From assembly GCF_030644365.1 (NCBI RefSeq), contig NZ_CP130058.1:1550001-1614000 (forward strand): a stretch of DNA of 64,000 nt, written 5' to 3'. Of the stretch, positions 1 through 64,000 are shown piece after piece; the stretch's first letter is position 1; the number at the start of each line of letters is the position of its first letter. The position numbers were made by a program, and so were the translations under genes. This stretch comes from Schaalia sp. HMT-172 (GTDB lineage: Bacteria > Actinomycetota > Actinomycetes > Actinomycetales > Actinomycetaceae). Under the pieces are notes generated by a model that saw nothing but the letters and a program-made list of their open reading frames with translations, was not told the origin of the DNA and did no database searches.

Positions 1-514
1 CACGAGAGTCGGTGGTCAGCGTGTCCGAAACGACCAGCTCAGGCAAGCCCGCGTTGGCCCGGTAGGCGTTCATCTTCTGAACGATAAGGGCCTCAATGAT
101 CTTCGCCTGGGTGTCATAGTCAACCTGTGACCAGTCAACCCAGTCCAGGCCGCGATCACTGGTGCTGGCATTGTCGCTGGGGGCGACGCCCACGGAGGGG
201 TTGGACTGAGCCACTCCCTGCTGAGCGGATTCAAGCGCGGCCTGCGCGTTCGCTAGATCGTTGCGCAGTTGAGCCTCGCGCGCAGGGTCCGCGGTAGCGG
301 ACGCAGGCTTACCCGCGACGGCAGAGGCGTAGCTGGCGAGAAGCGGGTTGTATTCGGAGCTGATGCGAGCATCGGCACCGACGAGGGAGTTGCAGAAGGC
401 ATCCTGCGAGGCGCCGGTACCCTCGGCCAGGGAGGGGATCACGACGAGGGACGCCGCAATCGTGGTGGCAGCGAGGACCACCGACGTGTGGGTGCGGGTG
501 AGCTGGAACGACAT
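1..514 (-). CDS. Secreted CAP-domain protein, 3' part outside window
   Basis: The frame is open from an ATG at 514 to the left edge (171 codons), so only the N-terminal part is present. Residues 1-30 form a signal peptide: a short basic start, a hydrophobic stretch (VVLAATTIAASLVVI) and a likely cleavage after PSLA. Residues 40-120 are Ala/Ser/Asn-rich and probably partly helical. From about residue 145 the sequence QKMNAYRANAGLPEL reads like the first helix of a CAP/SCP domain (cysteine-rich secretory protein family; many bacterial members are secreted). The CAP core itself lies outside the window, so the domain call rests on this one helix. An in-frame GTG at 529 is an alternative start, but the ATG places the signal peptide normally. 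Substrate or ligand is unknown. Confidence 0.7.
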   Translation of the reverse strand, partial: MSFQLTRTHTSVVLAATTIAASLVVIPSLAEGTGASQDAFCNSLVGADARISSEYNPLLASYASAVAGKPASATADPAREAQLRNDLANAQAALESAQQGVAQSNPSVGVAPSDNASTSDRGLDWVDWSQVDYDTQAKIIEALIVQKMNAYRANAGLPELVVSDTLTTDSR

Positions 515-997
515 TGACGACCGGCCTAACACTATGGAACAGAGACAGGTAAATCTTTCCATGCGGTACACGCAATTTCAAGCTTTTCTCAGTAAGCAAT
601 TACAGGTGAATGACCGAATTTTCAACGCTTTCAAGGTTTGACAGATTTTGAACATCCCACATTCCGATATCAAAACGTTATATTTTCCGACCGTGCACTG
701 ACCGTTTCGCAACCATCATCATGACCAGAGCATCAGATTTCCAACCGATAGCAGGCCGCAACAACCCGCTTGCCCTCCCCCAACGCAGCCGAGCAAGAGA
801 ACACATCCCGTCGCCAACGTGCACACCCACTGAGCGATCAATGCCAAAAGAGGGCCGTTTGGGGTGAATGGGGCTGGATGTTGGCGAACTTACAGCGAAG
901 TGAGCGGCCGGCACGTTGAAGGCCCCACGTGTGCGACGAGGAGGAGCGTGTGCGACCAGGAAGCCGAGCCATCCCAGTGCGCAGCGCGGGGCGACAC
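515..997. other. Intergenic region without a recognisable gene
   Basis: About 480 bases between the CAP gene and the repeat element. The part at 540-700 is AT-rich compared with the rest of the window and probably carries the promoter of the leftward CAP gene. I could not assign convincing -35/-10 boxes. Short open frames here lack ribosome binding sites and resemble no protein I know. Confidence 0.5.
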
Positions 998-2084
998 GGG
1001 GTTATTGTGCACAACGTATTGATGTGGGGTTAGTCCCAAGCGTCGTCGAGGGTGGTGCGCCTGTGCTAGGGCGCCCGCGCCGCAGCGCCTCAGACAGGAT
1101 CTCCCCCATCGGGAGGATTGCAGCTGATCGGGAGCACTCCACCCGTTAGGGAGCACTGCACCCGATCAGAACGGGTTGAATGGTCCCCGATGGGGTGCAT
1201 GACCCCATCGGGGACAAGCCTCGTCGCAGAGCTGGCCGCCCGTGATACCCCCGCGCCAGCGAGGCCATCCAAGGTTCGTCGCAACACCAGCCGTCAGCGC
1301 CGCCCCAGACGCCCAACAGGGCCTGGCCGCGCCCTCCAGCCCCGCCAACGCCTGGGCCAGGCCCTCATCTCAAGGCCCGGATGGGCAGCCATGCGCCAGT
1401 GAGGGAGCATGACACCAGGGACACCGGTGGGGGTTTTGCAGCATTAGAAGCCTCACCACGGCGTGTCGCCGGCGTGTCGCACCTCTAATGGTGCAAATCC
1501 CCCCATTTGGTGGCAGTGAGGTCGCGGTTAGAGGTGGCGTGGCGCCCGGCCTCGTGCGTATCTCGCACGCGAACCCGATATATCGCACGTAAACCCACTA
1601 TTCCATGTCTGGGCGGGGCTGCCCACACTCACATGAGCGGGCCCACGTGCGAGATAAGGGGCCCAGGCTCACATCAGCGGGCCCACGTGCGCGCGGGTGC
1701 GCTCGCTCGGACCAGTTTCGCGTGCAATTCAACTAAGTGAACGTTCAATAGCGTCTACAAACGTTGAAATTCCAACGATGTGAATGCCTGGCGCGACACA
1801 GCGTCGGGGGAATTGCATGCGGCATTCTTAAGATAGCTCGCCCTGCGGGAGTCATGCGCCGCCGATGGCGCAGCCGATGGCCCAGTCGGTCACCTGGTGC
1901 GGTGGACACCGTCGACGCAGGCGACCTGCCAGCGTCTTGCCGTGACGGATCATGGGGCCACACACAGGCCCACCATGCAGTACTCACTGGAACGAGGTGC
2001 ACGCGACCCACCAGCACACCGACTTTTCCGCACCAGCAAGCCGAACGATCGCCACACAACCAACACGTTTTGTCCTTTAACCCC
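998..2084 (-). repeat. Dispersed non-coding repeat element, copy 1
   Basis: This segment read on the minus strand matches 32109-33405 read on the plus strand, in patches over most of its length. Matching landmarks, in element order, are: GGACAAAACGTGTTGGTT (2075-2058), a GCATGCAATTCCCCCGAC-like block near 1820, GTTGGAATTTCAACGTTTG near 1765, a cluster of CGGGTTYRCGTGCGA-type units (1565-1700), a TGCACCATTAGAGG block near 1485, a CAACCCGTTCTGATCGGG block near 1170, and GACGACGCTTGGGACTAA near 1030. The ends are imperfect inverted repeats, and here GGGGTTA (998-1004) and TAACCCC (2078-2084) extend them. I find no supportable gene inside. It may be a degenerate mobile element or a MITE-like sequence; that part is inference. 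Confidence 0.75.
1183..1215. repeat. Perfect 13-bp inverted repeat inside repeat copy 1
   Basis: GTCCCCGATGGGG and CCCCATCGGGGAC flank a 7-base loop. A stem this stable is unlikely by chance, but no T-run follows on either strand, so it is not a typical terminator. The matching part of copy 2 (around 33180-33210) keeps only part of the stem. Confidence 0.7.
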
Positions 2085-2133
2085 GATCATCCGGTCCAGG
2101 AGACGCGCCCGACTAACGCCGGTCGCAGACAAC

Positions 2134-2164
2134 AAAAAACCGGCGCCCGCAAGCCGAGCACCGG
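2134..2164 (-). terminator. Terminator of the tRNA-Ala unit
   Basis: On the minus strand, CCGGTGC pairs with GCGCCGG (one G-U pair) and is followed at once by six T residues. It starts 9 bases after the tRNA 3' end, as expected for an intrinsic terminator of a single-gene tRNA unit. Confidence 0.85.
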
Positions 2165-2172
2165 AATTTCTG

Positions 2173-2245
2173 TGGAGCTAGGGGGATTCGAACCCCCGAC
2201 CTCTTCCATGCCATGGAAGCGCGCTACCAACTGCGCCATAGCCCC
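2173..2245 (-). tRNA. tRNA-Ala (anticodon GGC)
   Basis: A 73-base cloverleaf on the minus strand. The acceptor stem GGGGCTA pairs with TAGCTCC (one G-U). The D arm has GCGC stems and the anticodon stem is CTTCC/GGAAG. The seven-base loop ATGGCAT gives anticodon GGC, reading GCC codons for alanine. The T arm is GGGGG-TTCGAAT-CCCCC. The discriminator base is A and CCA is not encoded. Flanking promoter and terminator sequences make it a stand-alone unit. Confidence 0.97.
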
Positions 2246-2278
2246 GTTATTTAGTTCGTCGCCCTGGCGACCTGATAA

Positions 2279-2308
2279 ATAATAGCCAACCCGAAGAAGG
2301 AAGCGCAA
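2279..2308 (-). promoter_or_regulatory. Probable promoter of tRNA-Ala
   Basis: TTGCGC (-35, 2308-2303) and TATTAT (-10, 2284-2279) are 18 bases apart on the minus strand, about 33 bases before the tRNA 5' end. They lie in an AT-rich stretch downstream of the phosphatase gene. Confidence 0.6.
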
Positions 2309-2378
2309 ATCAGAATCAAGTGCCGCTCATCACAAGCATGTCTGTTGTCCTCACAGAAGAGGCGCCGGATCCCAGAGG

Positions 2379-3113
2379 CTACGCGCCCAGGATGTCCTCG
2401 CGCGCGCCGATATTGTGCGAGGCCAGACGCCAGCCGGTGCGCGCCGCGCTCTTGGCCGTCGAGACGCCGACAGGCACGAGCTCCGACCAGTGGCAGTTAT
2501 CGACGCCGCGCAGCCCGTTGAAGTCGGCGGGATCGAGGCCGAGCAGGGACACGACGCCGCGCGCGATCGCGGAACCGTGCGAGACGACGATGAGTGACTG
2601 GTCGGACCGGCACCCGGCCGCCGCCTCCAGGACGGCGTCGCGGAAACGCGCTCCCACTGCCTCGGAGCGTTCCACCTCGGCGATCTCGCATTCGCCGTCG
2701 GCCCGATACTGCGCATAGGCCTCGGGCTGATCGCGCGCGATCTCCTCGTAGGTCTTGCCCTCGAAGGTCCCGTAGTAACGTTCCGTGAGCCGTTCGTCGC
2801 TGGACGGGCCCTCGCAGGGGTAGTCGGCAATGTCGAAGACGCGCGCGACAATACGCGCGGTCTCCAGCGCCCGCCCCAGGGGAGAGCTCACGATGCGCAC
2901 TCCCCCATCGTCGTAGCTGCGCGTGTTCTCAGCGGCGATCATGCCCACCTCGGCGCTCGGCTCGCACAGGCGGCTCACGAGCACGCCGGCAGCCCCCGCC
3001 GCCTGGGAGCGCCCCGCCTCGTTCAGGGGCTTGTCGATGTGCCCCTGGAAACGACGCTGCAGGTTGAAGTCAGTCTGGCCGTGGCGCAGCAGGACGATCC
3101 GAGATGCGGTCAC
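2379..3113 (-). CDS. Histidine phosphatase (phosphoglycerate mutase-like)
   Basis: 244 aa. The N-terminus carries LLRHGQTDFN, the phosphohistidine motif (His11, Arg10). SSPLGRALETA (Arg81), the probable acid Glu111 in LTERYYGTFEG and SHGSAIARG (His179) complete a histidine-phosphatase active site. It starts at a GTG that overlaps the rsfS stop in GTGA, so the two are translationally coupled; longer starts would read into rsfS. In mycobacteria the gene in this place, after nadD and rsfS, is the glucosyl-3-phosphoglycerate phosphatase GpgP. That function is likely from position but not shown by sequence; a broad-specificity sugar phosphatase is the alternative. Confidence 0.9.
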   Translation of the reverse strand: MTASRIVLLRHGQTDFNLQRRFQGHIDKPLNEAGRSQAAGAAGVLVSRLCEPSAEVGMIAAENTRSYDDGGVRIVSSPLGRALETARIVARVFDIADYPCEGPSSDERLTERYYGTFEGKTYEEIARDQPEAYAQYRADGECEIAEVERSEAVGARFRDAVLEAAAGCRSDQSLIVVSHGSAIARGVVSLLGLDPADFNGLRGVDNCHWSELVPVGVSTAKSAARTGWRLASHNIGAREDILGA

Positions 3114-3535
3114 TGCGCGGACTCCGCACCGTGCGCCGCTGCACGCTCGGCCGCGGCCGCGCGGGCCTCGTCCATGTCCACATCGATCGCCTGCGCGGGG
3201 CAATCGCCCCACAGGCGCTCGAGCGCGTAGTAGTCGCGTTCCTCCTCGGAGAGCACGTGGACGAGCAGCTCCGAGTAGTCCAGCAGCACCCAGGTTCCCT
3301 CGGCGCGGCCCTCGATGTGCGTGGGTCGGCGGCCGTGCTCGGCCCACAGCCGGTCCATGATGTCCTCGGCGATGGCGCGAACCTGACGGTCGGTCGGCGC
3401 AGACACGACGACGAAGGCGTCGGCCAGAGCGAGCTTGCTGGTCACGTCCACGAGCACGGGCTTGATGCCGCCGCGGTCATATGCGGCGCGAGCAACCAGG
3501 CTCGCCAGTTCTACGGTAGCGTCGGGAAGGCTCAC
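3110..3535 (-). CDS. rsfS: Ribosomal silencing factor RsfS
   Basis: 141 aa, GTG start. The protein has the RsfS/Iojap features: VVVSAPTDRQVRAIA near the middle and a WVLLDYSELLVHVL strand followed by YYALERLW near the C-terminus. Family members bind ribosomal protein L14 and block subunit joining when nutrients are short. The acidic and Ala-rich tail after residue 115 is longer than the core domain needs. It lies 13 bases after nadD and is coupled to the phosphatase downstream. Confidence 0.95.
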   Translation of the reverse strand: MSLPDATVELASLVARAAYDRGGIKPVLVDVTSKLALADAFVVVSAPTDRQVRAIAEDIMDRLWAEHGRRPTHIEGRAEGTWVLLDYSELLVHVLSEEERDYYALERLWGDCPAQAIDVDMDEARAAAAERAAAHGAESAQ

Positions 3536-3548
3536 TGTTCTCCTTGCG

Positions 3549-4259
3549 TTAGTACCGGTAGAGGCCGTACTTGTTGATGTATTGGACGACGCCGTCGGGC
3601 ACGAGGTACCACACGGGTTTTCCTTCCTCGACGCGCGAACGGCAGTCGGTGGAGGAGATAGCCATGGCGGGAACCTCCAGCAGGGACACGGACTCGTGCG
3701 GCAGGCCGGGATCCGACAGGTTGTGTCCCGGGCGCGTCACACCGATGAAGTGCGCCTGCTCGAAAAGCTTGTCGGCATCCTTCCACTGCGCGATCTGCGC
3801 CAGCGCGTCGGCGCCGGTGATGAAGTAGAAGTCCGAATCCGGGTATTCCGCGGACAGGTCGGCCAGCGTGTCAATCGTATAGGTCGTCCCACCCCGGTCG
3901 ATGTCGACGCGTGAGACGGCGAACCGAGGGTTGGAGGCGGTCGCGATGACGGTCATCAGGTAGCGGTGCTCGGCCGACGTGACGCGCCGATCCGCCTTGA
4001 ACGGCTGCACGGCGGCGGGTACGAATACGACCTGGTCGAGCCCGAACACGTCCATGACCTCCGACGCGGCGACGAGGTGCCCGTGATGGATGGGGTCGAA
4101 GGTTCCGCCCATGATGCCGATCGCCCGCCTCCTGCGCAGGGCGCGCGGGGGATGCTGGGGCAGGGCCGGGGCTGCGGTGGCGCCCGCCGTTGCCTCAGTG
4201 GTCTTCTCGATCGCTGCGCCGCCCGAGGCCGGGACGGGATCCTTCTCCTGCGCGCTCAC
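3549..4259 (-). CDS. nadD: Nicotinate-nucleotide adenylyltransferase
   Basis: 236 aa. [12 protein letters not shown] (residues 51-62) is the nucleotidyltransferase (T/H)xGH motif, and [10 protein letters not shown] near the C-terminus is the ISSTxxR nucleotide-binding motif, with Cys in a variable place. It converts nicotinate mononucleotide and ATP to deamido-NAD in NAD synthesis. The first 46 residues are a poorly ordered Ala/Pro extension, not needed for the fold. The GTG start overlaps the proA stop as GTGA, which supports the long form; no other start is available before the motif. Confidence 0.95.
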
Positions 4260-5542
4260 GGGCGGATGGTTCCTTCCCCCTCGTAGATCCAGGTGGTCGT
4301 CGTCAGTTCCGCGAGCCCCATGGGGCCGCGCGCGTGGAGCTTCTGGGTCGAGATCCCGACCTCCGCGCCGAGGCCCAGCTGTCCGCCATCCGTGAAGCGG
4401 GTCGAGGCGTTGATGGCGATGGCGGCGGCGTCGACTCCCGCCCGGAAGGCGGCAATGGCCGCCACGTCGGATGCGACGATCCCCTCAGTGTGCCCGGTCG
4501 AATAACGCCGGATGTGATCAGTGGCCTCCTCGACGCTCTCAACGACGCGCACCGCCAGGTCCATCGAGAGATACTCAGTCTCCCAATCGGCCTCGGTGGC
4601 GGGCACGATCATGTCGGCGTCGATCGAGGGCTGGCCGTCCACGATGGCCCGGGCGGCCTCGTCGGCGTGGATCGTCACGCCGGCCGTCGTCAGGCGCGTG
4701 ATCGCGGCGGCCAGGAAGCGCTGGGCAACGTCGGCGTGCACCAGCAGCGTCTCCGCCGCGTTACACACGCCCACGCGCTGCGTCTTGGCATTCATGATGA
4801 TTGCTTCGGCGGCGTCCAGGTCAGCCGAGGCATCGACGTAGAGATGGCAGTTGCCGGTTCCCGTCTCGATGACGGGAACGCGCGACTCTTCGACGATGGC
4901 GTTGATGAGCCCCGCTCCCCCGCGCGGAATGAGCGCGTCGATGGCCCCGCGGGCGCGCATCATGGCTCGGGCACCCGCTCGGCCCCACTCGTCGACGCTC
5001 TGGATCGCGTCTGCGGGCAGGCCGACCGAGGTCAGCGCGTCACGGCACACCTCGATGAGGACGCGGTTCGAGGCCTGGGCGGCGCTTCCCCCGCGCAAGA
5101 TGACGGCGTTTCCCGCCTTGATCGCCAGGCTGGCCGCGTCGATCGTCACGTTGGGGCGGGCCTCGTAGATGATGCCGATAACGCCCAGGGGCACGCGCTC
5201 CTGCGTGACGCGCAGGCCGATGTCCGTGCGGCTTCCGCGCACGACCTGGCCGACCGGGTCAGGCAGGGCCACGATCTCGAGGACGGCGTCGGCGATGGAG
5301 CGAAGACGGTCTTTCGTCAGGGCCAGGCGGTCGAGCAGCCCGTCATTCATGTGCTCGGCGCGACCGCGCGCCACGTCCTCAGCATTCGCGGCCAGGATCT
5401 GGTCGGCGCGCTCCACGAGCGCAGCCGCAATTGCCTCAAGTCCGCGGTTCTTCGCACGGGTTGTCGCGCCTGCGAGCACGCGCGCCGCCTCGCGGGCGGC
5501 GTCGGTCACCTGGGAAATGTCTGCAGCAGTATCCACTCGCAC
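4256..5542 (-). CDS. proA: Glutamate-5-semialdehyde dehydrogenase
   Basis: 428 aa, GTG start. The enzyme reduces glutamyl-5-phosphate to the semialdehyde with NADPH, the second step of proline synthesis. [12 protein letters not shown] (125-136) is the ProA signature and Cys260 in [11 protein letters not shown] is the catalytic thiol. Length is normal for the family. It follows proB by 31 bases and overlaps nadD by 4, so proB-proA-nadD are likely one transcript. Confidence 0.97.
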
Positions 5543-5573
5543 ATCATGTCACACGAGTGGCATTCGGACCGTG

Positions 5574-6701
5574 TCAGTCCGCACCCATCGCAGAAAATGC
5601 GTCGCCTAACACCGCAAGGTCGTCGCGGTGAATGGCGGGCCTGGGGTGCTCGAAGCCGGCTGCTGCCAGCTGCTCCATGCCTGCACCCGCAACCTCGGCG
5701 AGGGTGTCCGAGTCGTAGCCGGACACACCGCGCGCAATCAGCCCGGTCGGGCTCGCCACGTCGACCACGTCCCCCGCCTCGAAGTGACCGAGCACCGAGT
5801 GCACGCCGGCGATGAGGAGTGACTTCTTGCCCTCGGTAATTGCGCGCGCGGCGCCCTCGTCCACGATGATCTCGCCGCGCGAGGGAGCCACGTGAGCGAT
5901 CCAGAGGCGCCGTGAGGCGGGACGCTGGGCGCGAGGCTCGAACCATGTGCCCACGTGCGTCCCCTCCAGGACCGCCTGCAGGTCGTTAGCGCTGGCCAGC
6001 TGGACGCCGATGCCGCTGGCGGTCGCCAGCATGGCGGCCTGCACCTTCGTCGCCATGCCACCGGTGCCCACGCGCGAGCCTGCACCGGTGACGAGGACGC
6101 TCATGAGATCGTCGACACCTGTGACGCGCTCGATCAGCTGCGAGCCCGGGTGGTCCGGGGGCGCCGTGTACAGTCCGTCGACGTCCGTGAGGAGCACCAG
6201 GGCGTCAGCCTTGATCATCTGGGCGATCAGGGCGGCCAGGCGGTCGTTATCGCCAAAGCGCAGCTCCCGGGTGGTCACAGCGTCGTTCTCGTTGAGGATC
6301 GGGACGACGCCGAGGCCGAGGAGGCGCGTGAGGGACGCGCGCACGTTCGTGTAGTGGTCGCGACGCATGACGTCGTCCGTTGTCAGCAGGACCTGCGCGG
6401 CGTCCAGGTGGTGAGCCTGGAACGCGGCCGTCCAACGAGCCATGAGCAGCCCCTGGCCCATCGCGGCAGCTGCCTGAACGCTGGGCAGATCCTTCGGCTT
6501 GGCCGAAAAACCGAGCGGATCCAGCCCCGCGGCGACAGCGCCCGAGGAGACGATGATGACCTCCCGATCGCGCCCGCGCCAGCGGGACACGAGGCGCGCG
6601 ACGGCATCAATACGGTTCAGGTCCAGACCGCCATCCGCGCGCGTCAGCGACGAGGAGCCGATCTTGACGACGATGCGTGAAGCGCCAGACACACCGCTCA
6701 T
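5574..6701 (-). CDS. proB: Glutamate 5-kinase
   Basis: 375 aa. It phosphorylates glutamate in the first step of proline synthesis. The kinase domain opens with [11 protein letters not shown] (9-19), and [15 protein letters not shown] marks the substrate and nucleotide region. From about residue 280 the C-terminal part fits a PUA domain, as in two-domain bacterial enzymes that are feedback-inhibited by proline. The ATG at 6701 overlaps the obg stop (ATGA) and was preferred to an in-frame ATG 48 bases upstream, which lies inside obg. Confidence 0.96.
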
Positions 6702-8221
6702 GACTGATCCGACGCGTCGGTCCAATGTCCGGCCTGACGCTCCGTCCACAGCTCGTCACGAGCCGCGCTCTTCGCGTCCATGACCTGGTGATACACCTCG
6801 CGGCGTTCCTTGCGGCTCGGACGCGCATTCTGCTCCAGGCGCAGGTCGGTGCCGCGCGAGCCCAGCAGCTCCGGTCCGGTCGTGAGGGTCGGCTCCCAGT
6901 CGAAGACGACGCCTCCGTCCAGGTCGCCAATCACGACGATGTCGCCGGCAACCGCTCCTGCCTTCATCAGCTCGTCCTCGACGCCCGCGGCGTTCAGGCG
7001 ATCCGCGAGGTATCCCACGGCCTCGTCGTTGGCGAAGTCCGTCTGACGCACCCAGCGCTCCGGCTTGTCGCCGCGCACCTGGTAGACCTCTTCCCCGTCC
7101 TTGCGGGTCTTGCGCACCGTGATCTCCACGCTGCGCCCGACTGCCTTGGGGCGAATAACGGGTCGGGCGGCCTCGAGGGCGGGGCGCTTCGCGCGTTCCT
7201 CCTCGACGATGCCAGCCAACGCAAAAGACAACTGCTTGAGCCCCTCGTGGGACACGGCGGACACCTCGAAGACCGGCCAGCCGAACGACTCGAGGTCAGG
7301 CCGCGTGATCTCGGCCAGGTCACGTCCGTCGGGAATGTCGATCTTGTTCAGGACGATGACGCGGGGACGCTCCATGATCGGCACGTAACCCTCGACCTGG
7401 GTGAGGTCACCCTGGTAGGCCTCGAGCTCCGCCTCGATGATGCGCAGGTCCTCCACGGGCTCGCGATCCGTCTCAAAAGCGGCCGTGTCCAGGACGTGTA
7501 CGATGACGGCGCAGCGCTCGATGTGGCGCAGGAAATCCAGGCCCAGGCCTCGTCCCTGGGACGCGCCGGGGATCAGGCCCGGGACGTCAGCGACCGTGTA
7601 GCGTGTGTCCCCCGCCGACACGACGCCCAGGTTGGGGACCAGGGTCGTGAAGGGGTAATCGGCGATCTTCGGGCGCGCCGAACTCAGGGCGGCGATCAGT
7701 GAGGACTTGCCCGCCGACGGGAAGCCGACCAGGGCCACGTCCGCAACGGACTTGAGCTCGAGGACCACGTCGCGTTCCTCGCCCGGCTCACCCAGGAGAG
7801 CGAAGCCGGGAGCCTTGCGTGCCTTGGAGGCCAGCGCCGCGTTACCGAGGCCGCCGCGGCCGCCCTCGGCTACCACGAAGCGCGCGCCCGCGCCGGTCAG
7901 GTCGGCCAGCAGCTCGCCCGACATCGACTTGACGACCGTTCCCTCCGGAACCGGCAGGACGATATCCGCGCCGGTCTTGCCCTGACGGAAATCGCCCATG
8001 CCGGGGGTACCGTTGTCGGCGCGGCGGTGCGGGCTGCGGTGATAGTTGAGCAGAGTCGTCTCCTGCTCGCTCACCTCCAGGATCACCGAACCGCCGTTGC
8101 CGCCATCGCCACCGTCGGGGCCGGCCAGCGGCTTGAACTTTTCACGCTTAATCGAGGCAACGCCGTTGCCGCCGTTGCCACCCGCCGCGTGCAGCGTCAC
8201 GCGATCCACGAAGTCTGCCAC
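6698..8221 (-). CDS. obg: Obg family GTPase
   Basis: 507 aa. The Gly-rich Obg fold at the N-terminus ([10 protein letters not shown]) is followed by a G domain with Walker [10 protein letters not shown] (167-175), switch [13 protein letters not shown] and the NKID motif. A C-terminal OCT-type region lies at about 350-430. Obg acts in 50S subunit maturation and stress signalling. The GTG start at 8221 has AGGAG 6 bases upstream and gives the family's VADFVDRV N-terminus; longer starts add unrelated residues. The tail after residue 430 is an actinobacterial-type extension. Confidence 0.96.
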
Positions 8222-8252
8222 TGGTGCTCCTACCAACCGACAATGAATAGTG

Positions 8253-8281
8253 AAAAGGGCGCCCGGCAACGCCGGACGCCC
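8253..8281 (-). terminator. Intercistronic terminator between rpmA and obg
   Basis: On the minus strand GGGCGTCCGG pairs with CCGGGCGCCC (one G-U) around a CGTTG loop, followed by TTTT. It lies between the rpmA stop and the obg ribosome binding site and would lower obg transcription relative to the two ribosomal protein genes. Confidence 0.75.
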
Positions 8282-8296
8282 TTCATGCGCGCGGTC

Positions 8297-8554
8297 TCAG
8301 GCAGAGACCGGCGAAACGCTGACAACCTTGCGATCGCGCTTGCGGCCGAACTCGACCGCACCCGCGCGCAGGGCGAACAGGGTGTCATCCTTGCCGCGGC
8401 CGACGCCGTCGCCAGGATGGAAGTGGGTGCCGCGCTGACGAACGAGGATCTCACCAGCGTTAACCAGCTGGCCGCCGTAGCGCTTCACGCCGAGGCGCTG
8501 CGCGTTCGAGTCGCGGCCGTTACGGGAGGAACCAAGGCCCTTCTTATGTGCCAT
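8297..8554 (-). CDS. rpmA: 50S ribosomal protein L27
   Basis: 85 aa. It begins [16 protein letters not shown] and continues with RLGVKRYGG and [12 protein letters not shown], all hallmark L27 segments. The N-terminal arm reaches the peptidyl transferase centre. There is no cleavable Firmicutes-type N-terminal extension. It lies between rplU and obg in the conserved order. Confidence 0.98.
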
Positions 8555-8588
8555 CAGGTGCTACTTTCTGCTCGTGGGTCCGTTGGAT

Positions 8589-8909
8589 TCAGGCGATCTC
8601 GGTGATCTTGACGACCGACATCTTCTGACGGTGTCCCTGGCGCTTGCGGTAGCCCGACTTGTTCTTGTACTTAATGATGGAAATCTTGGGGCCCTTGGCC
8701 GAGTCAACAACCTCAGCCTTGACGGAAACCTTGTCCAGCTTGGCTGCGTCAACAGTGATGGCGTCGCCATCCACCAGCATCAGCGGCTGGAGCTCGATGC
8801 TCGAACCGATTTCCTCTGCCAGCTTGTCGACGACGACGACGTCACCGACGGACACCTTTTCCTGCCGGCCGCCAGCCTTGACGATCGCGTAGACCACGTT
8901 GGAGCTCAT
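8589..8909 (-). CDS. rplU: 50S ribosomal protein L21
   Basis: 106 aa. VYAIVKAGGRQEKV at the N-terminus and KYKNKSGYRKRQGHRQ near the C-terminus identify L21, which binds 23S rRNA. The ATG at 8909 was chosen because it gives the family N-terminus and is preceded by GAGAAGAG; the upstream in-frame ATG would add 57 unrelated residues. It is the first gene of the rplU-rpmA-obg-pro-nadD unit. Confidence 0.98.
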   Translation of the reverse strand: MSSNVVYAIVKAGGRQEKVSVGDVVVVDKLAEEIGSSIELQPLMLVDGDAITVDAAKLDKVSVKAEVVDSAKGPKISIIKYKNKSGYRKRQGHRQKMSVVKITEIA

Positions 8910-9005
8910 CTCTTCTCGTATTCGTAACCGGGATCCCGCCTCGAAACTGCCGAGGACTTGCGAAGTTCTCATGATCCCGTTGGCACTTGTTGCGCCGACG
9001 ATCAA

Positions 9006-9034
9006 ATTTAGCCGATTGGCACGCCCGAGTGCAA
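9006..9034 (-). promoter_or_regulatory. Probable rplU promoter
   Basis: TTGCAC (9034-9029) and CTAAAT (9011-9006) are 17 bases apart on the minus strand, in the only AT-rich part of the gap between rne and rplU. The transcript would have a leader of about 90 bases. Confidence 0.6.
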
Positions 9035-9090
9035 CCCGGCGCGGCCGACGGCTCGTCGGAATAGCTGTGCGATTCCACACCCCGCGCGGA

Positions 9091-9115
9091 AGGGAGGGCC
9101 GAGGTGGCCCTCCCT
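9091..9115 (-). terminator. Hairpin downstream of rne
   Basis: A perfect 10-bp stem, AGGGAGGGCC with GGCCCTCCCT, and a 5-base loop lie 13 bases beyond the rne stop codon. No T-run follows, so termination strength is uncertain. Confidence 0.55.
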
Positions 9116-9128
9116 CACCGCCTACACG

Positions 9129-11816
9129 TCACCCGGCGTCCACGATTCCCGTGGACACGGCGCGACGGCGACGCTTGACGCGCGGCTGGTCGGACGCCTC
9201 GGGCAGCTGGATGTCGGCCGTCGAGCGCGTCGGCGCCGCGGGCTCGCTCGTCTGGGTGCGTGCGGGCAGGTCGACGACGATCGGGGCCGGCGCAGCGTCG
9301 GGTTCGACGACGCCGGTGGAGGCCACCGCGCGACGCTTGCGAGCCTTGCGCGGGGCAGGCGGCTCGGGAGCCGCCGGGGCGGGCGCCTCGGGAGCCGTCT
9401 GCTCGGCGGCCTCCTTGCGCGACGGCGCGGCGGGTGCCTGAGCGGGCTCAGCGGACGAGGCCGTCGCGGCCTTCCGGGACGCGCGCCTGCGAGTAGCGGG
9501 CGCCTTCTCCCGCTGTTCGGGCAGCTGGATCTCGGAGGCATCCTTGATGGGCGCCCCAGGCTGCTCAGCATGGGCGACCGGCTCGGGCAGGTCGATGTGG
9601 ACCGGAAGCTCGGGCATCGGCGCGCTCTCCGCGACACGGCGGCGGCGACGGGGGCGCTTGGTCGCACCATCGTCCGCTGCTGCCGTCTCGGAAGCCGAAG
9701 GAGCGGCGGGTGCCGACTCCGTGGGCGACTCCTCGGCGGGGGCAGCCTCGGCGGAGTCGGCGCTCGCGCCACGCGCCTTACGCTTCTTGGTGGGCGCGCC
9801 TTCCTGCTCGCCCGAGGCCTCGTCCTCCTTGCGCGAAGAAGCGGCGGCGATCGCGCTCAGGGCTTCCTTCGCGCGCTCGTGATCCACGTTGTCCTCGACG
9901 CGGCGCGCCTCAGCCTTCTTCTGCTGCTTCTTCGAGCCCTTGCCCATCTTCGAGGAGCTGTCGCCACCGGATGTTTCGACGGGATGGTGATGCACGATGA
10001 ACCCTCGGCCCTCGCACGCCTCGCAGGGGGTGGAGAAGGCTTCGACCAGGCCCTCACCCACGCGCTTGCGCGTCATCTGCACGAGGCCCAGCGAGGTGAT
10101 CTCGGTGACCTGGTGGCGCGTGCGGTCACGACCCAAGCACTCCACCAGGCGACGCAGCACGAGGTCGCGGTTCGACTCGAGCACCATGTCGACGAAGTCG
10201 ATGATGACAATGCCGCCGATGTCACGCAGGCGCAGCTGGCGCACGATCTCTTCGGCCGCCTCCAAGTTATTGCGGGTGACCGTCTCCTCGAGCGTGCCGC
10301 CGGCGCCGATGAACTTGCCGGTGTTGACGTCGATGACGGTCATCGCCTCGGTGCGGTCGATGATGAGGGTGCCGCCCGAAGGCAGCCAGACCTTGCGATC
10401 CATGCCCTTGGCGAGCTGCTCGTCGATGCGATGCGCATGGAAGACATCCTCCGTACCCACCCACTGCTCGACGCGATCAGAGAGCTCGGGGCTGAGCTCA
10501 TCCACGTACTCCTTGACGGTCGCGTAGGTGTCGCGTCCCTCGATGACGAGCTTCGTGAAGTCCTCGTTGAAGATGTCGCGCACGACGCGCACCGCGAGCT
10601 CAGGCTCGCCGCGCAGGAGCGTCGGAGCGCTCTTCGTCGAGGTGCGCTTCTTCTCGATGTCCTCCCACTGGCGCGTCAGACGAGCGACGTCGTCGCGGAT
10701 CTGTTCCTCCGAAGCGCCCTCGGCGGCCGTGCGCACGATGACGCCGGAACCGGAAGGCACGACAGCCTTGAGGATCTTCTTCAGGCGGGCACGCTCCTTG
10801 TCCGGCAGCTTGCGGGAGATGCCCATCATGGAGCCGCCGGGGATCAGGACCAGGTAGCGGCCGGCCAGGGTGATCTGCGAGGTCAGGCGCGCGCCCTTAT
10901 GACCGATCGGATCCTTCGTCACCTGGACGAGGACCGGGTCACCGGACTTGAGAGCGGACTCGATGCGGCGGGGCTTGCCCTCCATACCGACGGCATCCCA
11001 GTTGACCTCGCCAGCGTAGAGCACGGCGTTGCGGCCGCGACCCACGTCAACGAACGCGGCCTCCATGGAGGGCAGGACGTTTTGTACACGGCCCAGATAG
11101 ATGTTGCCGACCATCGAGGACTGCGTGCGGCGCGCGACGTAGTGCTCGACGAGCAGGCCGTCCTCAAGGATCGCGATCTGGTCGAGGCCATCCTGGTCGC
11201 GGATGACCATCGTGCGTTCGACGGACTCGCGGCGCGCCAGGAACTCGGACTCGGAGATTGAGTGGCGGCGCCGTCCCTCGCGACGCCCCTCGCGGCGACG
11301 CATCTTCTTCGCTTCGAGTCGTGTCGACCCCTTCAGGGCCTGCACCTGATCCGCAGGATCGGTGCTCTCCTCGGCAGACGAGCTGGAGGAGCGGGCGCGG
11401 CGACGGCGGCGACGACGGCTCGAGGAGTCCTCCTCGTCCGAGACCTCCGCCTCGCCGGAGTTGTTCTCTGCCTTGTCGGCACTTTCCTCGGCGGGGGCCG
11501 AGGCCTCGTCGGCCTTCTTCGAGCGGCGGCGACGGCGCGGCTTCGACTCCGCGGGCGCCTCGTCGGTTTCGGCGGCGGGAGCACTGTCCTCGGGCGCGGC
11601 GTCGTCGGCTTTCTTCGAGCGGCGGCGACGCTTGGGGGCAGCCTCTTCCTGGGGGGCGTTCGATTCCGCATCGGCGGAGGCGCGCCGACGCTTGGGCTTC
11701 GCCTCAGGTTCGTCGACGACGACCGGCGCAGCCACGTCGGGTGCAGCCTGGAAGACGGGAGCCTGGAACAGCAGCGACGCGGCGGGGGCCACGGGCGTGT
11801 GTGATTCGGTTGTCAC
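9129..11816 (-). CDS. rne: Ribonuclease E/G family endoribonuclease
   Basis: 895 aa. The catalytic core has an S1-type segment (IYLGRVQNVLPSMEAAFVDVG), the DNase I-like active site with Asp in AMTVIDVNTGKF and GGIVIIDFVDM, and the CEACEGRG zinc-link Cys pair. It is flanked by long low-complexity arms: about 190 residues before the core with repeated RRRRR and SKKADE-like blocks, and about 260 after it, rich in Ala, Pro and Arg. This arrangement, with the core in the middle, is typical of actinobacterial RNase E. The arms probably bind RNA and partner proteins. The GTG start at 11816 has TTGGAG just upstream. Confidence 0.93.
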   Translation of the reverse strand: MTTESHTPVAPAASLLFQAPVFQAAPDVAAPVVVDEPEAKPKRRRASADAESNAPQEEAAPKRRRRSKKADDAAPEDSAPAAETDEAPAESKPRRRRRSKKADEASAPAEESADKAENNSGEAEVSDEEDSSSRRRRRRRARSSSSSAEESTDPADQVQALKGSTRLEAKKMRRREGRREGRRRHSISESEFLARRESVERTMVIRDQDGLDQIAILEDGLLVEHYVARRTQSSMVGNIYLGRVQNVLPSMEAAFVDVGRGRNAVLYAGEVNWDAVGMEGKPRRIESALKSGDPVLVQVTKDPIGHKGARLTSQITLAGRYLVLIPGGSMMGISRKLPDKERARLKKILKAVVPSGSGVIVRTAAEGASEEQIRDDVARLTRQWEDIEKKRTSTKSAPTLLRGEPELAVRVVRDIFNEDFTKLVIEGRDTYATVKEYVDELSPELSDRVEQWVGTEDVFHAHRIDEQLAKGMDRKVWLPSGGTLIIDRTEAMTVIDVNTGKFIGAGGTLEETVTRNNLEAAEEIVRQLRLRDIGGIVIIDFVDMVLESNRDLVLRRLVECLGRDRTRHQVTEITSLGLVQMTRKRVGEGLVEAFSTPCEACEGRGFIVHHHPVETSGGDSSSKMGKGSKKQQKKAEARRVEDNVDHERAKEALSAIAAASSRKEDEASGEQEGAPTKKRKARGASADSAEAAPAEESPTESAPAAPSASETAAADDGATKRPRRRRRVAESAPMPELPVHIDLPEPVAHAEQPGAPIKDASEIQLPEQREKAPATRRRASRKAATASSAEPAQAPAAPSRKEAAEQTAPEAPAPAAPEPPAPRKARKRRAVASTGVVEPDAAPAPIVVDLPARTQTSEPAAPTRSTADIQLPEASDQPRVKRRRRAVSTGIVDAG

Positions 11817-12230
11817 GATTCTCCAATTAATGGGCGCGCGCCCCATGCCCGGACGCGCCCGTTTTCATCGCCCGCGAGGGGCGGAAACCTAGTGGAGCGC
11901 AGTTGCGCAGCTGCCGGCGGCAAGTCACAGAGGTTCGCTCGGCTCTCATCGCGGGGGCATGCCCGCGACATCCATTCACCCCTTATTGTCGCACATCGCC
12001 AACCTGCATCAACCGAAGGGTGACCCGTTCAACGTCACACTCACACAATCTCAGGGAAAAAGCCGTTCAAAATAATCAGACACATATGTCACAAAACTGT
12101 CACGCATCGCGTCTTCCAGGCGCTTCGCTGCTGTCTTTTGAGCTACATTTAAATCAGCCCGTGACATAGGTCCTAGCACTCTTGTTGCGGGGCACTTCGA
12201 TCCCCCATCCCCACACGGGAAGGTCCCATC
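11817..12230. other. Divergent control region between rne and cydA
   Basis: No gene. The rne side has a short perfect hairpin (TCGCGGG/CCCGCGA, 11949-11968) in the rne leader. The cydA side (12040-12170) is AT-rich and holds the direct repeat TGTCAC (12088-12105), the kind of place a redox or oxygen regulator could bind. I could not match it to a defined Rex, FNR or DosR site. cydA has GGGAAGG about 8 bases before its ATG. Confidence 0.5.
11985..12012 (-). promoter_or_regulatory. Possible rne promoter
   Basis: TTGATG (12012-12007) and GACAAT (11990-11985) with 16 bases between them on the minus strand, giving an rne leader of about 160 bases. Confidence 0.4.
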
Positions 12231-13778
12231 ATGACCCTCGCGCAAACAGCGCTCGACGCGGTCACCGTCGGACGATGGCAGTTCGGTGTTACCACCGTCT
12301 ACCACTTCGTCCTCGTACCGCTGACGATCGGCCTGTCCCTGCTGGTCGCCATCATGCAAACCGCGTGGCACCGCACCGGCAAGGAATACTGGCTGCAAGC
12401 AACCCGTTTCTTCGGCAAGCTCCTCCTCATCAACTTCGCTCTCGGCGTCGCCACCGGCATCGTGCAGGAGTTCCAGTTCGGCATGAACTGGTCCGAGTAC
12501 TCCCGCTTCGTCGGCGACATCTTTGGCGCCCCTCTGGCTGTCGAGGCCCTCCTGGCCTTCTTCCTCGAATCCACCTTCCTCGGACTGTGGATCTTCGGCT
12601 GGGGCCGCCTCTCCAAGGGCATCCACCTGGCGACCATCTGGTGCGTCGCCCTGGGCACCATGTTCTCCGCGGCCTGGATTCTTGCGGCCAACGCGTGGAT
12701 GCAGCACCCCGTGGGCGCCCGCTTCAACCCCGAAACCGGCCGCGCCGAGCTCGACGGCGCCGGCGGCTTCCTCAAGCTCATCACCTCGGGCGTCTACCTG
12801 TCCGAGTACTCCCACGTCATCACCTCCGCGTGGCTGGTTGCCGGTTCCTTCGTGGCCGGAATCGCGATCTGGTGGATGGTGCGCGCTTCCCGTGAGGGCA
12901 GCGACGAGGCCGTGGCACAGGCACGCGACGTGTGGCGTCCCATCGCCCGCTTCGGTCTGATCGTCGTCCTCATCGGCGGCCTCGGCACCGTCGCCTCCGG
13001 CCACATCCAGGGCCAGGAGATGGTCGAGGCCCAGCCCATGAAGATGGCCGCAGCAGAAGGCATCTGCATGGACACCGACGGCGCCGCATTTACCGTCGCC
13101 CAGTTCGGGTCCTGCCCCCTCGGTGAGGACGGCACGCAGCCGACCCAGTTCATCAAGGTCCCGGGTGTCGCCTCCTTCATGTCCCACAACTCCTTCTCCG
13201 CAACCTCCGAGGGCGTCGCCGACGTCCAGGAGCGCATGGTGGAGCTGCTCAACTCCGACCCGAATTTCACCGCCAAGTACGGCGATGCTTCGCAGTATGA
13301 CTTCCGTCCGCCGCAGATGGTGACCTTCTGGTCCTTCCGCTTCATGATCGGCCTGGGCATGGTGGCCTTCCTGCTGGCGGCGTGGGGCCTGTGGGCCACC
13401 CGCGGTGGTCGGGCCTCGTCCAACCAGTGGCTGAGCCGCCTCGCGCTCCTCAACCTGCCGCTGCCCTTCCTGGCGGCCTCCTTCGGCTGGATCTTCACCG
13501 AGATGGGTCGCCAGCCGTGGGTCGTCGTCCCGAACCTGCAGGCGCTGTCCGCAGGCTCCGACCTGGGTTCCGTCAACATGATGACCGACATGGGTATCTC
13601 CCCCAACGTTCCCGCTGGCCAGATGCTCACCTCGCTCATCCTGTTCACCCTGCTGTACGGCGTCCTCGGCGTCATGTGGTACATCCTCATGAAGCGCTAC
13701 GCCGTCGAGGGCATCCACTCGTCGAAGGCCGACAAGGCTGAGGACGAGACACCGACCGACCTGTCCTTCGGATACTGA
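12231..13778 (+). CDS. cydA: Cytochrome bd oxidase subunit I
   Basis: 515 aa integral membrane protein. The N-terminal part (RWQFGVTTVYHFVLVPLTIG) carries the conserved haem-ligand His. QGQEMVEAQPMKMAAAE starts the quinol-binding Q loop, and GWIFTEMGRQPWVV is the CydA signature. The oxidase takes electrons from quinol and reduces oxygen to water with high affinity, so it serves low-oxygen growth. It is the first gene of cydABDC and lies 14 bases before cydB. Confidence 0.97.
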   Translation: MTLAQTALDAVTVGRWQFGVTTVYHFVLVPLTIGLSLLVAIMQTAWHRTGKEYWLQATRFFGKLLLINFALGVATGIVQEFQFGMNWSEYSRFVGDIFGAPLAVEALLAFFLESTFLGLWIFGWGRLSKGIHLATIWCVALGTMFSAAWILAANAWMQHPVGARFNPETGRAELDGAGGFLKLITSGVYLSEYSHVITSAWLVAGSFVAGIAIWWMVRASREGSDEAVAQARDVWRPIARFGLIVVLIGGLGTVASGHIQGQEMVEAQPMKMAAAEGICMDTDGAAFTVAQFGSCPLGEDGTQPTQFIKVPGVASFMSHNSFSATSEGVADVQERMVELLNSDPNFTAKYGDASQYDFRPPQMVTFWSFRFMIGLGMVAFLLAAWGLWATRGGRASSNQWLSRLALLNLPLPFLAASFGWIFTEMGRQPWVVVPNLQALSAGSDLGSVNMMTDMGISPNVPAGQMLTSLILFTLLYGVLGVMWYILMKRYAVEGIHSSKADKAEDETPTDLSFGY

Positions 13779-13792
13779 GAGGAACACCGATC

Positions 13793-14914
13793 ATGACTCT
13801 GTCTATCCTGTGGTTCGTTCTCATCGCCGTTCTGTGGACGGTCTACCTGATCCTCGAGGGCTTCGACTTCGGCGTCGGCATGCTCCTCCCCTTCGTCGCC
13901 AAGGGCGACCGTGAGCGCACCCAGACCGTGCGCACGATCGGCCCCCACTGGGACGGCAACGAGGTGTGGCTGCTCACCGCCGGAGGCGCGACTTTCGCCG
14001 CGTTCCCCGAGTGGTACGCGACCATGTTCTCGGGCATGTATCTCGCCCTGTTCCTGATCCTCGTCTGCCTGATCGTGCGCGTCATGGCGCTCGAGTGGCG
14101 CTCCAAGGTCGCCACCGAGAAGTGGCGTCACGCCTGGGACTGGGCGCACACGATCAGCGCGTGGCTCGTCCCGATCCTGCTGGGCGTCGCTTTCGCGAAC
14201 TTCGTCCAGGGTATGCGCATTGAGGTCGTTGACGTGGCCACCGGCACCGTTATCGACCCGACGCTGGTCAACCAGTCGCTGGCAACCGCGACGCACCAGC
14301 TGACTGGCGGTTTCTTCTCGCTGCTCACGCCCTACACCATCCTGGGTGGTCTGGCCGTTATGGCCGTGTGCCTGGCGCACGGCGCGCAGTTCCTGGCGCT
14401 GAAGACGACGGGCGAGGTCCGCGACCGCGCCAACGCGATTGCCGCACCCGCGACGATCGCCGCGACCGTCCTGGCCGCCGCGTGGCTGATGTGGGGCCAG
14501 TTCGCCTACACGACGAACGTTCTGGCATGGATCCCGCTCGTCGTCGCCGCCCTGGCGATCATCGCCTCGACCGCCCTGTCGCAGGCGTCGCTGCGCCGCG
14601 AGGGCTTGTCCTTCGTGGCTTCCTCCGTGGCGATCGCCGCCACGGTGGCTTGGGTGTTCGCGTCGATGGCTCCCGCCGTCCAGAAGTCCTCGATCAACCC
14701 GGCATATTCGCTGACGATTGATCAGGCCTCCTCTTCGGACGCGACGCTGACCGTCATGACGATCGTGACCGTCTGCCTCCTGCCCATCGTTCTGGCCTAC
14801 ATCGCCTGGTCCTACTGGACTTTCCGTGGCCGCGTGGGCACTGAGGACGTGACCACCCGGACGGGTCTGCTCATGAAGAAGATCCGCCTGGGCGAGAACT
14901 TCCTCGCCGGCTGA
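13793..14914 (+). CDS. cydB: Cytochrome bd oxidase subunit II
   Basis: 373 aa with eight or nine hydrophobic segments. The N-terminal LEGFDFGVGMLLPF and the HWDGNEVWLLTAGGATFAAF segment are the CydB signature. It pairs with CydA in the membrane. A ribosome binding site (GAGAGGAAC) precedes the ATG. A strong hairpin follows its stop, separating the oxidase genes from the exporter genes. Confidence 0.97.
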   Translation: MTLSILWFVLIAVLWTVYLILEGFDFGVGMLLPFVAKGDRERTQTVRTIGPHWDGNEVWLLTAGGATFAAFPEWYATMFSGMYLALFLILVCLIVRVMALEWRSKVATEKWRHAWDWAHTISAWLVPILLGVAFANFVQGMRIEVVDVATGTVIDPTLVNQSLATATHQLTGGFFSLLTPYTILGGLAVMAVCLAHGAQFLALKTTGEVRDRANAIAAPATIAATVLAAAWLMWGQFAYTTNVLAWIPLVVAALAIIASTALSQASLRREGLSFVASSVAIAATVAWVFASMAPAVQKSSINPAYSLTIDQASSSDATLTVMTIVTVCLLPIVLAYIAWSYWTFRGRVGTEDVTTRTGLLMKKIRLGENFLAG

Positions 14915-14926
14915 TTCTCTGCCGAG

Positions 14927-14962
14927 CTGCGCCCGGTTCCCCCCTCGGGGAGCCGGGCGCAG
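14927..14962 (+). terminator. Hairpin between cydB and cydD
   Basis: A 16-bp stem (CTGCGCCCGGTTCCCC with its complement, one G-U) and a short loop, 13 bases after the cydB stop. The T-run is weak, so it may be a partial terminator or an mRNA-stabilising structure that sets the cydAB to cydDC ratio. Confidence 0.7.
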
Positions 14963-15034
14963 TCGTATTCCCACCGGGGACGAGGCCGGGGACCTTCGAC
15001 CCATGACGTGCACTTTTGGGGCACAATAGTATCC

Positions 15035-16708
15035 GTGCGTCCCTTTGATCCTCGCTTACTGCGCTACGCCCGTTCGGCTCGCGGTCCCATCGCGCTGACG
15101 GCGCTCCTGGGTACGATCACGGCCCTGCTGGTGCTGGCCCAGGCTCTGCTGATTTCCGCCGCCCTCTCCCCCGTCGTGTCGGGGACGGCGTCACTGGGCG
15201 ACGTGGCGAGTGTTATCGCCGGCATCGGGGCGGTGTTCGCGTGCCGCGCCCTGGTTGTCGCCGGGCGCGAGGCGATCGCCGCGCGCGCCGCCACCAGGGC
15301 CGTTACCGAGCTACGCAGGCGGGTGATCGACGCCTCCATCGCCCTCGGTCCGCGGTGGAGGGCAACCAACGGCGCCCAGACGGCGACGCTCCTGGCCACG
15401 GGACTGGAGGACTTGCGCCCCTACTTCGTTTCCTTCCTCCCTCAGCTGGTGCTCGTGTGCACGGTGACGCCCGCGGCCCTGGGGGTCATTCTCCTCCTGG
15501 ACTTCTGGTCGGCACTCATCGCCCTCCTCGTCGTCCCGCTCATCCCCATCTTCATGATCCTCATCGGCCGCTTCACTCAGGCCGCCTCCGAGGACAAGCT
15601 GGAGTCCATGAAACGTCTGACCGCCCAGCTTCTGGACCTCATGTCGGGCCTGCCCACCCTGCGGGCTCTGGGCCGGGAGAAGGGCCCCCGCGCTCACCTG
15701 CGCAAGCTCGGGGAGGCCAACACGAAGGCCACGATGGCGACCCTGCGCGTCGCCTTCCTGTCGGGCGGCGTCCTGGAGTTTCTGACGACCCTGTCGGTCG
15801 CGCTCGTCGCCGTCGAGGTCGGTATGCGCCTGGTTTTCGGCGATATCTCTCTCTTCCACGGTCTGGCCGTCATCATGCTGGCCCCCGAGGTCTTCGAGCC
15901 TCTGCGCCAGGTCGGCGCCCAGTTCCACGCGTCGGCCAACGGCGTGACCGCCTCGCGCGCCGCCTTCGACATCATCGAGCAGGCGCAGGACGTAGCCGCC
16001 CCCGGCACGTCCCCTAGCCCCGACATGTCCACGACGGCGATCGTCCTGGACGGCGTCGGCGTGCGCGCACGGGGAGCCTGGGGCCCTGCCCCCACCGACG
16101 GGGTCATCCGGCCCGGCACGATCACGGCCCTCGCGGGCCCCTCCGGCGCGGGCAAGTCCACGCTCGTCGCCTGCCTGCTCGCCGACGTGGCGCCCGACGC
16201 CGGGCGCATCGTCCTGAGGCCCCAGGCCTCGAACCCGCGCGGCGACGACCTGGCCCTCACCGACGTCGACCCCGTGTCCTGGCGCTCCGGCCTCTCCTGG
16301 GTCCCCCAGTCCCCCACCCTGATCCCGGGTTCGATCCTGGACAACATGGCAGGTCTGCCGCTGGCCGACCTGGAGGAGGCCGCGCGCGCCACCGGCTTCG
16401 ACGCCGTCCTGGCCACCGCACCCCACGGGTGGGACAGCACGATCGGCTCCGGCGGGGTCGGATTGTCCGTCGGCCAGCGCCAACGCCTGGCGCTCACGCG
16501 CGCGCTCGCCGCGCGCTCCCGCGTCGTCATCCTGGACGAGCCGACCGCGCACCTCGACGCCGTCAGCGAGGAGACAGTCGTGCGAGCTATCACCACGATG
16601 CGCGAGGAGGGCCGCACGGTCATCGTCATCGCCCACCGCGCCGCCATTATCGGCGTGGCCGACACGATCATCGACGTTGCGTCCGAAGATGAGGAGGCAC
16701 TGGCATGA
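15035..16708 (+). CDS. cydD: Thiol ABC exporter subunit CydD
   Basis: About 557 aa. Six membrane helices in the first 310 residues are followed by an ABC domain with Walker A GPSGAGKST, signature LSVGQRQRLAL and Walker B RVVILDEPTAHLD. CydDC exports cysteine and glutathione-type thiols and is needed to assemble cytochrome bd. The start is uncertain. GTG at 15035 gives VRPFDPRLL; a GTG at 15008 is in the same frame. CACAAT 7 bases before 15035 looks like a -10 box and would fit a leaderless transcript. Confidence 0.92.
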   Translation: MRPFDPRLLRYARSARGPIALTALLGTITALLVLAQALLISAALSPVVSGTASLGDVASVIAGIGAVFACRALVVAGREAIAARAATRAVTELRRRVIDASIALGPRWRATNGAQTATLLATGLEDLRPYFVSFLPQLVLVCTVTPAALGVILLLDFWSALIALLVVPLIPIFMILIGRFTQAASEDKLESMKRLTAQLLDLMSGLPTLRALGREKGPRAHLRKLGEANTKATMATLRVAFLSGGVLEFLTTLSVALVAVEVGMRLVFGDISLFHGLAVIMLAPEVFEPLRQVGAQFHASANGVTASRAAFDIIEQAQDVAAPGTSPSPDMSTTAIVLDGVGVRARGAWGPAPTDGVIRPGTITALAGPSGAGKSTLVACLLADVAPDAGRIVLRPQASNPRGDDLALTDVDPVSWRSGLSWVPQSPTLIPGSILDNMAGLPLADLEEAARATGFDAVLATAPHGWDSTIGSGGVGLSVGQRQRLALTRALAARSRVVILDEPTAHLDAVSEETVVRAITTMREEGRTVIVIAHRAAIIGVADTIIDVASEDEEALA

Positions 16709-18459
16709 GACTCTTCCTGACCCGCTCGGAATCCGCAGCGCTACGCCGGTGCATCTCCATGCTCCAGGTGTCGCGATCGGGCTTTGCCCTCTCGCTACTC
16801 CTGGGCGTGGGCGCGCTCGGCTCGGCGATCGCGCTGGGAGGCACCGCGGCGTGGCTCATCGCCCGTGCCTCCCAGCAGCCGCCGGTCCTCTACCTGACCG
16901 TCGCGGCCACCTCCGTCCGGCTCTTCGGCGTCTCGCGCGCACTCGCGCGCTACCTGGCGCGCCTGGCCTCCCACCGGGTTGCCCTCGAAGGGATGGACGC
17001 GCTGCGCGGCAACCTCTACGACCGCCTGTGCCTCCAGCCCGCCGCCTCGCTGTCGAGTCTGCGACGCGGCGACCTCATGACGCGCGCCGGGGCGGACGTG
17101 GACGAGGTCGGCAACGTCGTCGTCAAGACGCTCCTGCCCGCCCTCATCGCCCTCGTCGTCGGCGTGGGCACGGTCGGGGCCGTCTCGTTCATTTCCCCCG
17201 CGGCCGGCCTGATCCTTGCCGTGTCCCTCGTCGTCTCGGGCGTCCTCGCTCCCGCGCTCATCGCCCGCTCGGTACGCTTGGCCGAAACCCAGGGGTCGGC
17301 CGCACGCGCCGACATCGCGGCCACGAGCCTCGCGGTTCTGGAGGGCGCCACCGAGCTCTCCCTGTCGGGAACGCTCCCTCAGGCACGCGCTTCCCTCCAG
17401 CGCGCCGAAGAGGAGCTTGCCGGCGCGATCGGGCGCTCCGCGCAGCTGTCGGCCCTCGCGCGCGGACTCGACGTGGTCGCCATGGGCGCAGCCGTCATCG
17501 GCGCGCTCCTCATCGGCATCCCACAGACTACTTCCGGGGCCCTGGCGCAGGTGCTCCTGGCCGTCATCGTTTTGATCCCCCTGTCCTCCTTCGAGGGGGC
17601 CGCCGAGCTCGCTCCGGCCGCCGCCCAACTGGTGCGCAGCGCACAGGCAGCGACGCGCATCTGCGCGCTCATCAGCGAGGAAACCCCCGAGGCTACGCAC
17701 AAAATCCCCGGCGGAGAGCCCGTCATCGAGGCGCGCGACCTGTCGATCGGCTGGCCGGAAGGCCCGACCCTGGCCACCGGCATCTCGCTCACGCTGCGCC
17801 CCGGCTCCTCCCTCGCCATCGTGGGCGCCTCCGGCATCGGCAAGACCACCCTGCTCGCAACGCTCACCGGCATCATCCCGCCCAAGGAGGGCCAGGCCCT
17901 CATCAACGGCGTCCCCGCGTGGGGCGCGGATCGCGACCAGGTCACGTCCCTCATCACGATGACCGCCGAAGACGCCCACGTCTTCGCGACCTCCATCTTC
18001 GAAAACCTGCGCGTCGCCCGAGCCTCCCTCACGAGGGACGAGGCCGGGCAGCTCCTCGCGCGAGCCGGCCTCCAGGAATGGGTCTCCTCCCTGCCAGACG
18101 GCATCGACACGCTCGTCGGATCGGGTGGCACCACCGTGTCCGGCGGCGAACGTCGCCGCCTCCTCATGGCCCGCGCCCTGGCCGCCCCCGCCCCCATCAT
18201 GACGATCGACGAGGCCTCCGAGCACCTTGACGCGACCACCGCCGACAGGCTCATGGACACCCTCCTGACCCCCTCACCGACGCGCGCTACCCTGGTCGTC
18301 ACGCACAGGCTCAGCGCCCTCGACAAGGCCGACCACGTCCTCGTACTCGCCGCCCCCCACCCCGGAGCCATTGCAGGCGTCGCCGCGTACGGCACCCACA
18401 AGGACGTTCTCGACGCCCTCCCCACCTACCGCCAGGCCCTCGATCAGGAGGAACAATGA
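16705..18459 (+). CDS. cydC: Thiol ABC exporter subunit CydC
   Basis: 584 aa. A membrane region with GGTAAWLIARASQQPP near residue 50, typical of CydC, leads into an ABC domain with Walker A GASGIGKTT, signature VSGGERRRLLMARAL and MTIDEASEHLD as Walker B, where the usual Pro after DE is Ala. It forms the heterodimer with CydD. It overlaps cydD by 4 bases (ATGA) and the kinase gene by 4, so all three are translationally coupled. Confidence 0.94.
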   Translation: MRLFLTRSESAALRRCISMLQVSRSGFALSLLLGVGALGSAIALGGTAAWLIARASQQPPVLYLTVAATSVRLFGVSRALARYLARLASHRVALEGMDALRGNLYDRLCLQPAASLSSLRRGDLMTRAGADVDEVGNVVVKTLLPALIALVVGVGTVGAVSFISPAAGLILAVSLVVSGVLAPALIARSVRLAETQGSAARADIAATSLAVLEGATELSLSGTLPQARASLQRAEEELAGAIGRSAQLSALARGLDVVAMGAAVIGALLIGIPQTTSGALAQVLLAVIVLIPLSSFEGAAELAPAAAQLVRSAQAATRICALISEETPEATHKIPGGEPVIEARDLSIGWPEGPTLATGISLTLRPGSSLAIVGASGIGKTTLLATLTGIIPPKEGQALINGVPAWGADRDQVTSLITMTAEDAHVFATSIFENLRVARASLTRDEAGQLLARAGLQEWVSSLPDGIDTLVGSGGTTVSGGERRRLLMARALAAPAPIMTIDEASEHLDATTADRLMDTLLTPSPTRATLVVTHRLSALDKADHVLVLAAPHPGAIAGVAAYGTHKDVLDALPTYRQALDQEEQ

Positions 18460-20102
18460 GCCCCGATCACACGGACTTCAGGCTGCTCAAGGCGGCCATC
18501 GACCTCACCAGCTCGCTCGATCTGAAAAATGGGCTGCAGAACTTCGTCAATCAAGCGTGCGCCCTCACCTCCTCCCCGCACGCCACGATGTGCGTGCTCG
18601 ATACCTGGGGTGCGACAACCCTGCGGCTCGAGCACCACGACTCCTACCCCGCCCCGCCCGTTCCCGACTCGCTACCGACGGCGATCCCCGTCACCACGCC
18701 GCTCCTCGTCAACTCCCCGCAGGACGCGCCCGACATCGACCTGCCCGCCTCCACCCCACCCTTCCTCGGGGTTTCCGTCCTCGTCCACGAGCAGGTCTAC
18801 GGGCGCCTCTACCTCATGGGAAAGCCCGGAGGCTACACGGATGAGGACGCGGCCGTGGTCGCGGCCCTGGCCCCCGCCGCCGGCATCGCCGTCGAAAACG
18901 CGAACCTCTACGCGGACTCCAAGCGCACCGCACGGTGGATCAGCGCCTCACAGTCGCTGACCACGACGATGCTGGAGGGCACGGACGAGGAAGAGGCCCT
19001 CGAGCTCATCGCGAAGACGGTGCGCGAGGTCTCCCACGCCGACACCGCGATCATCGTCTTGCAGTCCGTGGGCGACACGTGGGCTGCCGAAATCACCGAC
19101 GGCAAAAACGCCTCCACCCTGCTCGGCCTGACCTTCCCGCCCGAGGGACGCGCCATGAGCGTCCTGCACGAGGGAACCGGCATGATCGTCGACTCCATGT
19201 CGCGCGCCCAGACGATGCGCGTTCCCCAGCTGGCGGCCTTCGGCTCCGCGCTCTACGCTCCCCTGCGTTCCCGCGGCGTCTCCTCCGGCGTCCTCATCCT
19301 CCTGCGTCAGATCGGCGCCCCCGAGTTCGACGCCTCCGAGCTCTCACTCGCCGAATCGCTTGCCTCGCAGGCGACGCTCGCCCTCGAGCTCGCCTCCGCC
19401 CGCCACGCCCAAGACGTCGCCGCGCTCCTCGACGAGCGCGACCGCATCGGCCGCGACCTCCACGACTTCGCCATCCAGCAGCTCTTCGCGACCGGCATGG
19501 CCCTGGACGCCGCCAAGCAGAAAGTTGCACAGGGGCAGGCCGACCCTGCATCCATCGAGTCCCTCATCGACTCCTCCCTCGCGTCCATCGACGAGGCCGT
19601 CCGACAGATCCGCACGATCGTCCACAACCTGCGCGAGCGCGACAAGGCCGTCGGCCTCGTCGAGCGCATCCGACGCGAGTCCTCCCTGACGCGCTCAGCC
19701 CTGGGTTTCGCGCCCTCCCTCGTCATCACCCTGGACGGGAGCGCGATCAATTCCGACCTGGACAACGAGCTGGTGGTCATCGACGAATTCGACGGGCGCG
19801 TCGACCCCGATCTCTCCGACGACGTCGTCGCCATCGTGCGCGAGGGCCTGTCGAACATCGCCCGTCACGCCCACGCGACGGCAGCCACCGTCACCGTCGA
19901 CGTTTCCGGGCGAGGAAAATCCGGTCGCGTGCGCATCGTCATCAACGACGACGGCCGCGGCATCGACCCCTCCCGCACCCGCAACTCCGGCCTGGCGAAC
20001 ATGGCTGAGCGCGCGCGACGCCACCACGGCAGCTTCGACGCGGACACGGGAGAGGGCGGAGTGGGCACGCAGATCCGGTGGATCGCTCCGCTCGAAGACT
20101 AG
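18456..20102 (+). CDS. Two-GAF sensor histidine kinase, DosS-like
   Basis: 548 aa, soluble, with no membrane segment. GAF domains lie at about 10-150 and 170-315, followed by a HisKA_3 dimerisation domain with phospho-acceptor His336 in RIGRDLHDFAIQQLF and an HATPase domain (DDGRGIDPSRT, SGLANMAERARRHHG). PPFLGVSVLV, YGRLYLMGKPGG and AAGIAVENANLY closely follow the mycobacterial DosS/DevS pattern, where GAF-A binds haem and senses O2, NO or redox state. Here the residues before PPFLGV are DLPAST; the His expected just before the PP of DosS-like proteins is not visible, so haem binding is doubtful. The ATGA overlap with cydC suggests it monitors respiration. The likely partner is the regulator at 24011-24658. 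Confidence 0.9.
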   Translation: MSPDHTDFRLLKAAIDLTSSLDLKNGLQNFVNQACALTSSPHATMCVLDTWGATTLRLEHHDSYPAPPVPDSLPTAIPVTTPLLVNSPQDAPDIDLPASTPPFLGVSVLVHEQVYGRLYLMGKPGGYTDEDAAVVAALAPAAGIAVENANLYADSKRTARWISASQSLTTTMLEGTDEEEALELIAKTVREVSHADTAIIVLQSVGDTWAAEITDGKNASTLLGLTFPPEGRAMSVLHEGTGMIVDSMSRAQTMRVPQLAAFGSALYAPLRSRGVSSGVLILLRQIGAPEFDASELSLAESLASQATLALELASARHAQDVAALLDERDRIGRDLHDFAIQQLFATGMALDAAKQKVAQGQADPASIESLIDSSLASIDEAVRQIRTIVHNLRERDKAVGLVERIRRESSLTRSALGFAPSLVITLDGSAINSDLDNELVVIDEFDGRVDPDLSDDVVAIVREGLSNIARHAHATAATVTVDVSGRGKSGRVRIVINDDGRGIDPSRTRNSGLANMAERARRHHGSFDADTGEGGVGTQIRWIAPLED

Positions 20103-20129
20103 CGCAGCGCAAGCATCCACAAGACGGTA

Positions 20130-20159
20130 GGGGTGGAGCTCCCATCGGAACTCCACCCC
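20130..20159. terminator. Bidirectional hairpin between the kinase and fucosidase genes
   Basis: GGGGTGGAG and CTCCACCCC form a perfect 9-bp stem with a 12-base loop in the 103-base gap between two convergent genes. It has no clear T-run on either side. Confidence 0.6.
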
Positions 20160-20205
20160 CACCGCATGGGCACAGAGCCGTGACCTGGCGGCTCTCAGCT
20201 CGGCC

Positions 20206-23200
20206 TCAGCCCAGCCACCGACCGGAGGAGTCGAAGCTGTACCAGCGCCAACCGATCCAGTGGCCGCCCGTGTACATGTCTCCTCCGGAACCGAAGTAGT
20301 ACCAGGTCGAACCCACCTGAAGCCAGCCGGTATGCATAGCGCCCGAGGCGTCAAAGTAGTACCAGCTGCTACCGCTCAGCTTCCAGCCGATGACCATCGC
20401 ACCGTTGTCGCCCAGCATGTACCAGCGTCCATCCAGCTGGAGCCAGCCGGTGTGCATGGAGCCCGACGGATTCAGGTAGTACCAGTCGCCGCTGGAAGAG
20501 ACCCAGCCTGTCGACATGGCGCCGCCGGACGAGAACATGAACCACGCGCCGTCAATCATCGTCCAGCCCGTCGCCATGACTCCCGTGTCAGGCGCCAGGT
20601 AGTACCAGGTGCCGCCCTGATTCATCCAGCCGCTGACCTGTGCGCCCGCGGCGTTGTGGTAGTGCCAGGCGCCGTCCCAGTAGACCCAGCCCGTGAGCAT
20701 GTAGCCGTTCTGATCGAAACGGTAGACGTGACCGCCCAGAGTGAGCGTCTCGTTCTTGGCGTAGTCGCCGCCGGTGATCTTCCACCACCAGCCGACCCCG
20801 TCGTTCACCCACATGCCGACCGTGTGATCGGGAGCGGGCGTGGGATCGGGCGTGGGGGTCGGGTCCGGAGTAGGCTCGGGGCTCGGCTCCGGGCTGGGCT
20901 CGGGTTCGGGGGCAGGTTCCTCAGCCAGAGCCAGGGTCACGAGACCCGATTCAGCGACCCCGGCCTCGTTCATGGCCATGACGCGGATGACCGAGCCGTT
21001 GCTCTCCCCATCGATGGTGAGGGTCAGCTCGGGGCCGTTCTCGTCTTCCACAATGGACCAGGAATCGGAGCCCTCGCGCTTGATCTGCCAGAAGAGGGTC
21101 GGGGCCGGCTTGCCGCTCGCCTCTGCCTTGATCGTGACCTGCGTGCCCTCCTTGCCCGTCACGGTGCGGAAAGCACCGTCACCGGAGATCTGAGCATCCT
21201 CCGCTGGGTTGGCGGTCACGGTCAGCGGCTTGATAACCGGGGGCTCCTGGTCATCCGGCTCCGGCGTCGGCGTGGCAGCCGCGAAGGCCTCGACCTCCGC
21301 GAGCGCGAACTCGCCAAACTCGGTGGGCTGGATGACTCGAATGAAGCGCGCGTCGAAACCCTCGAAGTTGACCGCGCTCGGGCGGGCGCCGACCCCGTCG
21401 ACCTTGATCATGTGGACGCCGTCGACCACGCCGGCCGTGGCGGGGTTAAAGGAAGCGTCGAGACGTGTCGTTGAGGCGACGACCCAGAAGTCGTGCAGGC
21501 GCTGGTCGCAGGGGATTCCCTGGCAGTTGTCGGATGCGGAGCGGTTCCAGACGTTGACGACGCCGAGGGGGTGGCTCTCGCCGAGGTCGACCTCCCACCA
21601 GGGGTTGGCCTGCTTGCCGGTGTGGGCGACCGAGCCGTTGTCCCACACGCCGTCCGTGTTGCCGTCGACGGCGCGTGAGGCGGTGCCGCCCCAGCCGGTC
21701 GAGGACATGGTGGCCGTCTTGTTGAGGGCGAGGTTGTCGCTGCCCTTGGTGACGGTGAGGGTGGCGCGCTGGGAGGTGGTGGAGCCGTTGGCGTTCGTGG
21801 CGACGGCGTAGAACTGCGCGCCGTCATCCTCAAGCGTCGTTGTCAGGGTGTACGTGGGGCTCGTGGCATTCGGAATCGCCGTTCCATCGGTTGCTCCCTT
21901 GGGGACGCGGTACCACTGGATGGTGGCGGCCGGGCGGCCCGAGGCGACGACGGTGAAGGTGGCGCTCTCCCCTGCCTTCACGGAGACCGAGGAGGGGTCC
22001 GTGGCGATGACGGGCGGTTGGGTGGCCGCGTTTTCGCCGTAGACGTGCACGGTCGCGCTCACGGAGCGCAGGCCGATCGGGTTGGCGTAGTAGGAGGGGT
22101 GAGCCAGCTCGAGGCGCAGGGGCGTCACCGTGCCGGGCTCGAGGGTGAGGCCCTCGCCGACTTCCCCGGCCTCGATCTGCGCACCGGTGACCTCGATGGA
22201 GGTGGTCCCGAGGGTGATCTTGTAGGTCGTGGAGGCATCGAAGTTGCCCGAGAAGGTCAGGGTGAGGTCGGTGATGGCCTTGTCCGTCTTGTTCACGAGG
22301 TAGGCGTCGTAGGCCTGTGCGCCGGAGTAACGCAGTGCGGAGGCGCGTCCGAAGAAGTGCTCCGAGGAGATGGTCGCGCCGTCGACGGCGGTGACCGTCT
22401 GCGTGGGCACGTAGGTGGGGGCGGCGTCGAAGGTGACCTTGACGACGGGGCGCAGGTTGGGCTCGGGGTTCTCGCCCGACATGGTCACCGTGAGCGTCGT
22501 GCCATCCTGAGTGAAGTCGAGGGAACGGTCGGTGCCGTCCACGCTCACGGCGGTGACGTGGCCGCCGACGCTGGGAAGCGTCAGGGTCTGACCGGTGCTC
22601 CACTGCTCGGGGAAGAAGTAGAGGTCGTTGCCCTTGGTCATGATCTTGCCCCAGGAGGGTGCGGGGAACCACGTCGGGCGTGCTCCTGTGATGGCGTCGG
22701 GGTGGCGTGCCATCCACTGGCCGACCTCGGTGACGACGCCGGAGTCGAATGCGTCGATCGTCCCGTCACCCTTGGGGCCGATGTTGTAGGCGAACTGGCC
22801 GCCCGAGGCGACCGTGCCGATGAGGTTGTTGACGAGTTCGCGTTCCTTGTAGTTCTTGGCGCTCTCGTCGCGGTTCGCCCACGAGCAGTATCCCCAGCAG
22901 GCCGGGTAGATCGAGCGGATCGATTCCCAGGGGCCCATGTGGAAGTCGGTTGTCACCGAGTTGTCGCCGCCGACTTCAAAGTCACCGGCCTTGTTCCACA
23001 CGCGCGAGTTGACCATGGTGTCGGGCTGGAGCTCGTGGACCCACTGGGCCATGCGCTGGGATTGCTCGGCGGTAGGGCCGCCCATATCGAACCAGAGCTC
23101 GGCGATAGGACCGTAGTTGGTGAGGAGCTCGGTGAGCTGGGGCTTGATGGTGCCCGTCATGAGTTCCTCGTCGATGGGGTTGACGTTCCCGTAGGGCTCG

Positions 23201-23754
23201 GGGGTCTGCTTCGTCCAGTCGATGATCGAGAAGTAGAAGGCGAGCTTGACGCCGAGCTTGTTGCACTCGGTGGACAGCTCCTTCATCGGGTCTTTGCCGT
23301 AGTTGGACTGCTTGACGATGTTGTAGTCGGTCGTCTTCGTGTCCCACATGGCGAAGCCGTCGTGGTGCTTGGACGTGATCATCAGGTAGGTCATGCCCGA
23401 GTCGTGGACCGTCTTGCAGATGGCCGCGGCATCGAAGTTGGAGGCGAGGTCTTTGGCCTTGGCCAGGTAGTCGTCGGTGGGAATGTTTTCCCAGGCCTTG
23501 ATCTGCTCGGGGTAGCCCATGCCCTGGCGGTGACCGTTGTAGTAGCCGCCGTAGACGGAGTAGACGCCGAAGTGCATGAACATGCCGTATTGGAGCTTCT
23601 GCCAGTTGGCGACTTTGGTGGTGTCGCTGAGGGGGACCGCTGCGGGGACGCCGGTGGGCGCGCTTGGCGCGTCGGCGAAGGTTGGTGCGCTCAGGGGTGC
23701 GAGCACTAGTGCCGCTGCGGCACCGCAACCGGCAAGCATTCGCTTGAGGTTCAC
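20206..23754 (-). CDS. Secreted, wall-binding GH29 alpha-L-fucosidase
   Basis: 1182 aa. A GTG start with GAAAGGA upstream gives a signal peptide (residues 1-28, cut near TFA). A GH29 domain covers about 35-430: WQKLQYGMFMHFGVYS, SKHHDGFAMWDT, and the probable nucleophile Asp223 in IAELWFDMGGP. Then come a beta-sandwich region, an Ig-like domain (about 575-660), an F5/8C (CBM32) domain (about 665-800, AVDGNTDGVWDNGS and WWEVDLG), a second Ig-like domain, a Pro/Glu linker (PEPSPEPTPDPTP) and about nine 20-residue GW...WYY repeats of choline-binding type. It should release fucose from host glycans while held on the wall. It lies between the kinase and its probable regulator, with its own promoter region. 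Confidence 0.93.
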   Translation of the reverse strand: MNLKRMLAGCGAAAALVLAPLSAPTFADAPSAPTGVPAAVPLSDTTKVANWQKLQYGMFMHFGVYSVYGGYYNGHRQGMGYPEQIKAWENIPTDDYLAKAKDLASNFDAAAICKTVHDSGMTYLMITSKHHDGFAMWDTKTTDYNIVKQSNYGKDPMKELSTECNKLGVKLAFYFSIIDWTKQTPEPYGNVNPIDEELMTGTIKPQLTELLTNYGPIAELWFDMGGPTAEQSQRMAQWVHELQPDTMVNSRVWNKAGDFEVGGDNSVTTDFHMGPWESIRSIYPACWGYCSWANRDESAKNYKERELVNNLIGTVASGGQFAYNIGPKGDGTIDAFDSGVVTEVGQWMARHPDAITGARPTWFPAPSWGKIMTKGNDLYFFPEQWSTGQTLTLPSVGGHVTAVSVDGTDRSLDFTQDGTTLTVTMSGENPEPNLRPVVKVTFDAAPTYVPTQTVTAVDGATISSEHFFGRASALRYSGAQAYDAYLVNKTDKAITDLTLTFSGNFDASTTYKITLGTTSIEVTGAQIEAGEVGEGLTLEPGTVTPLRLELAHPSYYANPIGLRSVSATVHVYGENAATQPPVIATDPSSVSVKAGESATFTVVASGRPAATIQWYRVPKGATDGTAIPNATSPTYTLTTTLEDDGAQFYAVATNANGSTTSQRATLTVTKGSDNLALNKTATMSSTGWGGTASRAVDGNTDGVWDNGSVAHTGKQANPWWEVDLGESHPLGVVNVWNRSASDNCQGIPCDQRLHDFWVVASTTRLDASFNPATAGVVDGVHMIKVDGVGARPSAVNFEGFDARFIRVIQPTEFGEFALAEVEAFAAATPTPEPDDQEPPVIKPLTVTANPAEDAQISGDGAFRTVTGKEGTQVTIKAEASGKPAPTLFWQIKREGSDSWSIVEDENGPELTLTIDGESNGSVIRVMAMNEAGVAESGLVTLALAEEPAPEPEPSPEPSPEPTPDPTPTPDPTPAPDHTVGMWVNDGVGWWWKITGGDYAKNETLTLGGHVYRFDQNGYMLTGWVYWDGAWHYHNAAGAQVSGWMNQGGTWYYLAPDTGVMATGWTMIDGAWFMFSSGGAMSTGWVSSSGDWYYLNPSGSMHTGWLQLDGRWYMLGDNGAMVIGWKLSGSSWYYFDASGAMHTGWLQVGSTWYYFGSGGDMYTGGHWIGWRWYSFDSSGRWLG
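20212..20790 (-). repeat. Tandem cell-wall-binding repeats in the fucosidase gene
   Basis: About nine degenerate units of roughly 60-66 bases, each encoding a GW-(8-10)-WYY-(5)-G-x-M-x-T-type block. They differ enough that recent expansion is unlikely. The family binds choline or related wall-polymer groups in streptococci; the ligand here is unknown. Confidence 0.85.
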
Positions 23755-23793
23755 GGGGTGTCCTTTCAGGGGGTGGCGGACTGCGTTGTCCGT

Positions 23794-23813
23794 CCTCATC
23801 GGTGAGGATGAGG
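23794..23813 (-). promoter_or_regulatory. Small hairpin in the fucosidase leader
   Basis: CCTCATC and GATGAGG form a perfect 7-bp stem around GGTGAG, 40 bases before the start codon. It may affect translation or mRNA stability; no known riboswitch matches. Confidence 0.4.
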
Positions 23814-23852
23814 CGAACGTTACCCCATGGGACTTATTCATGAACCAGTTTG

Positions 23853-23858
23853 ATAGTA
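23853..23858 (-). promoter_or_regulatory. Probable -10 box of the fucosidase gene
   Basis: TACTAT on the minus strand, about 100 bases before the start codon. The matching -35 position falls within the inverted repeat at 23870-23889, so a protein bound there could block RNA polymerase. Confidence 0.45.
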
Positions 23859-23869
23859 GCTTTCTTACA

Positions 23870-23889
23870 AATCAGGGACATCCCTGATT
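23870..23889. promoter_or_regulatory. Operator-like 20-bp inverted repeat upstream of the fucosidase
   Basis: AATCAGGGA-CA-TCCCTGATT is a perfect 9-bp inverted repeat with a 2-base centre, overlapping the presumed -35 region. The form fits a dimeric sugar-responsive repressor or a response regulator site. The regulator is unknown, and no LacI or GntR gene is next to it. Confidence 0.6.
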
Positions 23890-23941
23890 AGAGGGAAACT
23901 GGAACGGCCGTACTATTCGGTCACGCTGCTCCCCCTATACG

Positions 23942-23974
23942 AGGAAGCGGGCCGGTTACTCCGACCCGCTTCCT
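23942..23974 (-). terminator. Terminator of the response regulator operon
   Basis: AGGAAGCGGG and CCCGCTTCCT form a perfect 10-bp stem with a 13-base loop, 37 bases beyond the regulator stop. It would end the long operon that starts at the DAK2 gene and insulate the fucosidase promoter. Confidence 0.7.
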
Positions 23975-24010
23975 TCGTCGATTGTCACCCTCGGGGGACG
24001 AGGCAGTGGC

Positions 24011-24658
24011 TCAGTTACGCCACGCGGCAGCCCTTTGCCCGGCCACCCACGCGGCCACCTGCGTGCGACGCTGCAGGCCCATCTTGGACAGGAGGGAGGT
24101 GATGTGGTTCTTGACGGTCTTCTCCGCCACCCCGAGCTTTTCGCCGATCTCGCGGTTCGACAGGCCATCACCAATCAGGTCGAGGACTTTACGCTCCGAC
24201 GGCGTCAGATCCGCTGTCGGATCCTCGTGGTCCACGCGCCGACGCGTCAGGGTGCGCTCGTCGAGCAGCACGCGTCCATCCGCGACCGCCTTGATGACGT
24301 CGGTGATCTCCGCCCCGCGCACGGTCTTGAGGATGTACGCGCGGGCACCGGCCTCGAGGGACTCAGCCAAGGCCTCGTCATCATCGAAAGAGGTCAGGAC
24401 GACGGGCAGAATCTGCGGGTGGGAGGCGCGCAGGCTTGTCATGATGTCTATGCCGGTACCGTCGGGCAGCTGGAGGTCGACCAGGATGACGTCGGGGCGC
24501 ACCAGGTCGGCTCGGCGCACGGCATCCGCGACGGAGCCGGCCTCAGCGACGACCTCGAGAGCCTCGTCGCGGTCAACAATTTCAGCAATACCTCGCCGAA
24601 CGATCTCGTGATCGTCGACGATCATGACGCGCGTGCGCGCGGAAGTATTTTCACTCAC
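24011..24658 (-). CDS. NarL/DosR-type response regulator
   Basis: 215 aa, GTG start. The receiver domain has the acidic pair in VMIVDDHEIVRRG and phospho-acceptor Asp61 in VDLQLPDG. A LuxR-type HTH occupies about 148-205 (LTPSERKVLDLIGDGLSN, EKTVKNHI). The SLLSKMGLQRRTQVA end resembles the DosR/DevR DNA-binding domain. Together with the DosS-like kinase 4 kb away it probably forms a redox- or oxygen-responsive pair. It follows rnc by 45 bases in the same direction and may be transcribed with it. No DosR-type box could be placed with confidence upstream of cydA. Confidence 0.9.
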   Translation of the reverse strand: MSENTSARTRVMIVDDHEIVRRGIAEIVDRDEALEVVAEAGSVADAVRRADLVRPDVILVDLQLPDGTGIDIMTSLRASHPQILPVVLTSFDDDEALAESLEAGARAYILKTVRGAEITDVIKAVADGRVLLDERTLTRRRVDHEDPTADLTPSERKVLDLIGDGLSNREIGEKLGVAEKTVKNHITSLLSKMGLQRRTQVAAWVAGQRAAAWRN

Positions 24659-24703
24659 GAGCTCATACTAACTGTTAGGAGGGCAAACGCCCTCGTGTAC
24701 CTA

Positions 24704-25426
24704 TTACTCCTCCGGGGAGAGCCGACTCATCGCGTCCTGAGCGGCCGCGTTCTCCGCGTGCTTCTTCGACGAGGCTTGGCCGGAGCCAACCGCGTCGGAA
24801 CGCTCGGCGAGAAAAGCGCGGGCAGTAAAGACGCGCTGATGATCGGGTCCCTCCCCCTGCACCTCGTACGAGACCTCGCCCAGGCCCTCAGCCTGAGAGT
24901 ACTCCACGAGGAGGGTCTTCCAGTCCTGGTGGTGGCCGCGCGAGGGGGCGTCGGCCAGCAGGAAACTCAGGCGTGCCAGGACGACCCGGCGCGCCTCCTC
25001 CAACCCGCTGGTCAAGTACGTGGCACCGATGAGGGCCTCGAACGTGTCGGACAGAATCGAGTCTTTCTCGCGTCCCCCGTGCATGGATTCGCCCTTGCCG
25101 AGGAACACAAAGTCACCCAGCCCGATGCGCCGTGCGGCCGCGGCCAGGGGCTGCTGAGAAACGGTCGCCGCGCGCATCCGCGACAGGTCGGACTCGGGCA
25201 CGTCCGGATACTGCTCGTACAGCTTCTGGGCAATGATGATCGAGAGCACCGAGTCGCCCAAAAACTCCAGGCGCTCGTTGTTTGCGATACCGCCGGCCTC
25301 GTTCGCGTAGGAGCGGTGCACGAGCGCGAGCTGCAACAAAGGAGCGTCGATGCGCGTGCCCCACGCCTCCACGAGCGCGTCGGTGTCGGTGCGCGGAGGC
25401 ACCGGCAGGTGCTTGGATTTGGCCAT
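24704..25426 (-). CDS. rnc: Ribonuclease III
   Basis: 240 aa. NERLEFLGDSVLS (50-62) is the RNase III signature with catalytic acidic residues, and EALIGATYL supplies the second set. A dsRNA-binding domain covers the last 70 residues (DWKTLLVEYSQ to ASSKKHAENAAAQ). It matures rRNA and cuts double-stranded RNA. Its ATG overlaps the yceD stop by one base (TGATG). The usual rpmF gene between yceD and rnc is absent here. Confidence 0.97.
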   Translation of the reverse strand: MAKSKHLPVPPRTDTDALVEAWGTRIDAPLLQLALVHRSYANEAGGIANNERLEFLGDSVLSIIIAQKLYEQYPDVPESDLSRMRAATVSQQPLAAAARRIGLGDFVFLGKGESMHGGREKDSILSDTFEALIGATYLTSGLEEARRVVLARLSFLLADAPSRGHHQDWKTLLVEYSQAEGLGEVSYEVQGEGPDHQRVFTARAFLAERSDAVGSGQASSKKHAENAAAQDAMSRLSPEE

Positions 25427-25995
25427 CAGGATCGCCCCGGCTCGGGGCTGCCGCCCAGGAGGGATGCCAGGGAGGCCAGGCGAGGGTCGATGACGACGTG
25501 CTCGTGGTCGGCGGGCAGGTCGACCCACTTCTCGCCGCACACGTCACACAGGCCCGCGCAGTCGGAGCTGCACAGGGGGCGCGGGTCGACGAGGGTGACG
25601 ATGGCGTCGCGCAGCTGCGTTTCGATGTCGATCGTGTCGCGCTCGCCGATGACGAAGAGATCGTCGGCATCCTCGTCCTCGCCCTCGGAGAGCGTCAGGG
25701 CGGGGGCTCCGGGCTCGAAGTAGACCTCCGCGCTGGTGACGTCATGATGCTCACGCACCTCGTCCAGGCAGCGCACGCACTCACCCACCAGGTCGACGGA
25801 GGTCGCGACCTGCACGAGGACGCCGTCCTCGACACTGGTCAGGTCCACGGACACGTCCAGCGGCGTGCCGGGAACCACCGACATCGAGGGCGTCCCCAGG
25901 TCATCGGGGGCGATCCACGTGATGTCTTCGTGGAGCGTCGAACCCAGCGCGCGCGGCAGGCGCGCCAGGGACAGGGTCAGGGCCTTCTCACTCAT
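25426..25995 (-). CDS. YceD/DUF177 family protein
   Basis: 189 aa. The conserved DUF177 features are the central CVRCLDEV pair and the CSSDCAGLCDVCGEKW cluster, a probable zinc site. In other bacteria YceD is linked to 23S rRNA accumulation and usually precedes rpmF. Here it directly precedes rnc, as in mycobacteria. It overlaps the coiled-coil gene upstream by 8 bases and rnc by one, which supports coupled synthesis. Exact biochemical role is unknown. Confidence 0.9.
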   Translation of the reverse strand: MSEKALTLSLARLPRALGSTLHEDITWIAPDDLGTPSMSVVPGTPLDVSVDLTSVEDGVLVQVATSVDLVGECVRCLDEVREHHDVTSAEVYFEPGAPALTLSEGEDEDADDLFVIGERDTIDIETQLRDAIVTLVDPRPLCSSDCAGLCDVCGEKWVDLPADHEHVVIDPRLASLASLLGGSPEPGRS

Positions 25996-26698
25996 GGGAC
26001 AGGTCCACGTCCGTCACATCGACACCGCGCCGCTCGGCGATCGCGCGTCGACCGGCATCGGTGCGCCGCGACACGTCGGCGATCAGGCGGGCCAGCTCGT
26101 CGAGGGAGGAGGCGACGTAGTCGTCGGCGCCCTCACGCAGGGAGGTGGCTGAGCGCTTGGCCTCGGAGACGATCTCGCGGGCGCGGTCCTCGGCCATGCG
26201 CACGATGTTTTCGGTGGAGACGATGCGCGCGGCCTGGGCGTTCGCGTCGGCGATGGTGGCCTCGGCGTCGGCGCGCGCCTGCGAGACTAGTGCGGTGGCC
26301 TCCTCGTTCGCGCGCGAGCGGGTGCGCTCGGCTTCCTCCTCGGCGTCCGCGCGGATCTGCGCGGCGCGCTCGTTGGCCTGGGCGAGGGTAGAGGAGGCGC
26401 GCGAGTTCGCCTCGGCGATACGCGTCTCGGCCGCGGAGTCGGCGCGCCCCAGGACAGCGTCCGCGTCGGCGACGACGGCGTCGGCGGCGACCAGGTCCTC
26501 GGGCAGCGCTTCGCGAGCCTGGTCAAGCAGGTCGAGAATCTCGGCCTTGTTGACCATGATCGAGGCGGACAGGGGCACTGCGCGGGAGGACTCGACAAGG
26601 TCTTCGATCTGGTCGAGGGCGGCGATCACGGTGGAGGGACCATAAACGGTCTCCTCGTTCCACTCGTCCTGATTCTTGTCTGCGGGCGTGTCGGCCAT
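25988..26698 (-). CDS. DivIVA-like coiled-coil protein, SepIVA-like
   Basis: 236 aa. After a short acidic start, residues about 20-70 resemble a DivIVA-type N-terminal helix pair. Residues 80-200 are an almost unbroken Ala/Glu/Arg coiled coil. There are no membrane segments. The ATG at 26698 has AGGAGG just upstream. The place next to yceD and rnc is that of mycobacterial SepIVA, a septation factor, so a role in division or polar growth is likely. That role rests mainly on position and on the coiled coil. The canonical DivIVA is the separate gene at 59283-59861. Confidence 0.8.
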   Translation of the reverse strand: MADTPADKNQDEWNEETVYGPSTVIAALDQIEDLVESSRAVPLSASIMVNKAEILDLLDQAREALPEDLVAADAVVADADAVLGRADSAAETRIAEANSRASSTLAQANERAAQIRADAEEEAERTRSRANEEATALVSQARADAEATIADANAQAARIVSTENIVRMAEDRAREIVSEAKRSATSLREGADDYVASSLDELARLIADVSRRTDAGRRAIAERRGVDVTDVDLSHE

Positions 26699-26728
26699 GA
26701 GTCCCTCCTGCGTTCCACCGGGCATGAT

Positions 26729-27199
26729 TCAGTTTCTATTGTCCGTCAGATAGCGCGCGAGCGCCGGTGGGACATACCGGGAAATGTCTTTTTTGAGGCT
26801 CAGAAGTTCACGCACCGCACTGGAGGAGACATGTCCGAGGCCGGGGCGGGCGGGAATCCACCACGTGTCCACCCCTCCGACCTCCAGGTTGAGGGCAGCC
26901 TGGGGGCCCTCGAAGTCCGCGTCCTGCGCGCCGCGCACCCCCTTGACAATGAGGTGTGCGCCCAGGCGGCGGGCCTCGTCCATGGTGGCGCCCGACAGCG
27001 CGACCACCTCCACGCGCTCCAGGTGCGCGGTCGCCTCCTCGATGAGCGCCACACGCCTCGCCGGCTCGATGAGCCCGCGCTTGGCGGGGTTGATGCCCAC
27101 CCCGATGATGAGGAGGTCAGCGACCTCGGCGGCGCGTTGGGCGACGTCGAGGTGCCCGTTCGTGAAGGGGTCGAAGGACCCGGGGAACAGCGCAATCAT
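26729..27199 (-). CDS. coaD: Phosphopantetheine adenylyltransferase
   Basis: 156 aa. LFPGSFDPFTNGHLDVA (4-20) is the nucleotidyltransferase motif with His18. VKGVRGAQDADFE and the C-terminal VSSSAVREL segment are typical of CoaD. It makes dephospho-CoA from phosphopantetheine and ATP, the penultimate step of CoA synthesis. It overlaps rsmD by 4 bases, the common rsmD-coaD pairing. Confidence 0.97.
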   Translation of the reverse strand: MIALFPGSFDPFTNGHLDVAQRAAEVADLLIIGVGINPAKRGLIEPARRVALIEEATAHLERVEVVALSGATMDEARRLGAHLIVKGVRGAQDADFEGPQAALNLEVGGVDTWWIPARPGLGHVSSSAVRELLSLKKDISRYVPPALARYLTDNRN

Positions 27200-27837
27200 T
27201 GGGCCATCTCCTCACGCACTGGCAAGGCTGCCGCGCGCTCGGCGGCGTCGCTGTCATCGCCGTTCTCCTCGTTCTTGGGCAGGGGTGGGCCGGCGAAGTA
27301 GGCGACCGTCTCCCCCCACGCGCGCGTGTCTTCGAGGACCAGGAAGGGCGGCCAGGTGGGGGCCGGTGCGCGGGTGGAGCGCTCGACGACGATCAGCGAG
27401 TCCGGACCGACCCACGGCGCGAGGGCGGACAGCACCGCCGTCATGTCCTCCTCGGCGATGTCGTAGGGAGGGTCGATGAAGACCAGGTCTACCTCCCCCG
27501 TGAGGGCCTCACCGCTGCGGGCACCCAGGTAGGCGCGCACGTCCGCCGTCACGACGCGGGCGGACAGACTCGTCGCGCGGACGTTAGCGGTAGCGACGCG
27601 CGCGGCCGCGGAGGCCTTCTCGACGAGGGTCGCTCGCGCGGCACCCCTGGACAGGGCTTCGAGGCCGAGGGCCCCCGTGCCGGCGAAAAGGTCGAGGACG
27701 GTGGCCCCCTCCAGGACGTTCATGTGATCCAGGCGGGAGAAGAGCGCCTCGCGGACTCGCTCGGAGGTGGGGCGCGTGCCGGACTTGGGCACGGCGAGTG
27801 TCCTGCCCTTGGCGCTGCCTGCGACGATTCTGGTCAT
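27196..27837 (-). CDS. rsmD: 16S rRNA (guanine(966)-N2)-methyltransferase
   Basis: 213 aa. RIVAGSAKGRTLAVP at the start, the SAM-binding VLDLFAGTGALGLEAL and the catalytic DPPYD in LVFIDPPYDIAEED are the RsmD signature. It methylates G966 of 16S rRNA late in 30S assembly. It starts 21 bases after recG and overlaps coaD. The C-terminal 35 residues (PVREEMAQ end) go beyond the usual core. Confidence 0.95.
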   Translation of the reverse strand: MTRIVAGSAKGRTLAVPKSGTRPTSERVREALFSRLDHMNVLEGATVLDLFAGTGALGLEALSRGAARATLVEKASAAARVATANVRATSLSARVVTADVRAYLGARSGEALTGEVDLVFIDPPYDIAEEDMTAVLSALAPWVGPDSLIVVERSTRAPAPTWPPFLVLEDTRAWGETVAYFAGPPLPKNEENGDDSDAAERAAALPVREEMAQ

Positions 27838-27858
27838 GCCCCTACCCTACCGGGAGCG

Positions 27859-29997
27859 CTAGGAGCGCTGCATCCATTCGAGTTGCCTATCCGAGGCGGC
27901 CCGCAGGGCGCGGGCGAGGTCGGGGTAGGCCGACAGGGTCGGATCCTGGGCGAGCAGGGCCTCCGCCTCGCTCTTACAGGCCCGGATCAGGGCCTCATCG
28001 CGGCGCACCGACAGGAAACGCAGGTGCGTGGCGGTGCCGGACTGACCGGCCCCCAGCACGTCGCCCTCCTTGCGCAGGCGCAGGTCGGCTTCGGCGAGCT
28101 CGAATCCGTCCGCCGTCGTCGCGAAAGCCTGGAGCCTGGCCATGCCCGAGTCCGTCAGCTCGTGGCGATGCATGGCGATGCACAGGGAAGGCCGGTCGGA
28201 GCGCCCGACACGCCCGCGCAGCTGGTGAAGCTGGGCGAGCCCGAATTGTTGAGCGTCGAGGATCACCATGAGGGTCGCCTCGGGCACGTCGACGCCGACC
28301 TCGATGACGGTCGTGGCGACCAGCAGCGGGGCCCGTCCGGCGGAAAAGTCCTCCATGATCTGGGCTTTGAGCGCCGTCTGGGTACGGCCCGTCAGCTCGT
28401 GGATGGCGAGGCCCGCGAGCGCGGGGTGGGAACGCAGGTAGGCGGCGACTTCTTCGACGGAGGCGAGGGGGCGCGTGTCCTCTTCCTCGGCGTCGGCGAC
28501 GGTGTCGGAGGCGTCGATGCGCGGGCAGACGACGTAGACGCGGTGCCCCGCGGCGATCTCTTCGGCGGCGCGCGTCCAGGTGCGTTCAACCCAGGCGGTG
28601 TTGGCCGCGTCGGCGAGGAAGGTGGCCACGGGCGCGCGTCCCTTGGGCATGCCGGTCATGCGGGTCTCGTCGAGGTCGCCGAAGACCGTCATCGCGATCG
28701 TGCGCGGGATGGGGGTTGCCGTCATGACGAGCTCGTGGACGCCCCGCCCGTCCTGGCGGGCATCGCGCAGGGCGGCGCGTTGTTCGACGCCGAAGCGGTG
28801 CTGCTCGTCGACGATGACCAGCGCGAGGTCTGCGAAACGCACGCTGTCTTGGAACAGGGCGTGCGTGCCCACGACGATGAGGGGCGTGTTGGAGGTCATC
28901 GCCGCGGCGATTTCGCGGCGCACCGTCGGCGTCGTCGAGCCCGTCAGCAGTCGCACGTCGGGGGTGTCGTCCCCCAGGGGGACGAGGAGGTTTCGCAGAG
29001 ATGCGGCGTGCTGCTCGGCCAGGACTTCCGTGGGAGCGACCAGGGCTCCCTGATGCCCGGCGGCGATAACCTGGAGCAGCGCGAGGAGCGCGACGACGGT
29101 TTTGCCCGAACCAACGTCCCCCTGCAGGAGCCGCTGCATCGGTACTTGTCCCGCCAGGTCGGCGCCGATCTGGGCCACCGCCTCGCTCTGGGAGTGGGTG
29201 AGTTCGAAGGGCAGGGTGCGTCGGAAGCGCTCAAGCAGTGGGGCTTCGCGCGGCGAGGCCAGGGCGGGGGTCGAGCGCGCTCCCCGGCGCCTGGCGGCCA
29301 GGCCTACCTGGAGGACGAAGGCCTCCGTGAAGGCCAGTGCCCGGCGCGCCCGCTGGTAGTCCTCGTCCGTTTCCGGCTGGTGCAGGCGGCGCAGCGACTG
29401 GGCGTAGGAGTCGATGCGCTGGCGCCCTCGCACGTCGGCGGGCACAACGTCGGGAACGTCCGCCTCGTCCAGGTGTTCGAGGACCATACCGACGGCGCGG
29501 GCGATGGCCCACGAGGTCAGCTTGCCCGTCGCCGGGTAGATCGGGATGGGGCGGGTCGCGATGCGGACAATGTCCTCCCCGTCGACGCCTTCGAAGGAGG
29601 GGTGGGTGAGCTGGAGTTTGCCGCGGTAGGCACCGACCTTGCCGGCGAAGAGGAAGGAGGCTCCCGGGGTGAGGAGGCGTTCGATGGGGGCGAGCTTGAA
29701 CTGGCTTTTCGCGAAGAAGGTTGCGGACAGGAACTGGACGCCGTCGGTGAGGCTCACCTCCAGGCGCACGCCCGATCCGGAGCGGTTGGCCACCAGGTGG
29801 GTGCCCGCGACCTCGGCCAGGATCGTGACATCTTCTCCCTCGCGCAGCGACGACAGCGGGGTGAGCCTGCCCCAGTGGTAGTAGCGGCGCGGGGCGACGA
29901 GCAGCAGGTCGCCGACCGTGAAGATACTCGCACCCTCGAGTGCCTTAGCGGTTCTCTTCGGCAGGCGCAAGGACAGCGGGATGTCGAGCGCGCTCAC
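27859..29997 (-). CDS. recG: ATP-dependent DNA helicase RecG
   Basis: 712 aa. An OB-fold wedge domain in the first 200 residues is followed by helicase motifs: LLQGDVGSGKTVVA (Walker A), LVIVDEQHRFGVEQR (the DEQH box of RecG) and the HQLRGRVGRSDRPSLC motif near the C-terminus. RecG reverses stalled forks and processes recombination intermediates. The GTG start overlaps the DAK2 gene stop (GTGA) and gives VSALDIPLS, the family N-terminus; longer starts would read into the upstream gene. Confidence 0.96.
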   Translation of the reverse strand: MSALDIPLSLRLPKRTAKALEGASIFTVGDLLLVAPRRYYHWGRLTPLSSLREGEDVTILAEVAGTHLVANRSGSGVRLEVSLTDGVQFLSATFFAKSQFKLAPIERLLTPGASFLFAGKVGAYRGKLQLTHPSFEGVDGEDIVRIATRPIPIYPATGKLTSWAIARAVGMVLEHLDEADVPDVVPADVRGRQRIDSYAQSLRRLHQPETDEDYQRARRALAFTEAFVLQVGLAARRRGARSTPALASPREAPLLERFRRTLPFELTHSQSEAVAQIGADLAGQVPMQRLLQGDVGSGKTVVALLALLQVIAAGHQGALVAPTEVLAEQHAASLRNLLVPLGDDTPDVRLLTGSTTPTVRREIAAAMTSNTPLIVVGTHALFQDSVRFADLALVIVDEQHRFGVEQRAALRDARQDGRGVHELVMTATPIPRTIAMTVFGDLDETRMTGMPKGRAPVATFLADAANTAWVERTWTRAAEEIAAGHRVYVVCPRIDASDTVADAEEEDTRPLASVEEVAAYLRSHPALAGLAIHELTGRTQTALKAQIMEDFSAGRAPLLVATTVIEVGVDVPEATLMVILDAQQFGLAQLHQLRGRVGRSDRPSLCIAMHRHELTDSGMARLQAFATTADGFELAEADLRLRKEGDVLGAGQSGTATHLRFLSVRRDEALIRACKSEAEALLAQDPTLSAYPDLARALRAASDRQLEWMQRS

Positions 29998-31607
29998 GAG
30001 GTGCACCCCGCAACGAGGCTCGGGCCCACCTGTCCGCCGTCCCACGTTTCCAAGTCGATGGAGGAGGAGGCGTCGCGCGTGGACAGGAGCTGGCGCACCG
30101 TCGCCACCGTGTACGGGCCGTCGTCCTCGCGGGAGATCAGGAGTCGCCACGCGCGCGCTCCCCCGCGAGCGGCCTCGGCCAGGGCCTCGGCGATGCCCTC
30201 AGGGTCTCCGTCACGAGGCAGGGGCGCGCTCGCGCTAGACATCAGGGCGTCGTGCGCCCCATCCCGGAGCATGCGAGCCAGCGTCGGCGCGGCCTCGATC
30301 CCGCCCGGCTGCGGCACGAACAGCGGGGCGCAGGCGCGTGCGACGGCGAGAACGTCCAGGTCGTCGCGGCTATCGGCACGCAGGATCGCGGGAACGCCCG
30401 GGGCGGGCGCTGGCAGTACCGAGGCGACCGTGCCCACCAGGGCGGCGCTGGCCTCGTCGCAGGGGGCGACGAGCGTGACACCCGTGCGTGAGCCCGCCGC
30501 CGACACGATCCCGGCGGCGTCCATCGCGCTGGGGTCGAGGAAGACCACCGCCCCGGCGCGCGCCAAGTCCTCCACGAGGCCCGGGGCCCGCGTGCAGGCG
30601 ATGACCCGCGCCCGCTCGACCCGTCGCATCGGTCGACGTTGCAGCAGGCGCACTCCTCGATGGGTGAGCCCCTCGTCGGCGAGCTCGTCGATGCCGATCT
30701 GCGCATCCGGGCGCGCATCGCTGACCTGGAAGCGCACGACCTGACCCGAGGTGGGGTGCGCGGCCAGCGGCGCGGAGGTGTCCACGTGCAGTCGCCACTC
30801 CCCCATGCCAAACAGGTCCACGCGCCCAACGTAGGACAGGCGCGCACCCAGCCCTGTGAGTCGGGCTAGGAGGACGCGCAGGTCCTCCTCGACGCCCTCG
30901 ACGATGATGTCAACCGTGAAGTCGCGGCCCGGCGGCGGCGAAGCGGGTTCGGGCGCCCGCGAATGACGGCGCGTCAGGTCGGCGAGCATCGCCGTGAAGG
31001 ACTGGAGGATGCCGGCGTCATCCCGCATGGTGGCGTCAATGCATGCCAGAACCAGCGCGATGAAGGCGCCACCCGGGTCGATCCTGCCCGTCGCCTCGTT
31101 TGTCGCGTCCACCAGGCCGATCTGCGCCTGGGAGGAGAAGCGGGAAAAGACGTCCTCCGCCTCGGGCAGCGTGGGCCCCAGCTCCGCAACCTCGCGCACG
31201 GCACCCCCCAGCATCTCCGCCAGCGCATCCGACCAATCAATAAAGGAGGAGGACGGCGCAAGGGAGGAGGCGAGCATCCGACGCAGGACCAGGGGCGTCA
31301 CCTGCGCCGCGTCCCCCAGGGCCCCCGCCCACGCCTCGAACAGGGCGGCCAGGGCAACGCCGCTGTGCCCCACGCCCCTGCGGATCAGGGTCTCCACAGC
31401 CGCTTCGAGCGCGACGCGCAGATGCGCGCGCGGCTCCAGGGAATCCATCGCGGCCGCCAGGGCAGCCATCGTGGCTGCCGCGTTCGTGCCCGTGTCGCAG
31501 TCCGCTCCGTCCCAGCCGTCCAGGTCGTCAAGGAAGGGCGCGAGCCTGGCCGCCTCCTCGGCCCCCGCTCGGCACGCCGCGATAATCACCGATGCATTCA
31601 GTTCCAT
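29994..31607 (-). CDS. DAK2/FakA-like domain protein
   Basis: 537 aa. The N-terminal 200 residues form a DhaL/DAK2 domain. DCDTGTNAAATM matches the Mg-ATP motif DGDTGTNM with Gly changed to Cys, and the conserved Asp residues remain. GHSGVALAALFEAWA stands for the second conserved segment. The C-terminal half resembles the YloV/FakA middle and end regions but is divergent. Family members phosphorylate fatty acids with a DegV-type partner, and no DegV gene is in the window. The ATG has AAGGGGAG upstream. Its place next to recG and rpmB is conserved across actinobacteria. Substrate is unproven. Confidence 0.82.
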   Translation of the reverse strand: MELNASVIIAACRAGAEEAARLAPFLDDLDGWDGADCDTGTNAAATMAALAAAMDSLEPRAHLRVALEAAVETLIRRGVGHSGVALAALFEAWAGALGDAAQVTPLVLRRMLASSLAPSSSFIDWSDALAEMLGGAVREVAELGPTLPEAEDVFSRFSSQAQIGLVDATNEATGRIDPGGAFIALVLACIDATMRDDAGILQSFTAMLADLTRRHSRAPEPASPPPGRDFTVDIIVEGVEEDLRVLLARLTGLGARLSYVGRVDLFGMGEWRLHVDTSAPLAAHPTSGQVVRFQVSDARPDAQIGIDELADEGLTHRGVRLLQRRPMRRVERARVIACTRAPGLVEDLARAGAVVFLDPSAMDAAGIVSAAGSRTGVTLVAPCDEASAALVGTVASVLPAPAPGVPAILRADSRDDLDVLAVARACAPLFVPQPGGIEAAPTLARMLRDGAHDALMSSASAPLPRDGDPEGIAEALAEAARGGARAWRLLISREDDGPYTVATVRQLLSTRDASSSIDLETWDGGQVGPSLVAGCTS

Positions 31608-31686
31608 GACTCCCCTTTCCGGCACCCTCAATTGTCCCCACGGCGCCCGCTGTGTGCGACCTGACACGACCGATATGCCGTGCGAC

Positions 31687-31716
31687 TTGTTGAAAGTGCG
31701 CATCATCCGCTATTCT
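31687..31716 (+). promoter_or_regulatory. Probable rpmB promoter
   Basis: TTGTTG (31687-31692) and TATTCT (31711-31716) are 18 bases apart. The transcript would carry a leader of about 90 bases before rpmB. Confidence 0.6.
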
Positions 31717-31726
31717 GTCATGGTTG

Positions 31727-31770
31727 CCTTCGGTTCAAGCACCGAAGGATGCGTTTCCCGCGACCGCGGG
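31727..31770 (+). promoter_or_regulatory. Two hairpins in the rpmB leader
   Basis: CCTTCGGT and ACCGAAGG form a perfect 8-bp stem with a 6-base loop (31727-31748). CCCGCG and CGCGGG form a second stem (31757-31770). The pair lies in the short L28 leader and could be a ribosomal-protein feedback site. It matches no leader I can name. Confidence 0.5.
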
Positions 31771-31811
31771 GAGCCAAAGACTGAACTGGAAGACATACCG
31801 AGGAGAACATC

Positions 31812-32003
31812 GTGGCTGCCGTTTGTGACGTGTGCGGTAAGGGACCCGGCTTCGGCAAGAGCGTGTCGCACTCGCACGTTCGCACCAACCGCCGGTGGAA
31901 TCCGAACATCCAGCGCGTTCGCGCCCTGGTCAATGGGACGCCCAAGCGCCTGAACGTGTGCACCAAGTGCCTGAAGTCCGACAAGGTCGCCCGCGCGATC
32001 TGA
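31812..32003 (+). CDS. rpmB: 50S ribosomal protein L28
   Basis: 63 aa. It starts [14 protein letters not shown] and continues [16 protein letters not shown], characteristic of L28. The two Cys pairs (CDVC and CTKC) make it the zinc-binding form. It uses a GTG start with AGGAGA just upstream and is followed by a strong terminator, so it is a single-gene unit divergent from the DAK2 operon. Confidence 0.97.
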
Positions 32004-32023
32004 ATCGAGACAATACACCACAG

Positions 32024-32062
32024 CTGGTGGGGTGAGGCGTTGCGCCTACCCCACCAGTTTTT
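32024..32062 (+). terminator. rpmB terminator
   Basis: CTGGTGGGGTGAGGCG pairs with CGCCTACCCCACCAG (one base bulged) and is followed by TTTTT. It is 21 bases after the stop codon. Confidence 0.93.
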
Positions 32063-32108
32063 GTATGTACGGGCAGCCCCGCTCCCGCGCCGCGAAACTG
32101 GGATTGAA

Positions 32109-33405
32109 GGACAAAACGTGTTGGTTATGTAGCGGCTTTTCGGTGTGCTGGCGCGGGAAAGTCAGTGTTCAAGGGAATTGTTTCATCGGGGGTCATGAAT
32201 ACCCCCACGCGCCCGATGCGCGGGCGGACGCGCAGCCAGGTGTGGACATTGAGCGTCAGGGGGCAGTTCGCCAGCGCCGACGGCGCCCGCCATGCCATGC
32301 CTCCGGTACGCCACCGACTGCTCCATCGGCGGCGCCACCGACTGCGCCACCACCTGTGCCGTCGGCGGCAGCGCATGACTCCCATTGGACGGGCTATCGA
32401 AGAATGTCGCATGCAATTCCCCCGACCCTGTGTCGCGCCACGCATTCGCATCGTTGGAATTGCAACGTTTGTAGACACTGTTGAACATTCACCCAATCGA
32501 ATTGCATGCGCAACTGCTCCGAGCGAGCGCCAGCAACGCGCACACGGGCCCGACGCCTCGCACGCGGGCCCTCTGATCCGCGCCTGGGCCCGCTCATGCG
32601 AGCATGGGGCCACTAATGCGCACGTTAACCCGCTAATGTGAGCGTGGGCAGCGCCGCCCAGACACGGAATAGCGGGTTTACGTGCGATATAGCCGGTTAG
32701 CACTCGCAATAGCGGGTTCGCGTGCGAACAACACACCATGTCCGAGACAGTTTTGCCCACAACGCAGACCACCTCGCCCACGACACCCCATTGTCGGCGT
32801 TTGTCGCCGAGGTGGTCTGCACTTCGGGCGCCACACCACCCCGAACCGCGACCTCACCACCCCGAACCACGACCTCACCGCCAGCAAACGGGGGGAATTG
32901 CACCATTAGAGGCGCGACACGCCGACGACACGCCGAAGGGAGGCTCCTCATGCTGCAAAACCCCCACCATGACCCCCGGCGTCACGCTCCCTCACTGGCG
33001 CCATGCTCCCTCACCAGTGCAGGGCAGCCCGGCGGAGCACCGATAAACGCCGGGAGGGCGTCGCCAACGGGGCCTTGCTGCACAGGCGCGGGTAGGACAG
33101 GCGCAGATAAACGCCAGAAAGGCATCGCCGACAGAACCGGCGCAGGGGAACGATCGACCAGCTCCGCGACGACGCTTGTTGCCGATGAGGCGAAACACCC
33201 CATCGGTGATCATTCAACCCGTTCTGATCGGGCGCAATGCTTCCTCGCGGGTCGAATGCCCCCGACCAGCTACAGTCCTCCCGATCAGGTTGAATCCACC
33301 CGATAGGGTTGATCCAGTCTGAGGAGCTGCGGCGCGAGCAGGCTAGCCCGAGGCCCCCTCCCACGACGACGCCTGGGACTAACTCCCAACCAACACGTTC
33401 TGTCC
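32109..33405 (+). repeat. Dispersed non-coding repeat element, copy 2
   Basis: 1297 bases bounded by GGACAAAACGTGTTGGTT (32109-32126) and its inverse AACCAACACGTTCTGTCC (33388-33405), an 18-bp terminal inverted repeat with one mismatch. The inside matches copy 1 at 998-2084 in reverse orientation, with extra blocks here at about 32170-32340 and 32735-32830. It contains ATAGCGGGTTTACGTGCGAT-type units in tandem (32665-32735). No target duplication is evident at the ends. The region has no supportable gene. A frame with NGGNCTIRGATRRRHA is shared with copy 1, but the DNA itself is conserved there, so this does not prove coding. Confidence 0.78.
32763..32819. repeat. 13-bp perfect inverted repeat nested in repeat copy 2
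   Basis: GCAGACCACCTCG (32763-32775) and CGAGGTGGTCTGC (32807-32819) flank 31 bases. Copy 1 lacks this block, so it may be a small insertion inside copy 2. Confidence 0.65.
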
Positions 33406-33427
33406 TACAGCCCGGCAATCACTCCGG

Positions 33428-34654
33428 TCAGCACCCGGGAACACTTGTGCTTTCGATGCTCACGTCGAATGTCGGTTTGCCGTCGGCGTCAAGGATGAGC
33501 GACGCCGACTCATCGAGCCTCAGCGACGCGACCGCGACTGACGGTACTGACCGGAGCACACTGCCCGACGTATTAGGACGAATCAAAAACGAGAGGTCCG
33601 ACTTGAACTTGTTTGGTTCATAGTCCACGCTCTCGACACTGACAGGCTCGCTCTGAACTTCCAGGACCGCCAGATTGCGGCTCTGCAGTGGAACCGGACA
33701 GCCACGATCAAGATTCCCTGCGGGAGTCACGCACGCGTGAGTCTTCTCCTTGATCGCTGCGAGTGCCGCCTCACGAACGTCCGGGGTGTACTCGGTGTTC
33801 ACCTCGACATCCATCACATCAGAGTCTGCTGAACGCCCGTCGTTTCCCTTCGCAACAACCGCGACCGAATCAGCCGTGACGTACTTGCTGGACAATTCCG
33901 GTTCCAGATTGTAGGTACCGGGGTAGAACGCCAGGAGGGCCCACCGCCCAGTGTTATCGGTCGTCAGCGGAGCAGTAGCTTGCACATTGTCGATGGTCAT
34001 GCCCTCCACGTTGCGTCCCGTCACGTAGATTCGAGTGATGAGGGGATCGAGAATCTCCCAGTTGTCGAAGAATCCTAGCGTCGACTCCCTCTTCATGACC
34101 CGGAAGGTCTGCGAAAAGCTCTCTCCCCTGACGCTCATCGTAGCCCTGACCTGATGCAGAGAGGACGAGGAGTCCTCATCTGTGTCAACGATTTCCTCGA
34201 CAGTCAAACGGTTGGGCGTGGCCCCGAGAGCCTCATCCGTCAAGAACACGCGTTGCTCACTGGGAATGCCCGGATCGACCATCCGCGAGGCGGCACTGGC
34301 CTGCCCACTGGACAGCAGACCGAGATAGCGCCGAACCTGAGCCTCGGGAGTGCGCATTGCTCGGGCAACAACGAGGCCTGCCACGCCCACGCCGATCAGC
34401 GCGATCACGACGGTGAAGGCGATGATCATACCGTACGGACGACGCTTGCGGACCGCAGCTGTCGGATAAGCGCCGGGTTCTGGCCCGCCGACTTGTCCGG
34501 TGGACACGCGCACGAGGGTTCCGTCCTCTAACAAGCGAACTTGCGCCCTCTGCGCGCCGGTAACGCCATCGTACGACGACGCGCCGGCACTCGACATGTC
34601 CGCTCCGAACCGCGCGAGCGGATCTCCGTTGTGGGGGTATCGACTCGTACCCAT
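33428..34654 (-). CDS. Membrane-anchored paralog family, detached member 1
   Basis: 408 aa of unknown function. A cytoplasmic part (1-73) ends in KRRPYG, one membrane helix follows (about 76-98), and the rest should lie outside. RTPEAQVRRYLGLLSSGQAS and MVDPGIPSEQRVFLTD are the family's first extracytoplasmic block, AFYPGTYNLEPE the middle block, ACVTPAGNLDRGCP the Cys pair and DADGKPTFDV the end motif. It is the most divergent tail-end member besides that at 46647, and lacks the Pro-rich tail. It is separated from the other six by putA and a TetR gene and lies 23 bases from repeat copy 2. The ATG has AGGAG upstream. Distant likeness to TcaA/YvbJ-type proteins is possible but unproven. Confidence 0.85.
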   Translation of the reverse strand: MGTSRYPHNGDPLARFGADMSSAGASSYDGVTGAQRAQVRLLEDGTLVRVSTGQVGGPEPGAYPTAAVRKRRPYGMIIAFTVVIALIGVGVAGLVVARAMRTPEAQVRRYLGLLSSGQASAASRMVDPGIPSEQRVFLTDEALGATPNRLTVEEIVDTDEDSSSSLHQVRATMSVRGESFSQTFRVMKRESTLGFFDNWEILDPLITRIYVTGRNVEGMTIDNVQATAPLTTDNTGRWALLAFYPGTYNLEPELSSKYVTADSVAVVAKGNDGRSADSDVMDVEVNTEYTPDVREAALAAIKEKTHACVTPAGNLDRGCPVPLQSRNLAVLEVQSEPVSVESVDYEPNKFKSDLSFLIRPNTSGSVLRSVPSVAVASLRLDESASLILDADGKPTFDVSIESTSVPGC

Positions 34655-34693
34655 GTGTCACTCCTGACCTCTTGAGCGGCGGTGCGCCGTGTC

Positions 34694-34728
34694 GTAACCA
34701 ACGAGTACTTCCTCGCTACATGGTTACC
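34694..34728 (-). promoter_or_regulatory. Conserved leader inverted repeat (copy A)
   Basis: GTAACCA and TGGTTAC flank about 20 bases containing CGAGGAAGT. A closely similar block precedes the family gene at 45230 (46511-46547). It starts about ten bases after the expected transcription start, so it is either an operator or an mRNA hairpin. Confidence 0.6.
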
Positions 34729-34740
34729 CAGACAGGGCTA

Positions 34741-34769
34741 ACGTTAAGCACCGGGACCACGAAAGTCAA
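34741..34769 (-). promoter_or_regulatory. Promoter of the detached family gene
   Basis: TTGACT (34769-34764) and TAACGT (34746-34741) with 17 bases between them on the minus strand. Confidence 0.65.
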
Positions 34770-34840
34770 AACACCAGGTGGCGGAACGGGAATCACCGCT
34801 GATCCACCCCACGACCGCGCGAACAGGCCGCGAATGACAC

Positions 34841-34888
34841 CTCGCTGCCCGCCGGGACCTCGTGAACACGGGTCGAGCGGGCAGCGAG
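34841..34888 (-). terminator. putA terminator
   Basis: CTCGCTGCCCGC and GCGGGCAGCGAG form a perfect 12-bp stem just after the putA stop codon. The loop is long (24 bases) and the T-run weak. Confidence 0.7.
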
Positions 34889-34899
34889 GGATACGAGCG

Positions 34900-37800
34900 C
34901 TACAGGAGCCCGGCCGCCAAGTCGAGCGGCGTGCCGAAACGGTGATTCGTCAACGACACCGCCTGCTCGCGCAGGAAGGGCAGCAGCTCGGCGTGCGGGC
35001 ACGTCGTCACGGCACTGGTGTACAGAGCGATGTCGGGGCTGCCAGCACTCACGCGGCAGGCATGCACCCACCGATCCTGCGCGGACTCCTCGCGCGGACC
35101 AAGGACGCGCACGCGCAGCCCCAACCCGCCGGAGGCGGCCAGAGCGGCGAGTCGAGCATCCCACGTCTGTTTGTCGTCGACGCTCACCTCGACGCCCGCG
35201 GCCTCGATAGCGACCGCCATCGAGTAGGGCAGCTGATCGGCAACCGACAGGGTGACGGGGCCGCCAGCGAGGATACCCGCCGCCATCACGCGCGCGATAT
35301 CCGCCAGGGCGCTCCCCCGCTCTGCTCGGACGAGGACTGTGGCCGGGCGGTAGCGCAGGATGTTACGCTCGCACGCCAGGCCCGTGACGTCGCGGTTGAC
35401 CCCGTAGTCGCTGGCCCAGGCGGCGGCATCGGCCACGATGGCGCGATGCAGCTGCGCCAGGTCCGCCGCTCCCAGGTGCTCGCCCGCCGCGTCGTACAGG
35501 GCGAGCACGCGGGTCGACAGACCCATGCTCTCCGGCGCATTGGGTTCTCCCGCGAGCTGATCGTGGGCAGGTTCGATATCGCCCAGGCCCAGTAGGTAGG
35601 AGGGACCGCCCGCCTTCGTCGTCGAACCGATCGCGGAGCGTTTCCACCCACCGAAGGGCTGGCGGCGCACGATGGCCCCCGTGATGCCGCGGTTGACGTA
35701 GAGATTGCCCGCTTGAATGCCGTCCAGCCATTGAGCTAGCTCGTCGGTATCCAGGGTGTGGAGCCCGGAGGTGAGGCCGTAGTCGACGGAGTTCACCGCC
35801 TCGATGGCGTCCTCAAGCGTGTCGACGCGCATGACGCCGAGGACGGGCGCGAAGTACTCGGTGAGATGGAACTCGCTGCCGGGAACGACTCCCGCGCGGA
35901 TGCCCGGCGTCCACAGGCCGCCTCCCAGGCAGCGGGGCTTGAGCACCCAGTGTTCGCCGGGTCCTAGCGTGGTGAGTCCGCGCAGGGCCTTCTCGTCGTC
36001 GGGCACGACCACGGGTCCCACCTGGGAGTCCAGGGCGGAGGGCGCACCGACCCGCAGCGATGCTGCGGCGTCCACGAGCTGGCGCGCGATGCGCGCGGAG
36101 TGTCCGGCCGACCCAACGAGGATCAGCAGGGAGGACGCCGAGCACTTCTGGCCGGCGTGGGCGAACGCCGAGGAGACGATGTCGCGCACGGCCAGGTCGG
36201 GGTCGGCCGACGGGGTGACGATAATGGCGTTCTTGCCGCTGGTCTCGCCCAGCAGATGCATGTCGGGTTTCCACGACTTGAAGAGGCGCGCCGTCTCGTA
36301 GGAGCCGGTCAGCACGACACGGTCAACCCGCTCGTGGGTCACCAGGTGGCGTGACACGTCCCCGTCCTCGAGGGGGGCGAGCGCCACCAGGTCCTTGGGG
36401 ACTCCGGCCTCGTGGAAGGCCGCGATGAGCTCCGCGGCACAGCGCTTGGCGGGAGGCGCCGGCTTGAGGATGACGGCGCTGCCCGCGGCCAGTGCAGCCG
36501 CGACGCCACCGGTGGGGATGGCCACCGGGAAGTTCCAGGGTGAGGCGACGACGGTGACGTCCACGGGGACGAAGCATGCCCCCGCCATGTGTGCCTCGTC
36601 GGTAAGCTGCAGCGAGGCATCCGCGTAGTGGTGGCAGAAGTCGATGGCTTCGCTCACCTCGGGGTCGGCCTGGTCGATCGTCTTGCCAGCCTCGGAGCCG
36701 GCGACTTCGATGAGCTCGCCTCGGCGCGCGGCGAGGACGTCGCCGACGCGGTGCAGCGCGGCGGCTCGCTCCTCGGGGGCCAGGGCCTGCCAGGCGTGGG
36801 CGGCCTTGGCGCTCGCATCGATCAGCGCGTCGATTGCCTCGCGCGTGGCCAGGGCCTGGGCGCCCTGGCGCACGGTCTCCTCCCCTCGCGTCGAGGCCGG
36901 GATGGCCTCGGCGATGTCGCGCGCCCACTGGCGGTTGGTGGCCAGGGCGGGGTCGGAGTCAGCCTCCGAGGAGAAAGGCCGACGGGCGCGCTCATCGAGG
37001 CTCCCCTGTTCGACCGGGACGCCGCCGTCGCGCTCCGCGAGCCGGTTCTGGGAGCGGTTGGGAACGGGGATGGGCGCGTGCGGATCCACGTCGGACAGGG
37101 CGGCGAGGAATCGGTCGCGCTCTCGAGCGAACACGTCCTCGTTGGTGGCGATGTCGAAGACGCCGGACATGAAGTTCTCGGGGGCCGCGTTTTCCTCCAG
37201 GCGACGCACGAGGTAGGAGATGGCGACGTCAAACTCGCGGGGGTTGACGACGGGCACGTACAGGAGGAGGGAGCCGACGTCTCGGCGCACGACCTCCTGA
37301 ATGCCGGTCGCCATGCCGGAAAGCATCTCGAACTCGACGCTGTCCTCGACGCCGCGCGCCGCGCGCAGCTCGTAGACGAAGGCGATGTCGAAGATGTTTT
37401 GTCCGGCCACGCCCAGGCGGATCGCGCGGGTGCGCTCGGGGGTCATCGCCCAGTTGAGCATGCGCTTGTAGTTGGTGTCGGTGGCCTGTTTGGAGGGCCA
37501 GGTGGTGAGCTCCCAGCCGTGGATCTCGGCATCCACCCTCTCCATGGACAGGTTCGCGCCCTTGACGATGCGGACCTTGATGCGCGAGCCGCCGGCATCG
37601 ACGCGCGCGGACGCCCACTCCTGGAGACGTTGAAGGGCACCGAGGGAGTCGGGCAGGTAGGCCTGGAGGACGATGCCGGCCTCGTAGCCGCGCATGTCCG
37701 GCTGGTCGAGGATGGCGGTGAACACGGCGATCGTGAGATCCAGGTCCTTGTAATCCTCCATGTCGAGGTTCAGGAAGGTCCCGTTGTCGCGTGCGAGTCG

Positions 37801-38475
37801 GTAGAGGGGCGCCAGGGCGCGCACGCCATGGGCGACGACCTCGTCGAAGCCCCAGGGGTTGTGCGGGCCGGTGACCGCAGAGACCTTGATGGAGACGTAG
37901 TCGACGTCCTCGCGCGTGACGAGGCGGGAGACCTCGGCGAGGCGGTGGGCGGCTTCCTTCTCTCCGAGGACGGCCTCGCCCAGGAGGTTGACGTTGAGGC
38001 GGTGTCCGCCTGCGCGCAGGCGGGCGAGCGCCGGGCCGAGGCCCTTGTCCGTCGCGTCGACGACCAGGTCACCGACGATCTCGCGGAAGACTCGGCGCGC
38101 GATGGCCGTCACGCTGCGCGGCGCCAGGCGCGACGCGCTCGATCCGAGGCCCATGGCGGCGGCGAGCGCCGGGGGCAGGAAGTCCTTGCGTCCCCGTGCC
38201 AGTTTCTGGAGGGCCGCGCTGGCCACGTCGAGGTCCACGGGACGCACGACGTCGTCGACGAAACGGGTGGTGAACGTCAGGCCGTCCGGGTCGGCGAGGA
38301 TCCGGGAGAGCAGCTTCGCGGATTGAGGTGTAGGTTCGTGGGCCGACTCGTCTGCCCAGCGGCGCGCTCGGGTGACGGCCCTCTCCCCCAGTTTCCACAG
38401 GTCATCGGGGCACTGGCGTCCCTTGGCGCCGTGCGTGCTGGGTCGGGGTGGGGTGGGAACGGCGGCGTTCGTCAT
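34900..38475 (-). CDS. putA: Bifunctional proline dehydrogenase / glutamate semialdehyde dehydrogenase
   Basis: 1191 aa. The first 480 residues contain the FAD-dependent proline dehydrogenase barrel (YVSIKVSAVTGPHNPWGF, FLNLDMEDYKDLDLT, GSRIKVRIVKGANL). The second half is an aldehyde dehydrogenase with GETSGKNAIIV and catalytic Cys in AHAGQKCSASS. The protein oxidises proline to glutamate. No N-terminal DNA-binding domain is seen, so it is not a self-regulating PutA. The last 200 residues form a divergent ALDH-like tail. The ATG at 38475 has GGAGGG 6 bases upstream; the ORF could start 60 bases earlier but without such a site. proA and proB for the reverse path are at 4256-6701. Confidence 0.95.
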   Translation of the reverse strand: MTNAAVPTPPRPSTHGAKGRQCPDDLWKLGERAVTRARRWADESAHEPTPQSAKLLSRILADPDGLTFTTRFVDDVVRPVDLDVASAALQKLARGRKDFLPPALAAAMGLGSSASRLAPRSVTAIARRVFREIVGDLVVDATDKGLGPALARLRAGGHRLNVNLLGEAVLGEKEAAHRLAEVSRLVTREDVDYVSIKVSAVTGPHNPWGFDEVVAHGVRALAPLYRLARDNGTFLNLDMEDYKDLDLTIAVFTAILDQPDMRGYEAGIVLQAYLPDSLGALQRLQEWASARVDAGGSRIKVRIVKGANLSMERVDAEIHGWELTTWPSKQATDTNYKRMLNWAMTPERTRAIRLGVAGQNIFDIAFVYELRAARGVEDSVEFEMLSGMATGIQEVVRRDVGSLLLYVPVVNPREFDVAISYLVRRLEENAAPENFMSGVFDIATNEDVFARERDRFLAALSDVDPHAPIPVPNRSQNRLAERDGGVPVEQGSLDERARRPFSSEADSDPALATNRQWARDIAEAIPASTRGEETVRQGAQALATREAIDALIDASAKAAHAWQALAPEERAAALHRVGDVLAARRGELIEVAGSEAGKTIDQADPEVSEAIDFCHHYADASLQLTDEAHMAGACFVPVDVTVVASPWNFPVAIPTGGVAAALAAGSAVILKPAPPAKRCAAELIAAFHEAGVPKDLVALAPLEDGDVSRHLVTHERVDRVVLTGSYETARLFKSWKPDMHLLGETSGKNAIIVTPSADPDLAVRDIVSSAFAHAGQKCSASSLLILVGSAGHSARIARQLVDAAASLRVGAPSALDSQVGPVVVPDDEKALRGLTTLGPGEHWVLKPRCLGGGLWTPGIRAGVVPGSEFHLTEYFAPVLGVMRVDTLEDAIEAVNSVDYGLTSGLHTLDTDELAQWLDGIQAGNLYVNRGITGAIVRRQPFGGWKRSAIGSTTKAGGPSYLLGLGDIEPAHDQLAGEPNAPESMGLSTRVLALYDAAGEHLGAADLAQLHRAIVADAAAWASDYGVNRDVTGLACERNILRYRPATVLVRAERGSALADIARVMAAGILAGGPVTLSVADQLPYSMAVAIEAAGVEVSVDDKQTWDARLAALAASGGLGLRVRVLGPREESAQDRWVHACRVSAGSPDIALYTSAVTTCPHAELLPFLREQAVSLTNHRFGTPLDLAAGLL

Positions 38476-38632
38476 GCGTGGCCCTCCAGGCTCGGGTGAG
38501 TGTCGGATACTCCGCATCACGTGCGCCTCGATCATTGACCGCGCGTCCTCGCTCTGCGGCGTGCCAGGCTTCCGACGGTGTAAAGCATGCTGGTTTGTCT
38601 ATCCTAACGCGCCTGAGGGTTCTTAGTGGCGC

Positions 38633-38656
38633 CGTGGGCGCGTTCGTCGCGCCACG
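38633..38656 (-). terminator. Possible terminator between tetR and putA
   Basis: CGTGGGCGCG and CGCGCCACG pair with one bulge around TTCGT in the 293-base gap upstream of putA. It has no T-run. The gap otherwise carries the putA promoter region, in which I could not fix clear boxes. Confidence 0.4.
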
Positions 38657-38768
38657 GAAGCACGGGACCTAAGCCCCGCGCCCAACACAAGCCATTGTGA
38701 CATTGGACATAGACAACTGTGATTGCCGTTCTCATGCCTTCTTCGAGCGTGAGGAGGCAACGCTGCGA

Positions 38769-39413
38769 TCAAGAACGAATAAGCCACCGATCCTTGATAT
38801 CCGAGACGACGCCCGCTGTCACCGCTCGCATGTCGACATCGCGCCCACCATCGGCACGCGAGCACAGCCACTGGACCTGCAAGCCATCGGACAGCGCGAC
38901 GAGTTTGCGGGCAATCTGTTCGCTCGGCGCGTCGGGATGGACCTCGCCGGCGGCCTTTCCGCGCTCGAGGGTGTCCACCAGGTATTCGATCGTGGCCATC
39001 AAATGCTGACGGAACCAGGGGTAGGCCTGATGACTCGCATCGATGACCGCCGCGGACATCGCGGTGTACAGGGCGACGCCATCGGGATGACGTTGATTAT
39101 GCGCCACCATCTCCACCCACGCGTCGAGCGCCGCCTCTGTCCCCTTGTCCCCGTCGGGCAGGCGGCTCATCGTGCGCCGATCGCGCTCGTCCAGGACGGC
39201 GGCCAACAGCTGGTCCTTCGACGAATAATGATGGAGCAACCCCGCCTTGGAAATATCCGACGCCCGCGCAATATCCGCCAGGGAGGTCGCCACGTAGCCG
39301 CGGGTCGAGAAGAGAGTCAGCGCCTCGGCGAGGATGCGCGCCTTCTTGTCCTCAGAACCGGCCTTGGGGCGTCCGGGCCGGCGCGTCGTCGTTACCTGTG
39401 CGTCGTTGCTCAT
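38769..39413 (-). CDS. TetR/AcrR family regulator
   Basis: 214 aa. An N-terminal HTH lies at about 25-70 (ILAEALTLFSTRGYVATSLADI, then ASDISKAGLLHHY and SKDQLL), followed by an all-helical ligand-binding region. The basic TTRRPGRPKAG start is common in this family. It lies between putA and the paralog array on the same strand and could control either. No matching operator was identified. Confidence 0.92.
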   Translation of the reverse strand: MSNDAQVTTTRRPGRPKAGSEDKKARILAEALTLFSTRGYVATSLADIARASDISKAGLLHHYSSKDQLLAAVLDERDRRTMSRLPDGDKGTEAALDAWVEMVAHNQRHPDGVALYTAMSAAVIDASHQAYPWFRQHLMATIEYLVDTLERGKAAGEVHPDAPSEQIARKLVALSDGLQVQWLCSRADGGRDVDMRAVTAGVVSDIKDRWLIRS

Positions 39414-39515
39414 GCAGGCTGCTCCACTCTCGCTGTGACAGAGTTACCAACAACCCATCATAGCGTCCCACGCGCCGTGTGCCACCCAATTGGCAAACAA
39501 CTCTCAACACAAGAA

Positions 39516-39543
39516 GCGGCGCGGAGCCCTCGCCCCGCGCCGC
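39516..39543 (-). terminator. Terminator at the end of the paralog array
   Basis: GCGGCGCGG and CCGCGCCGC form a perfect 9-bp stem 7 bases after the stop of the gene at 39550, followed on the minus strand by TTCTT. Confidence 0.7.
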
Positions 39544-39549
39544 CCCTTG

Positions 39550-40761
39550 TCAGAACCCGAATTTCACGTCGAAGACCGGCTTGCCCGCCGAGTCGAGCTG
39601 GATTTTCCCGTCGGAGTCCAGCTTGACGGTGACCCTCACCGTCGCTTCCTCGTCGTGAGGAGACTTGTCGAAACCAGAGTCGCTCTGAATGCTGAAGACT
39701 GCCTCGCCAGTGTAGGTATCGCTCCCAGGGCCATCCTGCTTCACAGAGGTCGGCGCCGACTTCAGCTCCAGCACCGATAGGTGTTTGGATTGAACGGCGT
39801 AGGGGCAAGCCTTGTTGATATTGCCGGGGATCGTCACGCAGGAGTTCGTCAGATCAACGGCGGCGTTGAGAGCCTCCTGGGCGAGCTTGTCGTTATACCG
39901 TCCAGTCAACTCCACGGTAGCGCTCGAGGAATTCGTCAGGAAGTCGCTCGCCCCCGCCTTGACGGGCTGCTTGACTGGATCAGCGCTGACGTACTCACCC
40001 GTATCGACCGGGGTGAAGGTGTAGACCCCCGGGTAGAACACGAAGGAGGTGCCCGAGGAGTACTTGTTGCCATCGAGAGAAGACGTGACGTCGCCGACGG
40101 AGAAACGGTTGACCTTCTCGCCGGTGACGAGCACGCGCGTCACGAGCGCGTCCTCGATCTTCCAGTTCTTCAGGAAGCCCATCGTGGGCTTGGCTGAGGA
40201 CACACGGAAGGAGTGGGTAAAGCGGTCGCCATCGAGCTGCATCGTGGCGGTGACGATGCGAATGTTCCCGCTGGTCGAGTCGGCAACCACGTCCTCGACC
40301 ACCAGGCGCGCGCTCGCCGAGGCCATGACGTCGTCGGAGAGGAAGCCACGCTGGTCATTGGGCAGGCCGGGGTCGACCATCGCTGTCGCCGCGCTGGCCT
40401 TGCCGTCGGCCAGGAGGTCCAGGTACTGGCGCACCTGGGCCTCGGGCGTACGCGTCCAGTTGGCGAACATGAGGCTCACGGCACCCACGAGTCCAAGGAC
40501 CATGATCGCAACCAGGACGATGGCGGTGCGCTTGACGCGGCGCTTGCTCGTAGTCGACATGGGGGTAAAGGAGAGGGAGCCCTGCACCTGCGGCGTGGGA
40601 ACGCCAGCAAACTGATCTGCGGGGACAACCTGCGCGGGCGCCTGCTGCGCCGCAGGTGGCGCAGGGACGGCGTGGGCTTCGGACACAGCCGGAGCTCCTG
40701 CCTCCTCAGGAGCGGGAGGAGGCGTCAGACCGTGGCTATTATCCTCGCTGCTCTGTTTCAT
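39550..40761 (-). CDS. Membrane-anchored paralog family, member 2
   Basis: 403 aa of unknown function. A cytoplasmic Pro/Ala-rich tail (1-70) and SKRRVKR are followed by a membrane helix (about 79-101). Extracytoplasmic blocks are RTPEAQVRQYLDLLADGKAS, MVDPGLPNDQRGFLSDD, FVFYPGVYTFTPVDTGEY, the Cys pair SCVTIPGNINKACP, and DSAGKPVFDV at the end. The ATG has GAGAGGAAC upstream, with its own promoter and terminator, so it is transcribed alone. It is the last gene of the tandem array in transcription direction. Confidence 0.87.
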   Translation of the reverse strand: MKQSSEDNSHGLTPPPAPEEAGAPAVSEAHAVPAPPAAQQAPAQVVPADQFAGVPTPQVQGSLSFTPMSTTSKRRVKRTAIVLVAIMVLGLVGAVSLMFANWTRTPEAQVRQYLDLLADGKASAATAMVDPGLPNDQRGFLSDDVMASASARLVVEDVVADSTSGNIRIVTATMQLDGDRFTHSFRVSSAKPTMGFLKNWKIEDALVTRVLVTGEKVNRFSVGDVTSSLDGNKYSSGTSFVFYPGVYTFTPVDTGEYVSADPVKQPVKAGASDFLTNSSSATVELTGRYNDKLAQEALNAAVDLTNSCVTIPGNINKACPYAVQSKHLSVLELKSAPTSVKQDGPGSDTYTGEAVFSIQSDSGFDKSPHDEEATVRVTVKLDSDGKIQLDSAGKPVFDVKFGF

Positions 40762-40842
40762 CGTTGTTCCTCTCTGCCCCGCGTCCGTCATGCGCCCGGA
40801 AGCGGACGTCATGGAGTGCCTGGTGGATACAAAAACCGAGCA

Positions 40843-40871
40843 ATTTTCTCACACGCCATAACCTGATTCAA
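40843..40871 (-). promoter_or_regulatory. Promoter of paralog member 2
   Basis: TTGAAT (40871-40866) and GAAAAT (40848-40843) are 17 bases apart. The 311-base gap 40762-41072 otherwise holds only the terminator at 40966-40995 and no gene. Confidence 0.6.
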
Positions 40872-40965
40872 CACGCATGCGATACAGGACCGCGCGGCGT
40901 GGTTTTCTTCAAGGGGGACACGCATCGCGCGCAGCTCAGAGGCATCCTGTCCGGATCAGACAAGT

Positions 40966-40995
40966 AGCGGCGCGAGGCATGAGCCCCGCGCCGCT
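40966..40995 (-). terminator. Terminator of paralog member 3
   Basis: AGCGGCGCG and CGCGCCGCT form a perfect 9-bp stem with a 12-base loop, downstream of the gene at 41073. Confidence 0.65.
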
Positions 40996-41072
40996 TGTCG
41001 CTATCACAGTGACCGCGAGGGTCTCCTGCGCTACGCGCGTGAAAGACGTCCGTGTCGAAGGCGGCGCCGGCC

Positions 41073-42206
41073 TTAGCGGGATGCGCCCACCCAGAAGTCC
41101 GGTGTGCCCTCCGGTGTGAGCTTGAGAGTCCCATCGTTGGCGAATTGGACGTTGACAACCACCGCGGCGTCGACGTCGCGCGTGCCCGGCATGTAGGACT
41201 TGTCGGAGTATGTCACCGCGAAAGTGACCTGACCCTGGAAGACCCCCGGGTCCAGGTCCATCGGTTCGAGCGTTGTGGGCATCGTCTTGATGGAGATCGC
41301 GCTCACCGCGTCGCTATTGAGGGCGGAGGGGCACTCAGAATTCTGGTTGCCCGGGATGGATGCGCAGGAGTTCAGGAATTCCTTCGCGGACTCGAGCGCC
41401 GCTTCCTTCAGTTTGTCGCTGTAGGTTGCTTCCAGGGACACGTCGGCGGCGTCAGCATCGTTGGCGGTTCCACCGTGGACGCCGTCAAGGACGGCAACGG
41501 TCTTGGTGTTGACATTCACGTATTCGCTCGGGGCGACGGGCGTGAACGTGTAGACGCCGGGGTAGAAGAAGTACGTGGCCGGCTTACCGGAGACAAGCTT
41601 GCGTGGAGCGTCGGCGCTCACCTCTCCGACGGTGAACTGGGTGTATCCCTGCGCGTCGACGCTGACCTGCGCAGCCAGGGAGTTCTTCACCGTCCAGTTA
41701 TTGAGAACGCCCATCGTCGGCTTGTCCTTGGTCACGGTAAAGGCATGGGTGAAGCGTTCGCCGTTCACCTGCACGGTGGCCGACACCTGACGGGTCTGGG
41801 AGTCCTCGTTCGCATCGGCGACCACGTCTTCGACGACCAGCAGCGACGTCGCCGAGGCCATGGCGTCGTCGGTCAGGAAGCGACGCTGGTCGTTCGGCAC
41901 GCCAGGATCAACCATGGCCGTCGCCGCACTGGCCTGACCGGAGGCCAGCAGATCCAGGTACTTGCGCACCTCGGCCTCGGGCGTGCGTGAACTGTTGGCA
42001 ACCTTGAGCGCCACCACGCCGGCGATCACCAGCACCGCGAGGACACCAACGAGGATGCCGATCCGGATCGCCCGCTTCTTGCCCCGGCCAGATGGAGGCG
42101 TCGACGCCACGCCTCCCCCGGCGGACGTCGACGGAGCCGGAATCGCGGGGGTTGCGGGGTGTTCCGGTATCGGTGCCGTGTTCGCTTGATTCTTCTCAGT
42201 GCCCAT
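41073..42206 (-). CDS. Membrane-anchored paralog family, member 3
   Basis: 377 aa of unknown function. The cytoplasmic tail is short (1-45), ends in RGKKRAIR and is followed by a membrane helix (about 48-68). SSRTPEAEVRKYLDLLASG, MVDPGVPNDQRRFLTDD, YFFYPGVYTFTPVAPSEY, the Cys pair SCASIPGNQNSECP and the end motif PEGTPDFWV mark the family; here the usual GKP is GTP. Its second half (FTVTKDKPTMGVLNNWTVK) is the closest relative of the second half of member 5. The ATG has GAGGAG 6 bases upstream. Confidence 0.87.
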   Translation of the reverse strand: MGTEKNQANTAPIPEHPATPAIPAPSTSAGGGVASTPPSGRGKKRAIRIGILVGVLAVLVIAGVVALKVANSSRTPEAEVRKYLDLLASGQASAATAMVDPGVPNDQRRFLTDDAMASATSLLVVEDVVADANEDSQTRQVSATVQVNGERFTHAFTVTKDKPTMGVLNNWTVKNSLAAQVSVDAQGYTQFTVGEVSADAPRKLVSGKPATYFFYPGVYTFTPVAPSEYVNVNTKTVAVLDGVHGGTANDADAADVSLEATYSDKLKEAALESAKEFLNSCASIPGNQNSECPSALNSDAVSAISIKTMPTTLEPMDLDPGVFQGQVTFAVTYSDKSYMPGTRDVDAAVVVNVQFANDGTLKLTPEGTPDFWVGASR

Positions 42207-42292
42207 CGTGTGCTCCTCACAACGTTGACAATCCTCAGCCGGACGGCGGCACACGCTGTGCGCGACGTCATCCAGCCACTCAACCGCGCCCA

Positions 42293-42320
42293 GTATTACG
42301 CCACGCATGCAACGAGTCAA
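42293..42320 (-). promoter_or_regulatory. Promoter of paralog member 3
   Basis: TTGACT (42320-42315) and TAATAC (42298-42293) with 16 bases between them on the minus strand. Confidence 0.65.
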
Positions 42321-42346
42321 AGAAGGATCACAGTGCGGATAAGCGG

Positions 42347-42373
42347 TGCCCGTCCGCTTCACGCGAACGGGCA
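42347..42373 (-). terminator. Terminator of paralog member 4
   Basis: TGCCCGTCCGC pairs with GCGAACGGGCA (one G-U) around TTCAC, about 30 bases beyond the stop of the gene at 42404. Confidence 0.65.
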
Positions 42374-42403
42374 CCAGGTGTATAGGGACGGCAGAAGCGG
42401 ACG

Positions 42404-43648
42404 TTAGTAGGCGAAGGACACCTTAAAGTCCGGCTTGCCGTCGGCGGTCACCTTCAGCACTCCGTCATCGTCGAAACGCGCGTCGACCTTCACTGTCAGG
42501 CCGACGTCCCTCGTTCCGGCGAACAGCGTTCCCTCTGTCGTGACCGTGTAGGTCACGCTCCCAGAAAATGACGTTGGATCGAAGCTGTAGGAATCGAGAG
42601 ATGTCGGCTTTTCCTTGATGGAAATAGCGGTGACGCTCTGTCCCTGAATCAGGGATGAGCAGTCGTCGCCCTGGTTGCCCGGGTATGTCCCACACGATTC
42701 AACGAGCGCCTGAGCTGCTTCGAGAGCAGCGGCTTCCAGCTTGTCGTTGTAGGTTGCCTTGAAGGTGACGTCGCTGCTGCCATCGCTATTTCGAGTGTGC
42801 ACCTCATCGAGCACGGAGACGGGCACGGGAGTCGCGTCCACGTACTCGTTGGGCACGACGGGCGTGAAATTGTATGCGCCCGGATAGAAGAGGAAGGAAC
42901 GCCCTTCCATGAAGAAGCTTGCCTTGTCGATAGAGGCCTTCGTCTCACCGACGGAGAACTGATCGATCCCGTCACCGTCCACGGTCACGGGCACCGCCAG
43001 CGAGTCCCTAATCTTCCAGTTATCGAGCACCCCCATCGTTGCCTCATCCGAGGTGACACGGAAGGCGTGGGTGAAGCGTTCCCCGTTGACCTGCATGGTG
43101 GCGGTCACCGTGCGCGTATCAGAACTGTCATTCTTATCGGCGACCACGTCCTCGACGACCAGCAGCGACGTCGCCGAGGCCATCACGTCGTCGGTCAGGA
43201 AGCTACGCTGATCGTTATCCACGCCGGGATCAACCATCGCCGTCGCCGCACTGGCCTGACCGGAAGCCAGCAGATCCAGATACTTGCGCACCTCGGCCTC
43301 GGGCGTGCGCGAACTATTCATCACCTTGATAGCAACGACGCCGGCGATCACCAGCACCACGAGAACACCAACCAGCGCTCCGATCACCTTCACGCGCTTA
43401 CGCGCGCCAGGCGAGACCGGCGTGAAGGACACCCCCGCGGCGGGAACCCCACCGGGCCCCGGAACAGGCGCAGCACCGGGCCCCGGAACAGGCGCGGCAC
43501 CGGGCCCGGGAATGGGGGCAGCACCGGGCCCCGGAACAGGCGCGGCACCGGGCCCCGGAATGGGGGCGGCGCCAGAAGTTGGGTCTGCCCCAGCCGGGGA
43601 CGGTGCAGGTATCTCGCTGCCGGTAGTTTCGTTATTGTCAGTACTCAC
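42404..43648 (-). CDS. Membrane-anchored paralog family, member 4
   Basis: 414 aa of unknown function. The cytoplasmic tail contains five imperfect GPGAAPVP/GPGAAPIP octapeptides (about 26-66), then GARKRVKV and a membrane helix (about 88-109). SSRTPEAEVRKYLDLLASG, MVDPGVDNDQRSFLTDD, FLFYPGAYNFTPVVPNEY, the Cys pair SCGTYPGNQGDDCS and ADGKPDFKV follow. The first half is almost identical to member 5 while the second half differs, a sign of recent duplication or gene conversion. The GTG start has GAGGAG upstream and gives VSTDNNETTG. Confidence 0.87.
   Translation of the reverse strand: MSTDNNETTGSEIPAPSPAGADPTSGAAPIPGPGAAPVPGPGAAPIPGPGAAPVPGPGAAPVPGPGGVPAAGVSFTPVSPGARKRVKVIGALVGVLVVLVIAGVVAIKVMNSSRTPEAEVRKYLDLLASGQASAATAMVDPGVDNDQRSFLTDDVMASATSLLVVEDVVADKNDSSDTRTVTATMQVNGERFTHAFRVTSDEATMGVLDNWKIRDSLAVPVTVDGDGIDQFSVGETKASIDKASFFMEGRSFLFYPGAYNFTPVVPNEYVDATPVPVSVLDEVHTRNSDGSSDVTFKATYNDKLEAAALEAAQALVESCGTYPGNQGDDCSSLIQGQSVTAISIKEKPTSLDSYSFDPTSFSGSVTYTVTTEGTLFAGTRDVGLTVKVDARFDDDGVLKVTADGKPDFKVSFAY
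43452..43571 (-). repeat. In-frame 24-bp tandem repeat, five units
   Basis: Five units of CCGGGCCCCGGAACAGGCGC plus four bases (plus-strand reading), some with GGAATGGGGGC instead, encode GPGAAPVP/GPGAAPIP octapeptides in the cytoplasmic tail of member 4. Length change by slippage would keep the frame. Confidence 0.95.
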
Positions 43649-43737
43649 GACTCGCTCCTCACGATGCGCTGATGGTCCGGAGCCAGCATTGGGCGACAAA
43701 CACACCAATACCAACCACCGGTCAAAAAGACGTGCCC

Positions 43738-43766
43738 ATGATCACACGCCACCAGCCGAGAGTCAA
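43738..43766 (-). promoter_or_regulatory. Possible promoter of paralog member 4
   Basis: TTGACT (43766-43761) and GATCAT (43743-43738) are 17 bases apart. The -10 box is poor, but TTTGACT is shared with the other family promoters. Confidence 0.45.
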
Positions 43767-43847
43767 AGCCGTGTCACACTACGGATACGACGCGCTCCCC
43801 GACCGCCAAGCGATCGAGGAGCGCGACAGGTCGCTTGCCGGGGGACC

Positions 43848-45041
43848 TTAGCGGGTGAAACTCACTTCGAAGTCGGGCTTACCGTCCTTGTCCAGCTTGA
43901 GTACTTGGTTGTCATCCAGCTGCGCGCGAATCTCCACCTTGGCCTCCACGTCTTGCGTGCCTGCCATGTAGTACTTGTTGTTGTACGTCGCCGTGAAGAC
44001 GACAGTCGCCCGAAAGACCGTCGGCTGCTCCTCGGACACCGGCGCCAGCGCCTTCGGCATTGAGCCACCCGTTACCGCGGTGACGGCATCGCTCTGGATC
44101 GCAAATGGGCACCAAGAATTCTGGTTGCCCGGAATGGTCGAGCAGGTGTCAATGGCCCATTGCCCCGCCTCGATCGCGGCCGCCGTCAGCTTGGTGTTGT
44201 AGGTGGCCTTGAGAGTCACGACGTTGTCTCTGCCACCCAACCCATCATCGAGGACAGAAACCGTCTCGGGGTTGGAGTCTGCATACTCGCTCGCCGCGAT
44301 GGGCGTGAACGTGTAGACGCCGGGGTAGAAGAGGTAGTCGTTCTCCTGTTCGTTACGGCCCACCGCGGACGCATCGGCATTCACGCCGCCGACGCTGAAC
44401 TGGGCGTATCCCTCGACATCAACGCTGACCCGAGCGACCAGAGAATCCTTGACTGTCCAGTTATTCAGAACGCCCATCGTCGACGCCCCCTTCGTCACGG
44501 TGAACTCGTGGGTGAAGCGTTCCCCGTTGACCTGCATGGTGGCGGTCACCATGCGCGTATCAGAACTGTCATTCTTATCGGCGACCACGTCCTCGACGAC
44601 CAGCAGCGACGTCGCCGAGGCCATCACGTCGTCGGTCAGGAAGCTACGCTGATCGTTTCTCACGCCGGGATCAACCATCGCCGTCGCCGCACTGGCCTGA
44701 CCGGAAGCCAGCAGATCCAGATACTTGCGCACCTCGGCCTCGGGCGTGCGCGAACTATTCATCACCTTGATAGCAACGACGCCGGCGATCACCAGCACCA
44801 CGAGAACACCAACCAGCGCTCCGATCACCTTCACGCGCTTACGCGCGCCAGGCGAGACCGGCGTGAAGGACACCCCCGCGGCGGGAACCCCACCGGGCCC
44901 CGGAACAGGCGCAGCACCGGGCCCCGGAACAGGCGCGGCACCGGGCCCCGGAATGGGGGCGGCGCCAGAAGTTGGGTCTGCCCCAGCCGGGGACGGTGCA
45001 GGTATCTCGCTGCCGGTAGTTTCGTTATTGTCAGTACTCAC
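43848..45041 (-). CDS. Membrane-anchored paralog family, member 5 (mosaic)
   Basis: 397 aa of unknown function. The tail has three octapeptide repeats, the membrane helix is at about 72-93, and all residues up to GERFTH match member 4 almost exactly. From there on FTVTKGASTMGVLNNWTVKDSL and FYPGVYTFTPIAASEY follow member 3 instead. The Cys pair is TCSTIPGNQNSWCP and the end motif DKDGKPDFEVSF. The protein thus looks like a mosaic with a breakpoint near the start of the variable domain. The GTG start has GAGGAG upstream. Confidence 0.87.
   Translation of the reverse strand: MSTDNNETTGSEIPAPSPAGADPTSGAAPIPGPGAAPVPGPGAAPVPGPGGVPAAGVSFTPVSPGARKRVKVIGALVGVLVVLVIAGVVAIKVMNSSRTPEAEVRKYLDLLASGQASAATAMVDPGVRNDQRSFLTDDVMASATSLLVVEDVVADKNDSSDTRMVTATMQVNGERFTHEFTVTKGASTMGVLNNWTVKDSLVARVSVDVEGYAQFSVGGVNADASAVGRNEQENDYLFYPGVYTFTPIAASEYADSNPETVSVLDDGLGGRDNVVTLKATYNTKLTAAAIEAGQWAIDTCSTIPGNQNSWCPFAIQSDAVTAVTGGSMPKALAPVSEEQPTVFRATVVFTATYNNKYYMAGTQDVEAKVEIRAQLDDNQVLKLDKDGKPDFEVSFTR
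44893..44964 (-). repeat. In-frame 24-bp tandem repeat, three units
   Basis: The same octapeptide-coding unit as at 43452-43571, present three times in member 5. Confidence 0.95.
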
Positions 45042-45130
45042 GACTCGCTCCTCACGATGCGCTGATGGTCCGGAGCCAGCATTGGGCGACAAACACACCA
45101 ATACCAACCACCGGTCAAAAAGACGTGCCC

Positions 45131-45159
45131 ATGATCACACGCCAGCAGCCGAGAGTCAA
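45131..45159 (-). promoter_or_regulatory. Possible promoter of paralog member 5
   Basis: TTGACT (45159-45154) and GATCAT (45136-45131), 17 bases apart, in the duplicated upstream block shared with member 4. Confidence 0.45.
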
Positions 45160-45229
45160 AGCCGTGTCACACTACGGATACGACACGCTCCCCGACCGCC
45201 AAGCGATCGAGGAGCGAGGATTGTCATAC

Positions 45230-46474
45230 TTATTCGACTTCGTACCTCAGCCAGAACTGAGGCTTACCAGCAGAATCGACCACGATCTTTCCGTTTTCGT
45301 CAAACTTCAGCGTCGCGTACACAGTTGACTTCAGGGTGTAGATCGGAGTCCCGGCCCCCTGCTGCACCTTAAAGAAGGCATAGTCGTGGAACTCCGAGGT
45401 CGAGTCCGCCCACTCTTTCGCCTCGGTCGGCATCTGCTTGACCTCGAGGACGGTCAGATCTGTCCTCTGTAGCCCAAAGGGACACACCGTATCGAGATTC
45501 CCCGGAGGCGTGGCGCACGACGTGGTCTGCGCGACCATCGCCTCGACCGCAGCTGCAAGCAACGAATCACTGTATGATGTATCGACTGTCACATAGCGAA
45601 GCGGGTCGGCACCGTACTTGTACTCGTCTCTCGCGGCCTTGAAGATGACCGGGTCGGCTTCGATATAATCCCCCGGGTCGGCGGCACTCACCGTGTAGAC
45701 CCCTGGATACAGCATGTAGATCGGGGACGTGTATGGAAAATAATTGTCATCACTGACCGGCGCCGTCACGCCGCCGATGCTAAACGTCGACACATCCTTA
45801 ATCCTGACGGCGATGGGAACGACTAGGGCGTCTTGGATCGTCCAGTTCTTGATGATTCCCAGTGTCGGTTTACTCTCTTGGACTTCAAAGGGGAATGTAA
45901 AATGGACATCGCCGACCGTCACTGTGGCATCCACGGTGTGTTTCTTCGATGCGCTGCCTTCATCCCTGTCGACGACATCTTCGACCTGCAGCAGCGAGGT
46001 TGCCGAGGCCATGACCTCGTCCGTCAAAAAGACGCGTTCATCGTTGTCCACACCTGGATCAACCATCGCTGTGGCAGCGCTGGCGTTCCCTTGTGCGAGG
46101 TAGTCCAGGTAACGGCGCACCTGCGCTTCGGGTGTACGCATTGAGTTCGCAAGGGCGAAGCTGCCAACGGCTACCACCACGAGTGCAACGAGGAACAGGC
46201 TAGCGAAAAAGATGGGGTTGGCGCGCTTGCGCGGACGCTGCGAGACCGCAGTGACTAAGGGCTGAACTCCGCCAGCCATCGCCGGTGCCATCGCAATCGG
46301 CTCACCCATCGGAAACTGGCCCTGTCCAGGGCTGTATGCACAAGCCGACAGCGGGGCGGACATGCCTGGCACACTCGATGACAACGTCGGCGGATCGGGG
46401 ACGGGATCGCCATCCATGCCACTAGCTATCGGACGGATCGCGCTCCCGGTCACATCATCACTAGCAGCATTCAT
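45230..46474 (-). CDS. Membrane-anchored paralog family, member 6
   Basis: 414 aa of unknown function. The cytoplasmic tail (1-85) is Pro/Met/Ala-rich without regular repeats and ends in RPRKRAN. The membrane helix is at about 88-109. SMRTPEAQVRRYLDYLAQG, MVDPGVDNDERVFLTDE, YMLYPGVYTVSAADPGDY, the Cys pair SCATPPGNLDTVCP and DSAGKPQFWL mark the family. The ATG has GAGGAG upstream. The leader carries the same inverted repeat as member 1. Confidence 0.87.
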   Translation of the reverse strand: MNAASDDVTGSAIRPIASGMDGDPVPDPPTLSSSVPGMSAPLSACAYSPGQGQFPMGEPIAMAPAMAGGVQPLVTAVSQRPRKRANPIFFASLFLVALVVVAVGSFALANSMRTPEAQVRRYLDYLAQGNASAATAMVDPGVDNDERVFLTDEVMASATSLLQVEDVVDRDEGSASKKHTVDATVTVGDVHFTFPFEVQESKPTLGIIKNWTIQDALVVPIAVRIKDVSTFSIGGVTAPVSDDNYFPYTSPIYMLYPGVYTVSAADPGDYIEADPVIFKAARDEYKYGADPLRYVTVDTSYSDSLLAAAVEAMVAQTTSCATPPGNLDTVCPFGLQRTDLTVLEVKQMPTEAKEWADSTSEFHDYAFFKVQQGAGTPIYTLKSTVYATLKFDENGKIVVDSAGKPQFWLRYEVE

Positions 46475-46510
46475 TGCTCGCTCCTCACGGCGTCCGTCGG
46501 TGATGTCTCG

Positions 46511-46547
46511 GGTAATCCACCAGAGACTTCCTCGACAACTGGTTACC
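46511..46547 (-). promoter_or_regulatory. Conserved leader inverted repeat (copy B)
   Basis: GGTAACCA and TGGATTACC flank a centre with TCGAGGAAGTCTC. It is similar over its whole length to 34694-34728, with comparable spacing to promoter and start codon. Confidence 0.6.
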
Positions 46548-46559
46548 ACGACACCACGA

Positions 46560-46589
46560 ATGCTATCACCAGCGAAATGTCCCCGTCAA
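46560..46589 (-). promoter_or_regulatory. Promoter of paralog member 6
   Basis: TTGACG (46589-46584) and TAGCAT (46565-46560) with 18 bases between them on the minus strand. Confidence 0.55.
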
Positions 46590-46646
46590 ACACCTCCGAC
46601 GCAGACGAATCCCCCGCATCAACGCGCCACACGAGGACGTATCTCG

Positions 46647-47747
46647 TTAGAACCAGGGCACGCTGAGACTGACAGAGAAAACGGGTTTGCCGTCAAGAGT
46701 GACCACGGGGATCCCTCCCTCCGTGGTGGCAACCGTCGCGGTGGGACGCACAGTGAGGTCGTGGGGGCTACGATCAGGGAACCAACCGCCCGTGTCCTGG
46801 TAGCGGATAGCTCCGTCCTCGCCAGTGTAGGAGCCATCCTCGGTCGCGCTCACCAGCGCAGATGGGAGTTTCGAGACCTCAAGGACACTCAGACTCGACG
46901 AATGTAGAGCGGAGGGACACGAGTCGGCCATATTCGTTCCCTGCGTCGCGCACGCCTGCACCGCATCTTGCATCGCCTGGAGCGCTTCCGTTTTCAGCTC
47001 GGCGCTCAGCGCTCCCTGGAGAGTGAGGGCTGTCGTCTCGTATGGACTGTCATGGCTCCCATCCTCGATCACCGCCTGTTGGGAAGGAGCGGTCACGTAC
47101 GCTCCAACGCCTTCTGGTTCGACCGTGTAAACGCCGGGGAAAAACAGGAAGTCCCGTTTCTTGGATGCGGAGGGATCAAGGTCCGCGACGACGCCGCCGA
47201 CACTGAACTGGGGCACGCGAGAGCCCGACACGGGCAGCGTGACGAACAGGCCATCTCGCAGCGTCCAGGCCGACACGGCCCCGTTGCCTTTCGCGCGCTC
47301 AACGGTGAAGACGTGCGTGAAGCGATCGCCGTCGAGTCGCATCGTTGCGGTAACTGTCGAGGAGTCGACACGCTTGCCGCCGTTATCTTCGGCTTCAACG
47401 GATTCGATGATCAGGCGCGACGAGGCCGAGGCCATGACGTCGTTGGTCAGGAAGAGACGCTGGTCGTTGGGCACGCCAGGATCGACCATCGACAGCGCCC
47501 CCTCGGCGTCCCCTTGCGCAAGGTAGGTCAGATACCGTCGCACCTCCCCATCGGGCGTTCCCTCTTTTTTCGCGATCCATCCGAGCGCCCCCATGCAACC
47601 GACGACGATCGCAACCAAAACAAGAACCGTGAGGGCGTCCTTTCGCGTCCACGCGCGTCTCTTTCGCCACTGCGGCCTGCACGTCGACATGCGCGGGCGC
47701 GCATTGCCTGGCACCCCGTACTGCGGACCGGGCATCTGCACCCTCAT
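46647..47747 (-). CDS. Membrane-anchored paralog family, member 7
   Basis: 366 aa of unknown function, the shortest and most divergent of the array. A short basic tail (RPQWRKRRAWTRKD) precedes the membrane helix (about 38-58). The usual RTPEAE is GTPDGEVRRYLTYLAQG. MVDPGVPNDQRLFLTND, FLFFPGVYTVEPEGVGAY, the Cys pair ACATQGTNMADSCP and LDGKPVFSV are kept. It is first in transcription order, with AAGGGTG before the ATG. No clear promoter is seen in the 119 bases before it, so it may be read from the small gene upstream. Confidence 0.85.
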   Translation of the reverse strand: MRVQMPGPQYGVPGNARPRMSTCRPQWRKRRAWTRKDALTVLVLVAIVVGCMGALGWIAKKEGTPDGEVRRYLTYLAQGDAEGALSMVDPGVPNDQRLFLTNDVMASASSRLIIESVEAEDNGGKRVDSSTVTATMRLDGDRFTHVFTVERAKGNGAVSAWTLRDGLFVTLPVSGSRVPQFSVGGVVADLDPSASKKRDFLFFPGVYTVEPEGVGAYVTAPSQQAVIEDGSHDSPYETTALTLQGALSAELKTEALQAMQDAVQACATQGTNMADSCPSALHSSSLSVLEVSKLPSALVSATEDGSYTGEDGAIRYQDTGGWFPDRSPHDLTVRPTATVATTEGGIPVVTLDGKPVFSVSLSVPWF

Positions 47748-47866
47748 CGCTCACACCCTTACATGCTCGGTAACTACACGGTGGTGTCAGCCTACGTCAT
47801 GACGCGAGGGTTGGGCAACGACACGCGCACGCGTCGGCGTCGCGCTGTTTGGGTAAGGGCGCCCTG

Positions 47867-48058
47867 TTACTTCGTGGAGGCCTCGTCCTCACCCACGACC
47901 GGCAGCGCCTTCGTCGGAGGCACCGCCGCGTCTCCGCGCAAGGCCGGAAGCGACAGGCCTGCGGTGGCGGGGATCTCCTCCGAGGACTCGGCGAGCTTAC
48001 GCGCGAGGCGCGACATGGGACGGGACGAGGCCTGGGCCCTCTCGGTCGACGCGGTCAT
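47867..48058 (-). CDS. Small hypothetical protein
   Basis: 63 aa, hydrophilic, with SRLARKLAESSEEIP and an acidic end (VVGEDEAS). I do not recognise it. Third codon positions are almost all G or C, as in real genes of this genome, and GGAG stands 8 bases before the ATG. An in-frame ATG 15 bases upstream is an alternative. It lies between thiL and the paralog array on the same strand. Confidence 0.55.
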   Translation of the reverse strand: MTASTERAQASSRPMSRLARKLAESSEEIPATAGLSLPALRGDAAVPPTKALPVVGEDEASTK

Positions 48059-48138
48059 CCTGATGCACTCCAATCGTTGGTCGTCACGCCGCTTGGCCTC
48101 CCCGCCTACCGACGAGGACTCCAGCGGCCCACATCACA

Positions 48139-49134
48139 CTAGTCTACGGAATCGGAGGAGAAATGATCCCACGCACCGCGCAGGACCTCGCCATCGAACA
48201 TCGCACACGGCGTCTCCCCGGCCGCGCATTCGCGCGCGCGACCGATCGCCCGGAAACCCTCAGGCAGTTGTACATCGGGAGGGAATGCCGCGAGCATCCC
48301 ATGTTCCTCGCCGCCCTGGAGCACCCACCACACGGGATCCGCCCGGCAGATCAGCGCCGGCCCCTGTAGCTTCCAGGCCTCCTCCTCGATCGAGGGCCGA
48401 TCAAAGTCAATGACGACACCGGAGGCGGCGGCCATACGCGTCGCATCTGCGGCGGGACCGTCGGAGAGATCCATCATCGCGCGGGCGCCCGCCCCCGCCG
48501 CAGCCACGCCCGATCCGAGCGGAGGATGGGGAGAGCGGTAGGTCCGCACGAAGGGCTCGAGCTCCCCGAGCTCCTCCACGCCCCGCGCGCTCGGGACGAC
48601 GTGGCCCCCCTCGAGCAGATCCAGTCCGGCGTAGGAAAAACCGAGGGTGCCGCTCACCGCGATCACGTCACCGGGACGCGCGCCGTCGCGGCGCACAACG
48701 GGCCCGGGACAGTATCCAAAAGCCGTGATTGAGACGACGAGCTTCTCCCCCGCGCTCAAGTCTCCCCCCACGACGCCCGCACCAGCCTGGCGCGCACGGT
48801 CCCCCAGGCCTCGGACCACATCGAGGAAGACGTCGGCGTCCATGCCGCGCGGAGCAACCACCGACGCCACAAGCGCCGACGGGCGCCCACCCATCGCGTC
48901 AATATCCGCGAGACTCTGCGCCGCTACGCGCTCCCCCACCTCGTATCCCGTCGACCACGAGAGGTGAAAATGCTGGTCCTCAACCATGACGTCCGTCGTC
49001 ACAATAAAGGATCCTTCGGGAGCAGCCACCTGAGCACAATCGTCGCCGATGCCGATGATCGTGCGCTCGCCTCGCGGGAAAGACTCACGGAAGTGAGACA
49101 CCAACTGGGCCTCGGACAGGTCACCTAACTTCAT
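48139..49134 (-). CDS. thiL: Thiamine-monophosphate kinase
   Basis: 331 aa. IGIGDDCAQV near the N-terminus, TTDVMVEDQHFHL, the GGDLSAGE segment and MDLSDGPAADATRMA are the metal- and ATP-binding motifs of ThiL. It makes thiamine diphosphate, the active cofactor, from thiamine monophosphate. The ATG at 49134 gives MKLGDLSEAQLVSHF, a normal family start. No other thiamine genes are in the window. Confidence 0.96.
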   Translation of the reverse strand: MKLGDLSEAQLVSHFRESFPRGERTIIGIGDDCAQVAAPEGSFIVTTDVMVEDQHFHLSWSTGYEVGERVAAQSLADIDAMGGRPSALVASVVAPRGMDADVFLDVVRGLGDRARQAGAGVVGGDLSAGEKLVVSITAFGYCPGPVVRRDGARPGDVIAVSGTLGFSYAGLDLLEGGHVVPSARGVEELGELEPFVRTYRSPHPPLGSGVAAAGAGARAMMDLSDGPAADATRMAAASGVVIDFDRPSIEEEAWKLQGPALICRADPVWWVLQGGEEHGMLAAFPPDVQLPEGFRAIGRARECAAGETPCAMFDGEVLRGAWDHFSSDSVD

Positions 49135-49180
49135 GAGACCCAGCGTAGTCGCGTGCGCACCGCTGCGCCGCAAAGGCCAG

Positions 49181-50029
49181 TCAGCTGTGAAGGCCTCGCA
49201 CCGTCTGGGATGCGAACAGGCACGTCGCGGCCGCGCTGGCAACGTTCAGGGACTCCGCGTCCCCACTCATCGGGATCGAGACGAGCGCGTCGCACAGGCG
49301 CATGTCGTCACCCGACAGCCCCTTCGCCTCGTTGCCGAACACCCACGCGTGAGACTGCGACAGGCGGGAGCGTGCCGAGACGCCCTGCACAAACATCTGC
49401 GCCAAGTCGACGGATCCTCCGCCGCCGCTGGTCCCCAGCAAGGCGGCACCGCGGCCGTGCACGAGAGCGCGCGCTTCCTCAAAGGAAGGCACGACGCGCA
49501 CGGGAATATGGAACACCGAACCGACGCTGGCGCGCACGACCTTCGGGCTCGAGGCATCCACCGTGCCCGCCACGGCGATGACGCCGACGGCACCGAATGC
49601 ATCGGCCGTGCGAATGATCGTGCCGACGTTGCCGGGATCGCGCCCCTGAGCGAGCACGACGAGGGTCTCGCCCACGCTCGGCTCCGGCAGTTCACGCACG
49701 AGGGCATCGAGGGACGCCACCGCGCACACGCCCTGCGAATCACGCGAAAGCGCCGCCGAGACCTCGTTCGTGACGGGATGCACCCACCGGGTCGCACGCC
49801 TCGCAGCCTCCACGACGTCAGCGTGCGTGTCCCACGCATCCTGCCGCACGTACACGTCACGGACAGCGCCGGGGCGGAAGCGCGCGAGCTCGCGCACGGC
49901 CTGTGGCCCCTCGACGAGCATCAGGCCCGAGCGTGAACGCGCCGAGCGCCCGACCAGACCCGATACCCTGCGCACGCGATCGGCGCGGGGATTATCGAGA
50001 AGGGTCAGGCGCTCGGGAAAAGAACCCAC
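49181..50029 (-). CDS. SpoU/TrmH family RNA 2'-O-methyltransferase
   Basis: 282 aa. The three SPOUT motifs are clear: LAQGRDPGNVGTIIRTADAFG in part (motif 1), WVFGNEAKGLS (motif 2) and IPMSGDAESLNVASAAA (motif 3). An N-terminal L30e-like substrate-binding part precedes them. Such enzymes methylate ribose in 23S rRNA or tRNA; the exact target is not evident. It follows rplT directly, the common infC-rpmI-rplT-trmH order. A TTG 3 bases upstream abuts the rplT stop and is an alternative start. Confidence 0.93.
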   Translation of the reverse strand: MGSFPERLTLLDNPRADRVRRVSGLVGRSARSRSGLMLVEGPQAVRELARFRPGAVRDVYVRQDAWDTHADVVEAARRATRWVHPVTNEVSAALSRDSQGVCAVASLDALVRELPEPSVGETLVVLAQGRDPGNVGTIIRTADAFGAVGVIAVAGTVDASSPKVVRASVGSVFHIPVRVVPSFEEARALVHGRGAALLGTSGGGGSVDLAQMFVQGVSARSRLSQSHAWVFGNEAKGLSGDDMRLCDALVSIPMSGDAESLNVASAAATCLFASQTVRGLHS

Positions 50030-50032
50030 CAA

Positions 50033-50413
50033 TCAGGCCTTGGGGGCGTTGACGTCGGCGGGAAGCGCGTCCTTGGCGACCTTCACCAGGGCGTTGAACG
50101 CGTTAATGTCGGAAACGGCCAGCTCGGCCAGCATGCGACGGTCGACCTCGACGCCAGCCAGGTTCAGGCCCTGGATGAGGCGGTTGTAGGTCAGGCCCTG
50201 AGCGCGGGAGGCAGCGTTGATGCGCTGGATCCACAGGCGACGGAAGTCACCCTTCTTGGCCTTGCGGTCGCGGTAGGAGTAGACGAAGGAGTGAGTGACC
50301 TGCTCCTTGGCCTTACGGTACATGCGCGAGCGCTGGCCACGGTAGCCGGAGGCCTGCTCGAGTACGGTACGACGCTTCTTCTTGGCGTTGACAGAACGCT
50401 TAACACGTGCCAT
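50033..50413 (-). CDS. rplT: 50S ribosomal protein L20
   Basis: 126 aa. It begins [14 protein letters not shown] and contains [17 protein letters not shown] and [14 protein letters not shown], typical of L20. L20 is needed early in 50S assembly and represses its own operon in several bacteria. It is the third gene of infC-rpmI-rplT. Confidence 0.98.
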
Positions 50414-50440
50414 TTTCTACTGTTCTCCTCTAACTCGAGC

Positions 50441-50635
50441 TCACTTGCCCAGCAGACGCTTGACGCGCTTGACGTCGGCGGTCTCCAGGACCTGGTCGGT
50501 GGCCAGGCGGCGGGTCTTGCGGCTGGACTTGTGCTCCAGCAGGTGGCGGGCGCCGGCCTGCTCGCGCATGATCTTGCCCGAGCCGGTCGTACGGAAGCGC
50601 TTCTTAGCACCGGAATGAGTCTTGTTCTTCGGCAT
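50441..50635 (-). CDS. rpmI: 50S ribosomal protein L35
   Basis: 64 aa. [20 protein letters not shown] at the N-terminus and [14 protein letters not shown] identify L35. It lies between infC and rplT with short gaps (36 and 27 bases), so the three are one operon. Confidence 0.98.
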
Positions 50636-50671
50636 TTCTATTCCTTCGTTGTGAGGCGATGGGTATCGCCG

Positions 50672-51310
50672 TCAGTCCTGTTCGTCAGCCTTGTCGGCTG
50701 CCACTCGGGCCTGGTCCTTGCTGGCGCGCTCCGCGCGCTTGCCCCGACGCTCGGCGCGCTCGGCCTCGCGGCGCTTGCGCTGCTCGGTCAGGGCGTCAGC
50801 CTTGCGCTTGGTGGGGGCCAGCACCATCGTCATGTTGCGCCCGTCCTGACGGGGCATCGACTCGACGGTGGCGAGGTCACCGATCTCCTCGGCCAGGCGC
50901 TGCAGGAGGCGAACGCCGGCCTCGGGGCGAGACTGCTCTCGACCGCGGAACATGATCATGACCTTGACCTTGTCGCCGGCGGACAGGAAGCGCTCCACGT
51001 GGCCCTTCTTGACGCCGAAGTCATGATCGTCAATCTTCAGTCGGAAGCGGATTTCCTTCAGCTGCGTGTTCGCCTGGTTGCGGCGAGCATCGCGGGCCTT
51101 CTGGGCGGCTTCGTACTTGTACTTGCCGTAATCCATGAGCTTTGCGACGGGCGGCTTGGCATTCGGCGCAACCTCAACCAGATCGAGCCCGGCCTCTTCG
51201 GCCAGACGCAGCGCGTCCTCGACTCGGACGACGCCGACCTGTTCACCTCCGGGCCCCACGAGGCGAACCTCGGGGACTCGAATACGCTCATTGATGCGAG
51301 TCTCGCTGAT
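50672..51310 (-). CDS. infC: Translation initiation factor IF-3 with AUC start
   Basis: 212 aa when read from ATC at 51310. The N-terminal [17 protein letters not shown] and the segments [20 protein letters not shown] and [19 protein letters not shown] are IF-3 hallmarks. No ATG, GTG or TTG lies in frame between the upstream attenuator and ATC; the first GTG (51259) is inside the conserved N-domain. AAGGAG stands 6 bases before the ATC. Rare start codons are known for infC in other bacteria and let IF-3 repress its own translation. A Lys/Arg/Ala-rich tail of about 35 residues extends the C-terminus. Confidence 0.93.
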
Positions 51311-51610
51311 GAGCGGCTCCTTCCACAGAATCCTTATGCGCGTAACAAAAAGCCTCCGTTACGCGACGCGCACGGAGGCTTCCAACGGGTCAACACGCAC
51401 CGGTGCTGACCGCCGAACCCGATCCCCTGCGCGGCGCCCTGACGGGCGGCATCCCCTCTTTCGAGAGGCGGGTATCCAGGTGGGATTTCTCCGCTTGCGT
51501 TCCAGGCTTTCGCCCAGACGGTCGTATCAACCCTACCAGAGACGGTACACGAGCGCCAGATCAGCGACCGTTGCACGCCTCACGCTGTGCAGGCCGCGTC
51601 CGGTGCACAC
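51311..51610 (-). promoter_or_regulatory. Structured infC leader
   Basis: The region between the SseB gene and infC contains several possible stems on the minus strand, such as CCTCTCGAAAGAGG (51456-51469) and GCCGCCCG with GGGCG further on, ending in the attenuator at 51347-51380. It holds no gene. TAGGGT near 51533 could be the -10 box of the operon. The layout fits a feedback-controlled ribosomal protein leader. Confidence 0.5.
51347..51380 (-). terminator. Attenuator-like terminator before infC
   Basis: AGCCTCCGT and ACGGAGGCT form a perfect 9-bp stem with a 12-base loop and are followed by TTTTT. It ends 36 bases before the infC start, too close to belong to the gene upstream, so it probably controls entry into infC-rpmI-rplT. 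Confidence 0.85.
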
Positions 51611-52378
51611 TCAGCGCAGGACGGGCGCGATCTCGACCCGGTCGGCCGAGGCGATGAGTCGGGGGTTCGCTCCCAGGGCGTTCAGGGCTCCCGACAGCGT
51701 CTCTTTCATCGCCGAGGCATCGGCCCCCTGGGCGAATCGCTCGCGGTCCACAGACACGACGACGCGGGTGAGGCCGTCGCCCGCGTAAACAATCTCCAGA
51801 TCAACGATGGCCGGACACGCCGCGGCGGCCTCGGCCAGCAGGAGCTCGCGCAGGGAGCCGTCACGCCACGCGGGGAGCCACTCGTCCCCCTGCGCCAGGG
51901 CAGCGACGGCTGGGCGCGGCAGCAACACCGCGTCGGTGCCCGGGTTGACGACGACGCGTCCACCCGTCTCGACGAGGGCGGTCAGCCCAATCGTGCGAAA
52001 GTCCAGGGCCATCGGACGGGCTCCGGGGCGATGCGCGGACAGCGCGCGGACCGACGAATAGATGGCGAGCGCCTCCCCCGCGGGGGTCTGCGCACGCACG
52101 AAGTCGATCGGGTTATGACCGTTTTCTCCGGCGTGAACGCCCGTCACGCGCGGGTCCGGTTCGACGTCGATGGGAACGATGACGCGTTCAAAGACGAGGG
52201 CATCAACGAGGGCCTCAAGCCGGGCCGCTCCCCCGTCGCTCCCCTGCCCCAGCGCGAGCGCACGAGCGGTACGGGGCAGCCCCTGACCAACGTCAGCGCG
52301 GTCGTGGCTCATCATCGACAGGCGCTGCGCCAGTCGATTCTTCTGTTCCTCGGTGAGAGAAGGGGGCGCGGGGTTCAT
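51611..52378 (-). CDS. SseB-domain protein
   Basis: 255 aa. The N-terminal 145 residues fit the SseB N-terminal domain (VDALVFERVIVPIDVEP, AIYSSVRALSAHRPGARP, PGTDAVLLPRPAV). The C-terminal part (ELLLAEAAAACPAIVDLEIVY) resembles the matching SseB C-terminal region. Function in actinobacteria is unknown. It overlaps priA by 4 bases (ATGA). The priA-sseB-infC order is seen in related genomes. Confidence 0.8.
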   Translation of the reverse strand: MNPAPPSLTEEQKNRLAQRLSMMSHDRADVGQGLPRTARALALGQGSDGGAARLEALVDALVFERVIVPIDVEPDPRVTGVHAGENGHNPIDFVRAQTPAGEALAIYSSVRALSAHRPGARPMALDFRTIGLTALVETGGRVVVNPGTDAVLLPRPAVAALAQGDEWLPAWRDGSLRELLLAEAAAACPAIVDLEIVYAGDGLTRVVVSVDRERFAQGADASAMKETLSGALNALGANPRLIASADRVEIAPVLR

Positions 52379-53100
52379 GAGAGTTCCTCGTATCCGGCAA
52401 CGTCCAGTGCGTCGGCCAGGGTGAACGCACCCTGGTACAGAGCCTTACCTACGATGGCGCCCTCGATGCCGAGCGCGCGCAGGGCCTCGATGTCGGCCAG
52501 GGAGTTCACGCCACCCGAGGCGATAATGCGAGCCTGCGTCGCGTCGACAACCCGGGCCAGCAGCTCGCGGTTCGAGCCGCTCATCTGGCCATCCCGCGTC
52601 ACGTCGGTGACGACCACGCGGGCCACGCCGGCCTCGTTCAACACGCGCAGCGCCTCCCAGACGTTGCCACCCTCGCCGCTCCCACCGCGCGCGGCCAGGC
52701 GATCCCCGCGCACATCCAGACACACGGCGACTCGCTCACCATAGGCGTCCACGGCCTCGCAGACCGCATCAATGTCACCCAGTGCCTGCGTCGCGATGTT
52801 GACGCGTTCGGGCCCCAGGGCCAGGCCGACGTCGATGGCCGCGCGGCTCACGATGCCACCCGACAGCTCGACGCGCGCGGGCGTCTCGCGGATCACGCGG
52901 GCCAAGAGCGCGGAATTCTCGCCGCGACCAAAAGCCAGATCGAGGTCCACGAGGTGAACCCAGCGTGCCCCGGCCTCGGCGAAGGAGTGAGCAACCTCGA
53001 GGGGGCTGCCCCAGCTCCCGGCGTCTACCGACCCCGAGGACAGGCGTACCGCCTGCCCGTCCGTCACATCAATGGCAGGAAGAAGCTCAAGGACCGTCAT
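52375..53100 (-). CDS. priA: PriA/HisA phosphoribosyl isomerase
   Basis: 241 aa TIM barrel. LLPAIDVTDGQAVRLSSG at the N-terminus carries the first catalytic Asp, and VTDVTRDGQMSG the second. IASGGVNSLADI is the phosphate-binding loop. In actinobacteria PriA serves both histidine (HisA) and tryptophan (TrpF) synthesis. No other his or trp gene is in the window. In Actinomycetaceae that lost these pathways PriA is known to have narrowed to one activity, so this one may be HisA-only, TrpF-only or weak. The ATG at 53100 overlaps the unknown gene upstream. Confidence 0.9.
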   Translation of the reverse strand: MTVLELLPAIDVTDGQAVRLSSGSVDAGSWGSPLEVAHSFAEAGARWVHLVDLDLAFGRGENSALLARVIRETPARVELSGGIVSRAAIDVGLALGPERVNIATQALGDIDAVCEAVDAYGERVAVCLDVRGDRLAARGGSGEGGNVWEALRVLNEAGVARVVVTDVTRDGQMSGSNRELLARVVDATQARIIASGGVNSLADIEALRALGIEGAIVGKALYQGAFTLADALDVAGYEELS

Positions 53101-53744
53101 GACTGCTTGCGGCGCAGCCACCCAAGCGGGCCGCCGCCCTTCCGAGAACCATCGGCACTCACCGAATCCGAGTAATCGCCCGGCGTCGTGCGCCCCAACA
53201 GCAGGTCCTCCGTCGCCGCAGGCATTGCGCCGAGCAGCAGACCCGCGGGAATCGTCTCCTCCGGCTCGCCGCCAACGTAGCGCTGGGCCGAAATACGGCC
53301 CGACACTCCCGGCTCCACGCCGTCGCCCTCCACGAGCCAACTCATCAGCGCCACCGCGCCATACTTGGACAGTCGCGAGACGGCGCGGGCAACCTGATCG
53401 ACCACGTCCGGCATCGGCCGCTGGCCCATCAGCAGCGCGTCGAGCTCCTCCTCGTCCGTCGGCGTCGTCTCAACACGCAGCCACACGGCAGTCCACGGCT
53501 TGAGACGCACGATAGACTCGCGGATGCCCGACAGCGCCAACAGCGAGTGCAGGGCCTCCGGGTAGGCGATCGGGGCCAACACCAGCGCGACCGACAGACG
53601 GCCACCCTCTAGGTGCAGCGACTCGTCAACGGGCGTATCGTCCGGATCGCGCGTCGGCTGAGAGGTAGCCGACGGCCCCGTCTCCCCCAGCGATGCGACC
53701 AGCGACTGGAACTCCGCATCGATATCGTCGTTGTGAGCGCTCAC
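53097..53744 (-). CDS. Hypothetical protein upstream of priA
   Basis: 215 aa, GTG start with AGGAGG upstream. I do not recognise a domain. The first 45 residues are acidic and probably disordered. The middle (VALVLAPIAYPEALHSLLALSG and following) looks folded and mixed alpha/beta. The end KGGGPLGWLRRKQS is basic. It is coupled to priA by an ATGA overlap, so a link to the same process is possible. Confidence 0.75.
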   Translation of the reverse strand: MSAHNDDIDAEFQSLVASLGETGPSATSQPTRDPDDTPVDESLHLEGGRLSVALVLAPIAYPEALHSLLALSGIRESIVRLKPWTAVWLRVETTPTDEEELDALLMGQRPMPDVVDQVARAVSRLSKYGAVALMSWLVEGDGVEPGVSGRISAQRYVGGEPEETIPAGLLLGAMPAATEDLLLGRTTPGDYSDSVSADGSRKGGGPLGWLRRKQS

Positions 53745-53836
53745 CGCTCCTCCTTATTGTGTGTCTCTCCCACCAAGGATACTGTTCCTCTACGCCCTCG
53801 CGCGTGATGCGCTCTCCACCAGCGAAAGGACCCCTC

Positions 53837-54067
53837 ATGACGACCCCCACGATTCCCGTGCGCGGACAGATCAAACTCGGCCAATTCGTCAAGCTCGCCT
53901 CCCTCGCAGAGGACGGCGCGCAGGCCCGCGAACTCATCCAAGCCGGCGACGTGAGCGTCAACGGCGAGGTGGAAACCCGCCGCGGCCACCACCTGAACCC
54001 GGGGGACCTGGTCGAGGTCGACGCCCCCTGGGGACGGGCCGCCGCAATCGTCGGGGCCGCCTCCTAA
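53837..54067 (+). CDS. Small S4-domain RNA-binding protein
   Basis: 76 aa, consisting of one S4 domain: IKLGQFVKLASLAEDG, ARELIQAGDVSVNGEVETRRG, HHLNPGDLVEVD. Proteins of this type (YbcJ/YaaA-like) bind RNA, often rRNA; the target is unknown. GAAAGGA stands 6 bases before the ATG. It is one of the few plus-strand genes in this half and is divergent from the priA cluster. Confidence 0.88.
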   Translation: MTTPTIPVRGQIKLGQFVKLASLAEDGAQARELIQAGDVSVNGEVETRRGHHLNPGDLVEVDAPWGRAAAIVGAAS

Positions 54068-54132
54068 ACCGGGCGCGGGGGCACAGCCGCGCACGCCGAC
54101 GAAGTCAGGATGCCCGCCTCGGCGAGCCTGCC

Positions 54133-57100
54133 CTACGAGCTGGTGACGACCCCGCCCGCGCCGACGACGGCCTTAATATGGCTGAAGAAGGCGCTCGTCT
54201 GCTCGACGCGCAGCTTCGGATCCAGCTCGACGACCGTCGTGCGGCCCGGTTCCGTCAGGTGCAGGCGCACCGGGGAACCGCCCGGGTAGGACTCGAGGAC
54301 GCCGCGCAGGTCGGTGAGCAGCTCGGGCGTGCAGCGCGCCACCGGCAGGCGAAGGTCGAGCGGCAAGTCCGCACCGCCCGACAGATCCAGGAGGGTCATC
54401 GACTGGCCGTAGATGGTCATGCCCTCCTCGCGCACGTTCACCTTGCCCTCGATCTGGACGATGATGTCCTGAGCCAGGTAGGTCTGAATCGACTCATAGG
54501 AACGCGGGAAGAAGAGCACATCCACCGAGCCCGACAGATCCTCGATCGTCGCGATCGCCCACGCGTTGCCCTGCTTCGTGACCTTCGTCGTTACGCCCGA
54601 GACCAGGCCTGCGATCTTGACGATGCGATCAGCCATCGTGCCCTCCGAGCCCACGACCTGCGCGATCTCGTAGTCCTGGTGGCGCGCCAGAGCCGCCTCC
54701 ACGCCACGCAGCGGGTGATCAGACACGTACAAGCCCAGCATCTCGCGCTCGGCCGCCAGCTTCGTCTTGCGATCGAACTCGGGCAGGTCCGGGATGTCGA
54801 TCGTCAGACCCGAGCCCGACTCCTCGTCCTCCCCCAGAGCGCCAAACAGGTCGAACTGCCCGATCGCCTCGTTGCGCTTGACGTCGATGATCGCGTCCAC
54901 GGCCTCGTCGCAACGAGCCAGGAGGGCGCGGCGCGTGTGCCCCATCGAGTCGAAGGCGCCGGCACGGATCAGGGACTGGATCGTGCGCTTATTGCACACC
55001 ACCTGCGGGACCTTGTCCAGGAAGTCCTGGAACGAGGCGAAACGCCCCTTCTCAGCACGGGTTTCCACGATGGCGTCGACGACCGGGCCACCCACGTTCT
55101 GGATAGCGTTCAGACCAAAGCGGATCGCCTCACCATCAGGGGCAAAATTGCCCATCGACGAGTTCACGTCCGGGGGCAAGACCGTAATGTCCATGTGGCG
55201 ACACTCCGCCAGGTAGAGGGCGCGACGGTCCTTGTTGTCCTTCGTCGAGGTCAGCAGGGCCGCCATGTACTCGGTCGGATAGTTCGCCTTGAGGAAGGCC
55301 GTCCAGTAGGAGACGAGGCCGTAGGCCGCCGAGTGAGCCTTGTTGAAGGCGTAAGCAGAGAAGGGCACGACGACGTCCCACAGGGCCTTGATCGACTCCT
55401 CGGAGTAGCCGTTGTCGACCATTCCCTGACGGAAGCCCTTGAACTGCTGGTCCAGGACCTCCTTCTTCTTCTTACCCATCGCCTTACGCAGGATGTCCGC
55501 CTGGCCCAGCGAGTATCCCGCCAGCTTCTGGGCGATCTGCATGACCTGCTCCTGATACACGATCAGGCCGAAGGTCGTTCCCAGGATGTCCTCGAGCGGC
55601 TCGGCAAGCTCGGGATGAATGGGCGTGATCTCCTGACGCCCGTTCTTACGCAGCGCGTAGTTCGTGTGCGAGTTGGCGCCCATCGGGCCCGGTCGATACA
55701 GGGCGCCGACAGCGGAGATGTCTTCGAAGTTGTCGGGCTTCATGAGCTTGAGGAGGTCGCGCATGCCGCCGCCATCGAGCTGGAAGACGCCCAGGGTCTC
55801 GCCTCGTCCCAGCAGCTCGTACGTCTTCCTATCGTCGAAGCTCAAGTGATCCAAGTCCGGGTCCGGCTTGCCGTTGATCGCGATATTTTCGAGCGCGTCG
55901 GAGACGACCGTGAGGTTACGCAGGCCCAGGAAGTCCATCTTCAGCAAGCCCAGCGTCTCACACGTCGGGTAGTCGAATTGGGTGATGATGGCGCCGTCCT
56001 GGGGGCGCTTCATGATCGGGATGATGTCGGTGAGCGTGTGGGAGCTCATGATGACCGCGCATGCGTGCACGCCCCACTGGCGGGTGAGCCCCTCCAGACC
56101 GAGCGCGTACTGAACGACCTCGTGCGTGTCCGGGTTCTCCTCGTAGAACTTACGGAACTCCGCGGCCTCGGCGTAGCGCTTGTCCTTCTCGTCGAAGATG
56201 CCGTGGACCGTGATGTCCTTGCCCATGATGGCGGGGGGCAGCGCCTTAGTCAGCTGCTCGCCGACCTTGAAGTCCTTGCCGAGGATGCGCGCGGAGTCCT
56301 TCAGGGCCTGCTTGGTCTTGATCGTGCCGTAGGTGACGACCTGGCTGATGCGGTCCTCGCCGTACTTGCGCTTGACGTAGGCGATGACCTCGTCGCGCCT
56401 ACGTTCGTCGAAGTCGACGTCGAAGTCGGGCATCGAGATTCGCTCGGGGTTGAGGAATCGCTCGAAGATCAGGCCGTGGTCGAGGGGGTTGAGCTCGGTG
56501 ATCTTCATGGCGTAGGCAACCATCGACCCCGCGCCCGAACCACGACCGGGCCCCACGCGGATCCCCTGGGACTTCGCCCAGTTGATGTAGTCGGCGACGG
56601 TGAGGAAGTAGCCGGGAAATCCCATCGAAATAATGACGTCTTCCTCGTACTGGGCCTGCTTGCGCACGGCGTCAGGGATGCCGCCCGGGAATCGGTCACG
56701 CAGGCCTCGCTCAACCTCCTTGATGAACCACGAGGTCTTATCCTCGCCCTCGGGGACCGGGAAGTCAGGCATGTAGTTCGCGCCCTCCTTCGTGGTCGTG
56801 AAATGCACGTCGCAGCGCTCGGCGATCTCGAGGGTCGAGTCGCAGGCGCCGGGCAGCTCACTCCACAGCGAACGCATCTCATCCGAGGAACGGATGTAGT
56901 AGCCGTCGCCGTCGAACTTGAAACGGTCGGGGTCGTTGATGCGCGAGCCCGAGTTGATACACAGGAGCGCGTCCTGGATCTTGCGATCATCGCGCTTGAC
57001 GTAATGCGCGTCGTTGGTGGCCACGAGGGGCGCGTTCATGAGCTTGGCGATCTCGAGGACCTGCTGGTGGGTGCGTCGCTCGATGTCGATGCCGTGGTCC

Positions 57101-57675
57101 ATGACCTCGACGTAGAAGTTCTCCGCCCCGAAAATATCGCGCAGCTGGGCGGCCTCAGCCACGGCCTCGTCCCACTGCCCCAGGCGCAGGCGCGTCTGCA
57201 CGGCACCCGAGGGGCAGCCCGTGAACACGATGAGTCCCTCGTGGAACTGCGCGAGGAGCTCCTTATCGGCGCGCGGCCACTTGCCGAACTGGCCGTCCGT
57301 CGAGGCATAGGACCCCAGGCGGAAGAGGTTGTGCATGCCCGTCGTGTTGTAGGCGACGAGGGTCAGGTGGTTGTAGGAGCCGCCGGCGCTCACGTCGTCG
57401 GCGCGCTGCCACGGCTCGCCCCACAGGACCTTCTGACGATCGAAGCGCGACGTGCCGGGGGTCACGTAGGCCTCGAGGCCGATGATCGGCTTGACACCGG
57501 CGTTTTTGCAGTTCGTGTAGAAGTCGTAGGCGCCGAAGAGGTAGCCGTGGTCGGTCAGGCCGATCGCGGGCTGGCCGAGGCGCGCCGCTTCTTCCGCCAT
57601 GGCCTTCGTCTTCGCTGCCCCGTCGAGCATCGAATACTCGGAGTGATTGTGGAGGTGCACGAAGGAATCAGCCAT
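54133..57675 (-). CDS. dnaE: DNA polymerase III alpha subunit
   Basis: 1180 aa, the replicative polymerase. The N-terminal PHP domain begins SFVHLHNHSEYSMLDGA. The polymerase active site PDFDVDFDERRRDEV is near residue 415. The fingers region contains VGPGRGSGAGSMVAYAM and HACAVIMSSHTL. The C-terminal half has a helix-hairpin-helix region and an OB fold (VDVLFFPRSYESIQ). Length is normal for DnaE1. It starts 120 bases after the rluD-lspA pair. Confidence 0.98.
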   Translation of the reverse strand: MADSFVHLHNHSEYSMLDGAAKTKAMAEEAARLGQPAIGLTDHGYLFGAYDFYTNCKNAGVKPIIGLEAYVTPGTSRFDRQKVLWGEPWQRADDVSAGGSYNHLTLVAYNTTGMHNLFRLGSYASTDGQFGKWPRADKELLAQFHEGLIVFTGCPSGAVQTRLRLGQWDEAVAEAAQLRDIFGAENFYVEVMDHGIDIERRTHQQVLEIAKLMNAPLVATNDAHYVKRDDRKIQDALLCINSGSRINDPDRFKFDGDGYYIRSSDEMRSLWSELPGACDSTLEIAERCDVHFTTTKEGANYMPDFPVPEGEDKTSWFIKEVERGLRDRFPGGIPDAVRKQAQYEEDVIISMGFPGYFLTVADYINWAKSQGIRVGPGRGSGAGSMVAYAMKITELNPLDHGLIFERFLNPERISMPDFDVDFDERRRDEVIAYVKRKYGEDRISQVVTYGTIKTKQALKDSARILGKDFKVGEQLTKALPPAIMGKDITVHGIFDEKDKRYAEAAEFRKFYEENPDTHEVVQYALGLEGLTRQWGVHACAVIMSSHTLTDIIPIMKRPQDGAIITQFDYPTCETLGLLKMDFLGLRNLTVVSDALENIAINGKPDPDLDHLSFDDRKTYELLGRGETLGVFQLDGGGMRDLLKLMKPDNFEDISAVGALYRPGPMGANSHTNYALRKNGRQEITPIHPELAEPLEDILGTTFGLIVYQEQVMQIAQKLAGYSLGQADILRKAMGKKKKEVLDQQFKGFRQGMVDNGYSEESIKALWDVVVPFSAYAFNKAHSAAYGLVSYWTAFLKANYPTEYMAALLTSTKDNKDRRALYLAECRHMDITVLPPDVNSSMGNFAPDGEAIRFGLNAIQNVGGPVVDAIVETRAEKGRFASFQDFLDKVPQVVCNKRTIQSLIRAGAFDSMGHTRRALLARCDEAVDAIIDVKRNEAIGQFDLFGALGEDEESGSGLTIDIPDLPEFDRKTKLAAEREMLGLYVSDHPLRGVEAALARHQDYEIAQVVGSEGTMADRIVKIAGLVSGVTTKVTKQGNAWAIATIEDLSGSVDVLFFPRSYESIQTYLAQDIIVQIEGKVNVREEGMTIYGQSMTLLDLSGGADLPLDLRLPVARCTPELLTDLRGVLESYPGGSPVRLHLTEPGRTTVVELDPKLRVEQTSAFFSHIKAVVGAGGVVTSS

Positions 57676-57708
57676 GCGTCGATTCTACTGTCCGGGACCG
57701 CGCCGGGG

Positions 57709-57733
57709 CCGCGCGACTCCCGGGGGCGCGCGG
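57709..57733 (-). terminator. Possible terminator of the lspA-pseudouridine synthase unit
   Basis: CCGCGCG and CGCGCGG form a perfect 7-bp stem with an 11-base loop in the gap before dnaE. It has no T-run. Confidence 0.45.
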
Positions 57734-57795
57734 TCGTTCATCTCACGGCTCACCGACGAGGCCGGGGCCGGGTGACGCGGGCATATTCCCCCGCG

Positions 57796-58713
57796 TCAGT
57801 CGCGGGGGTGGCGCAGCGTCTCCAGGGCGGACTGAAGGTCGGCCGGATAGGGGCTGGACACGCTCATCGGCATGCCCGTGCGCGGGTGTGCAAAGCCCAA
57901 GCGCACGGCGTGGAGCCACTGGCGGGTGAGCCCCAGACGCTCAGCCTGAGTGGGGTCCGCGCCGTAGAAGGTGTCGCCGACACAGGGATGGCCGACGGCC
58001 GCCATGTGAACGCGGATCTGGTGGGTGCGCCCCGTCTCGAGGTGGACCTCGGTGAGCTGGGCCCCCGCCATGAGCTCAAGGGTGTCGTAGTGGGTGACGG
58101 CGCGCTTCCCGCCGTCGATGACGGCCATGCGCCATTCGCGCGAGGGGTGGCGCCCGATGGGCGCGTCGATGGTACCCGAGGCGGGGTCGAGGTGGCCGGC
58201 GACGACCGCGTGATACACCTTCTCGATCGTGCGCTCCTTGAACGCGCGCTTCATGACCGTGTAGGCGAGCTCCGACTTGGCGACCATCATCGCCCCCGAG
58301 GTGCCCACGTCAAGGCGGTGGACGATACCTTGGCGCTCGGGAGGCCCGTAGCTGGTGATCCGATACCCGGCCGCCTCGAGATTGCCCAGGACGGTGGGTC
58401 CCTCCCAGCCGGGCCCCGTGTGGGCGGCGACACCAACGGGCTTGTCAACGACGACAATGTCCTCGTCGTCGTAGAGAATCGCCATGTCGGTGACGGGGGT
58501 CGGCTTGCTCTGAGGCTCGGGAATAGTGACCTCGATGATGTCGAGGGCGCCCAGGCGATCCGACTTGCCGGCCGCCGCCCCGTTGATCAACACGAGCCCC
58601 TCGCCCGCCAGCTCCGCGCAGCGCGAGCGCGACAGGCCAAGCATGCGGGCCAAAGCGGCGTCGACCCTCTCCCCCACGAGCGCATCGGGGACGGGAAGCA
58701 TACGCGAACTCAC
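57796..58713 (-). CDS. RluA/RluD-family pseudouridine synthase
   Basis: 305 aa. An N-terminal S4 domain (about 14-60) precedes the catalytic domain, with the catalytic Asp135 in [32 protein letters not shown] near residue 235 is the other family signature. It modifies uridines in 23S rRNA. RluD activity is likely from the S4 domain and the lspA neighbourhood but not certain. The GTG start overlaps the lspA stop (GTGA). Confidence 0.94.
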
Positions 58714-59213
58714 TGGGCGTCCTCCTTCGAGGGTTCACGGGACAGCGCAAGGGCCAGCAGAGGCGCCCCAAGGACGATCCAGATGTCTGCGACATTGCCC
58801 ACGAACCAGGTCCCGTAGGCGATGAAGTCGGTGACGTGGCCGACGCCGAAGCCAGGCTCGGCGGTCAGTCGGTCGATCAGGTTTCCAACGGCCCCACCCG
58901 CCAGCAGGGCGATCGCCAACAGCGTGGAGGCACGGTGAACGCGGCGAGCCATCACGACCAGCGCGCCGAGGATGACGACGGTGAAGATCGTCAGAATCCA
59001 TGTCTTGCCGGCAGCGAAGGAGAAGGCGGCACCCGAATTGTGCACGAGGGAAAGCGACAGCCACTGCCCGAGGAGCGGGCGCGGCCCCTGGCCATCGAGG
59101 GCGCTGCGCGCCCAGATCTTTGACGCCTGATCGGTGGCGATAGCGGCAACGAAAACGAGGCCCGCATACATCCACGTCACGCGGGTGTGGGTCGGGTGGG
59201 AGGAGTCAGCCAT
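58710..59213 (-). CDS. lspA: Lipoprotein signal peptidase II
   Basis: 167 aa with four membrane helices. [14 protein letters not shown], the first catalytic Asp in [12 protein letters not shown] and the second in [13 protein letters not shown] are the SPase II motifs. It removes signal peptides from prolipoproteins. AGGGAAC precedes the ATG. It is coupled to the pseudouridine synthase gene, the usual order. Confidence 0.97.
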
Positions 59214-59226
59214 GGTTCCCTATCTT

Positions 59227-59269
59227 AAAGATCGGCGGCGGCACACCGCAGGGTGCACCGCCGCCGATC
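59227..59269 (-). terminator. divIVA terminator
   Basis: GATCGGCGGCGG and CCGCCGCCGATC form a perfect 12-bp stem with a 16-base loop, followed by TTT on the minus strand. It lies 13 bases after the divIVA stop. Confidence 0.85.
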
Positions 59270-59282
59270 GAAGCGATTGCGT

Positions 59283-59861
59283 TCAGTTCTCGCCGTTGCC
59301 GACCTCGTTGAGGAGGGACTCGAGGTGGCTGCGCAGGTTCGTGCGGTACTCGGACTCGAAGGTACGCAGGCCGTTGATCTTGTTCTCGAGCAGCTCGCGC
59401 TCCTGCTCGAGCTGGTTGAGCAGGGAGTCCTTCTGCTTCTGGGCGTCGGAGATGATCGAATCGCGCTCGGCGTTGGCCTCGGCGATGATCTTGGCGGCCT
59501 GCTCTTCGCCGTCGCGCACGTACTCGTCGTGGACGCGCTGGGCGAGGGCCAGCATGGAGGTGGCGGACTCGGCGTCCTGCGGACCGGTGAGGGCCGGGGC
59601 CGCGGGGGCGGGGGTCTCGACAACCGGGGCCGCGGGGGCGGGGGCCTCGGCGGGACTGAAATCGGAGTTGGAAAGCTCGGCGATGCGGCGCTCCGCGGCC
59701 TCCAGCTTTTCCTTCAGATCCTGGTTCTCCATCTGCAGGGAGTAGATGGTGGAGACAACCTCATCGAGGAACTCGTCAACCTCATCCTGGTCGTATCCCT
59801 CGCGGAACTTGACGTACTGGAACTTCTTGTTGAGGACATCCTCGGTAGTGAGCAGGGCCAT
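59283..59861 (-). CDS. divIVA: Polar growth protein DivIVA (Wag31)
   Basis: 192 aa. The N-terminal lipid-binding domain MALLTTEDVLNKKF and GYDQDEVDEFLDEV is followed by a short coiled coil, an Ala/Pro linker (about 70-92) and a long C-terminal coiled coil. In actinobacteria DivIVA marks the poles and directs wall growth. It is monocistronic, with a promoter upstream and a strong terminator, at the end of the ftsZ cluster. Confidence 0.96.
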   Translation of the reverse strand: MALLTTEDVLNKKFQYVKFREGYDQDEVDEFLDEVVSTIYSLQMENQDLKEKLEAAERRIAELSNSDFSPAEAPAPAAPVVETPAPAAPALTGPQDAESATSMLALAQRVHDEYVRDGEEQAAKIIAEANAERDSIISDAQKQKDSLLNQLEQERELLENKINGLRTFESEYRTNLRSHLESLLNEVGNGEN

Positions 59862-59949
59862 TGCTTCGCCTCTCGGTCGTTTCGATTGGACACGCGGAGT
59901 CCCGCATGTCTGGACGACCGGGAAGGCCGCCCGCTATCACGTCACAAAA

Positions 59950-59977
59950 ATAATAACCGATATTGTCACACTAGCAA
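59950..59977 (-). promoter_or_regulatory. Probable divIVA promoter
   Basis: TTGCTA (59977-59972) and TATTAT (59955-59950) are 16 bases apart on the minus strand, in a strongly AT-rich gap of 173 bases between yggT and divIVA. Confidence 0.6.
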
Positions 59978-60034
59978 CATTCATCACGGGGTGAACGCGA
60001 TTTATGTGCGAGCTCTCATGCCTAGTTATATTAC

Positions 60035-60346
60035 CTATTGGCTAATAAAATAAAGGAGAGTCACGAAGCGCTGCGCAACGATAAGGACCAAAAACAACAG
60101 CAAAAAACCGATGTCGATGGTCATTCCGTCGCCAATCCTCACCGGCGGAATGAAACGACCAATCCAGCGAACCGGCGGGTCGGTCAGCGCGTAGAGAACG
60201 TTCGCGACGACGAGGACAATCCCGCGGGGGCGCCATCCGCGCACGAAAAATGGAATCCACTCCAGGATGACGCGCGCGAACAACACCATCATGTACAGGT
60301 TGATGAGGACGCTCAGGCCCCACGCAACCCACGACAGAACGACCAC
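60035..60346 (-). CDS. YggT family membrane protein
   Basis: 103 aa. Two hydrophobic segments (about 6-27 and 78-98) flank the conserved DPPVRWIGRFIPPVRI loop of YggT. GTG start 8 bases after the sepF stop. The protein is thought to help organise membranes at division sites, as it lies beside sepF and divIVA in most actinobacteria; its exact role is unknown. Confidence 0.92.
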   Translation of the reverse strand: MVVLSWVAWGLSVLINLYMMVLFARVILEWIPFFVRGWRPRGIVLVVANVLYALTDPPVRWIGRFIPPVRIGDGMTIDIGFLLLFLVLIVAQRFVTLLYFISQ

Positions 60347-60354
60347 GACGGGGC

Positions 60355-60819
60355 TCAGCCCTGGTTATAGAGGGAACCGCGACGCGCCGAGGAGGAGTTA
60401 TCGCCGGTGACCTCGACAGAGGCCGGAGACAGCAGGAACACGCGCGCCGTCACGCGCTCGATGACGCCGCGTAGGCCGAAGGTCAGGCCGGCGGCGAAGT
60501 CAACGAGGCGACGCGCCTCCTCCTCAGCCATGTCTGTGAGATTGATGATGACGGGGGTCCCATCGCGGAAAGCCTCGCCGATGGTCACGGCGTCGGAGTA
60601 AGCGGTGGGATGAATCGTCACGATGCGCGTGAGATCCTCGGAGGGCTCCTCGCGACGGATGGCGGTCAGCGTCGGACGGGATACGGGAGTGATATCGGCC
60701 ACAGGTGCTACCTCTTCCACCTCGTCGAACTCTTGGAAGTCTTCAAACTCATCGATGGGCTCCTCCTGGGAGTACCAGCCCATGAACTTACGTGCGCGCG
60801 CACCGAACGAATCGCTCAT
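60355..60819 (-). CDS. sepF: Cell division protein SepF
   Basis: 154 aa. An amphipathic N-terminus ([14 protein letters not shown]) for membrane binding and an acidic linker precede the SepF fold at about 70-150 ([40 protein letters not shown]). SepF anchors FtsZ to the membrane in actinobacteria, which lack FtsA. Two adjacent ATG codons follow AGGAGG; the second (60819) has the better spacing. Unlike most relatives, no yggS lies between it and pgeF. Confidence 0.95.
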
Positions 60820-60995
60820 CATTCCTCCTTTTGGCGATGCATAGCCACAAGCTACAGGCGCTTGACGGCGAGGAGGCGCAGCGGCGTCGGCGCGTCGCAA
60901 GGAACGGGCCGACGAGGCGCATCACGGGGTGTTTCACGCGCACAAAACCAACCGAGGCGACGGTTTGCCGCCGTGGGCTGGGCACCCGCTTTCGC

Positions 60996-61754
60996 TTACG
61001 CAGGCACAATAATGAGCGCTTGACGCCCGCACGCAGGATCGGCGCGATAGGAGAAGAGATCACCATCTTCGAGCGTGCACCGCGGATCAATCTCCACGCA
61101 CACACCGGCATCGGCCAAAAGAGCCGCCGCGGCCCGCGGCAGGTCAAGGGAGGGGGTCCCCCACGACGTCACAGCACCGATTCCCGGCACAACGGCCTCG
61201 CTCTCGCGAACCATCTGCGCAGGAACCTCGTAGCAGCTGCCGCAGATCGCTGGACCAATCAGAGCGTCAATAGGCCCATCGGCGAGCTCGCGGATCGCGT
61301 CGACGGCGCGGGTAAGGATACCGCCAAGGAGGCCGCGACGGCCCGCATGGACCGCCGCAACGACGCGACCGCCGTCGGCCGCCAAAACGACGGGCAGGCA
61401 GTCGGCCGTCTGGACGGCGAGGCCAGGCGCCCCGACCCACCCACGCGCATCGATGACGATGCCGTCGGCCCCAACAGGACCCCACTCCCCCGGCGCAGGG
61501 GCTTCAAGGTTCGACGAGGCTCCCGCCAACCTCGGCGCCCCCTCGACGCACGCCAGGGCCTCGACACGCGTCGAATGCGTCTGGTCCATCCAGACGATGT
61601 CGCGGCCGATCAGATGCGCCAGGGCCTCGCGGCGCCGGCGAACGAGCCCCGGATCGTCACCCACATGCAGGCCCACATTGCCCGCAAGCGGGCCGGTGCC
61701 CGGGTCGACCTCAGTCAGGTAGATCCGGGCACCGGCCAGAAGCGATGGTGTCAT
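60996..61754 (-). CDS. pgeF: PgeF/YlmD polyphenol oxidase-fold purine nucleosidase
   Basis: 252 aa. DQTHSTRVEAL, the Cys in VQTADCLPVVLA and the His in AVHAGRRGLLGG provide the metal-binding triad of the family; the usual HAGWRG has Arg in place of Trp. Members cleave purine nucleosides with phosphate and correct peptidoglycan misincorporation. Its ATG overlaps the ftsZ stop by one base (TGATG), so its synthesis depends on ftsZ translation. Confidence 0.9.
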   Translation of the reverse strand: MTPSLLAGARIYLTEVDPGTGPLAGNVGLHVGDDPGLVRRRREALAHLIGRDIVWMDQTHSTRVEALACVEGAPRLAGASSNLEAPAPGEWGPVGADGIVIDARGWVGAPGLAVQTADCLPVVLAADGGRVVAAVHAGRRGLLGGILTRAVDAIRELADGPIDALIGPAICGSCYEVPAQMVRESEAVVPGIGAVTSWGTPSLDLPRAAAALLADAGVCVEIDPRCTLEDGDLFSYRADPACGRQALIIVPA

Positions 61755-63007
61755 CAGCGCAGGAAGGGAGGGATATCCAGCTCTTCCTTCTCAGGTGCCT
61801 CGGGATAGACGCGAGGAACCTCGAAGGAGTGCTCGGACTCAGACTCCTCGTACTCGACGGCTGCGGGCGTCTCGACGGCGGCAGGAGCGGCCTCACGGAC
61901 CGGTGCGGCGACGTCCAGGCGATGCTGGGGGCGACGCGTCGAAACCTGGCTGATGCGGGTCGTCTCCGCAGCTGGAGCCTTGGCCTCGGGGGCCGCGGGG
62001 CGCTTCTGCGCGACGGGAGCAGAGACGCGCGACACCGCAGGACGCGCCGGGGTCGCCTCGGCCACATCGTCAAAGCCAGCGGCGATGACTGTGACGCGAA
62101 TCTCGTCACCCAGGGTGTCGTCAACAACGACGCCGAAGATGATGTTCGCCTCGGGATGGACGGCCTCGCGCACGAGCTGCGAGGACGCGAAGACCTCCTG
62201 CAGGCTGACATCGGAGCCACCCTGGAAGAACATGAGGACGCCGTGGGCACCGTCGATCGAGGCCTCGAGCAGCGGGGAGGAAATAGCGCTCTCGACCGCG
62301 CGCAGGGCGCGATCCTCGCCCGTGGCAGCACCGATACCCATGAGGGCGGAACCGGCGTCCTTCATGACGGACTTGACGTCGTTGAAGTCGACATTGATCA
62401 GGCCCGGGGTGGTGATCAGCTCGGTGATGCCCTGGACACCGGAGAGCAGCACCTGGTCGGCGGCGCGGAAGGCGTCGAGCACTGAGATGGAGACGTCGGA
62501 AATCTCCAGAAGACGATCGTTAGGGATGACGATGAGGGTGTCGACCTCTTCGCGCAGCGTGGTCACGCCACCCTCGGCCTGCGCCGCGCGGCGGTTCCCC
62601 TCAAAGGAGAAGGGGCGGGTCACGACGCCAACCGTCAGCGCGCCAGCCTCGCGGGCGACGCGAGCGACGACGGGGGCCGCGCCGGTTCCGGTGCCACCGC
62701 CCTCACCGGCAGTCACGAAGACCATGTCCGCGCCCTCAAGCGCGGCGGCGATCTCCTCGATGTGATCCTCCGCAGCCTTGCGGCCGACGGCGGGATCTGC
62801 GCCGGCCCCCAGGCCGTGCGTCAGTTCACGACCGATATCAAGCTTCGTCTCAGCATCGGACATGAGCAGAGCCTGCGCGTCAGTATTGACCGCGATGAAC
62901 TCAACGCCCTTGAGGCCGACCTCGATCATTCGGTTCACGGCGTTCACTCCGCCGCCGCCGACGCCGACGACCTTGATCACTGCCAGGTGGTTTTGCGGTG
63001 TCGCCAT
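61754..63007 (-). CDS. ftsZ: Cell division protein FtsZ
   Basis: 417 aa. The tubulin signature [15 protein letters not shown], the T7 loop [11 protein letters not shown] and the C-terminal peptide [10 protein letters not shown], which binds SepF, are all present. The linker of about 90 residues is Ala/Pro-rich. FtsZ forms the division ring. AAGGGAG precedes the ATG. Confidence 0.98.
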
Positions 63008-63079
63008 GGATGTCTCCCTTGCATCAGACCCTCAACCTCTAGTTGAAGGTTGATGTTGAACGTGCTTCGTGTCGGAAAG

Positions 63080-63108
63080 AAATTAGGGGTCCGCGCGCGA
63101 TCGTTCAA
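63080..63108 (-). promoter_or_regulatory. ftsZ promoter
   Basis: TTGAAC (63108-63103) and TAATTT (63085-63080) with 17 bases between them on the minus strand, in the 127-base gap between ftsQ and ftsZ. The leader contains the direct repeat GTTGAA (63040-63060), a possible regulatory detail. Confidence 0.65.
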
Positions 63109-63134
63109 GCCAACACGCGGACAAAGAAGAAGAC

Positions 63135-64000
63135 TTAACTGGTCACAGGGTGATTCGGAGACGACACGTCGTATGTGCTCGCCTGGACATTCGCCAACAA
63201 CGTGGCCAGCACCCGCGCCTTTTGAGGCGCGTCGGCGTTGGTCCCCCACTTGACACTCTGGCCCCCGCGCAGCGTGAAAGTCACCTGCGTCCCGGTTGCG
63301 GTGATCGCCGAGACCTGGGAGCGAGTCGACTCATCGAGCGCACCGAGAACAGAAGCGACATCGGAGGCCCCCGTCGTCCGATCATCCGGCAGCGTCACGA
63401 GCGGATAGGTACCCGCGCCACTGAGCTGCTGGAACGCCACACCCTGATCGTCCACCAGCCAATAGCCGCCCGAGGCAGCCTCGACGGCCATGCCCGTGCG
63501 CATCGTGACCGAGACCGTCAGGCTCGTCGGCCAGCGGCGAGACACCGACGCCGACTTCACGGCGACGTTCGATTCGACGGCGCGCGCGACCTCCTGCGTG
63601 TTCAGGCGCGTCAGCGGCACCCCCTCGAACGCGGCCACCGAGGAACGCACCGACTCGTCAGTTGCAAGCGTCCCATCCTCGCCAGATACCTGAATGGCGG
63701 ACGTCGACAGGGCGAACAGGGGCGAGAAAAACGCCACCCACGCGGCACCACCCACGATCGCCACCGTCAACACGGCAATCGCCACGCGACGAAGAAGGAG
63801 CATGCGTCGCGCACGCGCGCGCTCGCGCAGCCGATCCCCCAGGTCCGTCGTCTCCTCGCCGCCCAACAGCGCGGCGGCATCCGCGGCCGCGATCGGAGTC
63901 GCCACGGTTCCTCGCGCGCTCCGACGCACAACCGCGGACGAGGCCTCCTCGCCGCCCTCACCGCGCGCCTGTCGATCCGAGCGCGCCTCGCGCGAGCCAC
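63135..64000 (-). CDS. ftsQ: Cell division protein FtsQ, 5' end at or beyond window edge
   Basis: The frame stays open to the right edge, so the start may lie outside. A GTG at 63929 would give 264 aa. The protein has a basic cytoplasmic part (RERARARRMLLLRR), one membrane helix (AVLTVAIVGGAAWVAFF) and a POTRA-type domain (SSVAAFEGVPLTRLNTQEV), then the FtsQ beta region ending near VKWGTNADAPQK. It links FtsW/FtsI with the ring. Upstream codons to 64000 have the high GC3 of coding DNA and encode a disordered tail, as in other actinobacterial FtsQ proteins, so a longer form is likely. Confidence 0.88.
   Translation of the reverse strand, partial: GSREARSDRQARGEGGEEASSAVVRRSARGTVATPIAAADAAALLGGEETTDLGDRLRERARARRMLLLRRVAIAVLTVAIVGGAAWVAFFSPLFALSTSAIQVSGEDGTLATDESVRSSVAAFEGVPLTRLNTQEVARAVESNVAVKSASVSRRWPTSLTVSVTMRTGMAVEAASGGYWLVDDQGVAFQQLSGAGTYPLVTLPDDRTTGASDVASVLGALDESTRSQVSAITATGTQVTFTLRGGQSVKWGTNADAPQKARVLATLLANVQASTYDVSSPNHPVTS

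Follow-up and report, generated by a model that had tools for sequence, protein, structure and literature searches.

The window, by which we mean the whole 64,000-nucleotide stretch analysed (G000:C1:1550001-1614000 of a 2.53-Mb single-contig genome), encodes seven similar membrane proteins, and the question that it raises is what such a set of proteins does, and how it is kept. They belong to an uncharacterised actinobacterial envelope protein family. The reading we prefer, at a probability of roughly 45%, is that these proteins bind ligands outside the membrane, in the zone of the wall, a task originally carried out for a membrane protein with about ten transmembrane segments (10-TM) and now performed by a free-standing, single-pass set.

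Seven homologous genes

All seven open reading frames listed in the initial annotation were found on the minus strand, and they align over their length (Table 1), with 27-34% identity to gene 1, 44 invariant columns and a mean column identity of 49%. A profile built from the seven finds its own genes at E = 1.9e-148 to 1.4e-200, a circular search that confirms place and frame only. Likelier start codons lie downstream of the listed ORF starts in five of the seven (genes 2, 3, 4, 5 and 6), and each revised start is preceded by a GAGGA-type site. Since putA and a TetR-type gene stand between genes 1 and 2, the description of the set as six in tandem plus one apart on the same strand is correct.

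Each of the seven proteins has exactly one strongly hydrophobic segment, in agreement with the single membrane helix that had been proposed. A Cys-x(10)-Cys pair is present in all seven, with an Asn between the two cysteines in every row of the alignment; the spacing given for it in the initial annotation has to be amended, from SC-x(5)-GN to C-x(4)-GN. The GN is found in six of the seven (the exception is gene 7), as is the CP at the second cysteine (gene 4 has CS). The terminal GKPxF-type motif appears as G-x-P-x-F near the C-terminus of all seven. Genes 4 and 5 differ by one 48-base Pro-Gly repeat length.

The genes had been thought to have mostly separate promoters and terminators. For promoters this stands for four of the seven (genes 3, 4, 5 and 6), the stretch having five sigma-70-like sites where 2.3 are expected (sd 1.7); for terminators it does not, terminator-like sites in the stretch being no more frequent than by chance (9 against 7.6 expected, sd 2.4). 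The element upstream of gene 2 also precedes the gene-2 copies of Actinomyces bouchesdurhonensis, Schaalia odontolytica and HPA0247, and a TTTGACT...GTGAT motif is repeated upstream of array copies in three relatives (A. bouchesdurhonensis, HPA0247 and L016).

Table 1. Positions of genes and other features; numbers without a locus name are window positions.
Feature	Position	Strand	Remarks
Family gene 1	33428..34654	-	408 aa; lone copy beyond putA; from ORF, alignment, profile
putA	34900-38535		between gene 1 and gene 2
TetR-type gene	38769-39413		between gene 1 and gene 2
Family gene 2	39550..40761	-	403 aa from ATG 40761; resident copy beside TetR gene
TGTGAGAAAATT element	40842..40853	-	upstream of gene 2
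Family gene 3	41073..42206	-	377 aa, ATG 42206
Promoter-like site, gene 3	42292..42320	-	sigma-70-like
Family gene 4	42404..43648	-	414 aa from GTG 43648
Gene 4 tract common to gene 5	43066..43823	-	promoter, tail, helix, most of NTF2-like domain 1
48-base Pro-Gly repeat, gene 4 cytoplasmic tail	43450..43573	-	76-base match at 48-base offset, 90.8%
Promoter-like site, gene 4	43738..43766	-	TTGACT-17-GATCAT
Family gene 5	43848..45041	-	397 aa from GTG 45041
Gene 5 tract common to gene 4	44507..45216	-	by BLAST
Promoter-like site, gene 5	45131..45159	-	TTGACT-17-GATCAT
Family gene 6	45230..46474	-	414 aa from ATG 46474
Promoter-like site, gene 6	46560..46589	-	sigma-70-like
Family gene 7	46647..47747	-	366 aa; copy adjoining thiL
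Truncated copy	L014 6662-7594		beside full copies
Truncated copy	L015 9130-9846		beside full ones
Distant triplet	L105 (G000:C1:362000-381500), about 8080-11322		three distant members
Three members	L135 (G000:C1:441500-454500), 3582-7205		two minus with similar N-termini, one plus between
Lone member	L134 (G000:C1:2325000-2338000), 5901-6995		

Predicted fold and relation to known families

AlphaFold models were made for the outer part of gene 2 and for the outer two domains of gene 7, with pLDDT 88-92, and the two genes modelled have a common fold. Taken with weak profile matches, the models describe the outer part as an NTF2-like domain (DUF4878-type), a CnaB/transthyretin-like domain and a second NTF2-like domain, and this order of NTF2-like, β-sandwich and NTF2-like domains is seen in the models themselves. 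The second NTF2-like domain carries the invariant Cys-x10-Cys, which probably forms a disulfide. The nearest solved folds for domain 1, among the matches listed, are the NTF2 domain of RsgI9 and the NTF2-like domain of PBP5/PBP2a; sequence identity to these is 8-19%, and unlike them the family has no recognised sigma-factor-binding or transpeptidase domain. The intramolecular isopeptide motif of CnaB domains, which we take to consist of Lys, Asn/Asp and Glu, is not among the invariant outer-domain columns (Gly, Tyr, Cys and Pro only, in a column-level check).

The initial annotation knew of no characterised family with this combination, and this is borne out: among Pfam and NCBIfam models none attains its cut-off for any of the seven, and a literature search turned up no paper recognised as describing the family. 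Scans of wider member sets, in which E values were read without model cut-offs, gave weak matches only, the best of the 26-member scan being DUF7055 (E 0.0017, in one of 26). A match of gene 3 to GltJ (E 0.0008; 18.6 bits, the cut-off being 450) was set aside; it spans the Pro-rich tail, the helix and domain 1. Likewise set aside was TIGR01005 on L108 (E 0.0005, 18.3 of 411.7 bits), which covers only the last helix and what directly follows. These are known folds, in a combination for which no named family was found.

Three of the closest known families are compared in turn. DUF4878 (PF12870) has in common with the window family an NTF2-like fold, a predicted extracytoplasmic location and a conserved Gly and Trp. 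According to PMC3924330, the Gly of DUF4878 domains lies about 25 residues in and the Trp near the C-terminus of the domain. Gly20 and Trp100 are invariant in the 30 rows of our outer-domain alignment, and both the fold and the Gly/Trp positions that mark DUF4878 membership are found in the family. The Pfam model itself matches none of the seven window proteins at E up to 1, and its best value against wider members is E 0.002, in two of 30; the family differs from it in having three outer domains, a CnaB-like middle one and a Cys pair. The Rv0361 family membrane protein, of which PMC2891697 reports detection in the membrane and on the surface, has a model (NF051431) matched by five of 30 wider members, with a best E of 7.9e-5. 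Where bit scores were given (12.4 bits for L056, 19.5 for L063) they fall below the curated cut-off of 37 bits of this model; it matches none of the seven window proteins, and it is 140 residues long as against some 300 for the outer part of the family.

The third is TcaA/YvbJ, to which distant kinship had been guessed, together with DUF4878-type domains. The guess holds for the NTF2-like/DUF4878 fold and fails for TcaA membership. The likeness lies in a single pass and a large outer part of several small domains, the domain make-up and order of TcaA being presumably as the Pfam names imply. TcaA has a cytoplasmic zinc ribbon, whereas the tails in the window have no CxxC pairs (no Cys in five of the seven, one in two). 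TcaA_3rd_4th (PF22820) finds nothing over its cut-off in the genome, its three weak matches (best E 0.066) lying away from the window genes. TcaA_2nd (PF22813) has no match in the same genome and none over cut-off in 197 actinomycete genomes, in a search whose positive control, B. subtilis, was found; among wider members it matches one of 30, at E 0.091. A TcaA_2nd match in another genome, G325 (E 0.006), was rejected as a family member, the A3 profile finding nothing at that locus. Unlike TcaA/YvbJ, the family also shows tandem expansion and, in relatives, a 10-TM partner. Because it lacks both the zinc ribbon and the domain-model matches, we do not place it in TcaA, and the kinship is one of architecture only.

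The proteins might still act as TcaA does without being its orthologs, as wall-stress proteins that tune the display of wall polymers and the sensitivity to wall-active agents. This is the nearest functional model; as an explanation we consider it unlikely. The broad layout is the same, with a single pass and a large outer part, and wall enzymes supply some of the NTF2 domains nearest in fold to domain 1. TcaA has an effect on wall teichoic acid and on autolysis (PMC10328498) and a Lactococcus wall-integrity operon encodes a TcaA-similar protein, both of which count in its favour, but deletion of the Lactococcus protein gave no reproducible phenotype (PMC4628341). Against it stand also the missing zinc ribbon and TcaA models described above.

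Distribution and genomic context

Up to 69 of 200 genomes of the taxonomic family match the seven-gene profile at E <= 1e-3, an upper figure, as matches near E 1e-4, many of them on the Pro-rich tail and some on the tail only, are probably not members. A 30-row profile of the outer domain matches, at E <= 1e-4, 41 of 394 genomes of the class and 16 of 35 genomes of the genus, the genome of the window being included in both counts. In that genome it finds 12 places: besides the seven of the window there are three at 370-373 kb and single ones at 447.6 kb and 2331 kb. Next to the 447.6-kb copy, hmmsearch of a limited local set detects two more (E 7.6e-12 and 6.4e-8), and the genome holds about 14 family members. 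The name of a seven-gene family is therefore accurate for the seven and too narrow for the whole, which takes in these 14 or so and relatives in other actinomycete families. A search of a plasmid collection gave no match. The distant relatives read are mostly single-pass proteins of about 330-380 aa, with a few long fusions.

The matched genomes of the same genus include A. bouchesdurhonensis, S. odontolytica and S. georgiae. Among named relatives, a family gene adjoins the TetR gene in eight of ten. The flanks of the locus in relatives, within each contig stretch, are an rRNA methyltransferase and thiL at one end and putA, dak and recG at the opposite end; putA is absent among the matches of L018 and L021, and L019 and L020 show the family gene only. 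The number of intact copies between thiL and gene 2 varies, from none (L014, which has a truncated one, L017, L022) to four (L013) and five (the window), and the truncated copies suggest that genes arise and decay within the array. One genome (G196) has a copy at a place that apparently matches that of gene 1, and gene 6 is 94% identical to its A. bouchesdurhonensis counterpart.

Several neighbourhoods of other members were noted, with labels given by eye. The L135 members adjoin alpha-glucosidase-like and VanW-like genes; transposase-like genes (IS256- and IS3-type) lie a few kb from the L134 member; and in one actinomycete genome (L083, 91-2373) an M48-type peptidase part (HELVH) with membrane segments precedes the outer domain. 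Near the family gene, 11 of 20 distant loci (L089, L090, L093-L099, L103 and L104) have a gene that we take to be CopD/CtaG-like, which in several of them is directly convergent with the family gene. In tblastn it is found at the same 11 of 57 loci and is absent from Schaalia-type loci and from the window; because it is confined to these 11, we read the apparent copper link as synteny of those bacterial families.

The distant triplet directly follows what look (again by eye) like the EccD, EccC (1350 aa), PP2C phosphatase and FHA-domain protein genes of a type VII secretion locus. This and the resemblance, in fold comparison, of domain 3 to the NTF2 domains of VirB8/TcpC/DotI would fit an accessory role in a secretion or transfer machine. 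We regard this as improbable, and a type VII secretion link for the family was rejected, the only case apart from the triplet being L110.

A candidate 10-TM membrane partner in relatives

Genomes of the Actinomyces-type group, and several others, have the outer part at the end of an open frame of some 800-1000 aa, the first part of which has about ten hydrophobic segments. One such fusion, of 978 aa (L108), is found where the window has its array, with thiL on one side and dak-recG on the other. Elsewhere a gene of its own encodes the 10-TM part; in L018 and L021 it stands directly upstream of the single-pass gene, in L125 downstream, and in L021 (S. georgiae) stop and start overlap as ATGA. 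Seven 10-TM regions compared by blastp are mutually related (L112 as subject only), and those scanned fall into no family of Pfam or NCBIfam. With the partner profile, 6 of the 35 genus genomes are found, all of them among the 16 with the outer domain, which has a chance of about 0.005 if genomes are independent, which they are not; in the window genome the profile finds nothing. Given the fusion and adjacency, a joint function of the outer part and the 10-TM protein is likely where both exist, and we infer that splitting and loss of the partner are derived.

Mosaic history of genes 4 and 5

At the DNA level, gene 4 matches gene 5 at 98.7% of positions over the first 178 aligned codons and at 57.5% thereafter, a contrast reached in none of 1000 column shuffles. 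The common tract (93.0% over 759 columns) begins upstream of the promoter and ends at about the third strand of NTF2-like domain 1. Over the inner halves, dS is 0.09 for gene 4 against gene 5, compared with 0.56 for gene 4 against b4 of A. bouchesdurhonensis; over the heads of genes 4 and 5 it is 1.33. Genes b4 and b5 of A. bouchesdurhonensis show the same pattern (99-100%, then 39-73%). Sequences group by species in a tree of the first 95 outer codons (b4+b5 0.988, h1+h2 0.999, G4+G5 0.737) and by paralog in a tree of the remaining codons (G4+b4+k1 1.000; G5+b5 0.998, joined by h1 at 0.997). The pair h1/h2 is a weaker case, nearly identical over 33 codons and the upstream sequence only, with patches after. 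Similar gradients are seen in two other tandem sets of this genome, the distant triplet (82-97% over the first 60 codons, later mostly 32-69%) and u1/u3 (86%, then 47%), to both of which constraint on the helix could contribute too.

The heads of genes 3-6 have dN/dS of 0.17-0.22 against their A. bouchesdurhonensis counterparts, and that of gene 2 has 0.46, by a simple counting method; whole-gene values are 0.21-0.33 for genes 3-6 and 0.40 for gene 2. Because genes 4/5 and b4/b5 share their 5' halves independently while the heads are conserved between species, the sequences indicate, as the simplest reading, gene conversion of the 5' half together with purifying selection on distinct heads.

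An antigenic function, one of those first suggested, is not supported. Tandem copies with unlike heads, truncated copies, a copy number that shifts between species and the faster-changing head of gene 2 are what might be expected if immune pressure had shaped a set of variable surface antigens or phase-variable proteins. However, the heads of genes 3-6 are conserved, the part that recombines is the inner base and not the outer half, four of the seven genes have their own promoter-like site, and the family is present in other actinomycete families. Antigenic variation was rejected on the head dN/dS and on which half recombines, and the wider idea of surface antigens is more improbable still than a secretion role.

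Least probable of all is surface recognition in encounters with other microbes, for which epibiotic Saccharibacteria and phages are examples: S. odontolytica belongs to the genus, and A. odontolyticus strains host TM7x, whose host range is suspected to involve cell-surface genes (PMC7784981), but the family is not in the enrichment table there, in which it could not appear because that table counts Pfam functions and the family has no Pfam model.

Proposed function

We return to ligand binding in the zone of the wall. A short, mostly Pro-rich cytoplasmic tail and one helix would anchor the three outer domains, giving non-enzymatic binding proteins between membrane and wall, and the NTF2-like pockets and outer head may bind a ligand derived from the wall or the surface. 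The original role was probably ligand recognition for the 10-TM protein, because the same outer part is fused to it or encoded beside it in some relatives. In the lineage of the window, where this partner is undetectable, the outer module would have multiplied; gene conversion would keep promoter, tail, helix and inner domain alike between neighbours, and each head would retain its own conserved specificity. More tentatively, the family may be a freed module of an ancestral 10-TM protein, copied to at least four genomic places, in which conversion resets the common base and selection maintains the individual heads.

Implications

For an unannotated actinobacterial envelope family there is now an architecture with a predicted fold, as well as a candidate partner in the membrane, and its function becomes testable. 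If a common base with individually selected heads is indeed what these genes represent, each cell would have a fixed set of surface binders that are assembled alike but differ in specificity. The upkeep of a family by conversion of its inner half is an unusual mode. Such a mosaic history would be a clean natural case in which gene conversion homogenises the anchoring half while the outer domains stay distinct, a pattern that is the reverse of the usual antigenic-variation cassettes.
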